Below, one piece after another: positions 1 to 49,080 of a stretch of 49,080 bases of DNA. Position 1 is the first letter of the stretch. Each line of letters opens with the position of its first letter. The DNA lies in IMG/VR virus record IMGVR_UViG_3300037504_001072, positions 1-49,080 of that record. The stretch is one strand, 5' to 3'. The notes below the pieces were generated by a model, which did not search any database, was not told the origin of the DNA, and saw only the letters and a program-made list of their open reading frames with translations. This DNA comes from a virus. The position numbers and the translations under genes were made by a program.

Positions 1-193
1 CCGCCCAAGAAGACTTGTCGTGAGATACCGGGGGTTCCCGGTATCGGATTAAGGATATTTTAGCAGTTTTTTTTTTTTTGCATAAAAGGAGTAGGTGCAA
101 TGGCATCAGGGACAGCGAGTAACGAGCATATCTATTACGAAAGTACCAGGGTGCGGGTGACGAGTAAGCGCGTGATGATCGGTTCGACGACGT
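1..193. repeat. Left copy of terminal redundancy (contig overlap)
   Basis: These bases recur at the right end of the window. The only difference I see is the poly-T run upstream of the DUF6232 gene, with 13 T here and 14 T there. This is what is expected when a circular or circularly permuted genome is assembled into a line. It says nothing by itself about the physical ends of packaged DNA. Confidence 0.95.
24..45. repeat. Perfect inverted repeat upstream of the DUF6232 gene
   Basis: GATACCGGG and CCCGGTATC form 9-bp arms around a 4-nt loop (GGTT). The repeat lies between the XRE repressor gene and the DUF6232 start and is followed, after about 21 nt, by a 13-T run. It could be an operator or a terminator of the repressor transcript with a displaced T tract. 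It does not match the NBS-type palindrome or the 28-bp dyad found elsewhere in this genome. Confidence 0.6.
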
Positions 194-498
194 ACGCGTT
201 GGGTAACATTACATCGGTGCGGGTGGAGAAGCAGCCGGGGAGCAAGGCTTCGGCCATCGTCGCCGGGATGGTGGGGTTGGCCGGGTTGCTGTGGGCGTTC
301 ACGGATACGTCCCGGGTATTGTGTTTTCTGTTGGGGCCAGCAGCGTTGGCCGCAGCGGCGATCCTGTGGTACAAGAATAAGGATATGTTTGTGTTGAAGA
401 TCCGTAGCGCGGCGGGGGAGAAGGCGGCGCTGAGCCACGAGGACCGGGAGCCGGTCCAGGAGGTGGCGGATGCGATCAATGAGGCGATGGCGGGTTAG
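100..498 (+). CDS. DUF6232-like small membrane protein
   Basis: This 132-residue protein has an N-terminal region with the pattern YYES..V.VTS.RV.IG..TY....I.SV, which I associate with DUF6232. Two hydrophobic segments follow (about residues 50-65 and 72-90), the second ending in WYKNK. A short cytosolic-looking tail rich in charged residues closes it. The start is supported by AAAAGGAG about 9 nt upstream. The family has no established function; its members are small bacterial inner-membrane proteins. It sits alone between the repressor and a terminator, so it could be a lysogenic-state (moron-type) gene, which is inference. A second, truncated copy appears at the right end of the window because of the terminal overlap. 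Confidence 0.7.
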   Translation: MASGTASNEHIYYESTRVRVTSKRVMIGSTTYALGNITSVRVEKQPGSKASAIVAGMVGLAGLLWAFTDTSRVLCFLLGPAALAAAAILWYKNKDMFVLKIRSAAGEKAALSHEDREPVQEVADAINEAMAG

Positions 499-519
499 GC
501 TCTCGAGGGTTTTCTGGTG

Positions 520-593
520 CGACGGGGCCATTCTACGGGCCCGCTGAATGGGGCCGTCGCAAAACACGACGGGCCCGCCGAATGGGGCCGTCG
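520..593. repeat. GC-rich direct and inverted repeat cluster
   Basis: A 24-bp unit (CGGGCCCGC(T/C)GAATGGGGCC plus GTCG) occurs twice, at 536-559 and 570-593, with one mismatch and a 34-bp period. The first copy also pairs with an upstream inverted partner (CGACGGGGCCATTC at 520-533 against GAATGGGGCCGTCG at 546-559, central GG/GG mismatch). It lies in the 352-bp gene-free stretch between the DUF6232 gene and the leftward operon. It could be the 3' end structure of the DUF6232 transcript or a protein-binding site. There is no T run, so it is not a standard terminator. Confidence 0.6.
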
Positions 594-716
594 GTGGGGC
601 CGTAGGGGGCGCGTGAGATAGGCGAGCGTGCGGTGAGCGCGATGGGCCCTATGATGGTATGGGCTGGAGGAAGAGCGCGTTAGAAGGAAATCTAGTGTGT
701 TGGGCGGCGTTGGAGG

Positions 717-749
717 AGCCTCAGGGGTTGAAGCCCTGAGGCTTTTGTT
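717..749 (+). terminator. Rho-independent terminator, rightward
   Basis: A perfect 10-bp stem (AGCCTCAGGG / CCCTGAGGCT) with a 7-nt loop is followed by TTTTGTTG. It would end rightward transcription from the DUF6232 gene before it meets the leftward operon. Confidence 0.85.
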
Positions 750-759
750 GTTGAGAGGT

Positions 760-787
760 AGGCGGGATAATTTGGATTATAGTTGCT
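760..787. promoter_or_regulatory. 28-bp dispersed dyad, copy 1
   Basis: AGGCGGGATAA, 6 nt, TTATAGTTGCT. It follows the 11-6-11 layout shared by twelve sites in this genome. This copy sits between two convergent terminators, with no gene start on either side, so it is not simply a translation-initiation element. Confidence 0.65.
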
Positions 788-804
788 GAGTAATAGCATA
801 GATG

Positions 805-843
805 CAAAAAAAGCCCCGCGGTGGCGCGGGTCACCGCGGGGCT
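805..843 (-). terminator. Rho-independent terminator of the leftward early operon
   Basis: Read on the minus strand, a perfect 12-bp stem (AGCCCCGCGGTG / CACCGCGGGGCT) with an 8-nt loop is followed by seven T. It starts a few bases after the stop codon of the last gene of the leftward operon. Confidence 0.92.
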
Positions 844-850
844 GGGCTCA

Positions 851-1273
851 TCACTGCGGGCGTGGCGGAGGATCGATGCGCTGGCAATTATCAAGCAGGT
901 TGTTGATTGTCGGATAGAACACTTCCGACGGATCGTTGCCGAGCGCGACGTCGGTGACGACGATTGGTTGATCACCGTCCTTCTCCACCGCGATCCGCAC
1001 GTAGTGGTTTCTGGATGTCCACCACTCCAACGTACCGCTCGCGTGGCGATCTGCGGTGCATTTGGCGTGTGGTGGCAAACCGCCGCGCGCGATGATGCGC
1101 ATCGTGGCACCATTTCCTTGTAGGTTTTTGTTGTGGTGCCACACCACATCGATCTCCGAGTTATAGAATGCGCTGTTGAGGCCCTTGCGCAGCATTTCTA
1201 CCGCGAACGGGATGTCTGACAGTTCGAATTCTGAGTCTAGTTCCTGTATAATCTCATCCATTTTCTCCTCCAA
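851..1273 (-). CDS. Hypothetical protein, last gene of leftward operon
   Basis: This 140-residue protein is acidic at its N-terminus (MEEKMDEIIQELDSEFE). A mixed, Trp/His-containing centre follows (VVWHHNK, LEWWTS) and the C-terminus is short and proline-rich. I recognise no family or catalytic motif. Its start overlaps the end of the preceding gene by about 20 bp, which suggests translational coupling, and a GGAGG-type Shine-Dalgarno lies just upstream. It is followed at once by a strong terminator, so it is the distal gene of the operon that begins at the promoter near 3.1 kb. Context suggests an early, host-interaction or regulatory role, but this is not shown by the sequence. Confidence 0.7.
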   Translation of the reverse strand: MEEKMDEIIQELDSEFELSDIPFAVEMLRKGLNSAFYNSEIDVVWHHNKNLQGNGATMRIIARGGLPPHAKCTADRHASGTLEWWTSRNHYVRIAVEKDGDQPIVVTDVALGNDPSEVFYPTINNLLDNCQRIDPPPRPQ

Positions 1274-1577
1274 CTAACTCTATAAAGTTGATGATCCTGC
1301 TTCCGCCAGTTTTCAACTGGCGGACTGTATAAGTCCGCCCCGCGTGCAATTTCTGGCGGCCATCGCGAACGATGACCGGGTTTGGCAAGTGCTTCTCGTC
1401 CACTCGGGGTTGAAGCGCTCTCGCGACCTCGATGAAGTCGAGGTCGCCTTGGGGTTTCAGTTTTAATTCTGTTCCCCTCTTTTGCCCATTGGGGCGGCGC
1501 AGGAAGCGCCGCGATTCGACTTTCACCTCTACGTCCTCAAACCTTCCTCTTTCGTTGATCCTTTGTGCTGTTAACAT
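1254..1577 (-). CDS. Hypothetical protein preceded by a hammerhead ribozyme
   Basis: This 107-residue basic protein has an N-terminus (MLTAQRINERGRFEDVEV) that reads like a beta-rich fold, with repeated charged strands. I do not recognise the family. A clear AAGGAGG Shine-Dalgarno lies 5-6 nt before the ATG. The 5' leader on the minus strand contains the degenerate hammerhead ribozyme copy, ending about 25 nt before the start codon. The gene is third of four in the leftward operon, and its end overlaps the next gene. If the upstream ribozyme works, the mRNA for this gene would begin with a 5'-hydroxyl end made by self-cleavage. Confidence 0.7.
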   Translation of the reverse strand: MLTAQRINERGRFEDVEVKVESRRFLRRPNGQKRGTELKLKPQGDLDFIEVARALQPRVDEKHLPNPVIVRDGRQKLHAGRTYTVRQLKTGGSRIINFIELVGGENG

Positions 1578-1600
1578 TTTTCCTCCTTCATTCCTCTAAA

Positions 1601-1659
1601 GGTTTCGCCGGGGCCAATCTCCGGTTCATCAGGCGGGTCTCTGGCCAGTCCCGCGACTG
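1601..1659 (-). ncRNA. Hammerhead ribozyme, copy B (imperfect)
   Basis: On the minus strand: CAGUC (cleavage-site GUC), stem I GCGGG/CCCGC, core CUGAUGA, stem II CCGG/CCGG, then GAAAC. Loop I (GGCCAG) and loop II (UUGGCC) remain complementary, with one G-U pair. Defects compared with copy A are an A-C mismatch at the first stem II pair (10.1-11.1) and only two good pairs in stem III (A-U and C-G). It may be slow or inactive. It is flanked on its 5' side by a GC hairpin (GCCCCaC / GCGGGGC), as in copy A. It lies between the zinc-ribbon gene and the 107-residue gene. Confidence 0.7.
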
Positions 1660-1697
1660 CCCCACCCGCTTGTTGGGCGAGCGGGGCGTCAAGGCGG

Positions 1698-2336
1698 TTA
1701 TAATCCCGCCCTAATTAGATCTCTGACCCCAATCCGTCCTTCCCTGTGGTCGGGGTGATCATCCACCCCGACTTTCTTAAGGGCTATTTCTGCCTTGGTA
1801 TCGTAGTCGGCGTCAACCTCATACCCGCACCTGGGACAGACTTTTGCATATCGTTCCATTGTGCCTCGCCCTCGCTTGACGGAGCGCATATGCCCGCCAC
1901 ATCGGGGGCAATCCCCGTCACCCTTTTCGAGCGTGGCGGCGACTGCTTTCTCAAACAGCTCTACCGCCTGGAATCTCAGGTGAGTAGACTCGGAGGCCGT
2001 ACCGTTTGGACCGACTACGTAGTATTGATATCGGCCAGCACTGTCGGTGCGGGTGTCCTTTACCAGTCGGACGCCATTCTTTTCTTTCTGCACCTCGCCC
2101 CGGATTTCTTTCATTATCCGAGGCTTGGACTTAATTTCTATTATCTCCTCCACCGTAGTCTCCAGGCCGATGTTTTTAATCACGGCCTCCACGGCTTCTT
2201 CGAGGCTGTCGAAAACAGCCCCGCCCAGAGTATCCACTGACGTCAGCCCCTTTCTGGCGTTAATGGAAAAACCCCGATAATTCTTCCACGCCTTTATCGT
2301 GACTTCATCCACCTTTTTTTCAAATACCTTCTCCAT
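1698..2336 (-). CDS. Zinc-ribbon protein of unknown function
   Basis: This protein has 212 residues. The N-terminal 60 residues look like a small alpha/beta unit (KAWKNYRGFSINARKG, then DTLGGAVFDSLEEAVEAVIKN). A middle beta-rich segment contains RYQYYVVGPNG. The C-terminal third holds a zinc ribbon with two CPRCG knuckles about 23 residues apart (CPRCGGH ... CPRCGYEV). The start ATG is preceded by AAAGGAGAAGG, and the intact hammerhead ribozyme ends only about 15 nt upstream of it. The role could be nucleic-acid binding or protein interaction through the ribbon. It is the second gene of the leftward operon. Confidence 0.75.
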   Translation of the reverse strand: MEKVFEKKVDEVTIKAWKNYRGFSINARKGLTSVDTLGGAVFDSLEEAVEAVIKNIGLETTVEEIIEIKSKPRIMKEIRGEVQKEKNGVRLVKDTRTDSAGRYQYYVVGPNGTASESTHLRFQAVELFEKAVAATLEKGDGDCPRCGGHMRSVKRGRGTMERYAKVCPRCGYEVDADYDTKAEIALKKVGVDDHPDHREGRIGVRDLIRAGL

Positions 2337-2350
2337 AACCTTCTCCTTTT

Positions 2351-2410
2351 CAGTTTCGCCGGGGCCAATCTCCGGCTCGTCAGGCGGGTCTTTGGCCAGT
2401 CCCGCGACTG
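2351..2410 (-). ncRNA. Hammerhead ribozyme, copy A (intact, type III layout)
   Basis: On the minus strand, in order: CAGU (stem III 3' strand), C17 (GUC cleavage triplet), a stem I hairpin GCGGG ... CCCGC, core CUGACGA, a stem II hairpin GCCGG ... CCGGC, core GAAA, then CUG completing stem III (CAGU pairs with ACUG). All conserved hammerhead core bases are present. Loop I contains GGCCAA and loop II UUGGCC, a perfect 6-nt loop-loop match, as expected for the tertiary contact that speeds cleavage. Stem III is the open stem. A GC hairpin (GCCCCGC / GCGGGGC) abuts the 5' side, and the Shine-Dalgarno of the zinc-ribbon gene abuts the 3' side. Confidence 0.87.
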
Positions 2411-2443
2411 CCCCGCCCGCTGGGCGAGCGGGGCTATTGTGAG

Positions 2444-3052
2444 TTACTCAGTCAATCTTTCCGCCTCTTCCGCGATGATCTCGTGGGCAACCTCAACTAC
2501 CGCGTTAGGCGGATCCATCTTGTCGCCGTTAGCGGACCAAACGTCGATGGCGTCGAATTGAGAAAATACCACCGAGGCCTCAATCGCGCTCAGCCGCGCC
2601 TCAACCTCTGCCTCGACCGCCAGCTGGAGTTCGGGCCCCAGCGCGTCGGTTATGCCCAGGTCGCGGCAGGTTTCCCAGGAGACCGTGACTTCGATAACCC
2701 CATACTCGGGCAGCCCCTGGAAGGCCGCCTCGGTCCACTCCGTCCATTCGTCGTCGCCGGTTTCCTCTGCGTGCTCCTCCATCTCGCTGTAGGTGGCGAG
2801 TGCGACGCCGCCGTCCGGGCTTAGCCAGGCCTGCTTTTCGTTGTCCCGGGCCTGGGCCAGTGCGTCCTTCCGCCCCCTCTCGTTCATTTCCTCGTTCCAC
2901 TGCCAGTTTGTGTAGAATTCCATTTGTTCCTCCTGTAGATAATTATTGATTGCCTCTTCGGCCAAACTTTTGATCGATGCCCCGCGTTTAGCGGCCTCGA
3001 TGCTGATTTGTCTGTGTAATCTTTCGTCGATGCGGATATGTTTGTCTCCCAT
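2444..3052 (-). CDS. Ribbon-helix-helix N-terminal protein, first gene of leftward operon
   Basis: This protein has 202 residues. The first 43 fit an Arc/CopG-type ribbon-helix-helix: a strand (KHIRIDERL), helix (HRQISIEAAKRGA), turn and helix (SIKSLAEEAINNYLQEE). The remaining 150 residues are very acidic, with many Glu and Trp, and have no motif I know; they could mediate oligomerisation or act as a DNA mimic. It is the first gene downstream of the strong minus-strand promoter, and an inverted repeat (TGTTAA ... TTAACA) overlaps its leader. Autoregulation of the divergent promoter region is therefore plausible. It is not a CopG of usual length (about 45-60 residues), so the acidic extension is unusual. 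Confidence 0.75.
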   Translation of the reverse strand: MGDKHIRIDERLHRQISIEAAKRGASIKSLAEEAINNYLQEEQMEFYTNWQWNEEMNERGRKDALAQARDNEKQAWLSPDGGVALATYSEMEEHAEETGDDEWTEWTEAAFQGLPEYGVIEVTVSWETCRDLGITDALGPELQLAVEAEVEARLSAIEASVVFSQFDAIDVWSANGDKMDPPNAVVEVAHEIIAEEAERLTE

Positions 3053-3070
3053 AAACCTCCTTGGTTATGC

Positions 3071-3094
3071 TGTTAACTTGTTTACTTATTAACA
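3071..3094. promoter_or_regulatory. Inverted repeat (operator candidate) at leftward promoter
   Basis: TGTTAA and TTAACA flank a 12-nt spacer, inside the 5' leader just downstream of the minus-strand -10 element. It fits an operator for the RHH protein it precedes. This is inferred from position only. Confidence 0.45.
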
Positions 3095-3123
3095 ATAATA
3101 CAGTATTCCACCGTGTTTGTCAA
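3095..3123 (-). promoter_or_regulatory. Strong sigma-70-type promoter, leftward
   Basis: On the minus strand, TTGACA and TATTAT are separated by exactly 17 nt, placed 40-70 nt upstream of the RHH gene start. It drives the four-gene leftward operon that contains both hammerhead ribozymes. Confidence 0.85.
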
Positions 3124-3183
3124 GGATTTGCTCGGCGATTTTGGAAAATGCTCACTGGGCTTGTTTATTGCACTATGCTTTTT

Positions 3184-3211
3184 AGCGCAGATAAGACACA
3201 TTATCTGTGCT
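3184..3211. promoter_or_regulatory. 28-bp dispersed dyad, copy 2
   Basis: AGCGCAGATAA, 6 nt, TTATCTGTGCT. The arms match at 10 of 11 positions, the most symmetric copy. It sits between the divergent promoters, 7 nt upstream of the rightward -35 box, a position that suits an operator or activator site. Confidence 0.75.
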
Positions 3212-3218
3212 GGGTTCC

Positions 3219-3247
3219 TTGACAAAATAGAACAGTTGTGCTATACT
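3219..3247 (+). promoter_or_regulatory. Strong sigma-70-type promoter, rightward (late promoter candidate)
   Basis: TTGACA, 17 nt, TATACT. The expected start point falls at or next to the GTG of the 75-codon gene. The transcript meets two terminators within about 350 bp before the lysis genes, as in phage late promoters controlled by antitermination. Confidence 0.85.
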
Positions 3248-3252
3248 GACCT

Positions 3253-3480
3253 GTGAGCCTGGATCTCCCGCCAGTGCTGGAGCCTTCTTTGGTCACAGTT
3301 ATCGTCGACAATCAACGCGTAAAATTGAATGGGCGCGCAGCGGCGATGATTGCGTCATTGGCTGCCCGGGCGGAGCGGATTAACGGGCCGCGTACGCTGA
3401 AGGTTGAGTTTCATTGCGCTGGCAGGAAGGTCCAATCTAAGATTAAGGTCACGGAAACCGAGACTATGACGGTGGATTAG
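3253..3480 (+). CDS. Small leader protein, probably leaderless mRNA
   Basis: This 75-residue protein uses a GTG start only 5 nt after the -10 hexamer, so its mRNA would have no 5' leader; there is no Shine-Dalgarno. An internal in-frame ATG exists about 31 codons later, but the upstream part (LVTVIVDNQRVKLNGRAA) reads as real protein. The pattern suggests strand-strand-helix (GRAAAMIASLAARAE) followed by strands (TLKVEFHCAGRKV), possibly a small winged-helix or DNA-binding fold. Its stop codon lies inside the loop and arm of a terminator. By position it resembles genes between a phage late promoter and its terminator. Function is unknown. Confidence 0.65.
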   Translation: MSLDLPPVLEPSLVTVIVDNQRVKLNGRAAAMIASLAARAERINGPRTLKVEFHCAGRKVQSKIKVTETETMTVD

Positions 3481-3492
3481 TCTCGGTTTTTT
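3455..3492 (+). terminator. Rho-independent terminator overlapping a stop codon
   Basis: A perfect 12-bp stem (AAACCGAGACTA / TAGTCTCGGTTT) with an 11-nt loop runs into a T tract (TTTTTTG). It includes the TAG of the leader gene. Confidence 0.9.
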
Positions 3493-3545
3493 GTGCGTAG
3501 GGTACAATTGAATAGCCGCGAGGCATAGGCGTTAGCGATACAAAG

Positions 3546-3590
3546 CGCGCCGTTCAGGAAGCGAGAGGTTTCCTGGGCGGCGCGTTTTTG
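3546..3590 (+). terminator. Second rightward terminator before lysis genes
   Basis: The outer stem CGCGCCG / CGGCGCG and inner stem AGGAA / TTCCT are followed by TTTTTG. It lies about 35 bp before the holin-like start codon. Two terminators in a row between a strong promoter and the late genes suggest regulated readthrough. Confidence 0.8.
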
Positions 3591-3623
3591 CGTTTGGTGG
3601 GCAAGCAAGAGGGAAGGGGAGCG

Positions 3624-4085
3624 ATGAACTGGAAACAGAAGGTGGTGGCGGTTGGGGCGGTGCTGGTCGCGTTGGTGGTGGGCGTGATGGTGCCGGTGGT
3701 GGCCGAGGGGCCGGTGGCCTACGAGGGAACGCCGGGAGGTGAAACGCTGGAGGATGTGCTCGACTTCGTGCAGGAGTACGGCGACACGATTGCGCTGATC
3801 GGCGCGCTGGTGGTGACGTATGTCGTCAATGGCTTCAAGCGGGCGAAGGCGCTGGGGTTGGAGTTGATGCTGGAGGCCGAGAAGGTCGCGCGCGAAGAGG
3901 TGGAGATGGGCGGGCCGGAGAAGATGAAGCGCGTGTTGTTCCGCCTGCTGGCGAAGATGCCGCCCGACGTGCGAGGTATGCTCGATTTTTACGCCACGCT
4001 GCGCGGCACCACGGTTAATGTGTTGGTCGAGGAGTTGGCTCAGAATTGGTATAACCGGGCCATCGGCCATCAGGACCGCAAATAA
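3624..4085 (+). CDS. Holin-like membrane protein (LLH-type)
   Basis: This 153-residue protein starts at the ATG following GGGAAGGGGAGCG rather than at an upstream TTG inside the terminator. Residues 6-24 form a signal-anchor or signal-peptide-like segment ending in VVAEG. A second hydrophobic helix follows around residues 51-66 (DTIALIGALVVTYVVNGF). The C-terminal half is amphipathic and charged (LEAEKVAREEVEMGGPEKMKR). This layout resembles phage holins of the LLH family, which permeabilise the inner membrane at lysis. It is directly followed by a second small membrane protein and a C39-like peptidase, so a lysis cassette is likely. The exact family is my inference. Confidence 0.65.
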   Translation: MNWKQKVVAVGAVLVALVVGVMVPVVAEGPVAYEGTPGGETLEDVLDFVQEYGDTIALIGALVVTYVVNGFKRAKALGLELMLEAEKVAREEVEMGGPEKMKRVLFRLLAKMPPDVRGMLDFYATLRGTTVNVLVEELAQNWYNRAIGHQDRK

Positions 4086-4088
4086 CCA

Positions 4089-4301
4089 ATGGATCCCAGC
4101 GGCTGGGTTGAGCAGGGAGGCACATTGGCTCTTGCTGCGTTCTCGATCTATATGCTTAATCAGGTGTGGAAGTTGCGCCTGGAGGAGGTAAAACGATACG
4201 CGGAGGAATTGAAATCTATGAACTGCGAGATGCGCAATGTGATCTCCCGGAATACACAGGCCTGGTTAAAAATGTTGGAGCGATCGGATGACTCAGATTA
4301 G
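4089..4301 (+). CDS. Small membrane protein of lysis cassette
   Basis: This 70-residue protein has one N-terminal transmembrane segment (about residues 9-27, GGTLALAAFSIYMLNQVW) followed by a charged helix, probably a coiled coil, that includes EEVKRYAEELKSMNCEMRN. The form matches accessory holins or Bhl/YvrJ-like small phage membrane proteins. Its end overlaps the peptidase gene by 14 bp and it follows the holin-like gene by 3 bp. I see no strong Shine-Dalgarno, so it is probably translationally coupled. It could be a second holin or an antiholin. Confidence 0.6.
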   Translation: MDPSGWVEQGGTLALAAFSIYMLNQVWKLRLEEVKRYAEELKSMNCEMRNVISRNTQAWLKMLERSDDSD

Positions 4302-4953
4302 GCAGGATATTCAGGATGCAGCGGCGGTTTGTACGCGTGCAGCGGAGCGGCTGCGCGCGCTTTTGGACGTTGAGGATATTGAGGAGGCGGTGAGGGATGA
4401 TCCCCCGCCGCCAGAAATGGCGCTTTACAGCCAGCGCAATCCGATGTGGCGCTATCAGCCGTATGCAGGCGGGGTTTCGTTTGGGCGGGCCGGTTGTTAC
4501 ACGGTGGCGGTGGCGATGATCGTCTCGCTGGCGGGGTACGACGACACACCGCCGGCGGTGGCCCGAAAGATGCGTGAGGCGGGATGTTACAGCGGAGCAT
4601 ACCTGACCAGGCCGGATCGCATCCCCGACGCTTATCCTGAATTGCGCTATGACGGCCCGGTGGACGTGAGCACGGACGGCCCGCTACGCTGGCATCACAG
4701 CGAGGCGGATATGGCGCGGTTCCGGGAGGAGCTGGAGCGGGGCCCGGTGATCACGGAGGTGGACTTCCGGCCCGGGGGTGCTTTCAATCAGCATTTTGTG
4801 GTCTGTGAGCATTTCACGGAGAATGGCGACGTGGTGATTGCGGATCCGTGGGACGGGACGCGGCGGGAGTTATTGGATCGCTACTCGCCGACCTGGGGAC
4901 ATTGGGATTTGGGTCGCGGCATTTACGGCGTGCGGCTATTGAGAGTGAGGTGA
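4288..4953 (+). CDS. C39-like cysteine peptidase, probable endolysin
   Basis: This protein has 221 residues. After a 45-residue charged N-terminal helix comes a C39-type (papain-like) fold. It has a Gln-containing SQRNP.W motif, the catalytic cysteine in AGCYTVAVAMI (Cys70), histidine in NQHFVV (His169) and aspartate in IADPWDG (Asp186). A typical substrate-pocket segment (GAYLTRPDRIPDAYP) lies between. C39-like domains cut peptide bonds, and in phage lysis cassettes they act on peptidoglycan cross-links. There is no signal peptide, so release would depend on the holin. The position right after two membrane proteins supports the endolysin call. A structural virion peptidase is the alternative. 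Confidence 0.7.
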   Translation: MTQIRQDIQDAAAVCTRAAERLRALLDVEDIEEAVRDDPPPPEMALYSQRNPMWRYQPYAGGVSFGRAGCYTVAVAMIVSLAGYDDTPPAVARKMREAGCYSGAYLTRPDRIPDAYPELRYDGPVDVSTDGPLRWHHSEADMARFREELERGPVITEVDFRPGGAFNQHFVVCEHFTENGDVVIADPWDGTRRELLDRYSPTWGHWDLGRGIYGVRLLRVR

Positions 4954-4962
4954 GGTCGGACA

Positions 4963-5235
4963 ATGCGAGTTAGGCGAACTGGAGCGAAGCGCGGCCAATC
5001 GCCGACGTGGTATATCCAGGCCGAGACGGAGGTCGAGAAGATGGCCTTCCGGATGGGGCTGATGCGAAACGCGTCGCCGAAGCCCCGCCTTTACCGTTTT
5101 GTGGTGCGCTGGGGGTATGATTCCCGCGACGATGCCGAGGCTGAGTTGCCGAAAGCGACGGAGGAGGTTATTGACGCGCTATACGTGGTCAGATCGCGAG
5201 TTGATGACGCGATCGAGGACCTGAGCGTGTCGTAA
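4963..5235 (+). CDS. Hypothetical small basic protein
   Basis: This 90-residue protein starts with a basic stretch (MRVRRTGAKRGQ). A mixed alpha/beta segment with aromatic residues (RLYRFVVRWGYDS) follows, then an acidic helix (DDAEAELPKATEEVIDALY). I recognise no family. It sits between the peptidase and the phosphoesterase with 9-bp and 2-bp gaps, so it belongs to the same operon. There is no membrane segment or signal. Confidence 0.6.
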   Translation: MRVRRTGAKRGQSPTWYIQAETEVEKMAFRMGLMRNASPKPRLYRFVVRWGYDSRDDAEAELPKATEEVIDALYVVRSRVDDAIEDLSVS

Positions 5236-5237
5236 CG

Positions 5238-6665
5238 ATGAGCGGCGCCGATGGGGTTCCATCGCACGTCGAACTTTACAGAGAGCACCGGTCGAGCCCG
5301 ACCGGCTCGCTCAGTTATCGAGAACTCGCAGACAAATACGGGTTGACGTACGGCCAGGCGCGCTATCGCGTGCAGGCCGGTAAGGAGGTTCTGGAGGAAC
5401 GGGGCCTCGAAAACGGGCACGTTAACAATCAGGCAGAGTTTACTCAGACTGGAGCGAACACGGCGGTGGCCAGCGTGCACGGCGACCGGGTGACCAGCCT
5501 GGATGAGTTGGTCGAGGCGTGCGAGGTCGATGCCGATGAGTGGCGGGTCCAGGACGATGGACTGCAGATCAAGACCTATGAGGGTTTTGCCAAGAAAGAG
5601 CGGACGGATCTCGAATACACGAATGGCCAGGCTGATGGCACTGTGGAGCGTGGCGGGCTAGAGGCTATCACGCTTTACTCGATTAAGGCGAAGTTCGTGC
5701 GCATTGAGCCGGAGCCGGTACAGCCGGTGATTCATCCGGTAGATTGTCCGGTGACGTACAACCCCCCACCGGAGCCGGGCGATGAGGGCCTGGTACGGGC
5801 GCTTTTCCTGGGCGACGCGCAGATGGGCTATCGGCGCGATGTGACGGATGGGGCCCTGACGCCGTTTCACGATCGGCGCGCGTTGGACCTGGCGTTGCAG
5901 ATTGCGATCGCTGCCGATGTGGAGGAGGTTTATTTTGGCGGCGATATGCTGGATATGACCGAGTGGTCCGACCGGTACGCGCGGGAGCCAGCGTTTTACC
6001 AGACCACGCAGCCGATGCTCTATGAATGGCACTGGTGGCTGCGGCAGTTCCGAGAGGCGATGCCCAACGCGCGGCTACACTGGAACGAGGGCAACCACGA
6101 AGAGCGGATGAGGCGGATGCTGATCGCTCATTTACCGATGGCGTACGGGTTGGAGGGCGTAGGGATCAACGTGGAACCGGCGCTATCGCTGCCGGGGTTG
6201 TTGGATTTGCGCTCCCTGGCGGTGGAGTGGTCCGAGGGTTATCCGGATAATTTGCAATGGTTGAACGAAATTTTCGCCGTATTTCACGGCGATATAGCGC
6301 GTTCGACGCCGGGGTCGACGGCTCGAAAATTGATTGACGGTCGAATCGCGAAGATGGTTTTCTTTCACATCCACCGGCGCGAACTGGTGACGCAATCATT
6401 TGACACGGCCAGGGGGCGGGTGACCGTCTCGGCCTATTGTCCAGGTTGCACGTGTCACATCGATGGCCGTGTGCCGGGTAACAAGCGGGGTGATAATTGG
6501 CAGCAGGGCCTAGCCCTGGCGGACTACGAGCGAGATGGAGGGCTGACCGACATTCACCAAATTGAGATTGAGGAGGGCCGGGCGGTGTTCGACGGGCGGC
6601 TTTTCACGGCTCGGGATCGACTGCCTGATTTACGGCGAGATTTAGACTGGCCGTTTGTAGAGTAG
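5238..6665 (+). CDS. Metallophosphoesterase with N-terminal HTH
   Basis: This protein has 475 residues. Residues 20-60 contain a helix-turn-helix-like segment (SYRELADKYGLTYGQARYRV). The catalytic part begins near residue 185 with the calcineurin-type series: LFLGDAQ, GGDMLD, GNHEER, FHGD and FFHIHR. Together these give the metal ligands of a binuclear metallophosphatase. Phage enzymes of this kind act on DNA or nucleotides; the substrate here is unknown. It lies just before the terminase small subunit, where an HTH-plus-nuclease protein could help in DNA processing or packaging. A cysteine pair (YCPGCTCH) near residue 400 is unusual. The stop codon abuts an NBS-type palindrome. Confidence 0.8.
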   Translation: MSGADGVPSHVELYREHRSSPTGSLSYRELADKYGLTYGQARYRVQAGKEVLEERGLENGHVNNQAEFTQTGANTAVASVHGDRVTSLDELVEACEVDADEWRVQDDGLQIKTYEGFAKKERTDLEYTNGQADGTVERGGLEAITLYSIKAKFVRIEPEPVQPVIHPVDCPVTYNPPPEPGDEGLVRALFLGDAQMGYRRDVTDGALTPFHDRRALDLALQIAIAADVEEVYFGGDMLDMTEWSDRYAREPAFYQTTQPMLYEWHWWLRQFREAMPNARLHWNEGNHEERMRRMLIAHLPMAYGLEGVGINVEPALSLPGLLDLRSLAVEWSEGYPDNLQWLNEIFAVFHGDIARSTPGSTARKLIDGRIAKMVFFHIHRRELVTQSFDTARGRVTVSAYCPGCTCHIDGRVPGNKRGDNWQQGLALADYERDGGLTDIHQIEIEEGRAVFDGRLFTARDRLPDLRRDLDWPFVE

Positions 6666-6681
6666 TATTTCCCGGGACATA
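6666..6681. promoter_or_regulatory. Noc-type (NBS) ParB-binding site 1
   Basis: TATTTCCCGGGACATA, one base different from the perfect palindrome TATTTCCCGGGAAATA. It begins right after the phosphoesterase stop codon, in the 113-bp gap before the terminase small subunit. Confidence 0.8.
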
Positions 6682-6778
6682 GTGTTGGTTTATCCAGTGT
6701 GTTTCGTATAGCCATTGTCAAGAGGGCCCACAAGGGGCCTGAGCAGAGACTGAAAAGTTTTCACGGTTTGTCACGATT

Positions 6779-7264
6779 ATGAACGATATCAGTCGAGAGG
6801 AAGCAGAACGAGCGATTGATGACCTGCCGGAGTGGGTGGCTCCGTACCTATCCTGCTGGGGTAGCAAGTTGCCCGATGGTGGGCGGATGACGGTGACCTT
6901 CGCGGCAGAGTTCGCGGGGGTGAAGCCGGCCACCGTACGAAAGTTGCGGGAGCGGTCGGATCATTTCAGCCGGTTGGAGGATATCGCTCGGCACGCCACG
7001 ATTGAGTGGGCGCAGACGTACGTGGAGGCCGGGCTGCGGGCGATGGCGCCGGATATGATGCGGGCGCTTAGACGCTTGATCCGCAGCGACGATAGCAAAA
7101 CCGTGCTCAAGGCGATGGAGTGGTTGCTTAACCGACCACAGCGGATGGAGATAGAGGTCGACGAAAGCGATATTGATGCCGAAATCGAGCGAGAATTGGC
7201 GCGACTGGCCGGTCGAGGCGAAGAAGACGTTCCTGGAGGAGCTGAGGGAGCGTCCGACGCCTGA
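6779..7264 (+). CDS. Terminase small subunit-like protein
   Basis: This protein has 161 residues. A DNA-binding HTH occupies about residues 40-65 (VTFAAEFAGVKPATVRKLRE), followed by long helices (RAMAPDMMRALRRLIRSDDSKTVLKAMEWLL) typical of the oligomerisation region of small terminases. The C-terminus is acidic. It overlaps the large terminase start by about 90 bp in another frame, which is normal for such pairs. The role is to recognise phage DNA and load the large subunit. The Shine-Dalgarno is weak. The NBS-type site lies in its leader. Confidence 0.75.
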   Translation: MNDISREEAERAIDDLPEWVAPYLSCWGSKLPDGGRMTVTFAAEFAGVKPATVRKLRERSDHFSRLEDIARHATIEWAQTYVEAGLRAMAPDMMRALRRLIRSDDSKTVLKAMEWLLNRPQRMEIEVDESDIDAEIERELARLAGRGEEDVPGGAEGASDA

Positions 7265-8666
7265 GCCGTTCACACGCGACTTTTTTGAACAATACAGCAC
7301 ATTTACAGCCAAACAGTGGGAGGCGACCGAGATCGCCGACCGCAACAAATATACGCTCTACGGCGGGAGCCGCGGGCCGGGCAAGAGCTACTGGTTGCGG
7401 TGGTACTGCATCTGGCGATTGCGGCGATGGGCCGAGGATGGTCACGACGCTGTACGGGTAGCGATGTTCTGCGAGAACTACCCGAAGTTGCAGGATCGTC
7501 AGATTAGTAAGTTGGCGAAACTGCCGCGGGAGATCGGTGAGGTTAAGCGTACGCAATCCGAGGGACTGGGTTTTTGGCTGACGCCGGAATGGGGCGGTGG
7601 GGGTATCCTGCTGCGCAACCTGGACGATCCGACCGACTACCAGAGCGCAGAGTTTGCCGGGATTGCCATTGATGAGCTGACCAAGAATCCGGAACGGATG
7701 TTTGACGAGTTGCGCGGCTCGCTGCGCTGGCCGGGGATCGATGATACGTTTTTCGTGGCGGCCACCAATCCCAACGGGCGTTATTTCAAGTGGGTGCGGC
7801 AATACTGGATTGAGCAGGATCTGCCGGATAATCTGGAGCCGATCGCCGACGAATTTGCCTACGTGAGGGCGCTGCCAGCCGACAATCCGCATCTCTCTGA
7901 TGACTATTGGGAGATGCTGGATACGCTAGGGCCTCGGCTGCAGAAGGCCTGGCGCGATGGCGACTGGTACGTGGCGGTCGAGGGGCTGGTCTACGACACA
8001 TTCACCGAGGACAACATCACTGACCAGGACCCGGCCCCGGGCCGACCGTTCGAGATCGCGATTGATGAGGGCTACATCGACCCGCGGGCAACGGTTTTCA
8101 TTCAGCGCCAACCTGACCGCATCCTGGTCTTCGACGAGCTCTACCAGACCAAGACACTGGAGGAAGATACGATCCACGACATCCTGGAGCGATGTTTGTG
8201 GTGGTTCGAGCGGCTCTATCCGGATGATTGGCAAGAGCTGGTCGATGCGGGCGAGGTGAAAGCGCCGGAGGAGATCGCGGCGATGACGAACGAGGCGTTG
8301 GCGCGGTACTTACGGTCGATTGATGCTCCAATGCCGGAATTGGCGGCAGTTTCCCACGAGGCGGTGGCGTTGCAGCGGCGGTTGCGCGAGGCGGATATAC
8401 CGGCTCGTAACTGGTTGGCGCGGAGGGCAGGTGGTAAGGTTTCGACCAGGCAGGAGGCGATCAAGCTCACGCGGGGCTATATTTTGGACGGGCAGGGGCA
8501 ACGTACGATTCGGGTTCACGGACGTTGCCAGCATCTGATCGACGAGATTACCTCGGGGTATCGCAACAAAGAAGGACCGGACGGCTTTGAGGACGAGCCG
8601 GAGGATGGCAACGACCACGCGTGCAACGCGCTGGAGAGCTGGGTTTGGCTGCGAGCGAGACGGTGA
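7176..8666 (+). CDS. terL: Terminase large subunit
   Basis: This 496-residue protein is the ATP-driven packaging motor and nuclease. The Walker A variant GGSRGPGKS is at about residues 63-71. A Walker B-like segment GIAIDELTKNP lies near 165, followed by the coupling-type segment ATNPNGRY. The C-terminal RNase H-like nuclease begins at IAIDEGYIDPRATVFI, with later acidic residues and a final DHACNALESWVW that matches terminase C-termini. The ATG start has no good Shine-Dalgarno and is probably reached by coupling with the overlapping small-subunit gene; a TTG lies one codon earlier. A copy of the 28-bp dyad follows its stop codon. Confidence 0.93.
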   Translation: MPKSSENWRDWPVEAKKTFLEELRERPTPEPFTRDFFEQYSTFTAKQWEATEIADRNKYTLYGGSRGPGKSYWLRWYCIWRLRRWAEDGHDAVRVAMFCENYPKLQDRQISKLAKLPREIGEVKRTQSEGLGFWLTPEWGGGGILLRNLDDPTDYQSAEFAGIAIDELTKNPERMFDELRGSLRWPGIDDTFFVAATNPNGRYFKWVRQYWIEQDLPDNLEPIADEFAYVRALPADNPHLSDDYWEMLDTLGPRLQKAWRDGDWYVAVEGLVYDTFTEDNITDQDPAPGRPFEIAIDEGYIDPRATVFIQRQPDRILVFDELYQTKTLEEDTIHDILERCLWWFERLYPDDWQELVDAGEVKAPEEIAAMTNEALARYLRSIDAPMPELAAVSHEAVALQRRLREADIPARNWLARRAGGKVSTRQEAIKLTRGYILDGQGQRTIRVHGRCQHLIDEITSGYRNKEGPDGFEDEPEDGNDHACNALESWVWLRARR

Positions 8667-8670
8667 TTGT

Positions 8671-8698
8671 AGTACACACAAGAGATTTTATGCGAACT
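8671..8698. promoter_or_regulatory. 28-bp dispersed dyad, copy 3
   Basis: AGTACACACAA, 6 nt, TTATGCGAACT, between the terminase stop and the portal start. The copy is oriented opposite to most others: the CACAA-type arm is on the left and the ATAA-type arm on the right. Confidence 0.7.
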
Positions 8699-8709
8699 AA
8701 GGCGATGTT

Positions 8710-10827
8710 ATGAATCTGATCGAGCGAGCGGCGCGACGAGTGACCAGGCCGGTGGTCAAGGCGCTTTATGACCTGCATCCGGAGTTGGAGAACCGAGAAC
8801 CGCTGCTGCGGATGCGGTCCGATGAAGCGAGTCGTACCGGTGGAGGCTTCCACGAAGGCGCCGACTTCTACGAGGCCAACGTCTGGGTTCGCCGTGCGGT
8901 CCAGAAGATCGCGGAAAACATAGCCTGGTTGCCGCTGCAGATCCAGGATCGCGAGACGGGAGAAGTAACCTACGATCACTCGCTGATTGACCTGCTGCTG
9001 TACGTCAATGATTCGATGGATCCGATTGATCTATGGACGCAGTGGGCTACGGATTTGCTGATCGGCGGCGAAAGCGGCTTCGAATTGGTACGCGACGGGG
9101 CCGGGAATTTCCGCGAGGTGTGGGTGCGGCAGCCGCATCACATCATCGTGCGGGTGGCGAAGGGTCCGGCGCGGCGGTATGGCGGTATTCAGGGCTACAC
9201 GATTGATGATTCGTGGGGCGACCCGTACCAGATACCGCCAGAGGATTTCGTACATTTCAAATTCTATAATCCGGCAAATCCTTGGCGGGGGCTTTCTCTG
9301 GTTGCGGCGGTGCGAATTGGCGTGTTGATTGATGAATTCGCTCGGGCGTGGAGCCGAATGGTATTCCAGAATGGCGCGCGGCCGGATATGGCCGTAGTGG
9401 CTCCGCAGGGTTTGACGCGGACCGAAAAGGATGAGATTGAGCGGCGCTTTGCGGCGAAGTATTCTGGTCTGGGGAATGCGCACGGCGTGGTGGCGTTGGA
9501 GGACGGTATCACGGATGTGAAGCCGATCAATTACACGCCACGGGATACCGAGTGGATGGAGCAACGGGGAATGAGCCGTACGGAGATTGCGGCCATCTAC
9601 GGCGTGCCTGAAGAGGTGATGGGGTTCGGGCGCGATACCTACGAGAATTTTGATACCGCGATGTGGGCCTTCTGGACGCTGACGCTGGTGCCGCTGGTCC
9701 GCAGCCGCGATGCACGGCTGACGGAGTTTGCAAGGCGCAATGACCTCCTGAGCAATCGCGAGCGCGTGACGACCGATCTATCTGGCGTGGATGTGTTGCG
9801 GGAGGATGAGGGGCAAAAGATCGAGCAGGTAGGACGATTGTTTGAGATGGGCGTGCCATTCAACGAAGCAGCGCGCTACGTGGGCGTTGACCTGGAGGTC
9901 GACGGCGGCGACGTGGGGTATTTGCCGATCACGTTGGTGCGGGTGGGCAGCAATCCACGGGCTATTGAACCGGTTACCGACGAGGAACGAGCGATGAGCA
10001 AAGGCGTGCCGCCATTTGGCTCTGATGCGCATCGTAATGCCTGGGCCAAGAAGATCGAGCGCGTGGAGCCGTTCGAGGAACGGATGATGCGGATGCTGGG
10101 GCGCGAGTTCCAGCGGCAGCAGAACGAGATCAACCGGCGGTTGCGCAACACCGAAGGCCACGACCTGGGGCGCGGGTTAGCTCGTGGCGCGATTGAGGGG
10201 CCAGATCGGATTGTTAAGCAGAATCTTTTGAATCTATTCGATCCCTATCAGGAGGCTGAGCGGTGGAGGGCCGAGTTTGGGCCATTGATGGCGGAGGCTC
10301 TCACTAATGTGGGTCTGGAGGAGATCCAGGACCTGGGGCTCGACATCGATTTTGACTTGAACCGGCCCGAGGTACAGGCGGAGTTGGGCGAAATCCTGGG
10401 GAAGTTTGCTCGCAAGGTAAATGAAACTACCTACAACGATCTACGGCCTATATTTTCTGAGGCTGAATCTGAAGGTGCGAGCATCCCCGACATCATCGAG
10501 ATGTTGAGCGGTTATTGGGAGGGTCGGAAGAGCATCGCATCTCGGGAACGTATAGCCAGGACGACGATGACGTCTATAAATAACGCCGGCGACGAGGCGG
10601 TCTGGGGACAGACGGAGCACGTGAAGGGGAGTGAGTGGCTGGCGGCGCTGGACGAACGGACGCGACCGGCACACCGTGAGGCGCACGGCCAGAAGCGACG
10701 CCAGGGGCAGATGTTCAACGTAGGCGGTGAGAATCTGGCGTATCCGGGAGACCCGGGTGGCTCGCCGGCGAATATCATTAATTGTAGATGCACGCGTGTG
10801 GCAGTATTGATTGACGAGGAGATCTAA
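8710..10827 (+). CDS. Portal protein fused to MuF-type head protein
   Basis: This protein has 705 residues. The first 430 form an HK97/SPP1-type portal: a long N-terminal helix, NVWVRRAVQKIAENIAWLPLQI, the VHFKFYNPANPWRGLS segment, and a stem/crown part with GVPEEVMGFG. Residues from about 590 match the MuF (SPP1 gp7-like) minor head domain, with ERIARTTMTSINNAG, LDERTRPAHREAHGQ and SPANIINCRCT. In most phages these are two genes; here one polypeptide would place the MuF domain at the portal vertex inside the head. It is followed after 1 bp by the protease gene. A dyad operator lies just upstream. Confidence 0.92.
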   Translation: MNLIERAARRVTRPVVKALYDLHPELENREPLLRMRSDEASRTGGGFHEGADFYEANVWVRRAVQKIAENIAWLPLQIQDRETGEVTYDHSLIDLLLYVNDSMDPIDLWTQWATDLLIGGESGFELVRDGAGNFREVWVRQPHHIIVRVAKGPARRYGGIQGYTIDDSWGDPYQIPPEDFVHFKFYNPANPWRGLSLVAAVRIGVLIDEFARAWSRMVFQNGARPDMAVVAPQGLTRTEKDEIERRFAAKYSGLGNAHGVVALEDGITDVKPINYTPRDTEWMEQRGMSRTEIAAIYGVPEEVMGFGRDTYENFDTAMWAFWTLTLVPLVRSRDARLTEFARRNDLLSNRERVTTDLSGVDVLREDEGQKIEQVGRLFEMGVPFNEAARYVGVDLEVDGGDVGYLPITLVRVGSNPRAIEPVTDEERAMSKGVPPFGSDAHRNAWAKKIERVEPFEERMMRMLGREFQRQQNEINRRLRNTEGHDLGRGLARGAIEGPDRIVKQNLLNLFDPYQEAERWRAEFGPLMAEALTNVGLEEIQDLGLDIDFDLNRPEVQAELGEILGKFARKVNETTYNDLRPIFSEAESEGASIPDIIEMLSGYWEGRKSIASRERIARTTMTSINNAGDEAVWGQTEHVKGSEWLAALDERTRPAHREAHGQKRRQGQMFNVGGENLAYPGDPGGSPANIINCRCTRVAVLIDEEI

Positions 10828-10828
10828 A

Positions 10829-12160
10829 GTGACAAAGCAAACCAAGCAATTTGGCATCACAGTGAAAGAGGCTCGCGATGACGGTGGGCGGATCGCGATT
10901 AACACGCTCTCTGTGGATCGCGACAGAGATCGGGTAATGCCGTCTGGGGCGTTGATCCAGAGTTATATGAGCAATCCGGTCGTGCAGTGGGGCCATAACT
11001 ACCGCGAGCCGTGGTCCACGATTGGCCGGACTAACGAGCTGATTATCGATGCCAAGGAGATCGTGGCGGATTTCACGTTGCGACCGGCAGCCAACGAGCA
11101 GGATCCGCAAAATATTATCCGGTTGCTCTGGTCGGGAGGTTGGGTAAATGCGGCTTCGGTGGGCTTCCGGGCCAACCGGGAGATGATGGAGGAGAACGAC
11201 CACGGCGGTTGGGATTTTCTGGAATGGGAGTTGTTGGAGTGGTCGCTGGTGCCGATCCCGGCTAATCAGGATGCGTTACGGCGAGCGGTCAAGGCGTTTG
11301 ATGAACGAGCCGATGTGGTTGATAGTGTGATCGAGGTTGCGTGTGCTGTATGTGGTGAGGCCTACGGGTGCACCCGGGCCCTAAGCGCGCTTGTGCTGAC
11401 CGGTGATGTGCCGCGGCTTTGCCCGGATTGTGCAGAACGAGCGCCGGTAGTGATGCAGGCGTACGCGCAGGGGGCGCCCTCGGTGCTGGTGACCGATTCG
11501 GGTATCTCAATCGCGTTGAGTGATCCAGCACAGATAAGGCATCTTATTCATACTGGGCCAGATGGGGTTGAGTCGAAGGTAGTCGTTCCCTATAAGGATT
11601 ATGGCACCTCGCGGGATGATTGGGAGGCCCCGAGCCTGGATGATTTCACCGACGAGCAGATGGCCGATCTGGACGACGATGAGCGGGAACGTATCGCCGA
11701 GCATTATACGTGGAGCGCCACGATGCCGCCGGAGACGTTTGGTGATTTGAAACTGCCTCACCACGCGCCACAGGTCGACGGCGTAGGCCCAGCGGTATGG
11801 GAAGGCGTTTACAACGCGATGGCGGCGCTGATGGGTGCAATGGGGGGCGTGGACGTACCAGAGGATGATGAGGCAGCGATCTACGATCACCTGGTGACGC
11901 ACTACGAGCAGTTTGATGAGGATCCTCCGGAGATGGAGGCCTATGACGAGAACGCATTACGCGAATTGTTCCCGGACGTTATGGCCCGGGGAATGCAGCA
12001 GGGGCCAGGGGCTGATGCCGATACCAAATCCGACAGCGACGATGATACCGACAAAGAACCAGGACCGGCAAGCGAAGATGCTGACGATGAACTACCGCCG
12101 GAAGTGCTGAAGGGGTTGGAGGAAGCCATTGGCCTGGTAGGCGACCTGCTGCAGGGGTAG
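10829..12160 (+). CDS. HK97-family prohead protease with C-terminal extension
   Basis: This 443-residue protein starts at GTG after GAGGAG; an earlier in-frame TTG is inside the portal gene. The N-terminal 160 residues are the prohead protease: catalytic His56 (VVQWGHNY) and Ser110 (VNAASVGF), then the conserved WELLEWSLVPIPANQDAL. A cysteine cluster follows (CAVCGEAYGC ... CPDC), likely zinc-binding. After that comes a DLKLPHHAPQVDG ... AMAALMGAMGGVDVP module found in several phage protease polyproteins. The C-terminus is a long acidic tail (DADTKSDSDDDTDKEPG), possibly scaffold-like. It would mature the capsid during head assembly. Confidence 0.88.
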   Translation: MTKQTKQFGITVKEARDDGGRIAINTLSVDRDRDRVMPSGALIQSYMSNPVVQWGHNYREPWSTIGRTNELIIDAKEIVADFTLRPAANEQDPQNIIRLLWSGGWVNAASVGFRANREMMEENDHGGWDFLEWELLEWSLVPIPANQDALRRAVKAFDERADVVDSVIEVACAVCGEAYGCTRALSALVLTGDVPRLCPDCAERAPVVMQAYAQGAPSVLVTDSGISIALSDPAQIRHLIHTGPDGVESKVVVPYKDYGTSRDDWEAPSLDDFTDEQMADLDDDERERIAEHYTWSATMPPETFGDLKLPHHAPQVDGVGPAVWEGVYNAMAALMGAMGGVDVPEDDEAAIYDHLVTHYEQFDEDPPEMEAYDENALRELFPDVMARGMQQGPGADADTKSDSDDDTDKEPGPASEDADDELPPEVLKGLEEAIGLVGDLLQG

Positions 12161-12200
12161 AACAGGCGATTATCTGATTACGAGTTACGAGGAGAAAACG

Positions 12201-13538
12201 ATGAGTGACAAGATTGATGCTTTGATCCGTGAGATTGGCAACCTGACCGAAACCGTCCGGGAACACGTCGAGGCCGATGATATGGGGACGGTAGATGAGA
12301 AGGCGCTGGCTGAGGAGCTGCTGGAGAAACAACAACTCCTGATGCTTCAACGGCGTGGCGAGAATGGGAAGCAAGGGGCGACCGATCTGGTGGGACCGAC
12401 CGGGTTCCAGGTTCCGCGCAGCGATGTGGTGCGCGACGGCAAATTCGCTGGGATGAAGCGCGACGAGCTGGCTTTTACGGCCAAGCTACTGGAGATCGGT
12501 CATCGGGCCTATCCCAGTCGTGTGAAGTTGCCCAGCGACGAGTTGCAGAAGGCGTTGACTGCCGATGGGTCCGGTACTGGCGATGAGCTGGTACCGACGT
12601 CGATGGCTGCGGAGCTGTGGGAGGATTTCTTCTTGGCATCCCGCATCGTCGACAACATCGGCACCGTGCCAATGCCGACGGATCCGTTCGATATGCCGCT
12701 GGGGCTGGGTGACGTGACGTGGCGAAAGGGGACGCAGAACACCTCCACCACGGCTAGCGATCCGAGCACAGGTGATAGTACGCTGACCTCCACCGAGCAG
12801 GTCTGTGAGGTAAACTGGAGTTACAATCTGGACGAGGACGCAATCGTGGCGATGATGCCAACGCTGCGGTCCCGGTTGCAGATCAGTGGCGGCGAGCAGA
12901 TGGATAAGTTTGTGCTCAACGCAGACAAGACAAATGCCGGATCTGGCAACATCAACCTCGATGACGCTGATCCCGACGACGATTCTTACTACCTGAGCGA
13001 TGGCCAGGATGGCATCCGGCACCTCTGGCTGGTGGATAATACCGATCAGGGCGTGGATGCTGGTGGTGATGCACTGACGGACGCCGATATCCTGAATGCG
13101 CTGGTCAATATGGGTAAGTATGCGGTCAACCCCGAACGTCTGGGGATGTTCGTTGACGTGAACACCTATTTCAAGGGCTTGCAGAATCTGGACGCCGTGC
13201 AGACGCTGGACAAGTACGGCGAGGAAGCCGTTGTGCTTAACGGCGAGCTGGCGAAGTACCGCGGGGTATCGATCATTCCAACCTCGGCGCAATCACTGAC
13301 CGAGGCGGACGGGAAGGTCAGTGACACCGACGGCAACAACACGTTGGGCCAGCTGACCATCGCCAACCTCGACTTCTGGAACGTCGGGTTCCGTCGCGAG
13401 CTGCTGATCGAGGTGGACCGGGACATCCAGGCGCGCAGCCTGATTATGGTGGTCTCGTTCCGCATCGCAGTGGCGGCGCACGGTACGCGTGCGAGCGCCA
13501 GCCATACGTCCGGGGTTTACAACATCTCGGTTTCGTAG
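12201..13538 (+). CDS. Major capsid protein, HK97 fold
   Basis: This protein has 445 residues. The N-terminal 100 residues are helical and charged, like the HK97 delta (scaffold) domain that the upstream protease removes. The capsid part starts near residue 110 (SGTGDELVPTSMAAELWEDFFLASRIVDNIGTVP), a very typical HK97-family opening. It ends with NVGFRRELLIEVDRDIQARSLIMVVSFRIAVA, the usual closing of the P and A domains. The Shine-Dalgarno GAGGAG is well placed. A hairpin follows the stop codon. Gene order (portal, protease, capsid) is standard. Confidence 0.92.
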   Translation: MSDKIDALIREIGNLTETVREHVEADDMGTVDEKALAEELLEKQQLLMLQRRGENGKQGATDLVGPTGFQVPRSDVVRDGKFAGMKRDELAFTAKLLEIGHRAYPSRVKLPSDELQKALTADGSGTGDELVPTSMAAELWEDFFLASRIVDNIGTVPMPTDPFDMPLGLGDVTWRKGTQNTSTTASDPSTGDSTLTSTEQVCEVNWSYNLDEDAIVAMMPTLRSRLQISGGEQMDKFVLNADKTNAGSGNINLDDADPDDDSYYLSDGQDGIRHLWLVDNTDQGVDAGGDALTDADILNALVNMGKYAVNPERLGMFVDVNTYFKGLQNLDAVQTLDKYGEEAVVLNGELAKYRGVSIIPTSAQSLTEADGKVSDTDGNNTLGQLTIANLDFWNVGFRRELLIEVDRDIQARSLIMVVSFRIAVAAHGTRASASHTSGVYNISVS

Positions 13539-13560
13539 CAAGCAGGACGTGGGAACTAGA

Positions 13561-13589
13561 GAGCAGGGGGTTGAACAGACTCCCTGCTC
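13561..13589 (+). other. Hairpin between capsid and lipoprotein genes
   Basis: GAGCAGGG and CCCTGCTC form an 8-bp stem with a 13-nt loop and no T run. The next Shine-Dalgarno (AAGGAGG) follows within a few bases. It may protect the abundant capsid mRNA or lower downstream expression. Confidence 0.55.
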
Positions 13590-13605
13590 ATAAGGAGGAC
13601 GGACG

Positions 13606-14415
13606 ATGAGGGTACGTACAGAGCGGATAAGTCGCATTATACTGGCTGTAGCGCTGGCCGCAGTGTTACTGGCGGTGATGCTGGTAGCCTGCTCGCCATT
13701 GGCTCCGGAGCCAGAGCATAGGGCAGTGAGGGAGCGCATTGCGATTGATGCGCGAGCCGATAGCTACGTCTACAATGGCGCCGATATCAAGTTTTACAGC
13801 GACGACCACAGCACGTTGAAGGCTTACATTGATGGCGCCACTGGGCACATCTCCACCAGTGGGCACATCACGGCATCAAGCGTGGTTAGCACCTACAACG
13901 ATCTGAGTATTTCTGGTGACCTGAAAGTTGGCAATGGGACGCCGGGTGATGCGGCGATGGATGGAGAGGACGCCTATATCGAGGGTGACAGTGAATTTGA
14001 TGGATCGGCTTATTTCGATGGGGCCGTCGATATGGACAGCGTGTTGGCTGTAGGTGGCGACATCACGTTGCAAAACGACGAGACGATCGGTAACGGGACT
14101 AATGGCTTGATTACGCTGGGTGGTGGGTTGGACCTGAGTAACACGGAGATCACCGATACGCAGAGCGTCACGCCATTGGCCAGTACGTTTTACATTGTCA
14201 ACTCATCGGGGGCAGCCACCATCACAATGACGGCTTGTAGCAACGTGGGCCAAGTGGTCTATATGTACGGCGCGGATAATAACACAATCACTGTGCCCGA
14301 TAGCAACGTGCGCACTGACGATGGCTCAGCAGAGACGTTTGGGCAGTACGACATCCGGGGCTGGCTTTGCACCGGGACCGAGTGGGCTTTGACCGTGGTG
14401 ACGGACAACAGCTAA
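13606..14415 (+). CDS. Lipoprotein with repetitive beta-rich ectodomain
   Basis: This 269-residue protein has a clear lipoprotein signal: basic start (MRVRTERISR), hydrophobic core (IILAVALAAVLLAVML) and lipobox LVAC, predicting lipid-modified Cys29. The mature part is rich in Gly, Asp, Ser and Thr with short repeats (GHISTSGHITASS, GDLKVGNGTPGDA, GGDITLQNDETIGNGTNG). It reads like a beta-helix or decoration fold and resembles segments of the tail proteins further downstream. A lipoprotein inside the head cassette is odd: it would end on the cell surface, not in the virion. It may block superinfection, or a virion protein may have kept a signal. I see a good AAGGAGG Shine-Dalgarno. Confidence 0.75.
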   Translation: MRVRTERISRIILAVALAAVLLAVMLVACSPLAPEPEHRAVRERIAIDARADSYVYNGADIKFYSDDHSTLKAYIDGATGHISTSGHITASSVVSTYNDLSISGDLKVGNGTPGDAAMDGEDAYIEGDSEFDGSAYFDGAVDMDSVLAVGGDITLQNDETIGNGTNGLITLGGGLDLSNTEITDTQSVTPLASTFYIVNSSGAATITMTACSNVGQVVYMYGADNNTITVPDSNVRTDDGSAETFGQYDIRGWLCTGTEWALTVVTDNS

Positions 14416-14975
14416 TGCGAATCCTGGCTTACTGCGACAGCAAATGGCTAGGGGCCACGCTAGAGGTGGTGGGCCTTGGCGCGGATGTGATCACCTCACC
14501 GCCCGTCACGGCCCACACATTCCCCACAGCCTGGCTGAGTGGCTACGATGTGATCTACATCGACCTCAATGGCGAGCCGGGTGGGCAGATGCTCTATGAT
14601 AGCGAGGGCAATGCGGCCCTGGCGTTGGACACGGTGCGCGGTGCCAGCCTGGAGGGGGCGGTGGTGGTAGCCACGGTTTGCCATCTACCCGAAAGCCCGT
14701 TCCTGGATGCATTCCTGGAATCCGGGGTCAGGGCCGTGATCGCGGGGGAGGGCCTGAACTGGGGGGCGTCTGATGAACCGGTGGGCGCGCAGCGACTGGC
14801 CCAGGCCATCATTCCCCGATTGGCACGCTATAGCCCGCGGGTGGCGTTGGACCTGGCGAAGGGAATTACAAAATTGAGCCTCCAGCGCGTCTTTCACGGC
14901 GATGCGGTGCGGGATGCACTGGCTTTTCAGGTGTACGACCGAGGAGGAAACGATGAAACTAGACGTGCTGCTTGA
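14415..14975 (+). CDS. Hypothetical alpha/beta protein with caspase-like pattern
   Basis: This 186-residue protein has an ATG start overlapping the previous stop (TAATG). It reads as an alternating strand-helix fold: MRILAYCDSKWLGA, then GYDVIYIDLNGEPGGQML, then EGAVVVATVCHLPESPFLDAFLESGVRAVIAGEGLNWG. The last block resembles the C-terminal strand and Cys region of CHAT/caspase-like peptidases. However, the usual His-Gly motif after the earlier strand is not present (DLNGEPGG instead). I cannot assign a function. It lies between the lipoprotein and an HhH protein in the head region and overlaps the next gene by 23 bp. Confidence 0.65.
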   Translation: MRILAYCDSKWLGATLEVVGLGADVITSPPVTAHTFPTAWLSGYDVIYIDLNGEPGGQMLYDSEGNAALALDTVRGASLEGAVVVATVCHLPESPFLDAFLESGVRAVIAGEGLNWGASDEPVGAQRLAQAIIPRLARYSPRVALDLAKGITKLSLQRVFHGDAVRDALAFQVYDRGGNDETRRAA

Positions 14976-15306
14976 CTACAGCGATGGTGAGGTGGTTTAT
15001 CACGCCGGGCAGGTGATTGACGTACCCGACGGGCGTGGTGAGTTCCTCTTGCGTGATGCGCCCGGCGCGTTTTCCGCACATCAGGATTTAGACGCTGCAA
15101 TGGTGCAGCACCTGGGCGAGCGTGTGGCCGGGGTATTGGCCGATAATGATGTGTGCACACTAACCGATGTGCAGTTGATACTGAAGCGAGGCGATGATGC
15201 AGTATTGGCACTGGACGGTGTGGGGCCAGCGACGCTGAATGAGATCAAGAAGGCTCTGGAAACGCCGCCGCGCGACAAGATGGTGCGCAGCACTGTCACC
15301 AAGTGA
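14953..15306 (+). CDS. Small head-region protein with helix-hairpin-helix end
   Basis: This 117-residue protein starts at an ATG behind GAGGAGG. The N-terminal half is a small beta barrel-like segment (VYHAGQVIDVPDGRGEFLLRDAPGAFSA), common in phage proteins encoded between capsid and connectors. The C-terminal part has a helix-hairpin-helix signature (VLALDGVGPATLNEIKKAL), as in RNA polymerase alpha C-terminal and DNA-repair HhH domains. It may bind DNA or help the head-tail joint. Function is not proven in any relative I know. Confidence 0.65.
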   Translation: MKLDVLLDYSDGEVVYHAGQVIDVPDGRGEFLLRDAPGAFSAHQDLDAAMVQHLGERVAGVLADNDVCTLTDVQLILKRGDDAVLALDGVGPATLNEIKKALETPPRDKMVRSTVTK

Positions 15307-15322
15307 GCCAAGTGAGGGCTAG

Positions 15323-15946
15323 ATGGCCGATTATGTGACGCTGGCAGACGTGAAGGCACACGCCACGACACCACAATGGGGCAGCGACTACGATAGCCTG
15401 ATTCCCGTCCTGATCACGCGGGCCAGCGAGTTCGTGGATCGTTTGACGCGGCGTGAGGTTGGCGCGTACGATGCGGCGGACTCGGCGACGGCGCGCCGGT
15501 TCAGCGCGGATGGCGGCCTGTATCTGCCAATCGATGAATGCGTGGAGGTTACGGCAGTAGCGATCAGAGAGACGTCGACGACGACGTCGTGGACAGATCT
15601 GAATACTGATGATTACGTGACGTGGCCATACAACGCCAGTGGTCTGGGTGAGCCGATCATACGGCTGGATATTGACCGTCGGAGCGGATCTGAGACGGAG
15701 TGGCCGAAGGGGCGCGAGGCGGTGAAAGTGACAGCGCGCTGGGGGTACAGCGACGAACCACCGGCAGTGGTGGAGGAGGCGGTGATCGCGCAGGTGATCC
15801 GCTGGCTGAAGAAGGGCGAACAGATGTTCGCCGATGCGTCGATGATGAAACGGGCCGGGACGCTGACGTATGCCAAGCAGATGAGCCCGGTGGTGCGGAA
15901 TACGATTTTGGACTCTCATTTGGTCAAGGGACACGACTACTTTTAG
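15323..15946 (+). CDS. Head-tail connector, HK97 gp6-like
   Basis: This protein has 207 residues. The N-terminal helical bundle (YVTLADVKAHATTPQWGSDYDSLIPVLITRASEFVDRLT), a central beta segment (VEVTAVAIRE, VKVTARWGYSDEPPAVVEEAVIAQVIRWL) and a C-terminal MSPVVRNTILDSH follow the gp6-type adaptor pattern. In HK97 and relatives this protein forms a ring under the portal. Its place between the capsid and the gp10-like gene is standard. Confidence 0.82.
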   Translation: MADYVTLADVKAHATTPQWGSDYDSLIPVLITRASEFVDRLTRREVGAYDAADSATARRFSADGGLYLPIDECVEVTAVAIRETSTTTSWTDLNTDDYVTWPYNASGLGEPIIRLDIDRRSGSETEWPKGREAVKVTARWGYSDEPPAVVEEAVIAQVIRWLKKGEQMFADASMMKRAGTLTYAKQMSPVVRNTILDSHLVKGHDYF

Positions 15947-15948
15947 CG

Positions 15949-16410
15949 ATGGCTGAGAGTTTTCGGGTTGAGGGGCTTGATGAATTTCGCAGGGCTTTGC
16001 GGCGGTTCCCGAAGGTAGCGAAACGCGGCGCCAAACGCGGAATGAAGCGCGGGGTGCTGCGGGTGCAGCGTTCGGCTCGGCAGAGTGCGCCAGTGGACAC
16101 GGGGCGGTTGCGGGCATCAATTGCATACGTGGTCCGTGTGCTGGCCAATGGCGTGCGGGGCATTGTGGGAAGCGCGGTGGAATACGCGCCATTTGTGGAG
16201 TTCGGGACGCGACCACATTGGCCGCCGATCGCGGCGCTGGAGACCTGGGCGCGGCGGCACGGGACGTCAGCCTTTGTGGTTGCTCGGGCGATTGCGCAAC
16301 GTGGAACAGAGGCGCGTAACTATCTGCGAGATGCGCTGAAGGAGAACGCGAGCAAAGTGGCGCGGGATATTTCCCGGGAAATACGACGCGAGTTGAAGCG
16401 ATTGAGGTAG
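15949..16410 (+). CDS. HK97 gp10-like neck/tail completion protein
   Basis: This 153-residue protein starts at the ATG 2 bp after the connector stop rather than at far-upstream TTG codons. It shows the HK97-gp10 pattern: GLDEFRRALRRFPKVAKRGAKRGMKRG, SAPVDTGRLRASI, and VGSAVEYAPFVEFGTRPHWPP. Members join the head-neck complex to the tail. The 3' end of the gene contains a perfect NBS-type palindrome, which encodes Asp-Ile-Ser-Arg-Glu-Ile near the C-terminus. Confidence 0.85.
   Translation: MAESFRVEGLDEFRRALRRFPKVAKRGAKRGMKRGVLRVQRSARQSAPVDTGRLRASIAYVVRVLANGVRGIVGSAVEYAPFVEFGTRPHWPPIAALETWARRHGTSAFVVARAIAQRGTEARNYLRDALKENASKVARDISREIRRELKRLR
16368..16383. promoter_or_regulatory. Noc-type (NBS) ParB-binding site 2, perfect
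   Basis: TATTTCCCGGGAAATA, a perfect 16-bp palindrome identical to the Noc-binding sequence reported in Bacillus subtilis. It lies inside the 3' coding end of the gp10-like gene. Confidence 0.85.
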
Positions 16411-16413
16411 CCG

Positions 16414-16848
16414 ATGGCCAGGACGACGCTTGGTAGCATTATTGATGAGCTGGTGACGATCCAGAACACGCTATCAAACACCGAGGCGGTGTATGACGAG
16501 ATCCCGGAAAACATCGCGGCTACGCCGGCGTGGATCAATTTCCCGCTGGCGGGAGAACTGAATGAGATTTCCGATGGATTGAGTGAGGATCAGCACACGA
16601 TTGGATGCGCCTATTGTACGTATCGGTCGATTTTGCCCAGGGATGATGCGTTGATCCGACCGATGGTCACGGCGTTCCCGGATAAGTTGTCGCAGAATCT
16701 GACGTTGAACGGAGCGGTAACGCACATTGACAGCGTGGAGTACGAGTATGGCGAGATTGAGCTCCTATCCTCTCCTGAGCAGGTGATGATCGGGATACTA
16801 TTTCGCATCCAGGTAACGGTGAAGGATGGGATCACGATATCTGTTTAG
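16414..16848 (+). CDS. Tail terminator-like protein
   Basis: This 144-residue protein has a long N-terminal helix (TLGSIIDELVTIQNTLSNTEAVYDEIPENI) and a beta-rich C-terminal half (HIDSVEYEYGEIELLSSPEQVMIGILFRIQVTVKD). The size, fold pattern and position between the gp10-like gene and the tail tube fit the tail-terminator family that caps the tail tube at the head side. The stop codon lies within a copy of the 28-bp dyad. The primary sequence does not identify the family on its own. Confidence 0.65.
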   Translation: MARTTLGSIIDELVTIQNTLSNTEAVYDEIPENIAATPAWINFPLAGELNEISDGLSEDQHTIGCAYCTYRSILPRDDALIRPMVTAFPDKLSQNLTLNGAVTHIDSVEYEYGEIELLSSPEQVMIGILFRIQVTVKDGITISV

Positions 16849-16874
16849 GGCGGATAAGGGCACTTGTGGGAACT
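16847..16874. promoter_or_regulatory. 28-bp dispersed dyad, copy 4
   Basis: AGGGCGGATAA, 6 nt, TTGTGGGAACT. It overlaps the stop codon of the tail terminator-like gene and lies 14 nt before the Shine-Dalgarno of the next gene. Confidence 0.72.
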
Positions 16875-16898
16875 GTAGCGAGTGACCAGGAGGTGACC

Positions 16899-17165
16899 GT
16901 GGGCGTAGTATTGAAGTATGAGGGCGGTGGGGCATTTTTTGACGGCGTGCCAGCGCGAGATTTGACGAGTGACGATGTAAATGAACGCGGGCTCGATGTG
17001 GAATGGCTGGCGGCGTCTGATCTGTACCGGCCGGTGGGCGACGTAGAGGCCGTGAAGAAAGCGTGTGAGCAAGAGCGTGGTGTGATTGACCTGAGCGACG
17101 GCGTGGATGATGGTGAGGCGTCGCTGGCGGGGCGTGCGCTGCGAGATAGACGACAGGAGGATTAA
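16899..17165 (+). CDS. Hypothetical small acidic protein before the tail tube gene
   Basis: This 88-residue protein is placed at the GTG that follows AGGAGG by 5 nt; other in-frame GTG codons lie upstream, one inside the dyad. The sequence (VVLKYEGGGAFFDGVPARDLTSDDVNERGLDVEWLAASDLYRPV) is typical of small phage proteins encoded just before the major tail protein. It shows no clear domain. The C-terminus is highly charged. Its stop is 3 bp from the tail tube start. Confidence 0.6.
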   Translation: MGVVLKYEGGGAFFDGVPARDLTSDDVNERGLDVEWLAASDLYRPVGDVEAVKKACEQERGVIDLSDGVDDGEASLAGRALRDRRQED

Positions 17166-17168
17166 ACG

Positions 17169-18173
17169 ATGCCTGGAATCAGAAAATTACGCAAGATGCA
17201 ACTGGGGCGCGAGGGCACGGCCGGGACGGCGGTTGCGGCTGCAACAGTGTGGCGTGGCCCGGCGAACAGTATTGAGGCGTTGGATGAGATCGAATTTGTC
17301 GAGGAAGATATCGGAAATTTGGGCGGTTCGAACCGCTCGAACAAGGTGTCGGTGGGTGCGCAGTATGCGATCCCGGAGACGGCGTTTACGTTCGAGCAGT
17401 TCCTGCATCTTTGTGAGATGGGTATCAAGACGGTCTCCCCGAGCCAGGATGGTACGGGGGATGCGTACATCTCGACTTATCCCTTTCCGCTAACGAGCGC
17501 GAACACGATCAAGACGTACACCGTGGAAGCGGGCAATAACCAGGACGTGGACGAGATGGAGTATGCGTTTTGCCCGGAGTTTACGGTGAGCGGGGAGCCG
17601 GAGGCGGGCGTGATGATGAGCGGTTTGCTACGAGGTCGGCAGCGCACTGATGCATCGTTTACAGGCGCATTGAGCGTGCCCAGCGTAGAAGAGGCCAATT
17701 TTGGAACGGCGGGTCTGTATCTGGACGCGGCCGGGGGATCGATGGGCGGTACGCAGATCACAGGTGCGTTTATGGGGTTTACGATCAACGTGAATACGGG
17801 GCTGGTCCCGATCTTTACTGGCGATGGCAATCTCTACTTCTACGAGGAGCAGCAGGTGGGCTGGGAGATCACGGCTGACATCGTCTTTCGTCATACGGGG
17901 GACGCTGATACCGAGGATGCAAACTGGTTGGCCGAGACGGCGCGGTTGCTGGAGATTCGACTGACAGGCTCGGCGTTTGATAGCGCTGGGGATAACTACA
18001 GCAACAAGACGGTCAAGTTCCAGTTCCCAGGGAAGTGGGAAAATTTTGGGACGTTGGAGGATCGTGATGGCAACGATATTCTGACCGGTACGTTCCGGGC
18101 GGCGCGGGATACGACTTTCGGCGATGGTCCAAAGATCATCGTGGTACACGATCTGGACGCAATACCAGGATAG
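17169..18173 (+). CDS. Major tail tube protein
   Basis: This 334-residue protein has the pattern of siphophage tube proteins. The N-terminus has GREGTAGTAVAAATVWRGPANSIEALDEIEFVEEDIG. Repeated beta strands follow, with QITGAFMGFTINVNTGLVPIFTGDG and EITADIVFRHTGDAD. The C-terminus contains SNKTVKFQFPGKWENFG. Its length fits a tube protein with an added surface domain. CAGGAGG and the ATG are well spaced. The tail chaperone and tape measure follow, as in most siphophages. Confidence 0.85.
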   Translation: MPGIRKLRKMQLGREGTAGTAVAAATVWRGPANSIEALDEIEFVEEDIGNLGGSNRSNKVSVGAQYAIPETAFTFEQFLHLCEMGIKTVSPSQDGTGDAYISTYPFPLTSANTIKTYTVEAGNNQDVDEMEYAFCPEFTVSGEPEAGVMMSGLLRGRQRTDASFTGALSVPSVEEANFGTAGLYLDAAGGSMGGTQITGAFMGFTINVNTGLVPIFTGDGNLYFYEEQQVGWEITADIVFRHTGDADTEDANWLAETARLLEIRLTGSAFDSAGDNYSNKTVKFQFPGKWENFGTLEDRDGNDILTGTFRAARDTTFGDGPKIIVVHDLDAIPG

Positions 18174-18186
18174 GGGCATAGCAACA

Positions 18187-18633
18187 ATGGCAAATCTGAA
18201 GAGGATTTTGTCGGATGATAAACCGTTTCCGGAGTTACGAAAGCCACTGGACTTTGGCGATTTTCACGAAGACCTGGCAGGTAACTACGTGGATGTTTGG
18301 CTGAATCTATCAGCCGAGATGGAGGAGCGGATCAGGGCGCACAAGGAAACTTATCGGGCCTACGAGGAACGCCGCGACGAGATCCTGGACGCGCTGGAGA
18401 GCGCAGAACTGGATCAGAATGAGGCCGAGGCTTTGCGCCAGGAACTGCAGGACCACAACGAGGCGATGCAAAGCGCTACAGCAGAAATTTACGCCAGGCT
18501 GTGGGATTGTACGCCAGAGGAATACAAGCAGCTGGTAGTGCTGGATGACGTACTGACAGACTGGCTGATCAATGAAACGTGGCGGCTAATCGGTGAGTAC
18601 CGAGCAGGCCGTTTAAAAGCGCGGAGCGGCTGA
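18187..18633 (+). CDS. Tail assembly chaperone (zero-frame product, gpG-like)
   Basis: This 148-residue protein is rich in charged helices (MEERIRAHKETYRAYEERRDEI, DQNEAEALRQELQDHNEAM). It lies between tail tube and tape measure, the invariant place of gpG-type chaperones that coat the tape measure protein. A -1 slippery sequence and hairpin near its 3' end allow a longer product. The ATG start is chosen because upstream TTG codons lie inside the tail tube gene. Confidence 0.82.
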   Translation: MANLKRILSDDKPFPELRKPLDFGDFHEDLAGNYVDVWLNLSAEMEERIRAHKETYRAYEERRDEILDALESAELDQNEAEALRQELQDHNEAMQSATAEIYARLWDCTPEEYKQLVVLDDVLTDWLINETWRLIGEYRAGRLKARSG

Positions 18634-18833
18634 TACCGTGGCTGCGTGGTATCAGCCGCACGCCTCCGGATTTTGTGCGGCGGGTCATTTTGGCCCGCCG
18701 ACTAAACGAAACGATGGGCACGACAGTAATTACGCCGTGGAATGTGGGTCAGATACCGGCGGAGGATCTGGCGATCCTCGATGATTGGGTGCGGTACGAG
18801 AAGGATCTAGGCAAGATTTACGATGGCAGCTGA
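18187..18833 (+). CDS. Tail assembly chaperone, -1 frameshift product (gpGT-like)
   Basis: A -1 slip at T_TTA_AAA (18612-18618) lets the ribosome continue in an open frame of 71 codons that starts Ser-Ala-Glu-Arg-Leu-Ile-Pro. It ends at a TGA overlapping the first codons of the tape measure gene, for a total of about 215 residues. This extended frame has no start codon of its own, and its sequence (RTPPDFVRRVILARRLNETMG, then EDLAILDDWVRYEKDLGKIYDG) looks like the T part of lambda-type gpGT. The ratio of short to long product is set by frameshift efficiency in known phages. Confidence 0.82.
18612..18659 (+). other. Programmed -1 ribosomal frameshift signal
   Basis: It consists of the slippery heptamer TTTAAAA, a 7-nt spacer, then a perfect 12-bp hairpin (GCGGCTGATACC / GGTATCAGCCGC) with a 10-nt loop. 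All three parts match known -1 frameshift signals. The zero-frame stop codon lies inside the first arm of the hairpin. Confidence 0.88.
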
Positions 18834-20634
18834 TTTCAAGCTCGAGGCAATTCTAGAATTTAAAGACCAATCCGAGGCAGGACTGAAACAGGCTCGGGAG
18901 AACGCTACGGGGCTTGAAAGGGCCGTTCAGGCGGCGGGAAAGGCCATTGCGGCTTATCTGGTTGCCGAGGGCGCCCGGGCGACGTATGAGCTGGCGCGTT
19001 TGGGGGCAGAGGCTGCGCGAACGGAACAGACATTTGAGGCTATCAGCGGTGGAGCCATCGCAGCCAGCGAGCGGCTGGAGGCGATGCGCTCGGCCACCCG
19101 CGGGGCAATCTCCGACCAAGAGGCGATGGCTGCAGCAAATCGCCTGATGCAGATGGGGCTGGCTAACAGCACTGAGGAGCTGGAGGGGCTGACGACGATG
19201 GCCGTCCGGTTGGGGACGGCGATGGGGCGCGATGCTGGAGAGAGCATCGAAGAATTTGCCTTGTTGCTGGCAAACCAGAGCATACCGCGGCTGGACACGT
19301 TTGGTATCAGCGCCGGGAACGTGCGATCGCGAATCAGAGAGTTGCAGGAGGAAACAACAGGGTTGACCCGAGAGCAGGCCTTCCTGCAGGCGACGCAGGA
19401 GGAAGGCATTAAGGCGATGGCTCGGTTGGGCGAGGCATCAATAGATACGCAGTTGCAGGTTGAAAAGCAGACGGCGGCCTGGCAAAATTTGAAAGCCGAG
19501 GTGGGGCAGCAGTTGGCGCCCACGCTGGGAGCAGTTAGCGAGGAAACGGCTGGCTTGACGCAGCGGATGACGGACTGGTATGCGGCGGCGCGTGAGGGGC
19601 GGATAGAGGCCGGGTTTTTCCAAAGGACGATAGACAACTGGAATTATGGCCTGACTGGCACTAGCCGGCTGATGCAGGAGGCTGCACAGCAGCAGAGGAA
19701 TTTAGCCGCTGCGTCTAAACTCTCGGCGGGACAGGCAGCGGATTATGAGGCGATGAATAATGCATTGCGGGTCACGTCGGAGGTGGCTAATCCGGCATCA
19801 GATGCGCTTTCAGCAGCCGCAAGTGCGGCTGCTGATTTGTCGGCGGCCGGGGGTGGTGTCGTCGAGAAATTCGCTGATTTGAATTTTGATACAGAGGCGC
19901 TGTACGAGATGGCGATCGCGATGGGCGCCAATGCAGAACAGGTGTTGAACCTGGGGGTTGCAACGGGTCAGTTGACGATGGCTCAGGCGGCACAGATCCG
20001 AAAAGAATACGGCATTGTGCAGGCTTACGTCGAAGGCAATCTGACGGCTCAGCAAGCGGTAGATGCTACCAATCGATACACCAGCGCGTTGCAGACGGGA
20101 CACGCGGCGATGGCATCGTACAGCGGCGAGACGCATAACACCGTGGCTGCAGTGCGGGCTGCAGAGACCGCGGGCCGGGGGGCGGCTGCGGGGATTGACC
20201 AGACAGGCAGTGCCGCAGAGCGAGCGCGGGGGCGGGTCAGCGGTCTATCTGGGGATGCATCGGCATTGGAAAATAACTTGCGAGGCGCGTCGAGTGCAGC
20301 TGATGCAGTTAAGTCGTCAATTGAGTCTATTCCCAGCGTCAAAAATGTGGAGATACGCGTGCGGCGGACAGGTGCTGGAGGACATTTGCAATCCGGTACG
20401 CGGTTTGCACGCGGCGGGATGGCAATTGTAGGCGAGCGGGGGCCGGAGGCGATGTTTGTGCCGCGTGGGGCTCAGGTTTTTCCGACGTCGTCGCCGCAGT
20501 CACGGGCAGCCGTCCGGCAGACGACCAATAATATAGAGGGCGACACGGTGATCATCCAGGATAAGATGGCCGCGGCGATGTACCTGGATGAGCGCAGGAG
20601 GCGACGCCGCGAGCGGGCCGAGGCGCGAATGTAG
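18823..20634 (+). CDS. Tape measure protein
   Basis: This 603-residue protein is helical and Ala/Glu-rich, starting ADFKLEAILEFKDQSEAGLKQA. It has the typical middle stretch TMAVRLGTAMGRDAGESIEEFALLLANQS and RLDTFGISAGNVRSRI. It ends with a Gly-rich segment GGHLQSGTRFARGGMAIVGERGPEAMFVP, a well-known C-terminal motif of tape measure proteins. There is no lysozyme or peptidase domain. At about 1.5 angstrom per residue in a helical tape, the tail would be near 90 nm (an estimate from the family rule). A dyad operator overlaps its stop. Confidence 0.92.
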   Translation: MAADFKLEAILEFKDQSEAGLKQARENATGLERAVQAAGKAIAAYLVAEGARATYELARLGAEAARTEQTFEAISGGAIAASERLEAMRSATRGAISDQEAMAAANRLMQMGLANSTEELEGLTTMAVRLGTAMGRDAGESIEEFALLLANQSIPRLDTFGISAGNVRSRIRELQEETTGLTREQAFLQATQEEGIKAMARLGEASIDTQLQVEKQTAAWQNLKAEVGQQLAPTLGAVSEETAGLTQRMTDWYAAAREGRIEAGFFQRTIDNWNYGLTGTSRLMQEAAQQQRNLAAASKLSAGQAADYEAMNNALRVTSEVANPASDALSAAASAAADLSAAGGGVVEKFADLNFDTEALYEMAIAMGANAEQVLNLGVATGQLTMAQAAQIRKEYGIVQAYVEGNLTAQQAVDATNRYTSALQTGHAAMASYSGETHNTVAAVRAAETAGRGAAAGIDQTGSAAERARGRVSGLSGDASALENNLRGASSAADAVKSSIESIPSVKNVEIRVRRTGAGGHLQSGTRFARGGMAIVGERGPEAMFVPRGAQVFPTSSPQSRAAVRQTTNNIEGDTVIIQDKMAAAMYLDERRRRRRERAEARM

Positions 20635-20660
20635 CGCGGATAATGGTAGTTGTGAGAACT
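20633..20660. promoter_or_regulatory. 28-bp dispersed dyad, copy 5
   Basis: AGCGCGGATAA, 6 nt, TTGTGAGAACT. It overlaps the tape measure stop codon and precedes the AGGAGG of the next tail gene. Confidence 0.75.
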
Positions 20661-20684
20661 TTATGACGACATTAGGAGGCAACG

Positions 20685-21635
20685 ATGGCGGTTAGTGAAT
20701 CAACCAGGCTTTTGGATCCCGTCGAGTTTATCAAGGAGGCTGGAACAGCGACGGATGTCGTTTTGATTATTGGTAGTGGCGTACCGGATGGCAACACAGC
20801 GCCGCAGAGCGGGGCAGCAAAGGGTAGCTTCTACATCCAGGATGACGCCGATGATGATGAATCACCATTTTGGTTGAAGGTCGACAACACCGGCTCGGAC
20901 GACGATTGGAAACAGGTTTTTATCGAGGATGAGGCTGGTGGTCGGGAGTTGGCCAGCGCGTTGACGATGGCCAGTGACAACAAAATTTACTTTCGTGATA
21001 CTGGAATCTATGTCTATTCCAACGCTGATGGCGAGCTGACGGTCACGGCCGATAGCGTGATCAATATCGGCGATGGAACGAACCAGGTAGCGATCCAGGC
21101 TGATGGCGAGATCAATCTGGAGGGCACGGCGAAAGTGACCGGGGCTTTGATGCTGCCGCTGGATGCCGGGCACGGCACGGCGACGGTGGAGAGTTTTAAC
21201 GGCGCGCCGAGTATCAACCTGGATGCGGATGGCGAGACGTGGTTCTTCGCCTTCGAGGCACCGAATGATTGGGACGAGGCCAGTGACCTGACACTGGTGT
21301 TTATGGTGGCGAATGAGATCGCGGAGGACGATGGAGACGATGTAAGTATCACTTGTCAGGTGCACGGCTATGCGGACGGCGAGGCGATGAGCGACGCCGG
21401 CCAGAGTGTGAGTGCTACGCTCAATTTGACGGGCGGCGACCAGAACATCAACGTTGTTAACCGGGTGACCGGCACGATTGATTACGATGACGGAACACAT
21501 CCGATTGCGGCCGGCGATCTGGTGGTCGTGAAATGCACGGTGAACCTGGGCGATGCCGGGGAATGCACCGGACCGCTGCACGTGGTGGCGCAGTGGGTGG
21601 AGTACACGGCGGATAAGTTGGGCACGGCGACCTGA
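20685..21635 (+). CDS. Tail-associated structural protein, beta-rich
   Basis: This protein has 316 residues. The N-terminal part mentions FIKEAGTATDVVLIIGSGVPDG and GSFYIQDDADDDESPFWLKVDNTGSDDDWKQVF, a common module of phage fibre proteins. The centre has short repeats (DNKIYFRDTGIYVYSNADG, GDGTNQVAIQADGEINLEG) related to the lipoprotein and the large fibre. The C-terminal domain (FFAFEAPNDWDEASDLTLVFMV) looks like a carbohydrate-binding or decoration beta-sandwich. It is probably a virion protein of the tail. It has no enzymatic motif. Confidence 0.65.
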   Translation: MAVSESTRLLDPVEFIKEAGTATDVVLIIGSGVPDGNTAPQSGAAKGSFYIQDDADDDESPFWLKVDNTGSDDDWKQVFIEDEAGGRELASALTMASDNKIYFRDTGIYVYSNADGELTVTADSVINIGDGTNQVAIQADGEINLEGTAKVTGALMLPLDAGHGTATVESFNGAPSINLDADGETWFFAFEAPNDWDEASDLTLVFMVANEIAEDDGDDVSITCQVHGYADGEAMSDAGQSVSATLNLTGGDQNINVVNRVTGTIDYDDGTHPIAAGDLVVVKCTVNLGDAGECTGPLHVVAQWVEYTADKLGTAT

Positions 21636-21647
21636 TAGGGTGGTGTG

Positions 21648-23102
21648 ATGGCGGCACAGTTGAAGCTGGTCGAGGTTGAGAATAGTACCGATGAGGTCGA
21701 TAGCCTGAGTCTGTTTGCATTCGAGGATGGTTATAGTCTGCAGCGGGATGGCTGGGTGCAACAAGTGGCCAGACCAGGATCTGATAGCGTGGTTGAGACG
21801 CTACATTTGATGATCAAGGGAGACGATCACGATGACCTGGCCAGCAAAATTCAGGCGCTGGATGATTACGTGCGGCGCGTGGAGGTCTACAGTAACGATC
21901 CGACCTCGTTTCAGCGTGTCTATCTGCGCGTGCAGTTGCCAAATGAGACTGGAGCACGGCAGGCTGTTGTCCTGGACGCTCAGGGGGATGTGGGTAGTTC
22001 AGCGTTTAGTGCGCCGCTTTCACCGGGGGCGTTCGTGCGTGATTACACGCTGACGCTGGACCGGAGGCCATACTGGGAGGATGTAGCCCCGATTGATTGT
22101 GGCGATACCGCTGCAGGGATCAGTCTGACCGGGGGAGTGTATGACTACACGGCTCAGCAGCCCGGGAACATTGTAGGTGATGTTCCTGGGCGGTTGTATT
22201 ATCTGGATGCTTATACGACCACCGAGCAGATAACTCCGTCAGATTATGAGCTGTACGATCTGTGGTTGGGATTTCGCGGTCGGTCAATGGGAGATCCGAC
22301 AAAATTTGAGCCGGTCTGGGAATGTGAGAACGCCATAGCCGGATTGCTGTCTAACTCGACTAGTAAAGTGTCAGATGCGACGGCTAGAGGCAGCAGTAAA
22401 GTGCAATGCTCGTTTGCGTCTGACGAGTCGCTGATAGAGCGGATGATCATTCGTGTGGGGGATCAATTCAGTGGGTCAGGCATCTATGGTTCCTATGAGC
22501 AGCGTGGGAATTTTATCGTGTTGCTGCGCGCCAAAGTGGGTAGCGGGACGACGTGCCGCGTGCGGATGTCATATGGATTCGCCAATTCGTCTAGCTGGGC
22601 ACACAATTCGCGTGTGGTGATCGATTCCACCAACTGGTATCTATATAATCTAGGTACGGCTACAATTCCGATAATGCCAGTTTCTACATTGCAGAATCTA
22701 TTCAATGCAGCAATACGGCTGGAAGCGGAGCGAGTCAGCGGCAGTAACGATCTGGATATGGATTGCTTAATTCTAATCCCTTACTCTGAGGGGGCGTTGT
22801 ACGCCCGGGCAAACAATCCTGCAACATCGGGGGAGTCCTATGTCCCGTTGGAGATGGAGGTTTACACGCACGCAGGTCGAGACGAGGCGATGGGCTTTAT
22901 CAAGGATACCAATGGAGCGATTATTGCGTCGCTGGACCTGGCCCCACACGGGCTTGATGGGTGGAGCGTGCCAGTAGGTGATGGTCGATTGGTTGTTGCC
23001 GGGCAGGCGAGTGACAATCACGATCTGGACGAAACGTTAGAGGGACTAGGACTACAGATCTTCGAGCGATGGAGGACTTTGCGGGGGAGTGAGCGGTCGT
23101 GA
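21648..23102 (+). CDS. Distal tail / baseplate-type protein
   Basis: This protein has 484 residues, counted from the ATG that follows an in-frame GTG. The first 140 residues (VEVENSTDEVDSLSLF, SVVETLHLMIKGDDHDDLASKIQALDDYVRRV) resemble the N-terminal ring domain of distal tail proteins. A long beta-rich C-terminal region without a recognised motif follows. It sits after the tape measure and before the tail-tip gene, with an overlap of 4 bp (GTGA) to the next gene, so coupling is likely. Confidence 0.65.
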   Translation: MAAQLKLVEVENSTDEVDSLSLFAFEDGYSLQRDGWVQQVARPGSDSVVETLHLMIKGDDHDDLASKIQALDDYVRRVEVYSNDPTSFQRVYLRVQLPNETGARQAVVLDAQGDVGSSAFSAPLSPGAFVRDYTLTLDRRPYWEDVAPIDCGDTAAGISLTGGVYDYTAQQPGNIVGDVPGRLYYLDAYTTTEQITPSDYELYDLWLGFRGRSMGDPTKFEPVWECENAIAGLLSNSTSKVSDATARGSSKVQCSFASDESLIERMIIRVGDQFSGSGIYGSYEQRGNFIVLLRAKVGSGTTCRVRMSYGFANSSSWAHNSRVVIDSTNWYLYNLGTATIPIMPVSTLQNLFNAAIRLEAERVSGSNDLDMDCLILIPYSEGALYARANNPATSGESYVPLEMEVYTHAGRDEAMGFIKDTNGAIIASLDLAPHGLDGWSVPVGDGRLVVAGQASDNHDLDETLEGLGLQIFERWRTLRGSERS

Positions 23103-24589
23103 GTGAAAGTACTCCATCGCTGGGGCTATATAACAATATCCAGCGCGGAACCGGGCACGTGATGGACCTGGGCGACGGACATAGTGGGGCGTTGCGCGGT
23201 TGGCAGCGCAGTATCCGCGCCAATGGCGGTTTCTGGTTGGGCGAGGGGGAGATGATCCCGGGCAAGGGCGGCGTGACGATGGACGATTGCCTGGCGGTAT
23301 TTCTGGAGGGGATGGCTCGACGTGTGGTGGAACGTGTTGGGGGGATGGTGACCTGGGAGGGATTTATCGCCGAGATGGACCTGACGCTTAATGGGATCAC
23401 CTATCGGCGCAGCCTCCTGGATCGGGCGAATGCCGTACGGGTTATCTACTCGAAAGTTGGCGACAACCTCTTCTCTAATGGTTCTGCAGAGAGCAGTGCC
23501 TGGTCTGCGGTGGGGGCTCCGACAACACGGGAGCGGGTGACCTCCTGGGTAACGCGAGGTACGTACGGGATGCACGTGGTAGCCGATACAGATGATGGTG
23601 TGCAGATCGGGAGCGGGCTAACGATTGTAGCGGGGCGGGCGTATCAGTGCCAGGTGACTGTAAACGTCGAAAGTGGGGAGTGGAAACTGGCAGTTCACCG
23701 GGGGGACAATGACGACGAGTTGGTATCGATCAGATCGGCTGGCGATGGGAATGATGTGCTACGGTCGTATGTGGGCGAGGATAACACGTACGCTGGCAAC
23801 GTGTACGTGAACCTGACCGCCCAGGAGAACGGCTCGGAGATTTATGCTGATGCGGCGGTATTTCAATTACAGCCGTACCGGACAGAAACACGCTGGTACA
23901 CGGATGACGACAGCATTGAGGAGTACGGCCGGATTGAGGACGTACTCCTGGAGGCGGGGATGACGGATGAGGCAGCAGGGGCCAGGGCGGCGAAGGAGAT
24001 CGCCGAGCGGGCGTGGCCGCGCAGCGTTCCGCCGGACCGGTACGATCTGAATAGTGGTAGTGCGCAGTTCAGACAAGACGGCTTATCGGTGCTGTTTGCT
24101 GGCTACGCGTGGACGTTGAACTGGCGTCACGCGCTGGCTGGGGGGACAGACACGGCCAGCAACCACGTCTCGTCGCTGGTGAGTGAAGCGGAGCTGGTGA
24201 GTGCGGGATCCATCGAATCGAACAGCCTCAGCACCCAGGTGGAGGAAAAGGATCCGATCTTGATCTGGGATGCGCTGGAGGAGATTATCGATGCCGGCGA
24301 TGGCAGCGGCAACCGCTGGATGGGCGGCGTATACGCCGATCGCTTGTTCCAGTATGAGCAGGCGCCGACGACGGTAGCGTATCATTATCGAAACGGGAGG
24401 CTGCTCTCGATCCACGGCGGGCCGATAGAGCCGTGGTTTGTGCGACCTGGATTGGTGCGGCTGGATAACGCGCCGGTGGGGCCTGGGGCGATCACGGGTA
24501 ATGACACGGATGATCCACGTAACATCTTTCTGGAGGAGGTCACCTACACCGCGCCGAATAGTCTGAGGTTCAGGAGGAGTGTGTTATGA
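23099..24589 (+). CDS. Tail-tip protein
   Basis: This 496-residue protein starts at GTG overlapping the previous stop. It has a beta-rich N-terminus (RGWQRSIRANGGFWLGEGEM), then a segment with TWEGFIAEMDLTLNGITYRRSLLDRANAVRVIYSK that resembles siphophage tail-tip (gp27-like) hub proteins. A carbohydrate-binding-like insert (NLFSNGSAESSAWSAVGAPTTRERV) follows. The C-terminal region returns to hub-like sequence ending near GPGAITGNDTDDPRNIFLEEV. Placement between the distal tail protein and the fibre supports a hub role. There is no peptidase motif. Confidence 0.65.
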   Translation: MSESTPSLGLYNNIQRGTGHVMDLGDGHSGALRGWQRSIRANGGFWLGEGEMIPGKGGVTMDDCLAVFLEGMARRVVERVGGMVTWEGFIAEMDLTLNGITYRRSLLDRANAVRVIYSKVGDNLFSNGSAESSAWSAVGAPTTRERVTSWVTRGTYGMHVVADTDDGVQIGSGLTIVAGRAYQCQVTVNVESGEWKLAVHRGDNDDELVSIRSAGDGNDVLRSYVGEDNTYAGNVYVNLTAQENGSEIYADAAVFQLQPYRTETRWYTDDDSIEEYGRIEDVLLEAGMTDEAAGARAAKEIAERAWPRSVPPDRYDLNSGSAQFRQDGLSVLFAGYAWTLNWRHALAGGTDTASNHVSSLVSEAELVSAGSIESNSLSTQVEEKDPILIWDALEEIIDAGDGSGNRWMGGVYADRLFQYEQAPTTVAYHYRNGRLLSIHGGPIEPWFVRPGLVRLDNAPVGPGAITGNDTDDPRNIFLEEVTYTAPNSLRFRRSVL

Positions 24590-27500
24590 GACGATTAGGT
24601 AAGAAAAGCAGCGTTCACGATGCGCGCCGCGTGGCTACGTTGGCCAGAGATGCCCAGGGGGCGACGTCGACGCTGGGTAAAGACGTGGACAAGGTTGATG
24701 GGTTTGACGCCAGCGCGAGTCCCACGGCCGGGCTACTGCTGGCGCTGGATGGGAACGGCGATTTTCCGCTGAGCACGATTGATGATTATGACCGTGGCCA
24801 CATTCTGAGAGGTGGGGCCAGCGACTGGGAGGCTTATGATGCCAGCCCAGCGGGCCAGATCCTGGTGGGCGATGGGACGGACATTGCAAGTGTGGGGATG
24901 AGCGGTGATGCGTCGCTGGCAGCTGATGGTGCGATCACATTAGCCAGCGGCGTGGCTGGGGATGGCCTGACTGGCGCGGGGGGCGATCCGCTGGCGGTGG
25001 ATGAGTCTTATGGCTTTATTTGGACAGCAGAACATACGTTCGAGGCAGATATCCAGTTGGATGCTGATCTGGATCTTGTGGGCGCTCAGAGCATCACAAC
25101 GACGGCTGACGCGCTCACGCTGGCCCCTGCAGGCGATCTCCTGCTGGATCCGGCGGGAAATGAGGTTATTTTCTCCAATTGGGGCGCAGGAAAAGCCCTG
25201 GAGAGCGACAATTATGTCTCGCAGGCGACGGGCTGGTCGATTGCGTACGGAAGCAACGGGGGGGACGCCGATTTCCGTTACGTCTATAGCGACGAGCTGC
25301 ACGTCCAGGCGTTCACGGCTGATGTCTATAATGCGATGGCCGGGGCGTTGGTGATCACCAAGAGCCGAGCGACGGTGAGCCGCGACTTCACGATACCGGA
25401 CACAGGCAACACGGCGACGTTGTACGTCGAGGATCTCGAGGGCCTGCCGGATACGGCGGCCTTTACCTCGGGTGATTACGTGCTACTGAAGGTGATCGAC
25501 CACAGCGGTGGCGGTTTGGTAGTGACTGAGGTCTATGGGCAAGTGACGAGTTATAGCGATCTGGCCGGTGGCGAACAATCCTGGACGTTTACGACCACGA
25601 CAACGGGCTACAGTTCCAATAATGTTATTTATGCGGGCTCGGTGGTGCTGTGCTATGGGCAGACGGGGAGCGGTAGCCGTGGCGTGTGGGAGGCGACGGT
25701 GCTGGACGCAGCAGGGTCGCCTTACAGCCAGGTGCAGACCTGGAGTGGCGTGACCGATGGCGAACCGTCATCTTTTACGACACACGTTCGGGTGGGGAAC
25801 CTGGATGGAATTAGTGGGGTGGGGCTGGAGTATGGACTGTGGGCGGGGCAGGGGACGGCTAACGATGATCCGCAGATTTTGATTACGGATTCTAGCGCGC
25901 AGTTGCGAAATCTGGATCTTACGGTTCACGATGGCAGCAATGCGGTGGCGGAGATTGACTACACAACGCCTTATATTTCAGTGGGTGGTACAGCGCCTAG
26001 TGCGTTTGACACCGGGGATGGTTGGTGGGTGGGAAACGATGGCGGGACGTACAAGTGGCGCGTGGGGGATGTGGACGGCATCCGGGCTCAGTGGAACGGG
26101 GCTGATTTTGCGATTTATGACAGCGACGACAACGTCGCGTTTCAGGTGAATAGCGACGGAGCGTGGTTGAGCAACCTGGCGCTTAGTAGTACGCTATCCG
26201 ACCAGTTTTTTAACGCCAACGATGGGCTACTTCTGCTCGGACCGCACTGCCCGATAGACGCGAATTCGTGGACTTCGCTCCGCGGGCAGGAGGCGGAGAT
26301 AACAGGACCTGACGCACCGCATATGGTTGGAGGGCCGTGGGCGGGCACGCGGGCACCGGTGTTTGAGCAGGCGGCGGAGAATCTGGCGCTCAATCCGATA
26401 TTTGGCAACGGCACGACCGACTGGGAGGCCCCTGGAAGCAATACGATTGTCACCTCGACTGATGTGGTTTTCGCGGGCGACAATGCCGGGAAGGCAACAT
26501 ATCAAAATCGCACTACGCTGTGTTTTATACAATCTAAATCCTTGGATACTAACACCTACACGGTATCGGGCTACGTTTGGGTCCCGAGCGACTGGGACGG
26601 CGGGGATATTTACTGGGAAGCGGGCGGTTTCTCTGGTGTGTCCAAGACGGTTGAGAAATCGTGGAGCACGGGAGACCCAACGGGGCGGTGGGTGCGAATC
26701 ATTACCGAATTCACACCTGATGCTGGAGACACGTCAGGTGGTATTTGGATTTATACCGACTCCGCACCGACAGCCGGTCAGTATATTTATGTGGACGGCG
26801 CGCAATTGGAGCAGAGCGATATGGCAACATCGCTCTGCTATGGTGACCTGGACTGGTGCTCCTGGTCTGGCACCGCGCACAATAGCACCAGTACGCGCTC
26901 TGCCAGTCACGCGGAGTTCGACGCCAGTATATTGCCATCCTCCGGTTCGCTCGTCATAAATGCCAAGACGCCGGGGGATCTGAATGATGGCAGTCAGATC
27001 GCAATCAGAAATCAGGGCAACGACCTGGTGTTTTACAACCAGCCCAACGGGAATTTTCGGGCTGTCGTTGGGGGCTCGGCAAGGGATTTCGGTTATGCTG
27101 CTGTGCCTGGGGAGGAGATACAGGTGGTAATCACCTGGGACGGCAGTGGGGGGGCGGATTGCTATATCCAGGGCGAATATGATGGGTCGCTATCAGGGGT
27201 GGGATCGGTTAGTAATAGCGGTACAGTCTATTTGGGTTATGATGGCTCTGGTGCGGAGTGGAATGAGGCAATTAGCCAGATTGCAATCCTGGACACCATC
27301 CTCACCGCCGAAGAAGTCGTTGCCTTGTATCAGCGAGACGCGCCGCTGGTGGACACGGGGGCGCACGACGCGCCGGGCATCTATATCCTGGACGGGCGGT
27401 TTTCGCTGGCGACGAGCACGAGCGGGCAGCGGATTGAGATCACGGCGGAGGAGGTGGCGGGGTACGATAGCGGAGGGATCAAGCAATTCTATTTGAAATC

Positions 27501-28176
27501 TAGCGATGGCAAGGCGTATGCTGCTAATGGCGACGTGGTATTGAGCAGCGATGGCGTGGAGATCACCGCTGCGACGGCGGATGGGAGCGATGAGGAGCGT
27601 TGGGTTAGATGGTTAGATCCGTCCGCTAATTTTGTAGGTGGTATCTATGGATATGATTCTACCGACCACGTTTTGAAGATTTTTGCTGATAAGGCGGATA
27701 CGAGTGATGAGGGGGCAATCGTACTGTATGCTACTCAAAGCCCCACCGGGATAGGGACGGTAGATGGCGCGCTGGTTGAAATTCGGCAGTCTCAAGGCGT
27801 CTCGATTTCTAGCGTGGCGTCCGGGGTGGCGGATCTACGAATCGAGGATGGGTTATATGTTGGGGGGGTAGGCACAGACCCGGCGGACGGGAATATTTAT
27901 GTAGTGAATAATGTATCCGCGGCGTCATTCACGGACCGAACTCCGGACTTCAAGGGCAATGCGCTGGAGGCGCTGCAGGGTATTAGGGGGGATGGCAAGG
28001 GGCGAATTGACCACGCGTCGTTGCCGGAGTTTGCACGCAAGACAGTACATTTGAAGCGTGATGGCGAAGATGTGTATGAGGAGGGTCGGGATTTGGGTGC
28101 GATGGTGTCGATTCTAACGAAAGGTTTGCAAGAGGTGGATGAGAGATTAGAGCGATTGGAAAGGAGGTTGATGTGA
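24586..28176 (+). CDS. Large tail fibre with LamG-like domain
   Basis: This protein has 1196 residues. The N-terminal 200 carry a Gly/Ala-rich shaft (GDGTDIASVGMSGDASLAADG) and short beta repeats. Residues from about 660 contain carbohydrate-binding modules (TTDWEAPGSNTIVTSTDVVFAGDNAGKATY). A concanavalin/LamG-like domain follows with NPIFGNG earlier and LVINAKTPGDLNDGSQIAIRNQG, VVITWDGSGGADCYI and ISQIAILDTILTAEEVVALY. The C-terminus ends in a coiled coil (LTKGLQEVDERLERLERRL), typical of trimeric fibres. It is probably the receptor-binding protein recognising surface glycans. The start overlaps the preceding stop. Confidence 0.78.
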   Translation: MRRLGKKSSVHDARRVATLARDAQGATSTLGKDVDKVDGFDASASPTAGLLLALDGNGDFPLSTIDDYDRGHILRGGASDWEAYDASPAGQILVGDGTDIASVGMSGDASLAADGAITLASGVAGDGLTGAGGDPLAVDESYGFIWTAEHTFEADIQLDADLDLVGAQSITTTADALTLAPAGDLLLDPAGNEVIFSNWGAGKALESDNYVSQATGWSIAYGSNGGDADFRYVYSDELHVQAFTADVYNAMAGALVITKSRATVSRDFTIPDTGNTATLYVEDLEGLPDTAAFTSGDYVLLKVIDHSGGGLVVTEVYGQVTSYSDLAGGEQSWTFTTTTTGYSSNNVIYAGSVVLCYGQTGSGSRGVWEATVLDAAGSPYSQVQTWSGVTDGEPSSFTTHVRVGNLDGISGVGLEYGLWAGQGTANDDPQILITDSSAQLRNLDLTVHDGSNAVAEIDYTTPYISVGGTAPSAFDTGDGWWVGNDGGTYKWRVGDVDGIRAQWNGADFAIYDSDDNVAFQVNSDGAWLSNLALSSTLSDQFFNANDGLLLLGPHCPIDANSWTSLRGQEAEITGPDAPHMVGGPWAGTRAPVFEQAAENLALNPIFGNGTTDWEAPGSNTIVTSTDVVFAGDNAGKATYQNRTTLCFIQSKSLDTNTYTVSGYVWVPSDWDGGDIYWEAGGFSGVSKTVEKSWSTGDPTGRWVRIITEFTPDAGDTSGGIWIYTDSAPTAGQYIYVDGAQLEQSDMATSLCYGDLDWCSWSGTAHNSTSTRSASHAEFDASILPSSGSLVINAKTPGDLNDGSQIAIRNQGNDLVFYNQPNGNFRAVVGGSARDFGYAAVPGEEIQVVITWDGSGGADCYIQGEYDGSLSGVGSVSNSGTVYLGYDGSGAEWNEAISQIAILDTILTAEEVVALYQRDAPLVDTGAHDAPGIYILDGRFSLATSTSGQRIEITAEEVAGYDSGGIKQFYLKSSDGKAYAANGDVVLSSDGVEITAATADGSDEERWVRWLDPSANFVGGIYGYDSTDHVLKIFADKADTSDEGAIVLYATQSPTGIGTVDGALVEIRQSQGVSISSVASGVADLRIEDGLYVGGVGTDPADGNIYVVNNVSAASFTDRTPDFKGNALEALQGIRGDGKGRIDHASLPEFARKTVHLKRDGEDVYEEGRDLGAMVSILTKGLQEVDERLERLERRLM

Positions 28177-28655
28177 TGAAGGTAGATTTGAGAGAGATTG
28201 TAAATGCGCAGCGTGTGCTGGCCCGGCTCTTCTCTGCGCCGGTCAAAAAAGGAAAGACGGTGATGCGTTTGGTGCGTTTCAAGCGCGAGGTAAAAGCGAT
28301 CCTCGAGGATTGGAATGATGCCCGGCGGGGCTTGCTGGAGCAGTACGCCGTACCAGTACGCGATGGCGAGGTGGTGGAGCCTGAGGCAGCTGATGAGTTT
28401 GGGTTCTGGCTGCTGGAGGATGGCGAGGTGGTACGCGACGAGGATGGCGAGCCGGTGGAGGATGAGGAGGCGCGTTGTGCGTTTGAGGCGGAGTACGAGG
28501 AGTTAATGGCGCTCGAGGAGAGCGTGGAGCGCTATTTGAGAGAGTATGATCTTGAGCAGATCAACGACGCGCTGGATCGTCCTTTGAGTGCGGATGAGAT
28601 CGACGCGACAGCGTGGGCCTGGGAGGATCTGAGAGGGTTTTATGAGGGCGGATAA
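28176..28655 (+). CDS. Small acidic tail-region protein (DUF1617-like)
   Basis: This 159-residue protein follows AAGGAGG. Its N-terminus (MKVDLREIVNAQRVLARLFSAPVKKGKTVMRLVRFKREVKAILEDWNDARRGLLEQYAVPV) resembles DUF1617-type phage proteins encoded at the end of tail operons. The rest is strongly acidic (DGEVVRDEDGEPVEDEEA). It is the last gene of the rightward operon. The final bases form part of a dyad copy. The DUF assignment is by pattern memory and not certain. Confidence 0.6.
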   Translation: MKVDLREIVNAQRVLARLFSAPVKKGKTVMRLVRFKREVKAILEDWNDARRGLLEQYAVPVRDGEVVEPEAADEFGFWLLEDGEVVRDEDGEPVEDEEARCAFEAEYEELMALEESVERYLREYDLEQINDALDRPLSADEIDATAWAWEDLRGFYEGG

Positions 28656-28672
28656 TCGGCTTTGTGTGAACT
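28645..28672. promoter_or_regulatory. 28-bp dispersed dyad, copy 6
   Basis: AGGGCGGATAA, 6 nt, TTGTGTGAACT. It fills the gap between two convergent genes, covering the stop of the tail-region gene and ending at the stop of the serine recombinase. No start codon is near, which favours a transcription-boundary role. Confidence 0.72.
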
Positions 28673-30051
28673 CACCACGCCAGGGTGAAGATTTGACAGG
28701 GGGTTGGTTTGTACTCCCTTGGGGGTACAAACCAATACCCTGTCGCATCGATTGGAAAGGCGGCAGTTAATGTACCGGCGCTTTTGCCGATTTCAATACG
28801 TTCAACAAACTGCTTTACTATAGCGCGACGGGTGATGATGTTTTCGTTGGTGAGTTTTTCGTGCGCATCGGATAGCAGGTGTTGGATGTAAGTTCGATTT
28901 ATCTTGATTTGACGATGAGTGCGTTGCATTTTAAGCGCCTCCAGTTTGTTCTGGAGGCGCTTTTTCTTTTTGCCCGCGTCATCGATCCTTTCTCGTATTT
29001 CCGATGTCGCGTGTGCGGTTTCCATCACGATGTCCAGGTATTCATTGATGGTACGTTTGAGATGATGAATCTGGTTACCCGGTCGGTTGTAGACGTTGTC
29101 GGTGCCGCCATACATCGCGCTCCCGCAGTATTTGCAATAGAGGATACCGCAACCGCTCAAAAGGTAAGGCCCGTGTTTGCTGTTTTGTGTTCGAGGGTGT
29201 GGTTTATCCTCTGGCCAGTCTTCGCCTTTGCCAGGTTTGCTGATGAGCGTCTCCTGGACGGCGTCCCATATTTCCTGGGAAATAAGCGGTTCGTGGGCGT
29301 CCTCGACGCGAAGGTCGTCGCATTTGCGGATACCGAGGTAGGTCTCGTTGCGAAAGGCACAGGAGAGGGAGGAGGTCGAGGAGTAGATGCCAGTTTCGTC
29401 GAGGATTTCTTTATAGGAGGCGCCCTGGGCACGCATTTGGAAGGCCTTTCGGATCAGGGGGGCCTTCTCTGGGTCAGGGATCCACTGGGAGGCCATTCTG
29501 TCCGTGCCATCGTTTTTGGTGCCGATTTTGACCTTCTTGGCTTTATAGCCGCGCGGGGGAAAACCGCCAGGGGCATAGCCCTGCTTGGCCAGAGCGTGGA
29601 GGCCGCGGCTGACGTCTTTGCTGAGGTTGCGGAGAAACTGCTCGTTTTGCCAGTGGGTGAGGCTCTCTACGATGCGGGCGAAGGGGCCGTCTGGGATGTC
29701 GTCTGAGATGGAGACGAGTTTGAATCCGTGTCGCCGCAGGTCGGCGGTGAAAAAGGCGGCGTCGTCGTAGTCGCGTGAGAAGCGGGAGAAGGACCAGAAG
29801 ACGACGCCGGCGGGGCGCTCCTCTTCCGGAAGGCGGCGGGCCAGGGTGATCATTGCCTGGAACTGGTCGCGACCGGCGGTGGAGGAGCCGGGGGTGGCGC
29901 GATCCTCAAAGAGGCGTTCGATGACGAGACCGTTTTGTGTGCAGTAGTCGCGGATGGCCTCGATCTGGTCGTCGATGCATTGTTCGTCGCCGCCGCTATC
30001 GCGGGCGTAGCACCAGACGCGGGCTCCGTGGTCTAGGGGGCAGTTATTCAT
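28672..30051 (-). CDS. Large serine recombinase, zinc ribbon incomplete
   Basis: This protein has 459 residues. The N-terminal resolvase domain has YARDSGGDEQ (catalytic Ser19), VVFWSFSRFSRD and the downstream RGLHALAKQGYAPGG of large serine recombinases. A recombinase domain follows (RKAFQMRAQGASYKEI, GIRKC). The zinc-ribbon part has the first knuckle (CKYCG) but not the expected second Cys pair. A coiled-coil segment and a GYWFVPP end follow. It could act as integrase or invertase, or be a decayed enzyme. A second, tyrosine-type integrase exists in this genome. Its start overlaps the end of the preceding AT-rich gene, and a 46-bp palindrome lies in its 3' end. Confidence 0.85.
   Translation of the reverse strand: MNNCPLDHGARVWCYARDSGGDEQCIDDQIEAIRDYCTQNGLVIERLFEDRATPGSSTAGRDQFQAMITLARRLPEEERPAGVVFWSFSRFSRDYDDAAFFTADLRRHGFKLVSISDDIPDGPFARIVESLTHWQNEQFLRNLSKDVSRGLHALAKQGYAPGGFPPRGYKAKKVKIGTKNDGTDRMASQWIPDPEKAPLIRKAFQMRAQGASYKEILDETGIYSSTSSLSCAFRNETYLGIRKCDDLRVEDAHEPLISQEIWDAVQETLISKPGKGEDWPEDKPHPRTQNSKHGPYLLSGCGILYCKYCGSAMYGGTDNVYNRPGNQIHHLKRTINEYLDIVMETAHATSEIRERIDDAGKKKKRLQNKLEALKMQRTHRQIKINRTYIQHLLSDAHEKLTNENIITRRAIVKQFVERIEIGKSAGTLTAAFPIDATGYWFVPPREYKPTPCQIFTLAW
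28697..28742. repeat. 46-bp palindrome in the 3' end of the serine recombinase gene
   Basis: The arms CAGGGGGTTGGTTTGTAC and GTACAAACCAATACCCTG (18 bp, two mismatches) surround a 10-nt centre. It lies where rightward and leftward transcripts converge, and could form a bidirectional terminator hairpin. There is no flanking T run. Large serine recombinase attachment sites are also roughly 40-50 bp imperfect palindromes, so an attP is possible. Confidence 0.65.
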
Positions 30052-30385
30052 CGGTGGGATTCTCTTCTTGGTTGATATTTATTGCGATTTTGCTTTTGAG
30101 GATAAATTCGTCTTTATCCCATTGGTGTGTGTATTCGATTAATGTTTGTATGGGACGTGGAGGACCTGATGGGAAGTGCCATACACCGTTTGTAAGGGTT
30201 TGTTGGTAGGAGATAAGGGATAAGAATAAAAGGGGGGATGTGTTGTCCTGCAATGGCTTTAGGAATTGCGAGGGGTATTCTATGTCGTAGTCTTGGTTGG
30301 TTGGTTTTATTTTCTTGAGGGAGTTTGGGCATCGCGCTTTTAGTTCTATGGATAGTCTATTGAGTAATGTTGATTTTTTGGTCAC
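30044..30385 (-). CDS. AT-rich hypothetical protein
   Basis: This 113-residue protein has a GTG start behind GGAGG. It is lysine-, asparagine- and isoleucine-rich (LKKIKPTNQDYDIEY, SKIAININQEENPTDE), unlike the Arg/Ala/Gly-rich proteins around it, and the DNA is visibly more AT-rich. I recognise no family. Its stop region overlaps the recombinase start. Together with the next gene it looks like a recently acquired pair. Confidence 0.6.
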   Translation of the reverse strand: MTKKSTLLNRLSIELKARCPNSLKKIKPTNQDYDIEYPSQFLKPLQDNTSPLLFLSLISYQQTLTNGVWHFPSGPPRPIQTLIEYTHQWDKDEFILKSKIAININQEENPTDE

Positions 30386-30396
30386 GGTTAGCCTCC

Positions 30397-30900
30397 TTAG
30401 TATCTAACTTTGTATCCCAGGGATTCTAGCTCTTCCCCTATAATGGATGCGGCCTGTAGAAGGTTCATCCATTCTTGGTCGTCCAGGTTTTCTGGATGGG
30501 GAGGAGAAACAATCATTACAAGGTTGTCTTTCAATTTGCGTACCATTCCTGCTTTAATAGCCTGGCGCAAGCGATAACTCGCTTGTTTTTGGCATATCTC
30601 ATCTAGAAACTCCGCTGTGTCCTGTGTGGTTTGTAAGTGTTCTATTGCATAAATGATCTGGTCTGCTAGTTCTCGAGTATTTATGCTGGGCAGTGTATCA
30701 GTTGGTACATCGCTACCATTAAGTTTGGGGGAGTAGAATAATTGGTTCTTAATTTGGTCTGCAATTTGTAACGCTTGATATTGTGATATTTTGGGTAGAA
30801 TGGGCTTAGATTCTAAAATACTAATTTGGTATGTTCCATTGACGTCAAAGTGGATGGAAATGGTAACTGTGCTATTTCCGATTTGAGCAACGTGAATCAT
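30397..30900 (-). CDS. AT-rich hypothetical protein
   Basis: This 167-residue protein has a strong AGGAGG before its ATG. The N-terminus is a beta-hairpin-like segment (MIHVAQIGNSTVTISIHFDV), followed by helices, with a helix-turn-helix-like stretch near YRLRQAIKAGMVRKLKDNLVMI. The C-terminus reads IIGEELESLGYKVRY. Codon and amino-acid use (Ile, Lys, Asn, Gln) set it and the next gene apart from the rest. Function is unknown. Confidence 0.65.
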   Translation of the reverse strand: MIHVAQIGNSTVTISIHFDVNGTYQISILESKPILPKISQYQALQIADQIKNQLFYSPKLNGSDVPTDTLPSINTRELADQIIYAIEHLQTTQDTAEFLDEICQKQASYRLRQAIKAGMVRKLKDNLVMIVSPPHPENLDDQEWMNLLQAASIIGEELESLGYKVRY

Positions 30901-30908
30901 ATGGCCTC

Positions 30909-31172
30909 CTAGGTGCTTTCTGTGGGTTGGAACAGGTGATCGTAGGGTGTTTCCTGAGTTTCTATTGTATGCGCGGAATCTGTGGTGTCAACTGGCTGGA
31001 CGAAGCCGTCGGCATCGAGTGTGGCGCGGCCTGCACGCAGGTCAGCGCGCGCGGCGCGGGCGATGTGATAGGCGATGTTGCCCACGCCGGCGCGCTGAGC
31101 CGCTGCACGCAGGATGCGGTCGTGTGGGGGGGATTGTACTTCTAGCGTGAAGTCCTGGTCTGAGTCTGACAT
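30909..31172 (-). CDS. Small hypothetical acidic protein
   Basis: This 87-residue protein starts after GGAGGG. A central Ala/Arg-rich helix (RILRAAAQRAGVGNIAYHIARAARADLRAG) is flanked by acidic, Thr/Asp-rich ends. I recognise no domain. The helix could be a DNA-binding or dimerisation element. It lies between the AT-rich pair and the PRTRC region. Confidence 0.55.
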   Translation of the reverse strand: MSDSDQDFTLEVQSPPHDRILRAAAQRAGVGNIAYHIARAARADLRAGRATLDADGFVQPVDTTDSAHTIETQETPYDHLFQPTEST

Positions 31173-31279
31173 TATTACCCTCCGGGTGTATCTTGTCTTG
31201 CTCCAGGGTATGAGCGATGGTTGATTCTACGCCGGGGGTAGCGGCGTACAGGCTGAGGGTCGCAATGACCAGGGATTGG

Positions 31280-31319
31280 AAGGCGGCGCCGAGCGTTTCC
31301 AGGTGCTCGGCGCCGCCTT
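31280..31319. other. Perfect 15-bp stem-loop in gene-free stretch
   Basis: AAGGCGGCGCCGAGC and GCTCGGCGCCGCCTT pair perfectly around a 10-nt loop, right after the stop of a leftward gene. There is no T run on the minus strand, so it may stabilise or attenuate the transcript. The 31173-31320 stretch holds nothing else I can support. Confidence 0.6.
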
Positions 31320-31320
31320 C

Positions 31321-31548
31321 TTATTTGAGTAGCAGTTCTCCGGCCTCGACGCTGGCGGTGCTTTCTGGCACGAAGCGAAGTTGAGCCTTGATGTTGGTGC
31401 GGTCCTGGATCTGGATGTCTTCGGCGCCAGCGATCTCCAGGCCGGTGACGCGTTGGATGGTATCGAGTGCCAGGGCGACGTCGTCGTGTGAACCAGAGAT
31501 GATGATACGGACGCTCTTTTGCAGGTCTTTGATGGCTCCGGGTATCAT
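31321..31548 (-). CDS. Small hypothetical alpha/beta protein
   Basis: This 75-residue protein starts after AAGGAGA. The sequence (SVRIIISGSHDDVALALDTIQRVTGLEIAGAEDIQIQ) looks like a ferredoxin-like or KOW-type small fold with strand-helix-strand order. I do not recognise it. The same frame stays open past its stop codon for about 40 codons, through the stem-loop. Confidence 0.6.
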   Translation of the reverse strand: MIPGAIKDLQKSVRIIISGSHDDVALALDTIQRVTGLEIAGAEDIQIQDRTNIKAQLRFVPESTASVEAGELLLK

Positions 31549-31569
31549 AGGCAGTCTCCTTCTAGTTCT

Positions 31570-31597
31570 AGTGCGGATAACTTCTCTTGTATGTGCT
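31570..31597. promoter_or_regulatory. 28-bp dispersed dyad, copy 7
   Basis: AGTGCGGATAA, 6 nt, TTGTATGTGCT. It overlaps the stop codon of the 64-residue gene and lies upstream (minus-strand sense) of the AAGGAGA Shine-Dalgarno of the next gene. Confidence 0.72.
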
Positions 31598-31790
31598 ATC
31601 TTCCGCGTTTTTTCTGGTCTTGGTATTGCTGCAGGGCGTCGATCAGGTCCGGGAGTTCTTCGTCAGTGACTGGTGTAGGGTATTGAGGTCGAGATTGGCT
31701 GTGGATGCAGAGACCCACGCCCGACCAGGGCGAGACGGTCAGATCGTCGCTAACGGCGATGTGTTGTGTACGGTTCTTCTTTTCAGGCAT
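31596..31790 (-). CDS. Small hypothetical protein downstream of ThiF gene
   Basis: This 64-residue protein has an ATG overlapping the end of the ThiF-like gene by 8 bp, with AAAGGA upstream. The sequence has no clear domain: a basic start (MPEKKNRTQHI), a middle with SPWSGVGLCIHSQSRPQYPTPV, and a charged C-terminus. Coupling to the E1-like gene suggests it is part of the same cassette. Confidence 0.55.
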   Translation of the reverse strand: MPEKKNRTQHIAVSDDLTVSPWSGVGLCIHSQSRPQYPTPVTDEELPDLIDALQQYQDQKKRGR

Positions 31791-32577
31791 TGGGTTGTCC
31801 TTTCGTGATGGGTTTTGATTGTGCGTTACCCGTTTCCAGGTCGATGTAAGTGGCGTAGGTGTCCAGGTCCTGGGTGAGCACGAGTCGATAGACGTATTGT
31901 GCGGCGTAGGCAGCGATGGCCTGGTTGATCATCAGGCTCTGAGCGTCGCGTAGAGCGAGATCGGCACAGGATTCTGTATGTGCGTCACGATCCGGCGCTG
32001 GGTCAGGCTCCAGGAGATCGGGATGGTGGTGGGTGGGGAGTGGGAGGCCGGCGCAGAGGCCGAGCGGGTCGATGTTGGGGGCGTCGAGGTTTTCCTGGTT
32101 GCCAATGACGACCTGGCCAGCGTGTTCGTGATTGCCGCAGTCTAGCCACCAGGTTTGTCGGTTGCTGGTGACGTAATCCTGAATAGCCTGGCGAGCAGCG
32201 GCGTTGTCGACGGCGCCGATGACTAATCTGAATGTTTGGTAGATGTTACCGCGCACTATTCTGGAATGGAATGGCGTGGCGTGTGCGCGGATGTCGAGTC
32301 CGAAGGCGAGGTTGTAGCGCCTGGCCAATGTGCGCGCCTTATTTCTGCCGATCTCGGCAGGGCAGAAATTCTGGCGGCCAAGATTCTTGGACTCGACGAC
32401 ATCGGGGTCGATGAAGACAAGTGATGGTGAGGGGCCGTTGTTGCGTTGGCGGGCGTGGTAGGCAAGCCGGGCGAGGTGCAGGGCCAGGAATGATCCGGTG
32501 CCGCCGCAGCCGACGAGGATGAGGTAGATGCGGTTGGGGTCGCCAATCTGGATGGGGTAGCGTTTGGTTATTTGCAT
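31783..32577 (-). CDS. E1-like ThiF-family enzyme (PRTRC ThiF)
   Basis: This 264-residue protein starts at the ATG after GGGAGG, overlapping the JAB gene end. The Rossmann nucleotide site is VGCGGTGS (residues 22-29), followed by FIDPDVV (acidic residue binding the ribose) and KNLGRQNF (Arg68). A CGNHEHAGQVVIGN segment follows. Cys204 lies in TESCADLALRDAQSLMINQAIA, the place and pattern of the active-site cysteine in PRTRC ThiF proteins as I recall them. E1-like enzymes adenylate the C-terminus of a ubiquitin-like protein and may pass it to a cysteine. The JAB, E2-like and ubiquitin-like genes upstream complete the set. Confidence 0.88.
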   Translation of the reverse strand: MQITKRYPIQIGDPNRIYLILVGCGGTGSFLALHLARLAYHARQRNNGPSPSLVFIDPDVVESKNLGRQNFCPAEIGRNKARTLARRYNLAFGLDIRAHATPFHSRIVRGNIYQTFRLVIGAVDNAAARQAIQDYVTSNRQTWWLDCGNHEHAGQVVIGNQENLDAPNIDPLGLCAGLPLPTHHHPDLLEPDPAPDRDAHTESCADLALRDAQSLMINQAIAAYAAQYVYRLVLTQDLDTYATYIDLETGNAQSKPITKGQPNA

Positions 32578-33200
32578 TTTTCCTCCCGTGGGGTTGGCTT
32601 GAGGTAGCAATCCTTGACGGGGTTTGGAAGTGATTCAAAGAGCGTGGTGGCGGGGACGGGGTAGTGATCGCCGTAGACGCCGACCCTCACGCGAATCTGA
32701 GGGTTACGGAAAATCTGGCCGATGACAACGTAGAAGCGGAAGCCTTGCTCGTCGCCATTGTCGGTGCCGGAGAAGAAGGCGTGCATCGTGCAGTGCGAGT
32801 GAAGATCGCAGAGAATGGCGGTATTGTCGCCTCCGGCATAGTCGATGTGAGCGGCGTCGGCCAGTTGTGGGGGGCGATAGGCACGAATGACGCCGCGTTG
32901 GAAGCATAGGTGGTACATCGCCTCGTGGGGAGCCTGCTGGCGAGCGTCGCGGATAATCTGAGAGAGGAGGCGAGCCGGGATTTTACCTTTTTTGGATTGA
33001 ACGTCAGGACGTAGATCGGGCAACCCGGCAATATTGACGCGGGCCAGAGGAATCAGAGCGCGGATATTGGCTGATTCGGCCAGTTTGAAGACGCCATTAC
33101 CAGCGAGCAGGTAGATGAAGGCTTTGCCGGTGGGCATTTCCAGGTTTTGACCGTTGCGCCAGATGATGTAGTCGGCGGGTTGAAGTGAGTTCGGCAGCAT
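32568..33200 (-). CDS. JAB/JAMM metallopeptidase (PRTRC protein A)
   Basis: This 210-residue protein has a complete JAMM motif, His134-x-His136-x(10)-Asp147, in LHSHCTMHAFFSGTDNGDE, with Ser144 (S-x-x-D) and a possible catalytic Glu93. JAMM enzymes cut isopeptide or peptide bonds after ubiquitin-like proteins. The N-terminal 90 residues are PRTRC-A specific rather than part of the JAB core. It overlaps the ThiF gene by 10 bp and follows the E2-like gene by 2 bp, so the three are one transcription unit. Processing of the Ubl C-terminus or removal of conjugates is the expected role. Confidence 0.88.
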   Translation of the reverse strand: MLPNSLQPADYIIWRNGQNLEMPTGKAFIYLLAGNGVFKLAESANIRALIPLARVNIAGLPDLRPDVQSKKGKIPARLLSQIIRDARQQAPHEAMYHLCFQRGVIRAYRPPQLADAAHIDYAGGDNTAILCDLHSHCTMHAFFSGTDNGDEQGFRFYVVIGQIFRNPQIRVRVGVYGDHYPVPATTLFESLPNPVKDCYLKPTPREEKCK

Positions 33201-33202
33201 CG

Positions 33203-33922
33203 TTATTTCTCCTGGGTCAGATCGTCGAACGTGTAGCGGGTACGAACCAGGTCGTCATTGGGGTAAATGTCCTGGTCCTGCAGGTAGCGCCAGAGAGCAA
33301 TGACGTTTTCAAAGCGGGATGATTTGTCGTTGCTCAGGTCGCCATTGAATTGGGAGTTGAAGAAGCGTCGAGCGGCCTGGTGGATGGTCTGGGCGCTACA
33401 GACGGGAAAGGTGACGTTGCCGGCGCAGATACGACCGTCGCTGTGGACGTTGGGGAATGGAGCGGCGAAGAGCCGCTCGCGGTCGTTGCCCGGGTGGGGG
33501 CGTTGCTTGACGGCGAAGATGCGGTATCTGGAACCGCGGCCAGCGAACACGAGATCTGGCGTGGGGATGGTCATCGTCTCCGACTGGCCCTGAGCGGTTT
33601 TGTACGTCAGCGAGCGGGTTTGAGTCGGGAGGTAGACGACGAGGGCCTCCTGGCCTCCAGAGCGGCTGTAATGAAGGCATTGAGGCGGTAAAAGGTCGGT
33701 GGCGAGAGGCACGTCGCTGAAAGACGAGGCCAGGTCATCGGGTGCGATCTCGTAGGTGGAGATAGGCGCCCCATCGTCGTATCGGGTGAGGATAATAGTT
33801 TCGTCATAGAGCGAGATGCGCATCTGGAGTTTTTGGCGCGGTTCCTCTTGGGTTATGTCGCCCAGGCCACGTGTGGCGAGTTCTAATGCGTTTTGCGATT
33901 CGTCGGGTCTACTAATTGTCAT
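33203..33922 (-). CDS. E2-like protein (PRTRC protein B)
   Basis: This protein has 239 residues. The C-terminal half contains APFPNVHSDGRICAGNVTFP, strikingly like the E2 conjugating-enzyme active site (PN...G.IC), with the candidate catalytic Cys166. Upstream strands (ALVVYLPTQTRSLTYK, DLVFAGRGSRYRIFAVK) fit the E2 beta-meander. It overlaps the preceding gene by 4 bp. PRTRC protein B is annotated as a prokaryotic E2 family member. It would carry the ubiquitin-like protein on its cysteine after activation by the E1-like enzyme. Confidence 0.85.
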   Translation of the reverse strand: MTISRPDESQNALELATRGLGDITQEEPRQKLQMRISLYDETIILTRYDDGAPISTYEIAPDDLASSFSDVPLATDLLPPQCLHYSRSGGQEALVVYLPTQTRSLTYKTAQGQSETMTIPTPDLVFAGRGSRYRIFAVKQRPHPGNDRERLFAAPFPNVHSDGRICAGNVTFPVCSAQTIHQAARRFFNSQFNGDLSNDKSSRFENVIALWRYLQDQDIYPNDDLVRTRYTFDDLTQEK

Positions 33923-34761
33923 CGTATCATCTCCTGGTAGTCATCTTCCAGGTTGATCAAGGTATCTAGTACGGTCTCGGCGGCGGTCTGGTGGTGATCC
34001 TTAAACCAGTTGATATAGCGTTCCATTTGCACCAGGCTTTGCTCGGCCTGGTCGTATTGCTGGGCCAGAGCGGTCAGGTCTGCAGTGGTCCAGGTGTACC
34101 ATTTTATGTTGTACTCGAATCGCCAGTAGGGGTTTGGGGCGTCCAGAAAAACGTTGTTGTTGTCCTTCATCGTGATTTTCCAGGCTGTGGCCAGGCCGTC
34201 GAACGGTTCGGGAAGGTTCGATAGCAGGCTGGGAGCGCAGGCATCAGCGGGCCATTCGAGCGTGGGGGGGGCGTCGTAGCCGTGCTCTTGCCAGTAGTGT
34301 CGGATCTGGCTGGCATAGGGTGTGTATCTGGGATAGCCGTCCATAACGTGTGGAGCCACCACGGCGACCATCGGCCGAAAGGACGTGCCCAGGTCGCATA
34401 GTTCCAGGCATTCCCAGGCCAGGCCTTGGGAGTCGTACGGCACGTCGTAATTGAGGATCTCATCAATGGTGTGGCCGGCGTAGACGGCATCATTCAGGAT
34501 CTCAAATCTGATCGGGAAAAGCCGTTGGTCGATCATATTAGCCAGGGCGTTCGATAGGTCCAGGGCGCAGGTTGTTGAAGGCGGTGACTGGTCAAATAGA
34601 TCGCGCCATAGTTTGCGCATCTTGCTGATGGCTCTGAGGTTGGATAGATAGGCGTAGATATCGCAATAGCGCGGCAAGGCGTACCGTGATAAGGCAACAC
34701 GAGCGCGAGTTAGAAGCACGGGGGGATGCGCCTGGATGGTATGGGTTGCAGTTTCTGACAT
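33919..34761 (-). CDS. Protein in PRTRC-F position, unknown function
   Basis: This 280-residue protein lies between the genes for the ubiquitin-like protein and the E2-like protein, where PRTRC systems encode protein F. It has helical N- and C-terminal parts (YAYLSNLRAISKMRKLWRDL, AEQSLVQMERYINWFKDHH) and a central section with LAWECLELCDLGTSFRPMVAVV and a Trp-rich strand (YNIKWYTWTTADL). It overlaps both neighbours. I cannot confirm family F from the sequence alone; the assignment rests on gene order and length. A substrate adaptor or regulator role is possible. Confidence 0.65.
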   Translation of the reverse strand: MSETATHTIQAHPPVLLTRARVALSRYALPRYCDIYAYLSNLRAISKMRKLWRDLFDQSPPSTTCALDLSNALANMIDQRLFPIRFEILNDAVYAGHTIDEILNYDVPYDSQGLAWECLELCDLGTSFRPMVAVVAPHVMDGYPRYTPYASQIRHYWQEHGYDAPPTLEWPADACAPSLLSNLPEPFDGLATAWKITMKDNNNVFLDAPNPYWRFEYNIKWYTWTTADLTALAQQYDQAEQSLVQMERYINWFKDHHQTAAETVLDTLINLEDDYQEMIR

Positions 34762-34955
34762 CGGTTTACGACCTCTCTGACTGCGTCAATGTGATCACCC
34801 AGGGCCGCCGTGGCCTCCTGGATGCGTGGTTGTAGTTCGTCTATGGTTTCGCTGGTGATCTCGTCGCGCGCTTCGAGTTCGATGAGTAGGGCGATGGCGT
34901 CGAGTTCCAGCGGCTCCAGGATGGCCAGGCGGCGGGTGACGTCGCGGGCGTTCAT
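34710..34955 (-). CDS. Small helical protein within PRTRC cassette
   Basis: This 81-residue protein is almost fully helical (LEPLELDAIALLIELEARDEITSETIDELQPRIQEAT, then HIDAVREVVNRCQKL). It ends with a Pro/Arg-rich tail. It overlaps the F-position gene by 52 bp and follows the Ubl gene by 3 bp. I know no equivalent in PRTRC cassettes. It could be a partner of the Ubl or the E2-like protein. Confidence 0.6.
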   Translation of the reverse strand: MNARDVTRRLAILEPLELDAIALLIELEARDEITSETIDELQPRIQEATAALGDHIDAVREVVNRCQKLQPIPSRRIPPCF

Positions 34956-34958
34956 CGC

Positions 34959-35168
34959 TTAGCCTTTGGTGCCGGCGCGCTTGACGAAGGTGACTTCTAC
35001 GGTTCCGTCGTCCAGGGTTTTCTCCTGGATATCGGCCTGGGCGAGTTCCGGGAAGTAGGTCTGCAGGTGGCGCCGGACGTCTTCGTTGGTGTATTCAGGC
35101 CCGGGATCTTCGTAAGTGTGTTCCTGGTATTTGAAGATGCGGTTGGTGGTTGTGTTTTCGTCTGTCAT
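34959..35168 (-). CDS. Ubiquitin-like protein (PRTRC protein C)
   Basis: This 69-residue protein has the pattern of PRTRC protein C: RIFKYQEHTYEDPGPEYTNEDVRRHL, then YFPELAQADIQ, then GTVEVTFVKRAGTKG. The C-terminus ends in Gly after a basic stretch (RAGTKG), suited to adenylation by an E1-like enzyme. The beta-grasp size and the strand-strand-helix-strand order fit a ubiquitin-like fold. It is the first of the core cassette genes in transcription order. A dyad operator lies in its leader. Confidence 0.85.
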   Translation of the reverse strand: MTDENTTTNRIFKYQEHTYEDPGPEYTNEDVRRHLQTYFPELAQADIQEKTLDDGTVEVTFVKRAGTKG

Positions 35169-35191
35169 TGTGTTATGGTCTCCTGTTTTCT

Positions 35192-35219
35192 AGTGCGAAT
35201 AATTCTGTTTATGTGCGCT
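35192..35219. promoter_or_regulatory. 28-bp dispersed dyad, copy 8, at the PRTRC cassette
   Basis: AGTGCGAATAA, 6 nt, TTATGTGCGCT, with near-perfect symmetry. It overlaps the stop of the upstream gene and precedes the GGAGAC Shine-Dalgarno of the ubiquitin-like gene, so it could control entry into the cassette. Confidence 0.78.
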
Positions 35220-35634
35220 GGATATCAGGCTCATCGCTGAAGCGCACTTTCACATTGCCATCATCCAAAATCCCGGAGAAGCATTTATTGAGCTTTTGGC
35301 GAGTAAATTCGCGTTGCTCTTTATTGTCGAAGACGGTTGGTAGGTCAAACTTAATCGAGCCGCCGAATATACCTACACTCGGGTCACCATAAAACTCAAT
35401 TATTGCTTCCAAAGTCGTCGCGTCTTCGGCTTGCACCACAGACTGCAAAACGGACCTGATTAGTTCCTCACTGCTGATCAGATACCGTTCATCCTCCACC
35501 CAAATCTCCAAACTGCGCTGAGGGACTGTGGAGAACACCTTAAACTCCACGTCGTCGTAATACCCCTCACCGATCTGCTCGAAAAAATGCAGCTCCTCTT
35601 TGCTCAATCTCTCTACGTCTATTGTGATCTTCAT
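35209..35634 (-). CDS. Hypothetical acidic protein upstream of PRTRC cassette
   Basis: This 141-residue protein starts MKITIDVERLSKEELHFFEQIGEG and reads as an alpha/beta protein with strands (LEIWVEDERYLIS), a helix (EELIRSVLQSVVQAED) and a C-terminal strand (NVKVRFSDEPD). The last segment slightly echoes the C-terminal strand of the ubiquitin-like protein (DDGTVEVTFVK against DDGNVKVRFSD). I do not recognise a family. A second, divergent beta-grasp protein is possible but unproven. Confidence 0.6.
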   Translation of the reverse strand: MKITIDVERLSKEELHFFEQIGEGYYDDVEFKVFSTVPQRSLEIWVEDERYLISSEELIRSVLQSVVQAEDATTLEAIIEFYGDPSVGIFGGSIKFDLPTVFDNKEQREFTRQKLNKCFSGILDDGNVKVRFSDEPDIQRT

Positions 35635-35841
35635 TCACTTTTCCCTCCCGGATTTAATTCCATCACGGATACCCTGCTCGTCAACGACGTTATTGACCCT
35701 GGAGACGTCCCAGGAAATTTCTTGCTCTACCTCCGGATATGGCCCAGGCGTGAAACAACCCGGGCAGATCCATTCCGGCCATTCCGCCCCTCCCCAACCG
35801 CCTCCCTCAAACTCCAAACCACATACAGGACACGTAATCAT
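35635..35841 (-). CDS. Zinc-knuckle small protein
   Basis: This 68-residue protein starts at the ATG behind a run of G (GGGGGG). It has two CxxC knuckles (MITCPVCGLEF and WICPGCFTPG) about 25 residues apart, which form a zinc ribbon. The C-terminal half is helical and acidic. It is one of a run of small genes between ParB and the PRTRC core. The function is unknown. Confidence 0.6.
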   Translation of the reverse strand: MITCPVCGLEFEGGGWGGAEWPEWICPGCFTPGPYPEVEQEISWDVSRVNNVVDEQGIRDGIKSGREK

Positions 35842-35851
35842 TACCCCCCCC

Positions 35852-36133
35852 TTATTGACGCACAGGAACCTCGGCATCGACCAGTTCCGTGGGTTCGATA
35901 CCATAATGCTCTTCGCAAAGATCTGCCCACATCCTGGAATATCCGTGGCTTGCTGGATGCATCCCTATCAATCGCTCAAATGAGTATCCCCTCTCATTGA
36001 CCAAATCCCACCCTGAGACCTCTCTGGTATACTCGCAAATGCTGCACCCGCCCGAGCAGGTGCACCGATACATTGCACTCAAAATCTTGTCGCGCAGTCT
36101 CGTTATGAGTGCTTCGCGATCCCCTAAGATCAT
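35852..36133 (-). CDS. Cysteine-rich hypothetical protein
   Basis: This 93-residue protein is counted from the second of two adjacent ATG codons, which is better spaced from AGGAGG. A central cluster CTCSGGCSIC may bind metal. The C-terminal segment ADLCEEHYGIEP adds a further Cys and His. No family is recognised. Confidence 0.55.
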   Translation of the reverse strand: MILGDREALITRLRDKILSAMYRCTCSGGCSICEYTREVSGWDLVNERGYSFERLIGMHPASHGYSRMWADLCEEHYGIEPTELVDAEVPVRQ

Positions 36134-36146
36134 CATTACCTCCTCT

Positions 36147-36176
36147 AGCGCGAATAACAGTTACCGCAAATGAACC
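36147..36176. promoter_or_regulatory. Partial dyad (left arm only)
   Basis: AGCGCGAATAA matches the dyad left arm perfectly, but the right side is degenerate (AAATGAACCT displaced by 4 nt). It is placed like other copies, over a gene boundary. It is probably a decayed or single-arm site. Confidence 0.45.
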
Positions 36177-36448
36177 TTACTAGCCTCTACGTAAGTGACT
36201 GGGTAGGCCCCACGGCCTGGCTCCGACAAGTATAGCGTTGTCGCTCCAGGCATCTCAGGTCCAATAGGTATGTTGCGGACATACGCGTGCTTGACGTCTT
36301 TACTGCAACAATCGCCGTCAAACATCAAGTCAATCTCACAGACAAAATCGCCTTTATCAACGTGCCCCTTGGCGAGGTACCAAATGACAGTTGCTCCCTC
36401 AAATTCGTAAATTTGCTCGACTAGACCTCTTAGTGGTCTCAGAGTCAT
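36161..36448 (-). CDS. Hypothetical protein with paired cysteines
   Basis: This 95-residue protein starts at the ATG 6 nt after AGGAGG (two ATG codons lie upstream in the Shine-Dalgarno region). The sequence is beta-rich (GATVIWYLAKGHVDKGDFVCEIDLMFDGDCC), then contains AYVRNIPIGPEMPGATTLYL. The Cys pair DGDCCS is notable. Function is unknown. Confidence 0.55.
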   Translation of the reverse strand: MTLRPLRGLVEQIYEFEGATVIWYLAKGHVDKGDFVCEIDLMFDGDCCSKDVKHAYVRNIPIGPEMPGATTLYLSEPGRGAYPVTYVEASKVHLR

Positions 36449-36464
36449 CGCCATCCTCCTCTCC

Positions 36465-36492
36465 AGCACGAATAACGTGCATTATGTGAACT
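36465..36492. promoter_or_regulatory. 28-bp dispersed dyad, copy 9
   Basis: AGCACGAATAA, 6 nt, TTATGTGAACT. It sits between the winged-helix gene stop and the Shine-Dalgarno of the next leftward gene. Confidence 0.75.
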
Positions 36493-36505
36493 GCCTAGAT
36501 GTGGG

Positions 36506-36889
36506 CTATTTGGTTTTGAGCGGGTCTGTGTCGTCCAGCGACCAGGCCGGGCGTTGTTGGGCGAATCGGCTTTGTGCCGTGCGCTCCATCGCCTCGGCCG
36601 TCTCCAGGGCGCGTTGCGCGCGCTCCCGGAGGCCCCGGGTGTATTCGTAGACCTCATCAGCGTTTTGGGCAAAGCGGTATTTTCTATTGTTGCTGATGAT
36701 GATGTGCCCGTTGTGGCGTAGGTGGCTGCAGGCACGTATCAGCACGCCCTCGCTGCAGTTGAGCGCCTTGCATAGATCGCGCGCGCTGCGTGGTTCGGGG
36801 CTATTACGCCATTGTTCCAGTATCTCTAGCAGGTCCTGTGCCGTACGCGCAATGAGGCGTTGGTGGTAGGCCTCGCTGGTTTCATTCAT
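36506..36889 (-). CDS. Winged-helix-like DNA-binding protein coupled to ParB
   Basis: This 127-residue protein has an ATG overlapping the ParB stop (ATGAATGA). It has an HTH/winged-helix segment (ARDLCKALNCSEGVLIRACSHLRHNGHIIISNNRKYRF) and a C-terminal coiled coil rich in Arg, Ala and Glu (LRERAQRALETAEAMER). Translational coupling to ParB suggests a regulator or partition accessory. The real start is taken inside a longer frame because of the overlap and the upstream GAGGAGG. Confidence 0.65.
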   Translation of the reverse strand: MNETSEAYHQRLIARTAQDLLEILEQWRNSPEPRSARDLCKALNCSEGVLIRACSHLRHNGHIIISNNRKYRFAQNADEVYEYTRGLRERAQRALETAEAMERTAQSRFAQQRPAWSLDDTDPLKTK

Positions 36890-38348
36890 CTGTGGCGTCC
36901 TCCTCTGGTATTTCCCGGGACATATTCTGGAAGTAGTCGTCGACCGCGCGGTCAACGATGGCGGTGAGATCGCTCAGCGTGCCGGTGCGGGTGATGGACG
37001 GGAAGGAACCCTCCTCGGCTACGGCGACCATCACGCGGCGCTCCTGGCGCGCGTTGTCGTTGGGGAGGATGCGGGCGGTAACGAGCGTCGCGGGTGGTTC
37101 CTCCGGCTCTGGTGTATCCGGGGGCGGCATATCAAGCGATTCTGGCTGGTTGGTGGTGTCGGCGTCAATGGGAGCGGCGGAGGCGATCTCCTGCGGCTGG
37201 TTCTGGTCCTGCGGCTGGATGGGCGTCAGATTGGCGCGTTCCCAGCAGGCGGGACAGATGTATTTGTATCTGTTTTCTGTTTTGTACCATTCGCGATGGT
37301 GGTATTCCTGAGGCAGGTCATTGTGGCTGCGTTTGCAGCACGCGCAGCGAGCCCAGCGAGGGGGAGCAGGCTGAACGGTCCATCCCCGACCGCCTTCGGC
37401 GGCGCTATGCTCGCGGTAAAGAGCGCGGGCTTTCTGCGGCCCGGTGACGAGGGCGGTGTGACGATTTTTCTTTGCGTCATAGCAGGATGGATTTTTACAA
37501 CGCCGACCGCGCTTGATGCGGTGCTCGCATCCCTCGCACGTTGGCAATCCGTCTGGGGGCTGCCAGCCTGCGAATTTCGCGGCGCTCAGGTTGCGCGTGT
37601 GCTCGTCGAGATAGGCCTTGACGCGCTTGGTGACCTGGGCGACGGGATCGACGTCGCTGGGGTCATCGGTGCGGTGGTGTGAACCGGTGAGCAGATCATA
37701 GATCAGGTTAGTGCGTTGGCTCTGCATCGGGGGGAACGCCTCGCTGAGACGGAGGAGAGCGCGCCCGTGGCGCTCGGTGATCACGCCGTTGTTGATCAGG
37801 TCCTGGGCGACCTCGGGTAGCCTAAGCAGGCGGATCTTGTTGGAGACGGCGCTTTGGGTGAGGTCGCGACGAGCGCCGATCTCCTCCTGGGTGTATCCGA
37901 ACTCGTTCATTGCGCGCTGCAGGGCGCGGGCCTCCTCGATGGGCGAGATGTTCTCGCGGTCGGCATTCTCGCTCCAGGCGATGTCGTCCATCTCGCGGTC
38001 GGAGAGCATCTGGACGTCGATTGGGATCGTCCTGTAGGTCCATTCCTGTTCCTCTTGAGCGAGATACCTGAAGGCGCGGAGGCGGCGGTGACCGGCAGCA
38101 ATCTGGATACGAACGTTCTGGTTTTCGGACAGGAAGTCGATCAGGTCCTGTTTATTTGGCTTGACGATGAGCGGTTCGCCTTGGGCGTTGACGAGGCGCC
38201 CTACGGGGGGATTGATAAGCCCCTTGGTCTCTGGGCGCGCCTCGCGCAGGTCGAGGATGCTTTTAGCGAGATCTGCGATACCGCTGTATTGAACGCGAGC
38301 CTGAAATGGGTTATCGTCTATGCGATTGAGCGGGATATTGGCCAACAT
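36882..38348 (-). CDS. parB: ParB-family protein with Noc-type DNA specificity
   Basis: This 488-residue protein starts after AAGGAGA. The N-terminal ParB/CTPase domain has the motifs IAAGHRRLRAF and ENADRENISPIEEARAL. The HTH (GARRDLTQSAVSNKIRLLRLP ... ITERHGRALLRL) places Q165, K171, R176 and R193 where Noc has Q, K, K, R and canonical ParB has R, T, A, G. A C-terminal zinc region follows (CEGCEHRIKRGRRCKNPSCYDAKK, then CACC ... CPACW), as in PRTRC-type and phage ParB proteins. There is no N-terminal amphipathic membrane helix as in Bacillus Noc. It probably binds the four NBS-type palindromes of this genome, one of which lies in its own 3' coding end. Confidence 0.9.
   Translation of the reverse strand: MLANIPLNRIDDNPFQARVQYSGIADLAKSILDLREARPETKGLINPPVGRLVNAQGEPLIVKPNKQDLIDFLSENQNVRIQIAAGHRRLRAFRYLAQEEQEWTYRTIPIDVQMLSDREMDDIAWSENADRENISPIEEARALQRAMNEFGYTQEEIGARRDLTQSAVSNKIRLLRLPEVAQDLINNGVITERHGRALLRLSEAFPPMQSQRTNLIYDLLTGSHHRTDDPSDVDPVAQVTKRVKAYLDEHTRNLSAAKFAGWQPPDGLPTCEGCEHRIKRGRRCKNPSCYDAKKNRHTALVTGPQKARALYREHSAAEGGRGWTVQPAPPRWARCACCKRSHNDLPQEYHHREWYKTENRYKYICPACWERANLTPIQPQDQNQPQEIASAAPIDADTTNQPESLDMPPPDTPEPEEPPATLVTARILPNDNARQERRVMVAVAEEGSFPSITRTGTLSDLTAIVDRAVDDYFQNMSREIPEEDATDE
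36909..36924. promoter_or_regulatory. Noc-type (NBS) ParB-binding site 3
   Basis: TATTTCCCGGGACATA, one base off the perfect palindrome, inside the 3' end of the parB gene itself, where it encodes Met-Ser-Arg-Glu-Ile on the minus strand. Confidence 0.82.
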
Positions 38349-38406
38349 AGGTCTCCTTCTTGTGATTTGTGCTGCAATGCACATTGCCGCTTTTGGCTTA
38401 CGCTTC

Positions 38407-38490
38407 AACTGTGACACTGTGACATCAATTTGGACTGTGGTGGGGGAAAAGTAGAAAGGGGCGATGTCACAGTGTCACAGTGTCACAGTT
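38407..38490. repeat. Iteron-like TGTGACA repeats (origin or operator candidate)
   Basis: The octamer TGTGACA(C/T) occurs twice on the plus strand (38410-38425) and three times on the minus strand (38465-38488). The array includes an inverted repeat with 18-bp matching arms. It lies between the RepA-like ATPase gene end and the parB leader, and overlaps the ATPase stop codon. Clustered short repeats beside rep and par genes are typical of plasmid origins or Rep autoregulation sites. Confidence 0.65.
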
Positions 38491-39808
38491 GCGATTCATC
38501 GTCACTTTCCCAAAACCATTTGTTGTCTGGGTTGTGGGGGTTATCGGCTGTGTCCTGGATTTGCGGGAGACGTTTCCGGACTCGATAGACCATTCGGCGG
38601 TTCCAGTCGCCTTCATCCTCGGCCCATTCTACGATGTCAGAAGGCGCCAGGGGCTCGTCGGCGTTTTGCATCACGTGCGTGAGCCATTCCTGGCACAAGT
38701 CGGTCTTGGTGGGTTCGGTGTAAGGTTGTGGGGCCTGGTCCGAGTAGGTGATTTTGGCGACCTCCTCATTTTCTGGGTGCGGCCTGAGGTAGACGCCGAG
38801 CGCGTCGGGTATCAGGCCAGCGTTGCTTTTCATCACCCACATCCGCAGCGGGCCATTGGGGTCGTAGTTATCGTCGGTGGGCACGCGCTGGAGGCCGACG
38901 ACATTGCGAACGATGGCTGTGATGTGCGATGAGCCGCGAATGGAGTTGAGCGTCATCGGCAGGAAACTGGTCTGTGATGATTGCCGCTTGCGCAGGTGAT
39001 GGATGACCAGGACGGAGGTATCAAAATCTCGCGCCAGGCGCGTGAACCAGGAGAGAAGCCCCTGTACGTCCTCCTTGGCATTTTCCCCCTTGAGGCTGAC
39101 GGCGCCGTAGGAATCGATAATGATCAGGCTCGGACGGATGGTCCAGGCCATATCCCACAAGCGATCCCGGTCGTGTTGGTCGTCGAGGTTGATAATGATG
39201 TGGTTCTCGCGGGGCAGCATCAGGTAGATGCGTTCGCGCTCGTGTTTGGACCAGACGGAGACGCGCTGCTTGAAGATGGACGGGACATTTTCGGCATCTA
39301 CATAGATGACGTCGCCGGGTTCCTGGATGCGTTGGCCGTCGGGATAGCGTGCGCCGTTGATAATGCGACGAGCCAGGTCGAGCGCAACATATGATTTCCC
39401 CGTGCCGGGTTCGCCGACGAGCAATGATACCATTCGCTGTGTGAGCCACTTGTCCCAGAGCCACTCCAGTTCATCGATCTCCGGCAGGAGGCGCTGGGCC
39501 GAGGGGTAATCGATGGGGTCCTTGATGCATTCATTGAGCAGGAGATCGTGCATCTCACGCAGTTGTCGCTCCTGATGCGTGAGCGTATCGTCCATCACGA
39601 CGTCGTGTCGGAAATCGAGCAGGAGTTGTTTGGTATTGTGTTCTGGATGCTGGTAGATTTTCTCCTGGAACCAGATGTAATATTCGGTCCAGAGGGGGCC
39701 GAGTTCGTTTTTAGAGACGTCGTCGATGTTGAGTGGTGAATGTTCGTCTCCGGTGATGAAATCGGCCAGGATCTGCGCCTTGCGGCGTGCGGGTAAAGTC
39801 AAGGTCAC
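38483..39808 (-). CDS. RepA-like AAA ATPase (AAA_25 type)
   Basis: This protein has 441 residues and a GTG start after GGAGA. The RecA-fold ATPase core has Walker A GEPGTGKS (about 132-139), Walker B SLIIIDSYG and a following VLVIHHLRKR segment typical of plasmid RepA/DnaB-like helicases. A C-terminal winged-helix region (LAPSDIVEWAEDEGDWNRRMVYRVRKRLPQI) follows. The N-terminal 110 residues are specific to this protein. It is the best candidate for a replication helicase or initiator of the episomal state. Its stop overlaps the iteron-like repeats. Confidence 0.82.
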   Translation of the reverse strand: MTLTLPARRKAQILADFITGDEHSPLNIDDVSKNELGPLWTEYYIWFQEKIYQHPEHNTKQLLLDFRHDVVMDDTLTHQERQLREMHDLLLNECIKDPIDYPSAQRLLPEIDELEWLWDKWLTQRMVSLLVGEPGTGKSYVALDLARRIINGARYPDGQRIQEPGDVIYVDAENVPSIFKQRVSVWSKHERERIYLMLPRENHIIINLDDQHDRDRLWDMAWTIRPSLIIIDSYGAVSLKGENAKEDVQGLLSWFTRLARDFDTSVLVIHHLRKRQSSQTSFLPMTLNSIRGSSHITAIVRNVVGLQRVPTDDNYDPNGPLRMWVMKSNAGLIPDALGVYLRPHPENEEVAKITYSDQAPQPYTEPTKTDLCQEWLTHVMQNADEPLAPSDIVEWAEDEGDWNRRMVYRVRKRLPQIQDTADNPHNPDNKWFWESDDESQL

Positions 39809-39844
39809 GGTATGTCTCCTTTTGCAGGTTGCAGGTTGTGCAGG

Positions 39845-40063
39845 TTATGCGATTTTGTATTGCCGCTGGCGGCCGATGCGGCCGCTTAGAAAGCCTTTGG
39901 TGGACCACAGCCGCTTCGCGCGTCCGGCCTTGATACGGCGGTTGATGGCTTTAGCCAGACCCGGAGTCATTTTAATACGGCGGTGATTGCCATTACGCGT
40001 GATGTCAGCGATGTAAATGACCTGACCGCGATTTTCTCCCATTGCTGTGAGTGTGATGAGCAT
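39845..40063 (-). CDS. Small basic hypothetical protein
   Basis: This 72-residue protein is strongly basic (NGNHRRIKMTPGLAKAINRRIKAGRAKRLWSTKG) and suited to nucleic-acid binding. An SD-like TGAGGA precedes the ATG. It lies between the RepA-like ATPase and a membrane protein. I recognise no family. Confidence 0.6.
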   Translation of the reverse strand: MLITLTAMGENRGQVIYIADITRNGNHRRIKMTPGLAKAINRRIKAGRAKRLWSTKGFLSGRIGRQRQYKIA

Positions 40064-40071
40064 AGTTCCTC

Positions 40072-40099
40072 AGTTCTGATAAGGTCGATTGTGCGTGCT
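40072..40099. promoter_or_regulatory. 28-bp dispersed dyad, copy 10
   Basis: AGTTCTGATAA, 6 nt, TTGTGCGTGCT. It lies between the membrane protein stop and the small basic gene, with the same 11-6-11 layout but more degenerate arms. Confidence 0.62.
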
Positions 40100-40102
40100 G
40101 TA

Positions 40103-40459
40103 TCAGTCGCCTATGACGGTCTCTTCCCAGCGTCGTTGCCGCGGCAGGTTTTCGACTTGCGGCTGTAGGCGCTGGCGCATCTCGCCGGGATTGACGACCA
40201 CCACGGGGGGATAGGATTGAGATGGTGTCTGGGGCTGGTGGTCGTCTTGCTGGCGACGCAGGGTAATGGCGACGATGAGCAGGCTGGTGGGGATGGCCGC
40301 GCCGACGCCGCAGACGGCTCCGGCCAGGACGGCCAGCGATTCGTTGCTAAGGCGGCTGCCGATGAAGGCGGCCAGCACGCCGGCGAATACGATAGCGATC
40401 AGGATGGTGAATCCTCTTATGCGTCGCCCGATATCTTTTTCTTTCTCTTGGTTGTGCAT
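40103..40459 (-). CDS. Two-TM membrane protein
   Basis: This 118-residue protein starts at the ATG after GAGAGGA. Two hydrophobic helices (GFTILIAIVFAGVLAAFIG and LAVLAGAVCGVGAAIPTSLLIVAITL) are followed by a Gln/Pro-rich cytosolic tail (QQDDHQPQTPSQSYPP). It neighbours another tail-anchored membrane protein and the FtsK-like ATPase. It could be a membrane anchor for the replication or partition machinery, which is speculation. Confidence 0.65.
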   Translation of the reverse strand: MHNQEKEKDIGRRIRGFTILIAIVFAGVLAAFIGSRLSNESLAVLAGAVCGVGAAIPTSLLIVAITLRRQQDDHQPQTPSQSYPPVVVVNPGEMRQRLQPQVENLPRQRRWEETVIGD

Positions 40460-40470
40460 AGCGTCCTCTC

Positions 40471-41046
40471 TTATAGTCCGAAGCCGACCAGAAAGCCGCC
40501 TAGGGCGGCAGTGATGGTGATGCCGGCGAGTAGCCAGATATCCTGGATGGTGAGGGTGATGATGTCGCTGTCTGGCGATGCCTTCCACGAATGGTCAGGG
40601 GGCTGGCCGTTGCCTGTCGCTTCCCACGGGGTGTTGGGAGAGTGGTCGGCGCCTGGAGCCGTATCCCATCCTGTGGAAAAACTACTACTAACGGGGTCTG
40701 GAGGCTGTGGGGGCGGCTCCAGGAGAGCGATAGGCTCCTGTTCGTCGTTCGTAGTAGTTTTTGTGTGTGCTTCGTGCACCTGAGCCAGTTCCTCGGCGCG
40801 CTCCAGCGCGTGCGAGGTTTTGGCATCCCAGCGCCCCTCCAGGTCGGCGTCCCAGAGGAAACGGCAGGCCTGGGTTTTGAAGCCCCAGGCGTAGCCGTCA
40901 CCATCGTCGGCGTGGCGGTTGTCCCATTCATCCCAGGCCAGCAACTGCCGAGCGGCCTGGGTGATGTCGTCATTGGCCTGCCTGGTTGGCTCCTGGTCGC
41001 GTGCTACGGTCTGCCAGTGAGCCTGGAAGGTTTGTTCAAAGTTCAT
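40471..41046 (-). CDS. Tail-anchored hypothetical protein
   Basis: This 191-residue protein has a long soluble N-terminal region rich in Trp, Asp and Ala (LAWDEWDNRHADDGDGYAW). A proline-rich linker (LLEPPPQPPDP) and a single C-terminal membrane helix (IWLLAGITITAALGGFLVGFGL) follow. It overlaps the FtsK-like gene by 4 bp, so it is co-expressed. It may tether the FtsK-like ATPase, which lacks its own membrane domain. Confidence 0.65.
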   Translation of the reverse strand: MNFEQTFQAHWQTVARDQEPTRQANDDITQAARQLLAWDEWDNRHADDGDGYAWGFKTQACRFLWDADLEGRWDAKTSHALERAEELAQVHEAHTKTTTNDEQEPIALLEPPPQPPDPVSSSFSTGWDTAPGADHSPNTPWEATGNGQPPDHSWKASPDSDIITLTIQDIWLLAGITITAALGGFLVGFGL

Positions 41047-42122
41047 AGCGCCCTCGTCAGATTGAGTGAATGAGACTGGTTGCCGGATGGCAGAATCGGC
41101 GCTCCACGGTTGATTTGATAGATGGCATCGGTGATTTCGTCATCGGTGATGTATGCGGCTTGAAAGCGAATTAATTTTCCCTCGGCGACGGCGATGAAGT
41201 CGCCGCGGCCTTCGAGGCGCTCGGCGCCGGTGCCGCTCCATCCGCTGGCAACGCGGGCGTCGTTGGCGCTACTGACCTTGCCAACGAGACGGACGGGGAA
41301 ATTGGCCGTCATCAGTGAGCCGAGCACCGACGCCGTTGGCTTCTGCGTGGCGGCGACGACGTGGATGCCGGATCCACGACCGCGCTGCAAGAGGCGGGTG
41401 AGCGGCTCCTGGGCTTCGGGGTGGGTCATCAGGAGGTCGGCCAGCTCGTCGATGACGAGGACAGCGCGGGTGTCGTTGACCTGAATTTCTCCGCGTCCCT
41501 CCATTATTCCAACGAGGGTGTTGATGCTCTTGGCGGCCTGTTGGGTTGTGGTATGGACGTCCAGCATCGTGTGCGGCAGGCTATTGAAGATGGGGAAGGC
41601 GCTTCCTTTAGGATCAATCAGGACCAGACGTAGATCGTCAGGCGATTCGGTGATGGCCAGCGAGAGTATGATGCTGCGCATCAGCACGGTCTTTCCAGAG
41701 CCGGTCATACCGCTGACGAGGATGTGAGCGACGTCGGGGGATGGTAGGCGGATGTGGAGTGGTGCTCCCTCGTCGTCCAGGCCGAGTGTGGCGATGGCCC
41801 GCCCCTGGTGGGCTTTGAGCGTCTTGAAACGATAGGCCTGCTTCATCAGAGGCAGCAGGCGGACGGGCCGCGGGTCGTCGCGGGGGATCTGGATTTCAAT
41901 AGCAGCTCCGCGGCGCTGAACGCGGCAGTTCTGGACGTTGAGAGCTGCCGCCAGGTCCTCGTCGAGGCGCGTGATCTGAGAGATGTCGGTGCCGAGTTTG
42001 GGTTGCAGGTTGAAGCGAATCCAGCGAGGGAGCACGCTGCCGCCGGTGACCGTGGCGGCGATGCCGCGCTGGCGCATTACGTAGTCGATGCGGTCTGCCT
42101 GGTGTTCAAGGAGTTTGCGCAT
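41043..42122 (-). CDS. FtsK/SpoIIIE-like DNA translocase
   Basis: This 359-residue protein has Walker A SGMTGSGKT (about 137-145), Walker B AVLVIDELADLL and the FtsK-type segments RGRGSGIHVVAATQKPT and NFPVRLVGKVSSANDARVASG. Compared with chromosomal FtsK it lacks the membrane and gamma domains; only an alpha-like N-terminal part and the motor are present. Phage- and plasmid-borne versions act in DNA transfer, segregation or replication. The adjacent tail-anchored protein could supply the membrane link. Confidence 0.82.
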   Translation of the reverse strand: MRKLLEHQADRIDYVMRQRGIAATVTGGSVLPRWIRFNLQPKLGTDISQITRLDEDLAAALNVQNCRVQRRGAAIEIQIPRDDPRPVRLLPLMKQAYRFKTLKAHQGRAIATLGLDDEGAPLHIRLPSPDVAHILVSGMTGSGKTVLMRSIILSLAITESPDDLRLVLIDPKGSAFPIFNSLPHTMLDVHTTTQQAAKSINTLVGIMEGRGEIQVNDTRAVLVIDELADLLMTHPEAQEPLTRLLQRGRGSGIHVVAATQKPTASVLGSLMTANFPVRLVGKVSSANDARVASGWSGTGAERLEGRGDFIAVAEGKLIRFQAAYITDDEITDAIYQINRGAPILPSGNQSHSLNLTRAL

Positions 42123-42471
42123 TTCTGACCTCCAGTTGTATCCAATCCGGGTTACCCACTCTTGAAAACCCGGAATATACCAGTACCTGGTTATCGTCGT
42201 GGGAAAAAATGGTACCGTCTATACAATTCATATAGGTTCCTTCAAAAATGCGCTGGACAATCATCAGGCGTGACCAACCCTCTCTGCTTTCTTCCTGGAT
42301 GTGGAATTTGACTACCATCGGATGCCCTTCGTCGGGCTGTGAAAAGGTCCCGTACGCAGGTGTTCCGGGCCAATCCCCGATGTATCCGATTAGCCATTCA
42401 TTTCCCACTCGTCGTTCCTCACGGTGTTGGCGGATCATCCTCTTTGTTGATGGTGTTAGTCTTATACCCAT
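42106..42471 (-). CDS. Hypothetical beta-rich protein
   Basis: This 121-residue protein starts MGIRLTPSTKRMIRQHREERRVGNEWLIGYIGDW. Strands alternate (PMVVKFHIQEES, SRLMIVQRIFEG), ending LEVRNAQTP. I recognise no family. It overlaps the FtsK-like gene by 17 bp. A rightward promoter begins at its start codon and points away from it, so a small antisense RNA may be made across its leader. Confidence 0.6.
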   Translation of the reverse strand: MGIRLTPSTKRMIRQHREERRVGNEWLIGYIGDWPGTPAYGTFSQPDEGHPMVVKFHIQEESREGWSRLMIVQRIFEGTYMNCIDGTIFSHDDNQVLVYSGFSRVGNPDWIQLEVRNAQTP

Positions 42472-42499
42472 TTGACGACTCCTCTTTTTGGTGTATACT
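42472..42499 (+). promoter_or_regulatory. Rightward promoter for a candidate antisense RNA
   Basis: TTGACG, 16 nt, TATACT on the plus strand, inside a block where all genes run leftward. It starts at the base next to the start codon of the beta-rich protein gene. Confidence 0.6.
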
Positions 42500-42505
42500 G
42501 GCTGC

Positions 42506-42568
42506 TGCGGGGAAGTGACGACTCGCCCCGCTTGAGCCCCGGGTGCTGATACCGCCCGGGGTTTCTAT
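42506..42568 (+). ncRNA. Candidate small antisense RNA with two hairpins
   Basis: Downstream of the rightward promoter are two hairpins: GCGGGG / CCCCGC with a 13-nt loop, then CCCCGGG / CCCGGGG with an 11-nt loop followed by TTTCTATGTTT, a terminator-like end. The RNA would be about 60 nt and complementary to the leader of the leftward mRNA that precedes the beta-rich and FtsK-like genes. The layout recalls plasmid counter-transcribed RNAs. Confidence 0.55.
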
Positions 42569-42813
42569 GTTTGTAATCCTCGTTGGTCTATCTTGTTCAA
42601 CACGTTGTCAAACCAGTCGATGAGATTATGTTGCACGATAAGTTGGAGATTTCGTTCCCGTGCGTACTCGTCTTGTTCCCCGGTGATGCGTTGATTGACG
42701 GCGGTGGCCCGAACTTTTTGTAAGGTGCGTATGGCTTTGTCGGCCTCGCGCTCTATGATGGCGGCACGGGCCACGATATCAGTATCAGTGTTTGATTGCC
42801 CGATGATGGCCAT
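42565..42813 (-). CDS. Small helical hypothetical protein
   Basis: This 82-residue protein starts at the ATG behind AGGAGGATAAA. It is almost entirely helical and charged (VARAAIIEREADKAIRTLQKVRATAVNQRITGEQDEYARERN, then LIVQHNLIDWFDNVLNKI). It follows the ParA-RHH pair in the same direction with a dyad in the gap. Function is unknown. Confidence 0.6.
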   Translation of the reverse strand: MAIIGQSNTDTDIVARAAIIEREADKAIRTLQKVRATAVNQRITGEQDEYARERNLQLIVQHNLIDWFDNVLNKIDQRGLQT

Positions 42814-42824
42814 TTTATCCTCCT

Positions 42825-42852
42825 GGTGCGAATAATAACCTTTATGCGCGCT
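42825..42852. promoter_or_regulatory. 28-bp dispersed dyad, copy 11
   Basis: GGTGCGAATAA, 6 nt, TTATGCGCGCT. It overlaps the stop of the RHH partner gene and ends beside the AGGAGG of the next gene. Confidence 0.75.
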
Positions 42853-43240
42853 GGCTCTGCTGATCGGCTTGATGAGCCAGTATATCGCGCTCGATTGGCT
42901 TTGGTATTGCCAGGTTGTAATCGAACTGGAGCAGGTTGACCTCTTGTTTGTTGCGCCAGATGGCCTCACGAATATCATCGTCGCCTGTGATCAGGAGATG
43001 GAGGCTGTACGCCAACAGGAATGTTCCTAGTTGGCTCTGGCTGGTGCTAATGCGGTTGGCCTCGGCAGCCACGGCCTGCTTGAGCCATTGCTCCACGTCG
43101 TAGCGAATGCGGGTGCGCTCCCGATCCTGCCGCTGCTTCTGGGTGAGAGCGGCGGTATTCTCGGCGGCCTCATCGCGCCACTGCTGGACGGCGGGATCGA
43201 GTCCCTGGAGTCCTCCCTTGCGCGTGCCGTTTTTAGTCAT
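42842..43240 (-). CDS. RHH-like partner of ParA
   Basis: This 132-residue protein has a basic N-terminus (MTKNGTRKGGLQGLD). A ribbon-helix-helix-like segment follows (RTRIRYDVEQWLKQAVAAEANRISTSQSQLGTFLLAYSLHLL): strand, helix, turn, helix. It overlaps the ParA gene by 8 bp, the usual arrangement of ParA with a small centromere-binding partner (ParG/CopG-like type). The genome also has a large ParB, so two DNA-binding partners may exist for one ParA. The RHH call is from pattern. Confidence 0.65.
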   Translation of the reverse strand: MTKNGTRKGGLQGLDPAVQQWRDEAAENTAALTQKQRQDRERTRIRYDVEQWLKQAVAAEANRISTSQSQLGTFLLAYSLHLLITGDDDIREAIWRNKQEVNLLQFDYNLAIPKPIERDILAHQADQQSQRA

Positions 43241-43991
43241 TGGTGGCCTCCTGGATGCGGTCGACGATGAGGCGCATCTGCTGGGTGACTTTGTGGTCCG
43301 GGCAGTGATCGTACACGACGGTGCCGAAGCTCGTCGCCTCGGTGACGCGGATGGTCATCGGGACCGGCGGCCAGACGTTGGAGCCGAAGACTGCGGCGAG
43401 CTCGTCCATCTGGTCGCAGTGTTCGTTGGTGCGTGAGCGAGTCATATTGGGCACGATGCCCATCAGGCGCGGGCGGTTAATGGCTTGCTCGCGCTGAATC
43501 TGGCGGGCGGCCTGGGCCATTAGCCCGACGCCCTCCAGCGACAAACGCTCCAGTTGCGTCGGCACGATGATCCAGTCGGCGGCCGAGAGCAGTTCGGTGA
43601 AGCCGGGGGATCTGGATGGCGGCATATCGATGATGACGTGGTCGGCGACATCGGCCAGGGGACGTAGGCGACCAGGGATCTCGTCGAGGCGATTGACGGC
43701 GGCGAGCATTCGCATCGCCTCGCCGGTGCGATCGTTGCCGGTGACCAGGCCGACGTTCCATTGTCGCAGACCGCGGACGATGGAGACGGGCTTGCCGCCA
43801 ACGATGAGCAGGTTGAACATACCGGCGTCGGTTTCGCCATCGAGGAGCCAGGACGTGAGGTTGCCCTGTGGGTCGGCGTCGACGAGGATGACGCGGGCGC
43901 CGCGGCGGGCGAGGCCGACACCGGCGTGGACGGCGAGGGTGGTCTTGCCGACGCCGCCTTTTTGATTGGCCAGGGCGATAATGCTTCCCAT
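43233..43991 (-). CDS. parA: ParA-family partition ATPase
   Basis: This 252-residue protein has the deviant Walker A KGGVGKTT (11-18), the switch motif LVDADPQGN and Walker B DVADHVIIDMPPS. It lacks an N-terminal HTH, so it belongs to the small (type Ib or chromosomal-like) ParA group. Such proteins position DNA cargo on the nucleoid with a ParB-type partner. It supports a plasmid-like lysogenic state. It is about 5 kb from the parB gene and directly coupled to an RHH protein. Confidence 0.92.
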   Translation of the reverse strand: MGSIIALANQKGGVGKTTLAVHAGVGLARRGARVILVDADPQGNLTSWLLDGETDAGMFNLLIVGGKPVSIVRGLRQWNVGLVTGNDRTGEAMRMLAAVNRLDEIPGRLRPLADVADHVIIDMPPSRSPGFTELLSAADWIIVPTQLERLSLEGVGLMAQAARQIQREQAINRPRLMGIVPNMTRSRTNEHCDQMDELAAVFGSNVWPPVPMTIRVTEATSFGTVVYDHCPDHKVTQQMRLIVDRIQEATND

Positions 43992-44002
43992 TTGCGGTTC
44001 TC

Positions 44003-44019
44003 CCTTCTATATGTGTGCT
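44003..44019. promoter_or_regulatory. Half-site of the dispersed dyad
   Basis: ATATGTGTGCT matches the right arm at 10 of 11 bases and overlaps the stop of the triple-HTH gene, but no left arm is visible. It is placed like full copies, between two leftward genes. Confidence 0.4.
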
Positions 44020-44962
44020 ATGCTGTTTGCGCGTGGGCGGGTGCGGTCGCGCCCAGTGCGTGCAGGTCGAGATCGTCTAACGTATCTTGCGGGTAGCGGG
44101 CCAGGACAGCCTCAAGCCTGTGGTAGCAACGATAGTGCTGGATGTCGTCTGGCTTGATGGCCTCGCACCAGATGGGCAGGCCACGGCTGGCGTCGTTCTG
44201 GCATTGTTCGCGAACGGGGCAATCGTGGCAGGCGCGGGTTTCCACGACGCGAGGCAGCCCGCCGTTACGAGCGTATCCGGCGAGATTGAGTAACTCGTCT
44301 TCCGGGACCTTGAACGCGTGGGCCAGACGCTTGCAATAGTCCATTCTGGGGTGGCGCCTACGCCTTTCCCAGGCGCTGACAGTGGAATGTGCAACGTCGA
44401 TACGTTCGGCTACCTGTCTTTTCGACAGGTGGCATATCTGGCGGGTGGCTGCGAGCCAACGGGCGATTGTGGCGTGATGGGCCGGGAGCGCGCCGACGCG
44501 AAGGGCGTAGGCGGGATCGAGTTCGGCGAGCCGGAGGACGGGGCGGCGCTGCACATCGAAAAGATCGGCCAGGAGAGCAATTGCTGCGGTCGATGTTGCC
44601 CTGGGCATATTTTGACGCCAACTATAGAAGGCGCTATCCGAAACGCCAATGCGAGTAGCGATGGTGTGGACGGCGTATGGGCTGCGTTTGTATTGCCGGT
44701 CGACCCACTCCGGAAACGAGGCGGCATCCAGCGGATTCTCTGGCTCCTCGTAGCCGGCGAGCACCAGCAGGGCAAATGGATCGGATTCGATGGCGTCGGC
44801 GATGGCGTAGCAGGTGCTAATGCGTGGCGTGTTGCGGTCTGTTTCCCAGGCGCTGATGGTGCTGGCGTGGTTCCCCATCGCCTCGGCCAGGTCGTTCTGC
44901 GTCATCCCGATCTGGCGACGTCGTTGTCTGATGAATTTTCCCAGTGTTGTATCAGGTTTCAT
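44018..44962 (-). CDS. Triple-HTH (XRE-type) regulator with Cys cluster
   Basis: This 314-residue protein has three HTH units. The first is a classic XRE domain (GKFIRQRRRQIGMTQNDLAEAMGN). The second is a shorter HTH (YAVHTIATRIGVSDSAFYSW) and the third another XRE domain (SKRQVAERIDVAHSTVSAWERRRR). A Cys-rich segment follows (CHDCPVREQCQN ... WCEAI ... YRC), possibly metal- or Fe-S-binding. It is a candidate for the protein that binds the 28-bp dyads, because a tandem HTH protein suits a two-arm site. Upstream lies AAGGA. The role as a repressor is inferred. Confidence 0.75.
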   Translation of the reverse strand: MKPDTTLGKFIRQRRRQIGMTQNDLAEAMGNHASTISAWETDRNTPRISTCYAIADAIESDPFALLVLAGYEEPENPLDAASFPEWVDRQYKRSPYAVHTIATRIGVSDSAFYSWRQNMPRATSTAAIALLADLFDVQRRPVLRLAELDPAYALRVGALPAHHATIARWLAATRQICHLSKRQVAERIDVAHSTVSAWERRRRHPRMDYCKRLAHAFKVPEDELLNLAGYARNGGLPRVVETRACHDCPVREQCQNDASRGLPIWCEAIKPDDIQHYRCYHRLEAVLARYPQDTLDDLDLHALGATAPAHAQTA

Positions 44963-45098
44963 TGCTGTTCCTTAGATTTTGGTGCCAGTAGTCCTGGTTG
45001 GTGGCCACTCGCCACCAAATCCTGAGGCGGCGCGGCAGGTCTGCCGCGCGCCAGGCGGTGTGCAGGGTGTATATGAGTTCGCGGATGGCCTCAAACAT
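44952..45098 (-). CDS. Very small basic protein
   Basis: This 48-residue protein (MFEAIRELIYTLHTAWRAADLPRRLRIWWRV...) starts at the ATG behind AGGAGGAAACCG. It is an amphipathic, Arg/Trp-rich helix and ends overlapping the triple-HTH gene. It overlaps the preceding gene by 8 bp, so it is probably a real coupled gene. Function is unknown; membrane association is possible. Confidence 0.5.
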   Translation of the reverse strand: MFEAIRELIYTLHTAWRAADLPRRLRIWWRVATNQDYWHQNLRNSNET

Positions 45099-45330
45099 CG
45101 GTTTCCTCCTGATGGTTGTTGCGGATCCGTTCCATCTCCGCCAGGGCCTCCAGCGTGCGACTGTGGGCCTGAGCCAGGCGGGCCAGGTATTTGTAGAGCC
45201 ACCCGGCGCCACGTCGTTGGTCGGCGCGGGCCTGGAGGCGCTGCAGGATGCGCCGGGCGTCAGTGTTGCTCTGGATTGCGTTGGCCAGGGCGCGGTTATC
45301 GGCGTAGCCGCCGACTTTACGCTTGGTCAT
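45091..45330 (-). CDS. Small basic helical protein
   Basis: This 79-residue protein is rich in Arg, Ala and Gln (DARRILQRLQARADQRRGAGWLYKYLARLAQAH). It has overlaps on both sides and AGGAGG upstream. There is no known family. It may bind nucleic acid. Confidence 0.55.
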   Translation of the reverse strand: MTKRKVGGYADNRALANAIQSNTDARRILQRLQARADQRRGAGWLYKYLARLAQAHSRTLEALAEMERIRNNHQEETDV

Positions 45331-45640
45331 TCTCTATGACCTCCTGGCGGTCTAACTGGTGCTCCTGGGCGCGCTCGCGGACGTGGCGGCCAATGGAGCC
45401 GATGATCATCGGGGTTCCGGAGGCGACGAAGCAGAGCCCGATCATCAAAACCTGCATCCAACCGACGACGGGGATGGCAGCAGCCAGGGTGACGATCGTC
45501 CCGCCGACGACGAGCACGGCGGTGTAGCCGCGGTGGTAGCCCTTGAGTTCCAGCCAGGCGACGACTTGATTGTAGGCCAGGCCAAAGAGCGCGAGGCCGA
45601 GCATCGTGGAGAGCAATTTCCATTCCGGTGCCATTTCCAT
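45317..45640 (-). CDS. Three-helix membrane protein
   Basis: This 107-residue protein has hydrophobic segments at about residues 9-28 (LLSTMLGLALFGLAYNQVV), 40-57 (YTAVLVVGGTIVTLAAAI) and 60-82 (GWMQVLMIGLCFVASGTPMIIG). A charged C-terminal tail follows (RHVRERAQEHQLDRQEV). GGGAGG precedes the ATG. A DinR-type SOS box lies about 20 bp upstream of the start, so induction during the SOS response is possible. It could affect lysis, exclusion or membrane potential. Confidence 0.65.
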   Translation of the reverse strand: MEMAPEWKLLSTMLGLALFGLAYNQVVAWLELKGYHRGYTAVLVVGGTIVTLAAAIPVVGWMQVLMIGLCFVASGTPMIIGSIGRHVRERAQEHQLDRQEVIENDQA

Positions 45641-45661
45641 TCCAATTCCCTCCCGTTTATT

Positions 45662-45673
45662 GAACAGGTGTTC
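45662..45673. promoter_or_regulatory. DinR/LexA-type SOS box candidate
   Basis: GAACAGGTGTTC fits the Gram-positive LexA core GAAC-RNRY-GTTY and is a perfect 5-bp-arm palindrome around GG. It lies between the Gre-like gene stop and the membrane-protein start. I see no clear -35 and -10 pair, so its target promoter is uncertain. Confidence 0.5.
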
Positions 45674-45897
45674 TATGATGTTATACTGATGACGTTGACG
45701 GTTACGGTTGTGCCCTCCGGTGTGCGGACGGGTACGGTCTCCTCCGGTTGGGCGTGTAGCAGGGCACGCCCAACCGGGCTTTTTTTGCTGATTTCGGCCT
45801 CAAAATCGCGGACATCAGGGACGAGGCGGCGGGTGAGCGCCAGGCCGTTGAGGTTGAATTCGATTTCTCTCCACAGATTATCGGCGTTTTCTGCCAT
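45673..45897 (-). CDS. GreA/GreB C-terminal-domain protein
   Basis: This 74-residue protein starts at the ATG spaced from GGAGG. Residues 38-73 (ISKKSPVGRALLHAQPEETVPVRTPEGTTVTVNVISI) match the C-terminal FKBP-like domain of transcript cleavage factors GreA and GreB (S.ignature SPxGRALL and a closing V.V..I). The N-terminal coiled coil that enters the RNA polymerase secondary channel is absent. Such a truncated form could bind RNA polymerase and compete with host Gre factors, or modulate transcription. It lies near the integrase, in a regulatory block. Confidence 0.75.
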   Translation of the reverse strand: MAENADNLWREIEFNLNGLALTRRLVPDVRDFEAEISKKSPVGRALLHAQPEETVPVRTPEGTTVTVNVISITS

Positions 45898-45911
45898 TTG
45901 ATCCTCCATCC

Positions 45912-45939
45912 AGTACGGATAACTGTAGTTGTGTGTACT
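45912..45939. promoter_or_regulatory. 28-bp dispersed dyad, copy 12
   Basis: AGTACGGATAA, 6 nt, TTGTGTGTACT. It lies between the integrase stop and the Gre-like gene and ends 9 bp from the integrase stop codon. Confidence 0.75.
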
Positions 45940-45947
45940 GCCTGTCG

Positions 45948-47186
45948 CTACAGGCTCATTTCCTCTTGCTCTGGCGGGGCGGGTCGCCAGCGCCGGGGTT
46001 TGCCGGTGGGCAGCAGCGCGTTGGCTGCGGCCTCACCGCCCGGGTCCTCGGGCGTCTCGAAGTTCTGCTTGATGTATCCCTGGGTGGTGTTGAGGTTCTC
46101 GTGCTGGAGCAGGTCCTGAAAATCGAGCGGGTCGAAGGTGCCGCTGGCTTTTTCCTGCTCGTAGCGGAGGCGGGCGCCCGCGTGCCGCAGAGCGTGCAGG
46201 TGGGCTTTATCCTCGTCGACTCCGGCGCGCCGGGCGTATTTCTTGAGCACGTCGTTGGCGAAGCGGTTGGAGATAGGGCTGTTGGGCTCGATCTGCCCCT
46301 CCAGTTCCGGGCGGAGGCGGAGGATGCGCTGGGGGTTCAGGGGGATGAAGATGTAGTCGTCATCGGCGGGGTAATGGTCGTTGGCGGGATCGAGGCGGTC
46401 GTCGGCGCGGAGGTAGTCGCAGATGGCGGCGTAGCAGTTGCGATGGAGCGTGGCCTGCCGCCGCTGGCCCTTGCCCTTCTTCATCACGGTGTAGGTGTAG
46501 ATGTAGTTTCCGTTGGGGAGCGGCGGGTCGTGTTCGATGTCGCCCCAGCGCAGGTTGAGGAGCTCGCTGGACCGGCGGCAGGTGTAGGCGAAGGCGTAGA
46601 GGAGGGCGAAATCGCGCTTGCCGGTGAGGCAGTCGGTGTTGATGGCGTTGAGGATGGCCTGGAGCTCCTCGGTGGTGGGGTATCTGGCGCGGTTGCGAGG
46701 CGGTTTGGCGCGATCAATGGCCTGGAAGGGGTTGGCGCGGTCGGCCGGCCAGAGGCTGATAAGGTTGCCCTGCTGATCCTGGGCGACGTAATTGTGCGCC
46801 ACGTAGTCGTAGAAGGAACTGAGCGCCGAGAGTTTGAGGTTGACGGTGGCGATGGCGTAGTCTTTCTCGGTGTTGAGGTAGTTGTGCCACTCCTGGGCTA
46901 CCAGGGGGTTGACCTCCCAGGGGGGCAGCGGCTGACCGAAGTGGTCTTCGGTCCAGGAGAAGAACTGCCGGACGGCGGTCTTGTAGACGGATACGGTGTT
47001 ATCGCGCCCGGAACGATTGCGCTTGGATTCCAACCAGGCGGCACGGGCCTGATCCCAGGCGAGCCATTTGATACGTTCGTCCTCGTGGACGAAGACGAGG
47101 CCCTGGGATTGGTCGGCCTCGGCGTCGCCGGTGAAGAGGGCCTGAGCGAGTTGTGTGCCGGTGGATTGCTGTTTCTGGGTGGGCAT
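45948..47186 (-). CDS. int: Tyrosine recombinase (integrase)
   Basis: This 412-residue protein has an N-terminal SAM-like core-binding domain (about 55-140) and a C-terminal catalytic domain. The RKHRHY residues are visible: Arg205 (CRRSSEL), Lys near 237 (MKKGKGQRR), His331 and Arg334 (HLHALRHAG), His362 (LLQHENL) and Tyr371 (TTQGYIKQ). It follows GGAGGATCTT. A perfect NBS-type palindrome lies 16 bp upstream of its start. It probably integrates the phage into the host genome or resolves dimers. A separate serine recombinase is also encoded. Confidence 0.92.
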   Translation of the reverse strand: MPTQKQQSTGTQLAQALFTGDAEADQSQGLVFVHEDERIKWLAWDQARAAWLESKRNRSGRDNTVSVYKTAVRQFFSWTEDHFGQPLPPWEVNPLVAQEWHNYLNTEKDYAIATVNLKLSALSSFYDYVAHNYVAQDQQGNLISLWPADRANPFQAIDRAKPPRNRARYPTTEELQAILNAINTDCLTGKRDFALLYAFAYTCRRSSELLNLRWGDIEHDPPLPNGNYIYTYTVMKKGKGQRRQATLHRNCYAAICDYLRADDRLDPANDHYPADDDYIFIPLNPQRILRLRPELEGQIEPNSPISNRFANDVLKKYARRAGVDEDKAHLHALRHAGARLRYEQEKASGTFDPLDFQDLLQHENLNTTQGYIKQNFETPEDPGGEAAANALLPTGKPRRWRPAPPEQEEMSL

Positions 47187-47198
47187 AAGATCCTCCGT

Positions 47199-47723
47199 TT
47201 ATATTTCCCGGGAAATAGGCAACAGGGGCGGGCAGGAGTTCCACCTGCCGGGGGCCTTCAGCGATTCCGGCGGCAGCCCCAGCGGTCCCTCAGCCTGGCC
47301 GGTCTTACGCGCTCCGTTGCCCTGTGTGGCGCCCCTGGATGCGCCGGGCGGAGCCGCGCCCCTGCTGTACGTGTGTTGGGGGAGTGATTGGTTGGGCGGC
47401 CGACGTGCGGTGTGGGTGTCGGTGTGTGAGCCCAGGTCTCCCTTCCTGGTTGTTGACGGCTCGGCCGCCCCTCCCCAACCCCAATCGCGGGGGTCACACA
47501 GGGGGTGTGTGATGGGTACGATTGGAGCGGGGGAGGGACGGCCGAGCGTTGTGTGCAGGACGATTCGCTCGACCACGTCGGCGGTGATGGGTTCGACGTC
47601 GCGGTCGTAGATGCAGGCGTGGCGTGCGATCTGGCAGGCCTGTGAGGGCGTGGGGTCCAGGCCCAGGTCGTCGAGGGCCTGGAGGATGAGGTCGATGATG
47701 CGTTCCGGGGTGGTCTTCAGCAT
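47199..47723 (-). CDS. Hypothetical protein with low-complexity tail
   Basis: This protein has 174 residues, from the ATG after GGAGAGACC. The first 60 residues are helical (TTPERIIDLILQALDDLGL, ACQIARHACIYDRDV). The rest is Gly/Pro/Thr-rich and probably disordered (SHTDTHTARRPPNQSLPQHTYS). The last codons, Pro-Ile-Ser-Arg-Glu-Ile, are encoded by an NBS-type palindrome. It lies just before the integrase and may be coupled with it. Confidence 0.55.
   Translation of the reverse strand: MLKTTPERIIDLILQALDDLGLDPTPSQACQIARHACIYDRDVEPITADVVERIVLHTTLGRPSPAPIVPITHPLCDPRDWGWGGAAEPSTTRKGDLGSHTDTHTARRPPNQSLPQHTYSRGAAPPGASRGATQGNGARKTGQAEGPLGLPPESLKAPGRWNSCPPLLPISREI
47202..47217. promoter_or_regulatory. 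Noc-type (NBS) ParB-binding site 4, perfect
   Basis: TATTTCCCGGGAAATA, perfect 16-bp palindrome, in the gap and 3' coding end just upstream of the integrase start. Confidence 0.87.
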
Positions 47724-47968
47724 ACGGTCTCTCCTTCCATCTCCGGGCAGAAAGCGGTGACGAAGGCGTCGGTCTGGTCGGTGCAAGAATGGTCTAGCAT
47801 TCCGCGCAGGTCCTGGGCGGCGAGTTGCTGCTCGACGATGTGGCTGGCGATGAGCATTGTGAGAGCCTCTTGGGGGCTGGCCAAGCCATAGTCTTTGGCG
47901 ATGGCCAGGAGGGCGTCGTAGAGCTCGTCGCCGGGTTGCAGGTGCAGGTTCTGGGGGAAGTTAGGCAT
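47717..47968 (-). CDS. Small hypothetical protein, possible RHH-like
   Basis: This 83-residue protein starts after AAGGAGA. The first 50 residues (NLHLQPGDELYDALLAIAKDYGLASPQEALTMLIASHI) fit strand-helix-turn-helix of RHH proteins. The C-terminal half is acidic with one Cys pair apart (CTDQTDAF, FCPEME). It overlaps its neighbours by 7-8 bp. It may be an autoregulator of the leftward operon. Confidence 0.6.
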   Translation of the reverse strand: MPNFPQNLHLQPGDELYDALLAIAKDYGLASPQEALTMLIASHIVEQQLAAQDLRGMLDHSCTDQTDAFVTAFCPEMEGETVC

Positions 47969-48188
47969 TGGGTTTCTCCTTGACTGTCAGGACGTCGTGG
48001 GGTGTGATGGCATCGATGATGCCGTTGCGGAGTGAGTCAATCAGTAGCATCGCCTTGCGATTTTCGTGCCAGGCCTTGACGATCTGGTTGACCTGGGTAG
48101 AAAATGGGAGGTCGTTCTCTTCGCTGGCCTCGTCTATGATTTTGTAGGTTTCCTCGGTGAAGCTGATATGCTTCCTCTGTGCTGGCAT
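47961..48188 (-). CDS. RHH-like protein, first gene of the long leftward operon
   Basis: This 75-residue protein is counted from the ATG behind GGAGGG (an earlier frame start lies in the leader). The first 45 residues (RKHISFTEETYKIIDEASEENDLPFSTQVNQIVKAWHEN) resemble an RHH/Arc-type DNA-binding domain. It is the first gene downstream of a strong leftward promoter and opposite the XRE repressor gene, a usual place for a Cro-like or early regulator. Confidence 0.65.
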   Translation of the reverse strand: MPAQRKHISFTEETYKIIDEASEENDLPFSTQVNQIVKAWHENRKAMLLIDSLRNGIIDAITPHDVLTVKEKPNA

Positions 48189-48238
48189 TGGGCCCTCCGT
48201 TAGTATATGCAAATGAAACATTACCAATTGCTAATGAC

Positions 48239-48267
48239 AGTATACACTAAGTATTACTATTTGTCAA
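48239..48267 (-). promoter_or_regulatory. Strong sigma-70-type promoter, leftward (lysogeny-control region)
   Basis: On the minus strand TTGACA, 17 nt, TATACT. It faces the long leftward gene block and lies back-to-back with the repressor gene, so it is a likely target of the XRE protein. Confidence 0.87.
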
Positions 48268-48298
48268 GGGTAAAGCCCCAAAAACTAATATGATTTGA

Positions 48299-48317
48299 GG
48301 TAAAATAACGTTACCTT
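48299..48317. promoter_or_regulatory. Operator-like inverted repeat before the repressor gene
   Basis: AGGTAA and TTACCT flank a 7-nt spacer, right before the repressor ATG. Further GGTAA/TTACC half-sites lie at about 48222 and 48270. It is probably the repressor's own binding site. No good Shine-Dalgarno is present for the repressor, so its mRNA may be nearly leaderless. Confidence 0.5.
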
Positions 48318-48710
48318 ATGGGAAGAAAGAAATTTTCGCAATGGTTGTTGGATGCGATAGAGGAGCGGGGTTGGAGCCAGGCCGAACTGGCGCGGCGGAG
48401 TGGGATGTCACCAGCCCACATCTCCAGGATAATTTCTGAACTTCAGAAGCCAGGAGTAGAGGCCTGTGCTGGCATAGCCCGTGCTTTGAATTTACCTATA
48501 GGTGCTGTAATCAGGGCTGCGCGACCGGGGATGCTCCCGCCGCAGACGGAGCACAAAGCTTTTGAGGAGGAGGTCATTTACCGTATACGCTCGATGGATA
48601 AAGACGAGCGTATGCGGCTGGCCGAGTACCTTAAGTATCTTGAGTATCAGCGTCGGATAGACGAGAATAGCGACACCATCCCCGGAGACGCGGAGGAAGT
48701 TCTTCTTTGA
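48318..48710 (+). CDS. XRE-family repressor
   Basis: This protein has 130 residues. The N-terminal HTH_3/XRE domain (LLDAIEERGWSQAELARRSGMSPAHISRIISELQKPGVEACAGIARALNLPIGAVIRAAR) spans residues 8-68. The C-terminal part is an acidic, helical oligomerisation region (EEVIYRIRSMDKDERMRLAEYLKYLEYQRR) without the peptidase Ser/Lys of LexA/CI autoproteases. It diverges from the long leftward operon across a 130-bp control region with a strong promoter and GGTAA operators. It is the most likely phage immunity repressor. SOS inactivation by self-cleavage is not expected because the peptidase domain is missing. Confidence 0.8.
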   Translation: MGRKKFSQWLLDAIEERGWSQAELARRSGMSPAHISRIISELQKPGVEACAGIARALNLPIGAVIRAARPGMLPPQTEHKAFEEEVIYRIRSMDKDERMRLAEYLKYLEYQRRIDENSDTIPGDAEEVLL

Positions 48711-48886
48711 ATGCCAGCGCGCCGGCGGATAGCAGGATGGGGTAGCGGGCCAGGATATCGGCAGGCAAGGTGCGCAGGATGAAGCGGCCCAACGCAGGCT
48801 GCAGGTAGGATGCGAGATCGTGCAGGATGTGGGTTGCAGGGAGCAATTTGGCCTCCTGGGATAGTCCTGGGATGGCGAGAGGAGAC

Positions 48887-49080
48887 CCGCCCAAGAAGAC
48901 TTGTCGTGAGATACCGGGGGTTCCCGGTATCGGATTAAGGATATTTTAGCAGTTTTTTTTTTTTTTGCATAAAAGGAGTAGGTGCAATGGCATCAGGGAC
49001 AGCGAGTAACGAGCATATCTATTACGAAAGTACCAGGGTGCGGGTGACGAGTAAGCGCGTGATGATCGGTTCGACGACGT
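48887..49080. repeat. Right copy of terminal redundancy (contig overlap)
   Basis: It repeats the first 193 bases of the window with one extra T in the poly-T run (14 T). It therefore contains the same GATACCGGG/CCCGGTATC inverted repeat and the start of the DUF6232 gene. The 48711-48886 stretch before it holds no supported gene. Confidence 0.95.
48987..49080 (+). CDS. DUF6232-like protein, 5' part cut by window end
   Basis: This is the first 31 codons of the same gene that begins at the left end of the window, reached again because the sequence closes on itself. It is not a separate gene. The reading frame runs off the end of the window, and the Shine-Dalgarno AAAAGGAG is intact. Confidence 0.9.
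   Translation, partial: MASGTASNEHIYYESTRVRVTSKRVMIGSTT

Follow-up and report, generated by a model that had tools for sequence, protein, structure and literature searches.

A phage-borne ParB-family protein with Noc-type specificity residues and dispersed NBS-like sites

DNA recognition in the ParB/Noc superfamily is set by four specificity positions, with R173/T179/A184/G201 of ParB switched to Q/K/K/R in Noc (Jalal et al. 2020, PMC7383237). Q173 reads A1 of the site and R201 reads C6, with T or S tolerated at position 201 and both K and R tolerated at the permissive position of the Noc code, whilst ParB orthologues have been taken to be invariant at R173 and G201, and Noc to occur in Firmicutes alone (PMC7383237). 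Among mobile elements, N15 SopB uses four IR sites (IR1-4), with the N15 prophage being a partitioned plasmid (PMC7205306). In the literature searched, we found no report describing NBS in phages or the sites bound by PRTRC ParBs. Here we analyse a 49,080-nucleotide stretch of viral DNA (IMG/VR virus record IMGVR_UViG_3300037504_001072; hereafter the window), for which a sequence-only reading had proposed a Noc-type code and NBS-like sites in the same phage genome, a pairing confirmed below. We propose, with a probability of roughly 80%, that the encoded protein is the phage's own ParB-family CTPase clamp, which loads at these dispersed sites to coat or mark phage DNA.

The window ParB and its sites

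The window ParB contains an HTH_ParB domain (PF17762, 2.3e-22) and scores above the cut-off of TIGR00180, with ParB_N falling below its Pfam cut-off. Its N-domain carries the motifs NPFQ, GHRR, and ENxxR, and its C-terminal half is cysteine-rich. The CTP motifs NPxQ, GHRR, and ENxxR are invariant or nearly so across 14 relatives, and given that GHRR stands in place of the usual GERR in both the window ParB and its relatives, hydrolysis by the window protein may differ. By these features the predicted protein belongs to the ParB/Noc superfamily with HTH_ParB.

The specificity code proposed for the HTH, Q165-K171-R176-R193, is borne out by an ungapped alignment to Q158/K164/K169/R186 of Noc (phmmer; chains 7ng0/7nfu/7ol9, E 7e-19 to 2.5e-17), in which the residues stay at the four specificity positions, and by the AlphaFold2 model (mean pLDDT 80.9, about 90 in the HTH), in which helix 165-176 bears Q165, K171, and R176, and helix 192-204 bears R193. 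The top PDB fold matches of the model are Noc structures, with a TM score (target) of 0.78-0.83 against the Noc DBD-NBS complex 6y93, and KorB-KorA structures are also found among the matches. The window ParB would very likely bind NBS.

Assignment of the window ParB as Noc proper was rejected, as it lacks the membrane helix, scores below the cut-off of the nucleoid_noc model (TIGR04285; 5e-30, 104.7 bits, cut-off 315), and does not group with Firmicutes Noc in our tree. The protein starts MLANIPL at the first N-domain strand (strand 2-6 of the model), with neither an N-terminal amphipathic membrane-targeting helix nor a visible LGxGL-type ParA-binding motif at its N-terminus.

This start also bears on whether the protein might disrupt cell division or chromosome segregation in the host, as had been suggested previously, by binding host NBS in the manner of Noc. 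The code and site are the same as those of Noc, however a ParB that begins at its first N-domain strand has no N-terminal extension to hold the Noc membrane helix, and NBS are few in the five candidate host genomes, with 0-7 ATTTCCnnGGAAAT sites each and those of the richest mostly on phage-like contigs. We consider such interference highly improbable.

TATTTCCCGGGAAATA is matched five times in the 49,080-base window, twice exactly and never with more than one mismatch (Table 1), with dinucleotide shuffles yielding 0.12 NBS-like palindromes at up to three mismatches (largest 2). The NBS-like family is furthermore the largest 16-bp palindrome family recovered by a de novo search of the window. 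The two perfect sites previously claimed stand, whilst the claimed total of four rises to five, the fifth having an asymmetric centre common in relatives. The gaps between sites measure 9.7, 12.9, 7.6, and 10.3 kb, with 8.5 kb closing the circle (even spacing p = 0.002).

Table 1. Features of the window, in order of position
Feature	Position	Strand	Remarks
NBS-like site TATTTCCCGGGACATA	6666..6681	.	Directly after stop of ORF 5238-6665
NBS-like site, exact TATTTCCCGGGAAATA	16368..16383	.	
Serine recombinase	28672..30051		NBS-like site inside
NBS-like site TATTTCCTGGGAAATA	29269..29284	.	Within serine recombinase gene
PRTRC_ThiF, E1-like	31783..32610	-	TIGR03736 160.8 bits, above 144.75 cut-off
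PRTRC_A, JAB peptidase-like	32568..33200	-	1.8e-8; TIGR03735 1.1e-17, below cut-off
PRTRC_B, E2-like (Prok-E2_D)	33203..33922	-	3e-29; TIGR03737 7.7e-24, below cut-off
ORF at PRTRC_F position	33919..34761	-	No family match; conserved in G024, G017, G025, G027; order as in plasmid L175
PRTRC_C, prokaryotic ubiquitin-like	34959..35168	-	Prok_Ub PF14454 1.6e-11; TIGR03738 4.7e-12, 0.15 bits short of cut-off
parB, ParB-family protein	36882..38348	-	488 aa; ATG at 38348, stop codon ends at 36882; PF17762, Noc alignment, TIGR00180, AlphaFold2 model
NBS-like site TATTTCCCGGGACATA	36909..36924	.	Within parB 3' end, 27 nt before ORF end
RBS of parB	38349..38361	-	AGAAGGAG closely upstream of ATG; from sequence
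AAA_25 RecA/RepA-like ATPase	38483..39808	-	Just upstream of parB; PF13481 4.8e-28
FtsK/SpoIIIE-like ATPase	41043..42122		Near parA; homologues in G025, G024, G010
Small ORF	42842..43240		Overlaps parA 3' end; no family match
ParA-like ATPase	43233..43991	-	About 4.9 kb upstream of parB; PHROG 164 1.2e-46; AAA_31 1e-28
Large HTH repressor	44018..44962		
Tyrosine recombinase/integrase	45948..47186	-	PF00589 1e-14; NBS-like site just upstream
NBS-like site, exact	47202..47217	.	15 bp upstream of tyrosine recombinase gene

Covariation of residues and sites across relatives

A search of IMG/VR with the window ParB as single query returned no matches, and relatives were gathered from IMG/VR and GTDB genomes via an alignment of two ParBs, then five, one from an NBS-bearing contig. 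For each record the four residues were read, and dispersed palindromes were searched for separately with no motif assumed, in contigs of uncertain completeness. Q at the first position pairs with A1 sites (ATTTCCnnGGAAAT), and R with G1 sites (TGTTnnCnnGnnAACA). The Q-type records are the window itself (WIN; QKRR, five sites), G010 (QKGR, four), G017 (QLER, four), G024 (QKRR, three), G025 (QLRR, nine), G027 (QLAR, four), G005 (QAKR, eight), G013 (QRDK, three), and L082 (QLSR, one site in 7 kb). Exact NBS led us first to G010, G005, and G013, which hence are not independent of the site, with G017, G024, G025, G027, and L082, found by protein similarity alone, providing the unbiased Q-type records. 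R-type ParBs accompany TGTTCGC in G018/G019 (RKRR) and G028 (RLKR), TGTTTGC in G020 (RKRR) and L085 (RLSR), and TGTTGGC in G029 and L083 (both RRER), and G031 (RAKR) has two TGTTCGCGCGCGAACA sites. The chromosomal-type RLEG/RFKG ParBs of L087, L095, and L088 (Planctomycete or Acidobacterial), whose fourth residue is G, are accompanied by parS-like sites with A6, in agreement with the published rule.

Exceptions include G033 (QKKR, with an HTH insertion), which has one exact parS and no NBS, G021 (ELDS), which has G1 sites, and G026 (EKQK) and G030 (RKKR), for which no clear motif was found. As most Q-type family members form one clade, a Fisher test on the residues overstates independence. Many related phages nevertheless combine the Q code with NBS, and the residues change along with the sites; the NBS code hence appears also to serve mobile DNA, as the sequence-only reading had supposed from the Q-type code, the only one it treated; the R-type relatives are new here.

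A scan of IMG/VR for YATTTCCTGGGAAATR, made independently of ParB, gave at least 80 loci, and 36 new contigs were tested. In this set, hand-picked to include multi-site contigs such that counts are not rates, HTH_ParB is encoded by 5/7 contigs with at least three sites, all with Q first (QKQR, QRKT, QRET, QRDR, and QLNT), compared with 1/29 contigs with one or two sites (above cut-off, code absent; p = 3e-4). No ParB was found in G042 or G045, contigs of 19-30 kb with three sites each. In an earlier scan for exact NBS, too, the contigs that bore a ParB had several sites. These results bear on whether the palindromes might be operators of another phage protein, such as a repressor, with the ParB code matching by coincidence. 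A large HTH repressor is indeed encoded in the window, however it has no homologue in relatives, and this explanation is rendered highly improbable both by the enrichment of Q-type ParBs in the site-first scan and by residues and sites covarying among divergent phages.

Even site spacing recurs across records (combined p = 4e-8 over 14 records, circularity assumed; p = 9e-8 over 13 records for gaps between first and last site only). A site lies in the parB ORF or at most 150 bp away in 11/13 records, compared with 2.9 expected (P = 2e-6), being 15-30 nt before the ORF end in a common reading frame in WIN, G017, G010, and G024, and just upstream of parB in G027, G020, G028, and G031. The sites are also confined. 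All seven TGTTTGCGCGCAAACA sites of Leptolinea sp. HRD-7 lie at 2,696,963-2,720,709, within 24 kb around an R-type ParB gene, with none elsewhere in the 3.57 Mb chromosome even with two mismatches, and of the seven NBS sites in the MAG of L082, six fall on the ParB contig or on phage-like contigs. In the hosts examined, the chromosomal ParBs are of the parS type, with R at the position of Noc 158 and either G or A at that of 186.

Several further arrangements were observed. An NBS lies within the ParB HTH codons (IS-x-EI(S/T)) in G013 (6023), G005 (34822), and G064 (around 23862), overlapping in G013 and G005 the codon of the fourth specificity residue, such that the site and the residues that read it share DNA. 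G031 (L155-L156) has nine to ten GGAAACGGCCGTTTCC-type palindromes, distinct from its TGTTCGCGCGCGAACA sites, several of them clustered near parB and the contig end. Tandem 7-bp ATTGACA repeats, replication iteron-like, occur in G018 around 8925-9243 and 42497-42801 (L040, L042), and G032, with ParB code KLKQ, has GGTTTAATTTTAAACC palindromes every 22 bp at 11224-11349 (L135), a clustered, centromere-like site.

The best cellular matches of the ParB family are in Chloroflexota MAGs, and the hosts of the window virus are probably Chloroflexota. A FastTree phylogeny calculated on the N-domain plus the HTH nests the Q clade inside the R-type phage ParBs and puts Noc elsewhere, together with G005, G013, and a Thermus ParB (node support 0.984, lower at inner nodes). 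From this nesting, apart from Noc, the phage Q clade probably reached the Noc code independently, from an R-x-x-R ancestor. R-K-R-R and similar relatives with hybrid G1/C6 sites look like intermediates, still extant in nature, on the published path from ParB to Noc, which would make the proposed mutation order from parS to NBS testable in nature. The phages described here are exceptions both to the restriction of Noc and its site to Firmicutes and to the fixity of R173 and G201. They provide cases from nature of such a protein changing the DNA sequence it recognises and, with the sites on the same DNA as parB, of protein-DNA coevolution readable straight from genomes, along with several ParB-site pairs for which no cross-reaction is predicted.

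The PRTRC cassette and proposed function

The window parB heads a complete-looking PRTRC (ParB-related, ThiF-related) cassette at 31783-38348, which had gone unmentioned in the sequence-only reading. Its order of ParB, ubiquitin-like C, F position, E2-like B, JAB-like A, and ThiF is that annotated on Proteobacterial plasmids, with the window ParB itself scoring 46.9 bits against the PRTRC_parB model (TIGR03734, cut-off 278.6). Either the cassette or its ThiF was also found in G017, G024, G025, G027, G039, G018, and L085, but not in G010, G005, G013, G040, G041, G064, or G071; NBS-type ParB and PRTRC thus tend to go together, yet are not tied to each other. The sites provide a first clue to the binding target of a PRTRC-type cassette ParB.

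In the mechanism we propose, Q would read A1, R would read C6, and K/R would contact the backbone at NBS-like palindromes, with loading about every 10 kb, including at one site in parB itself. Once loaded, the clamp would be expected to close and to slide along the DNA, in the CTP-dependent manner of ParB and Noc, and would come to cover most of the phage DNA. Direct binding, CTP gating, and sliding are in this respect inferred from knowledge of the family. ParB spreading extends from several kb to over 10 kb, and with sites every 5-10 kb most of the genome would therefore be covered. Such coating may mark and organise phage DNA apart from the chromosome of the host, where ParBs carry parS-type residues. 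The role may be extrachromosomal maintenance, long-range gene control, or both, with maintenance and genome organisation rated slightly ahead of transcription control.

A rival reading is a conventional ParABS system, in which the window ParA and ParB would segregate a plasmid-like prophage with NBS sites as centromeres. The parA gene is on the same strand as parB, and N15 SopB with its four IR sites provides a precedent in a partitioned plasmid prophage (PMC7205306), however parA is not adjacent to parB, ParA was undetected in 15/17 records with such a ParB and sites (some of them fragments), the window encodes two recombinases, and the ParB N-terminus shows no LGxGL-type motif. This arrangement is possible but, in our judgement, unlikely. 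Use of the protein for the phage's own partition, as suggested previously, draws on the ParA of the window, whilst the scarcity of ParA among those records and the dispersed rather than clustered sites count against it. The small ORF that overlaps parA at its 3' end could encode ParA's own partner, leaving ParB an orphan.

A KorB/VirB-like long-range regulator, sliding as a clamp from its sites to repress or de-silence promoters including its own, may also be entertained, if tentatively. The sites just upstream of parB in four relatives (G027, G020, G028, and G031), the site at 47202 adjoining the integrase start, and the KorB-KorA fold matches are consistent with such a regulator, however some sites lie within genes (29269 and 36909), and the even spacing tracks genome length and not promoters.

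Returning to the clamp that coats phage DNA, we raise as a doubtful and more speculative extension that a ParB clamp coating the phage genome from regularly spaced sites is acted on by the PRTRC ubiquitin-like conjugation cassette, or else delivers it. This would constitute a self/non-self marking of DNA that modifies proteins on phage DNA, with recognition codes that have diverged between phages and that include a second, independent origin of the Noc code via R-x-x-R intermediates.

Comparison with known systems

The closest described system is the Noc-NBS system of Firmicutes, as in Bacillus subtilis Noc, with which the window shares Q-K-(K/R)-R, the NBS palindrome, dispersed sites, and a ParB fold with CTP motifs. 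In contrast to Noc, for which publications describe a Firmicutes-only distribution (PMC7383237), the window ParB is phage-borne, has GHRR for GERR, no N-terminal membrane helix, and an extra cysteine-rich C-terminal half, with phage ParB sites confined to phage and a separate position in the tree. Two PLSDB plasmids annotated with 'noc', NZ_CP149720 (L168) and NZ_OY725744 (L169), were considered as plasmid Noc precedents and rejected, as they show chromosomal gene neighbourhoods (jag-mnmE-mnmG-rsmG-noc-parAB in NZ_CP149720); both are probably mislabelled chromosome fragments.

The ParB of PRTRC cassettes (TIGR03734) shares its gene order on Proteobacterial plasmids with the window, but the window ParB falls below the cut-off of that model, and two plasmid PRTRC ParBs lack the code. 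No clear dispersed palindrome was found near the Proteobacterial PRTRC ParBs (plasmids L172 and L175; 40 kb), and in the stretches read of Chlorohelix plasmid CP128402 a PRTRC cassette is present with no adjacent annotated ParB.

With chromosomal ParB-parS systems the phage proteins share the ParB_N-HTH architecture, palindromic sites, and a site often in or near parB, whereas they have R and not G at position 201, C6 and not A6 sites (with A1 in the Q clade), and, in most phage relatives, no ParA partner. RK2 KorB and N15 SopB have site sequences unrelated to those described here, and to our knowledge neither uses the Noc code. They are nonetheless alike in being ParB-family proteins of mobile elements with several sites, which in RK2 and N15, as in the window, are dispersed over the element.
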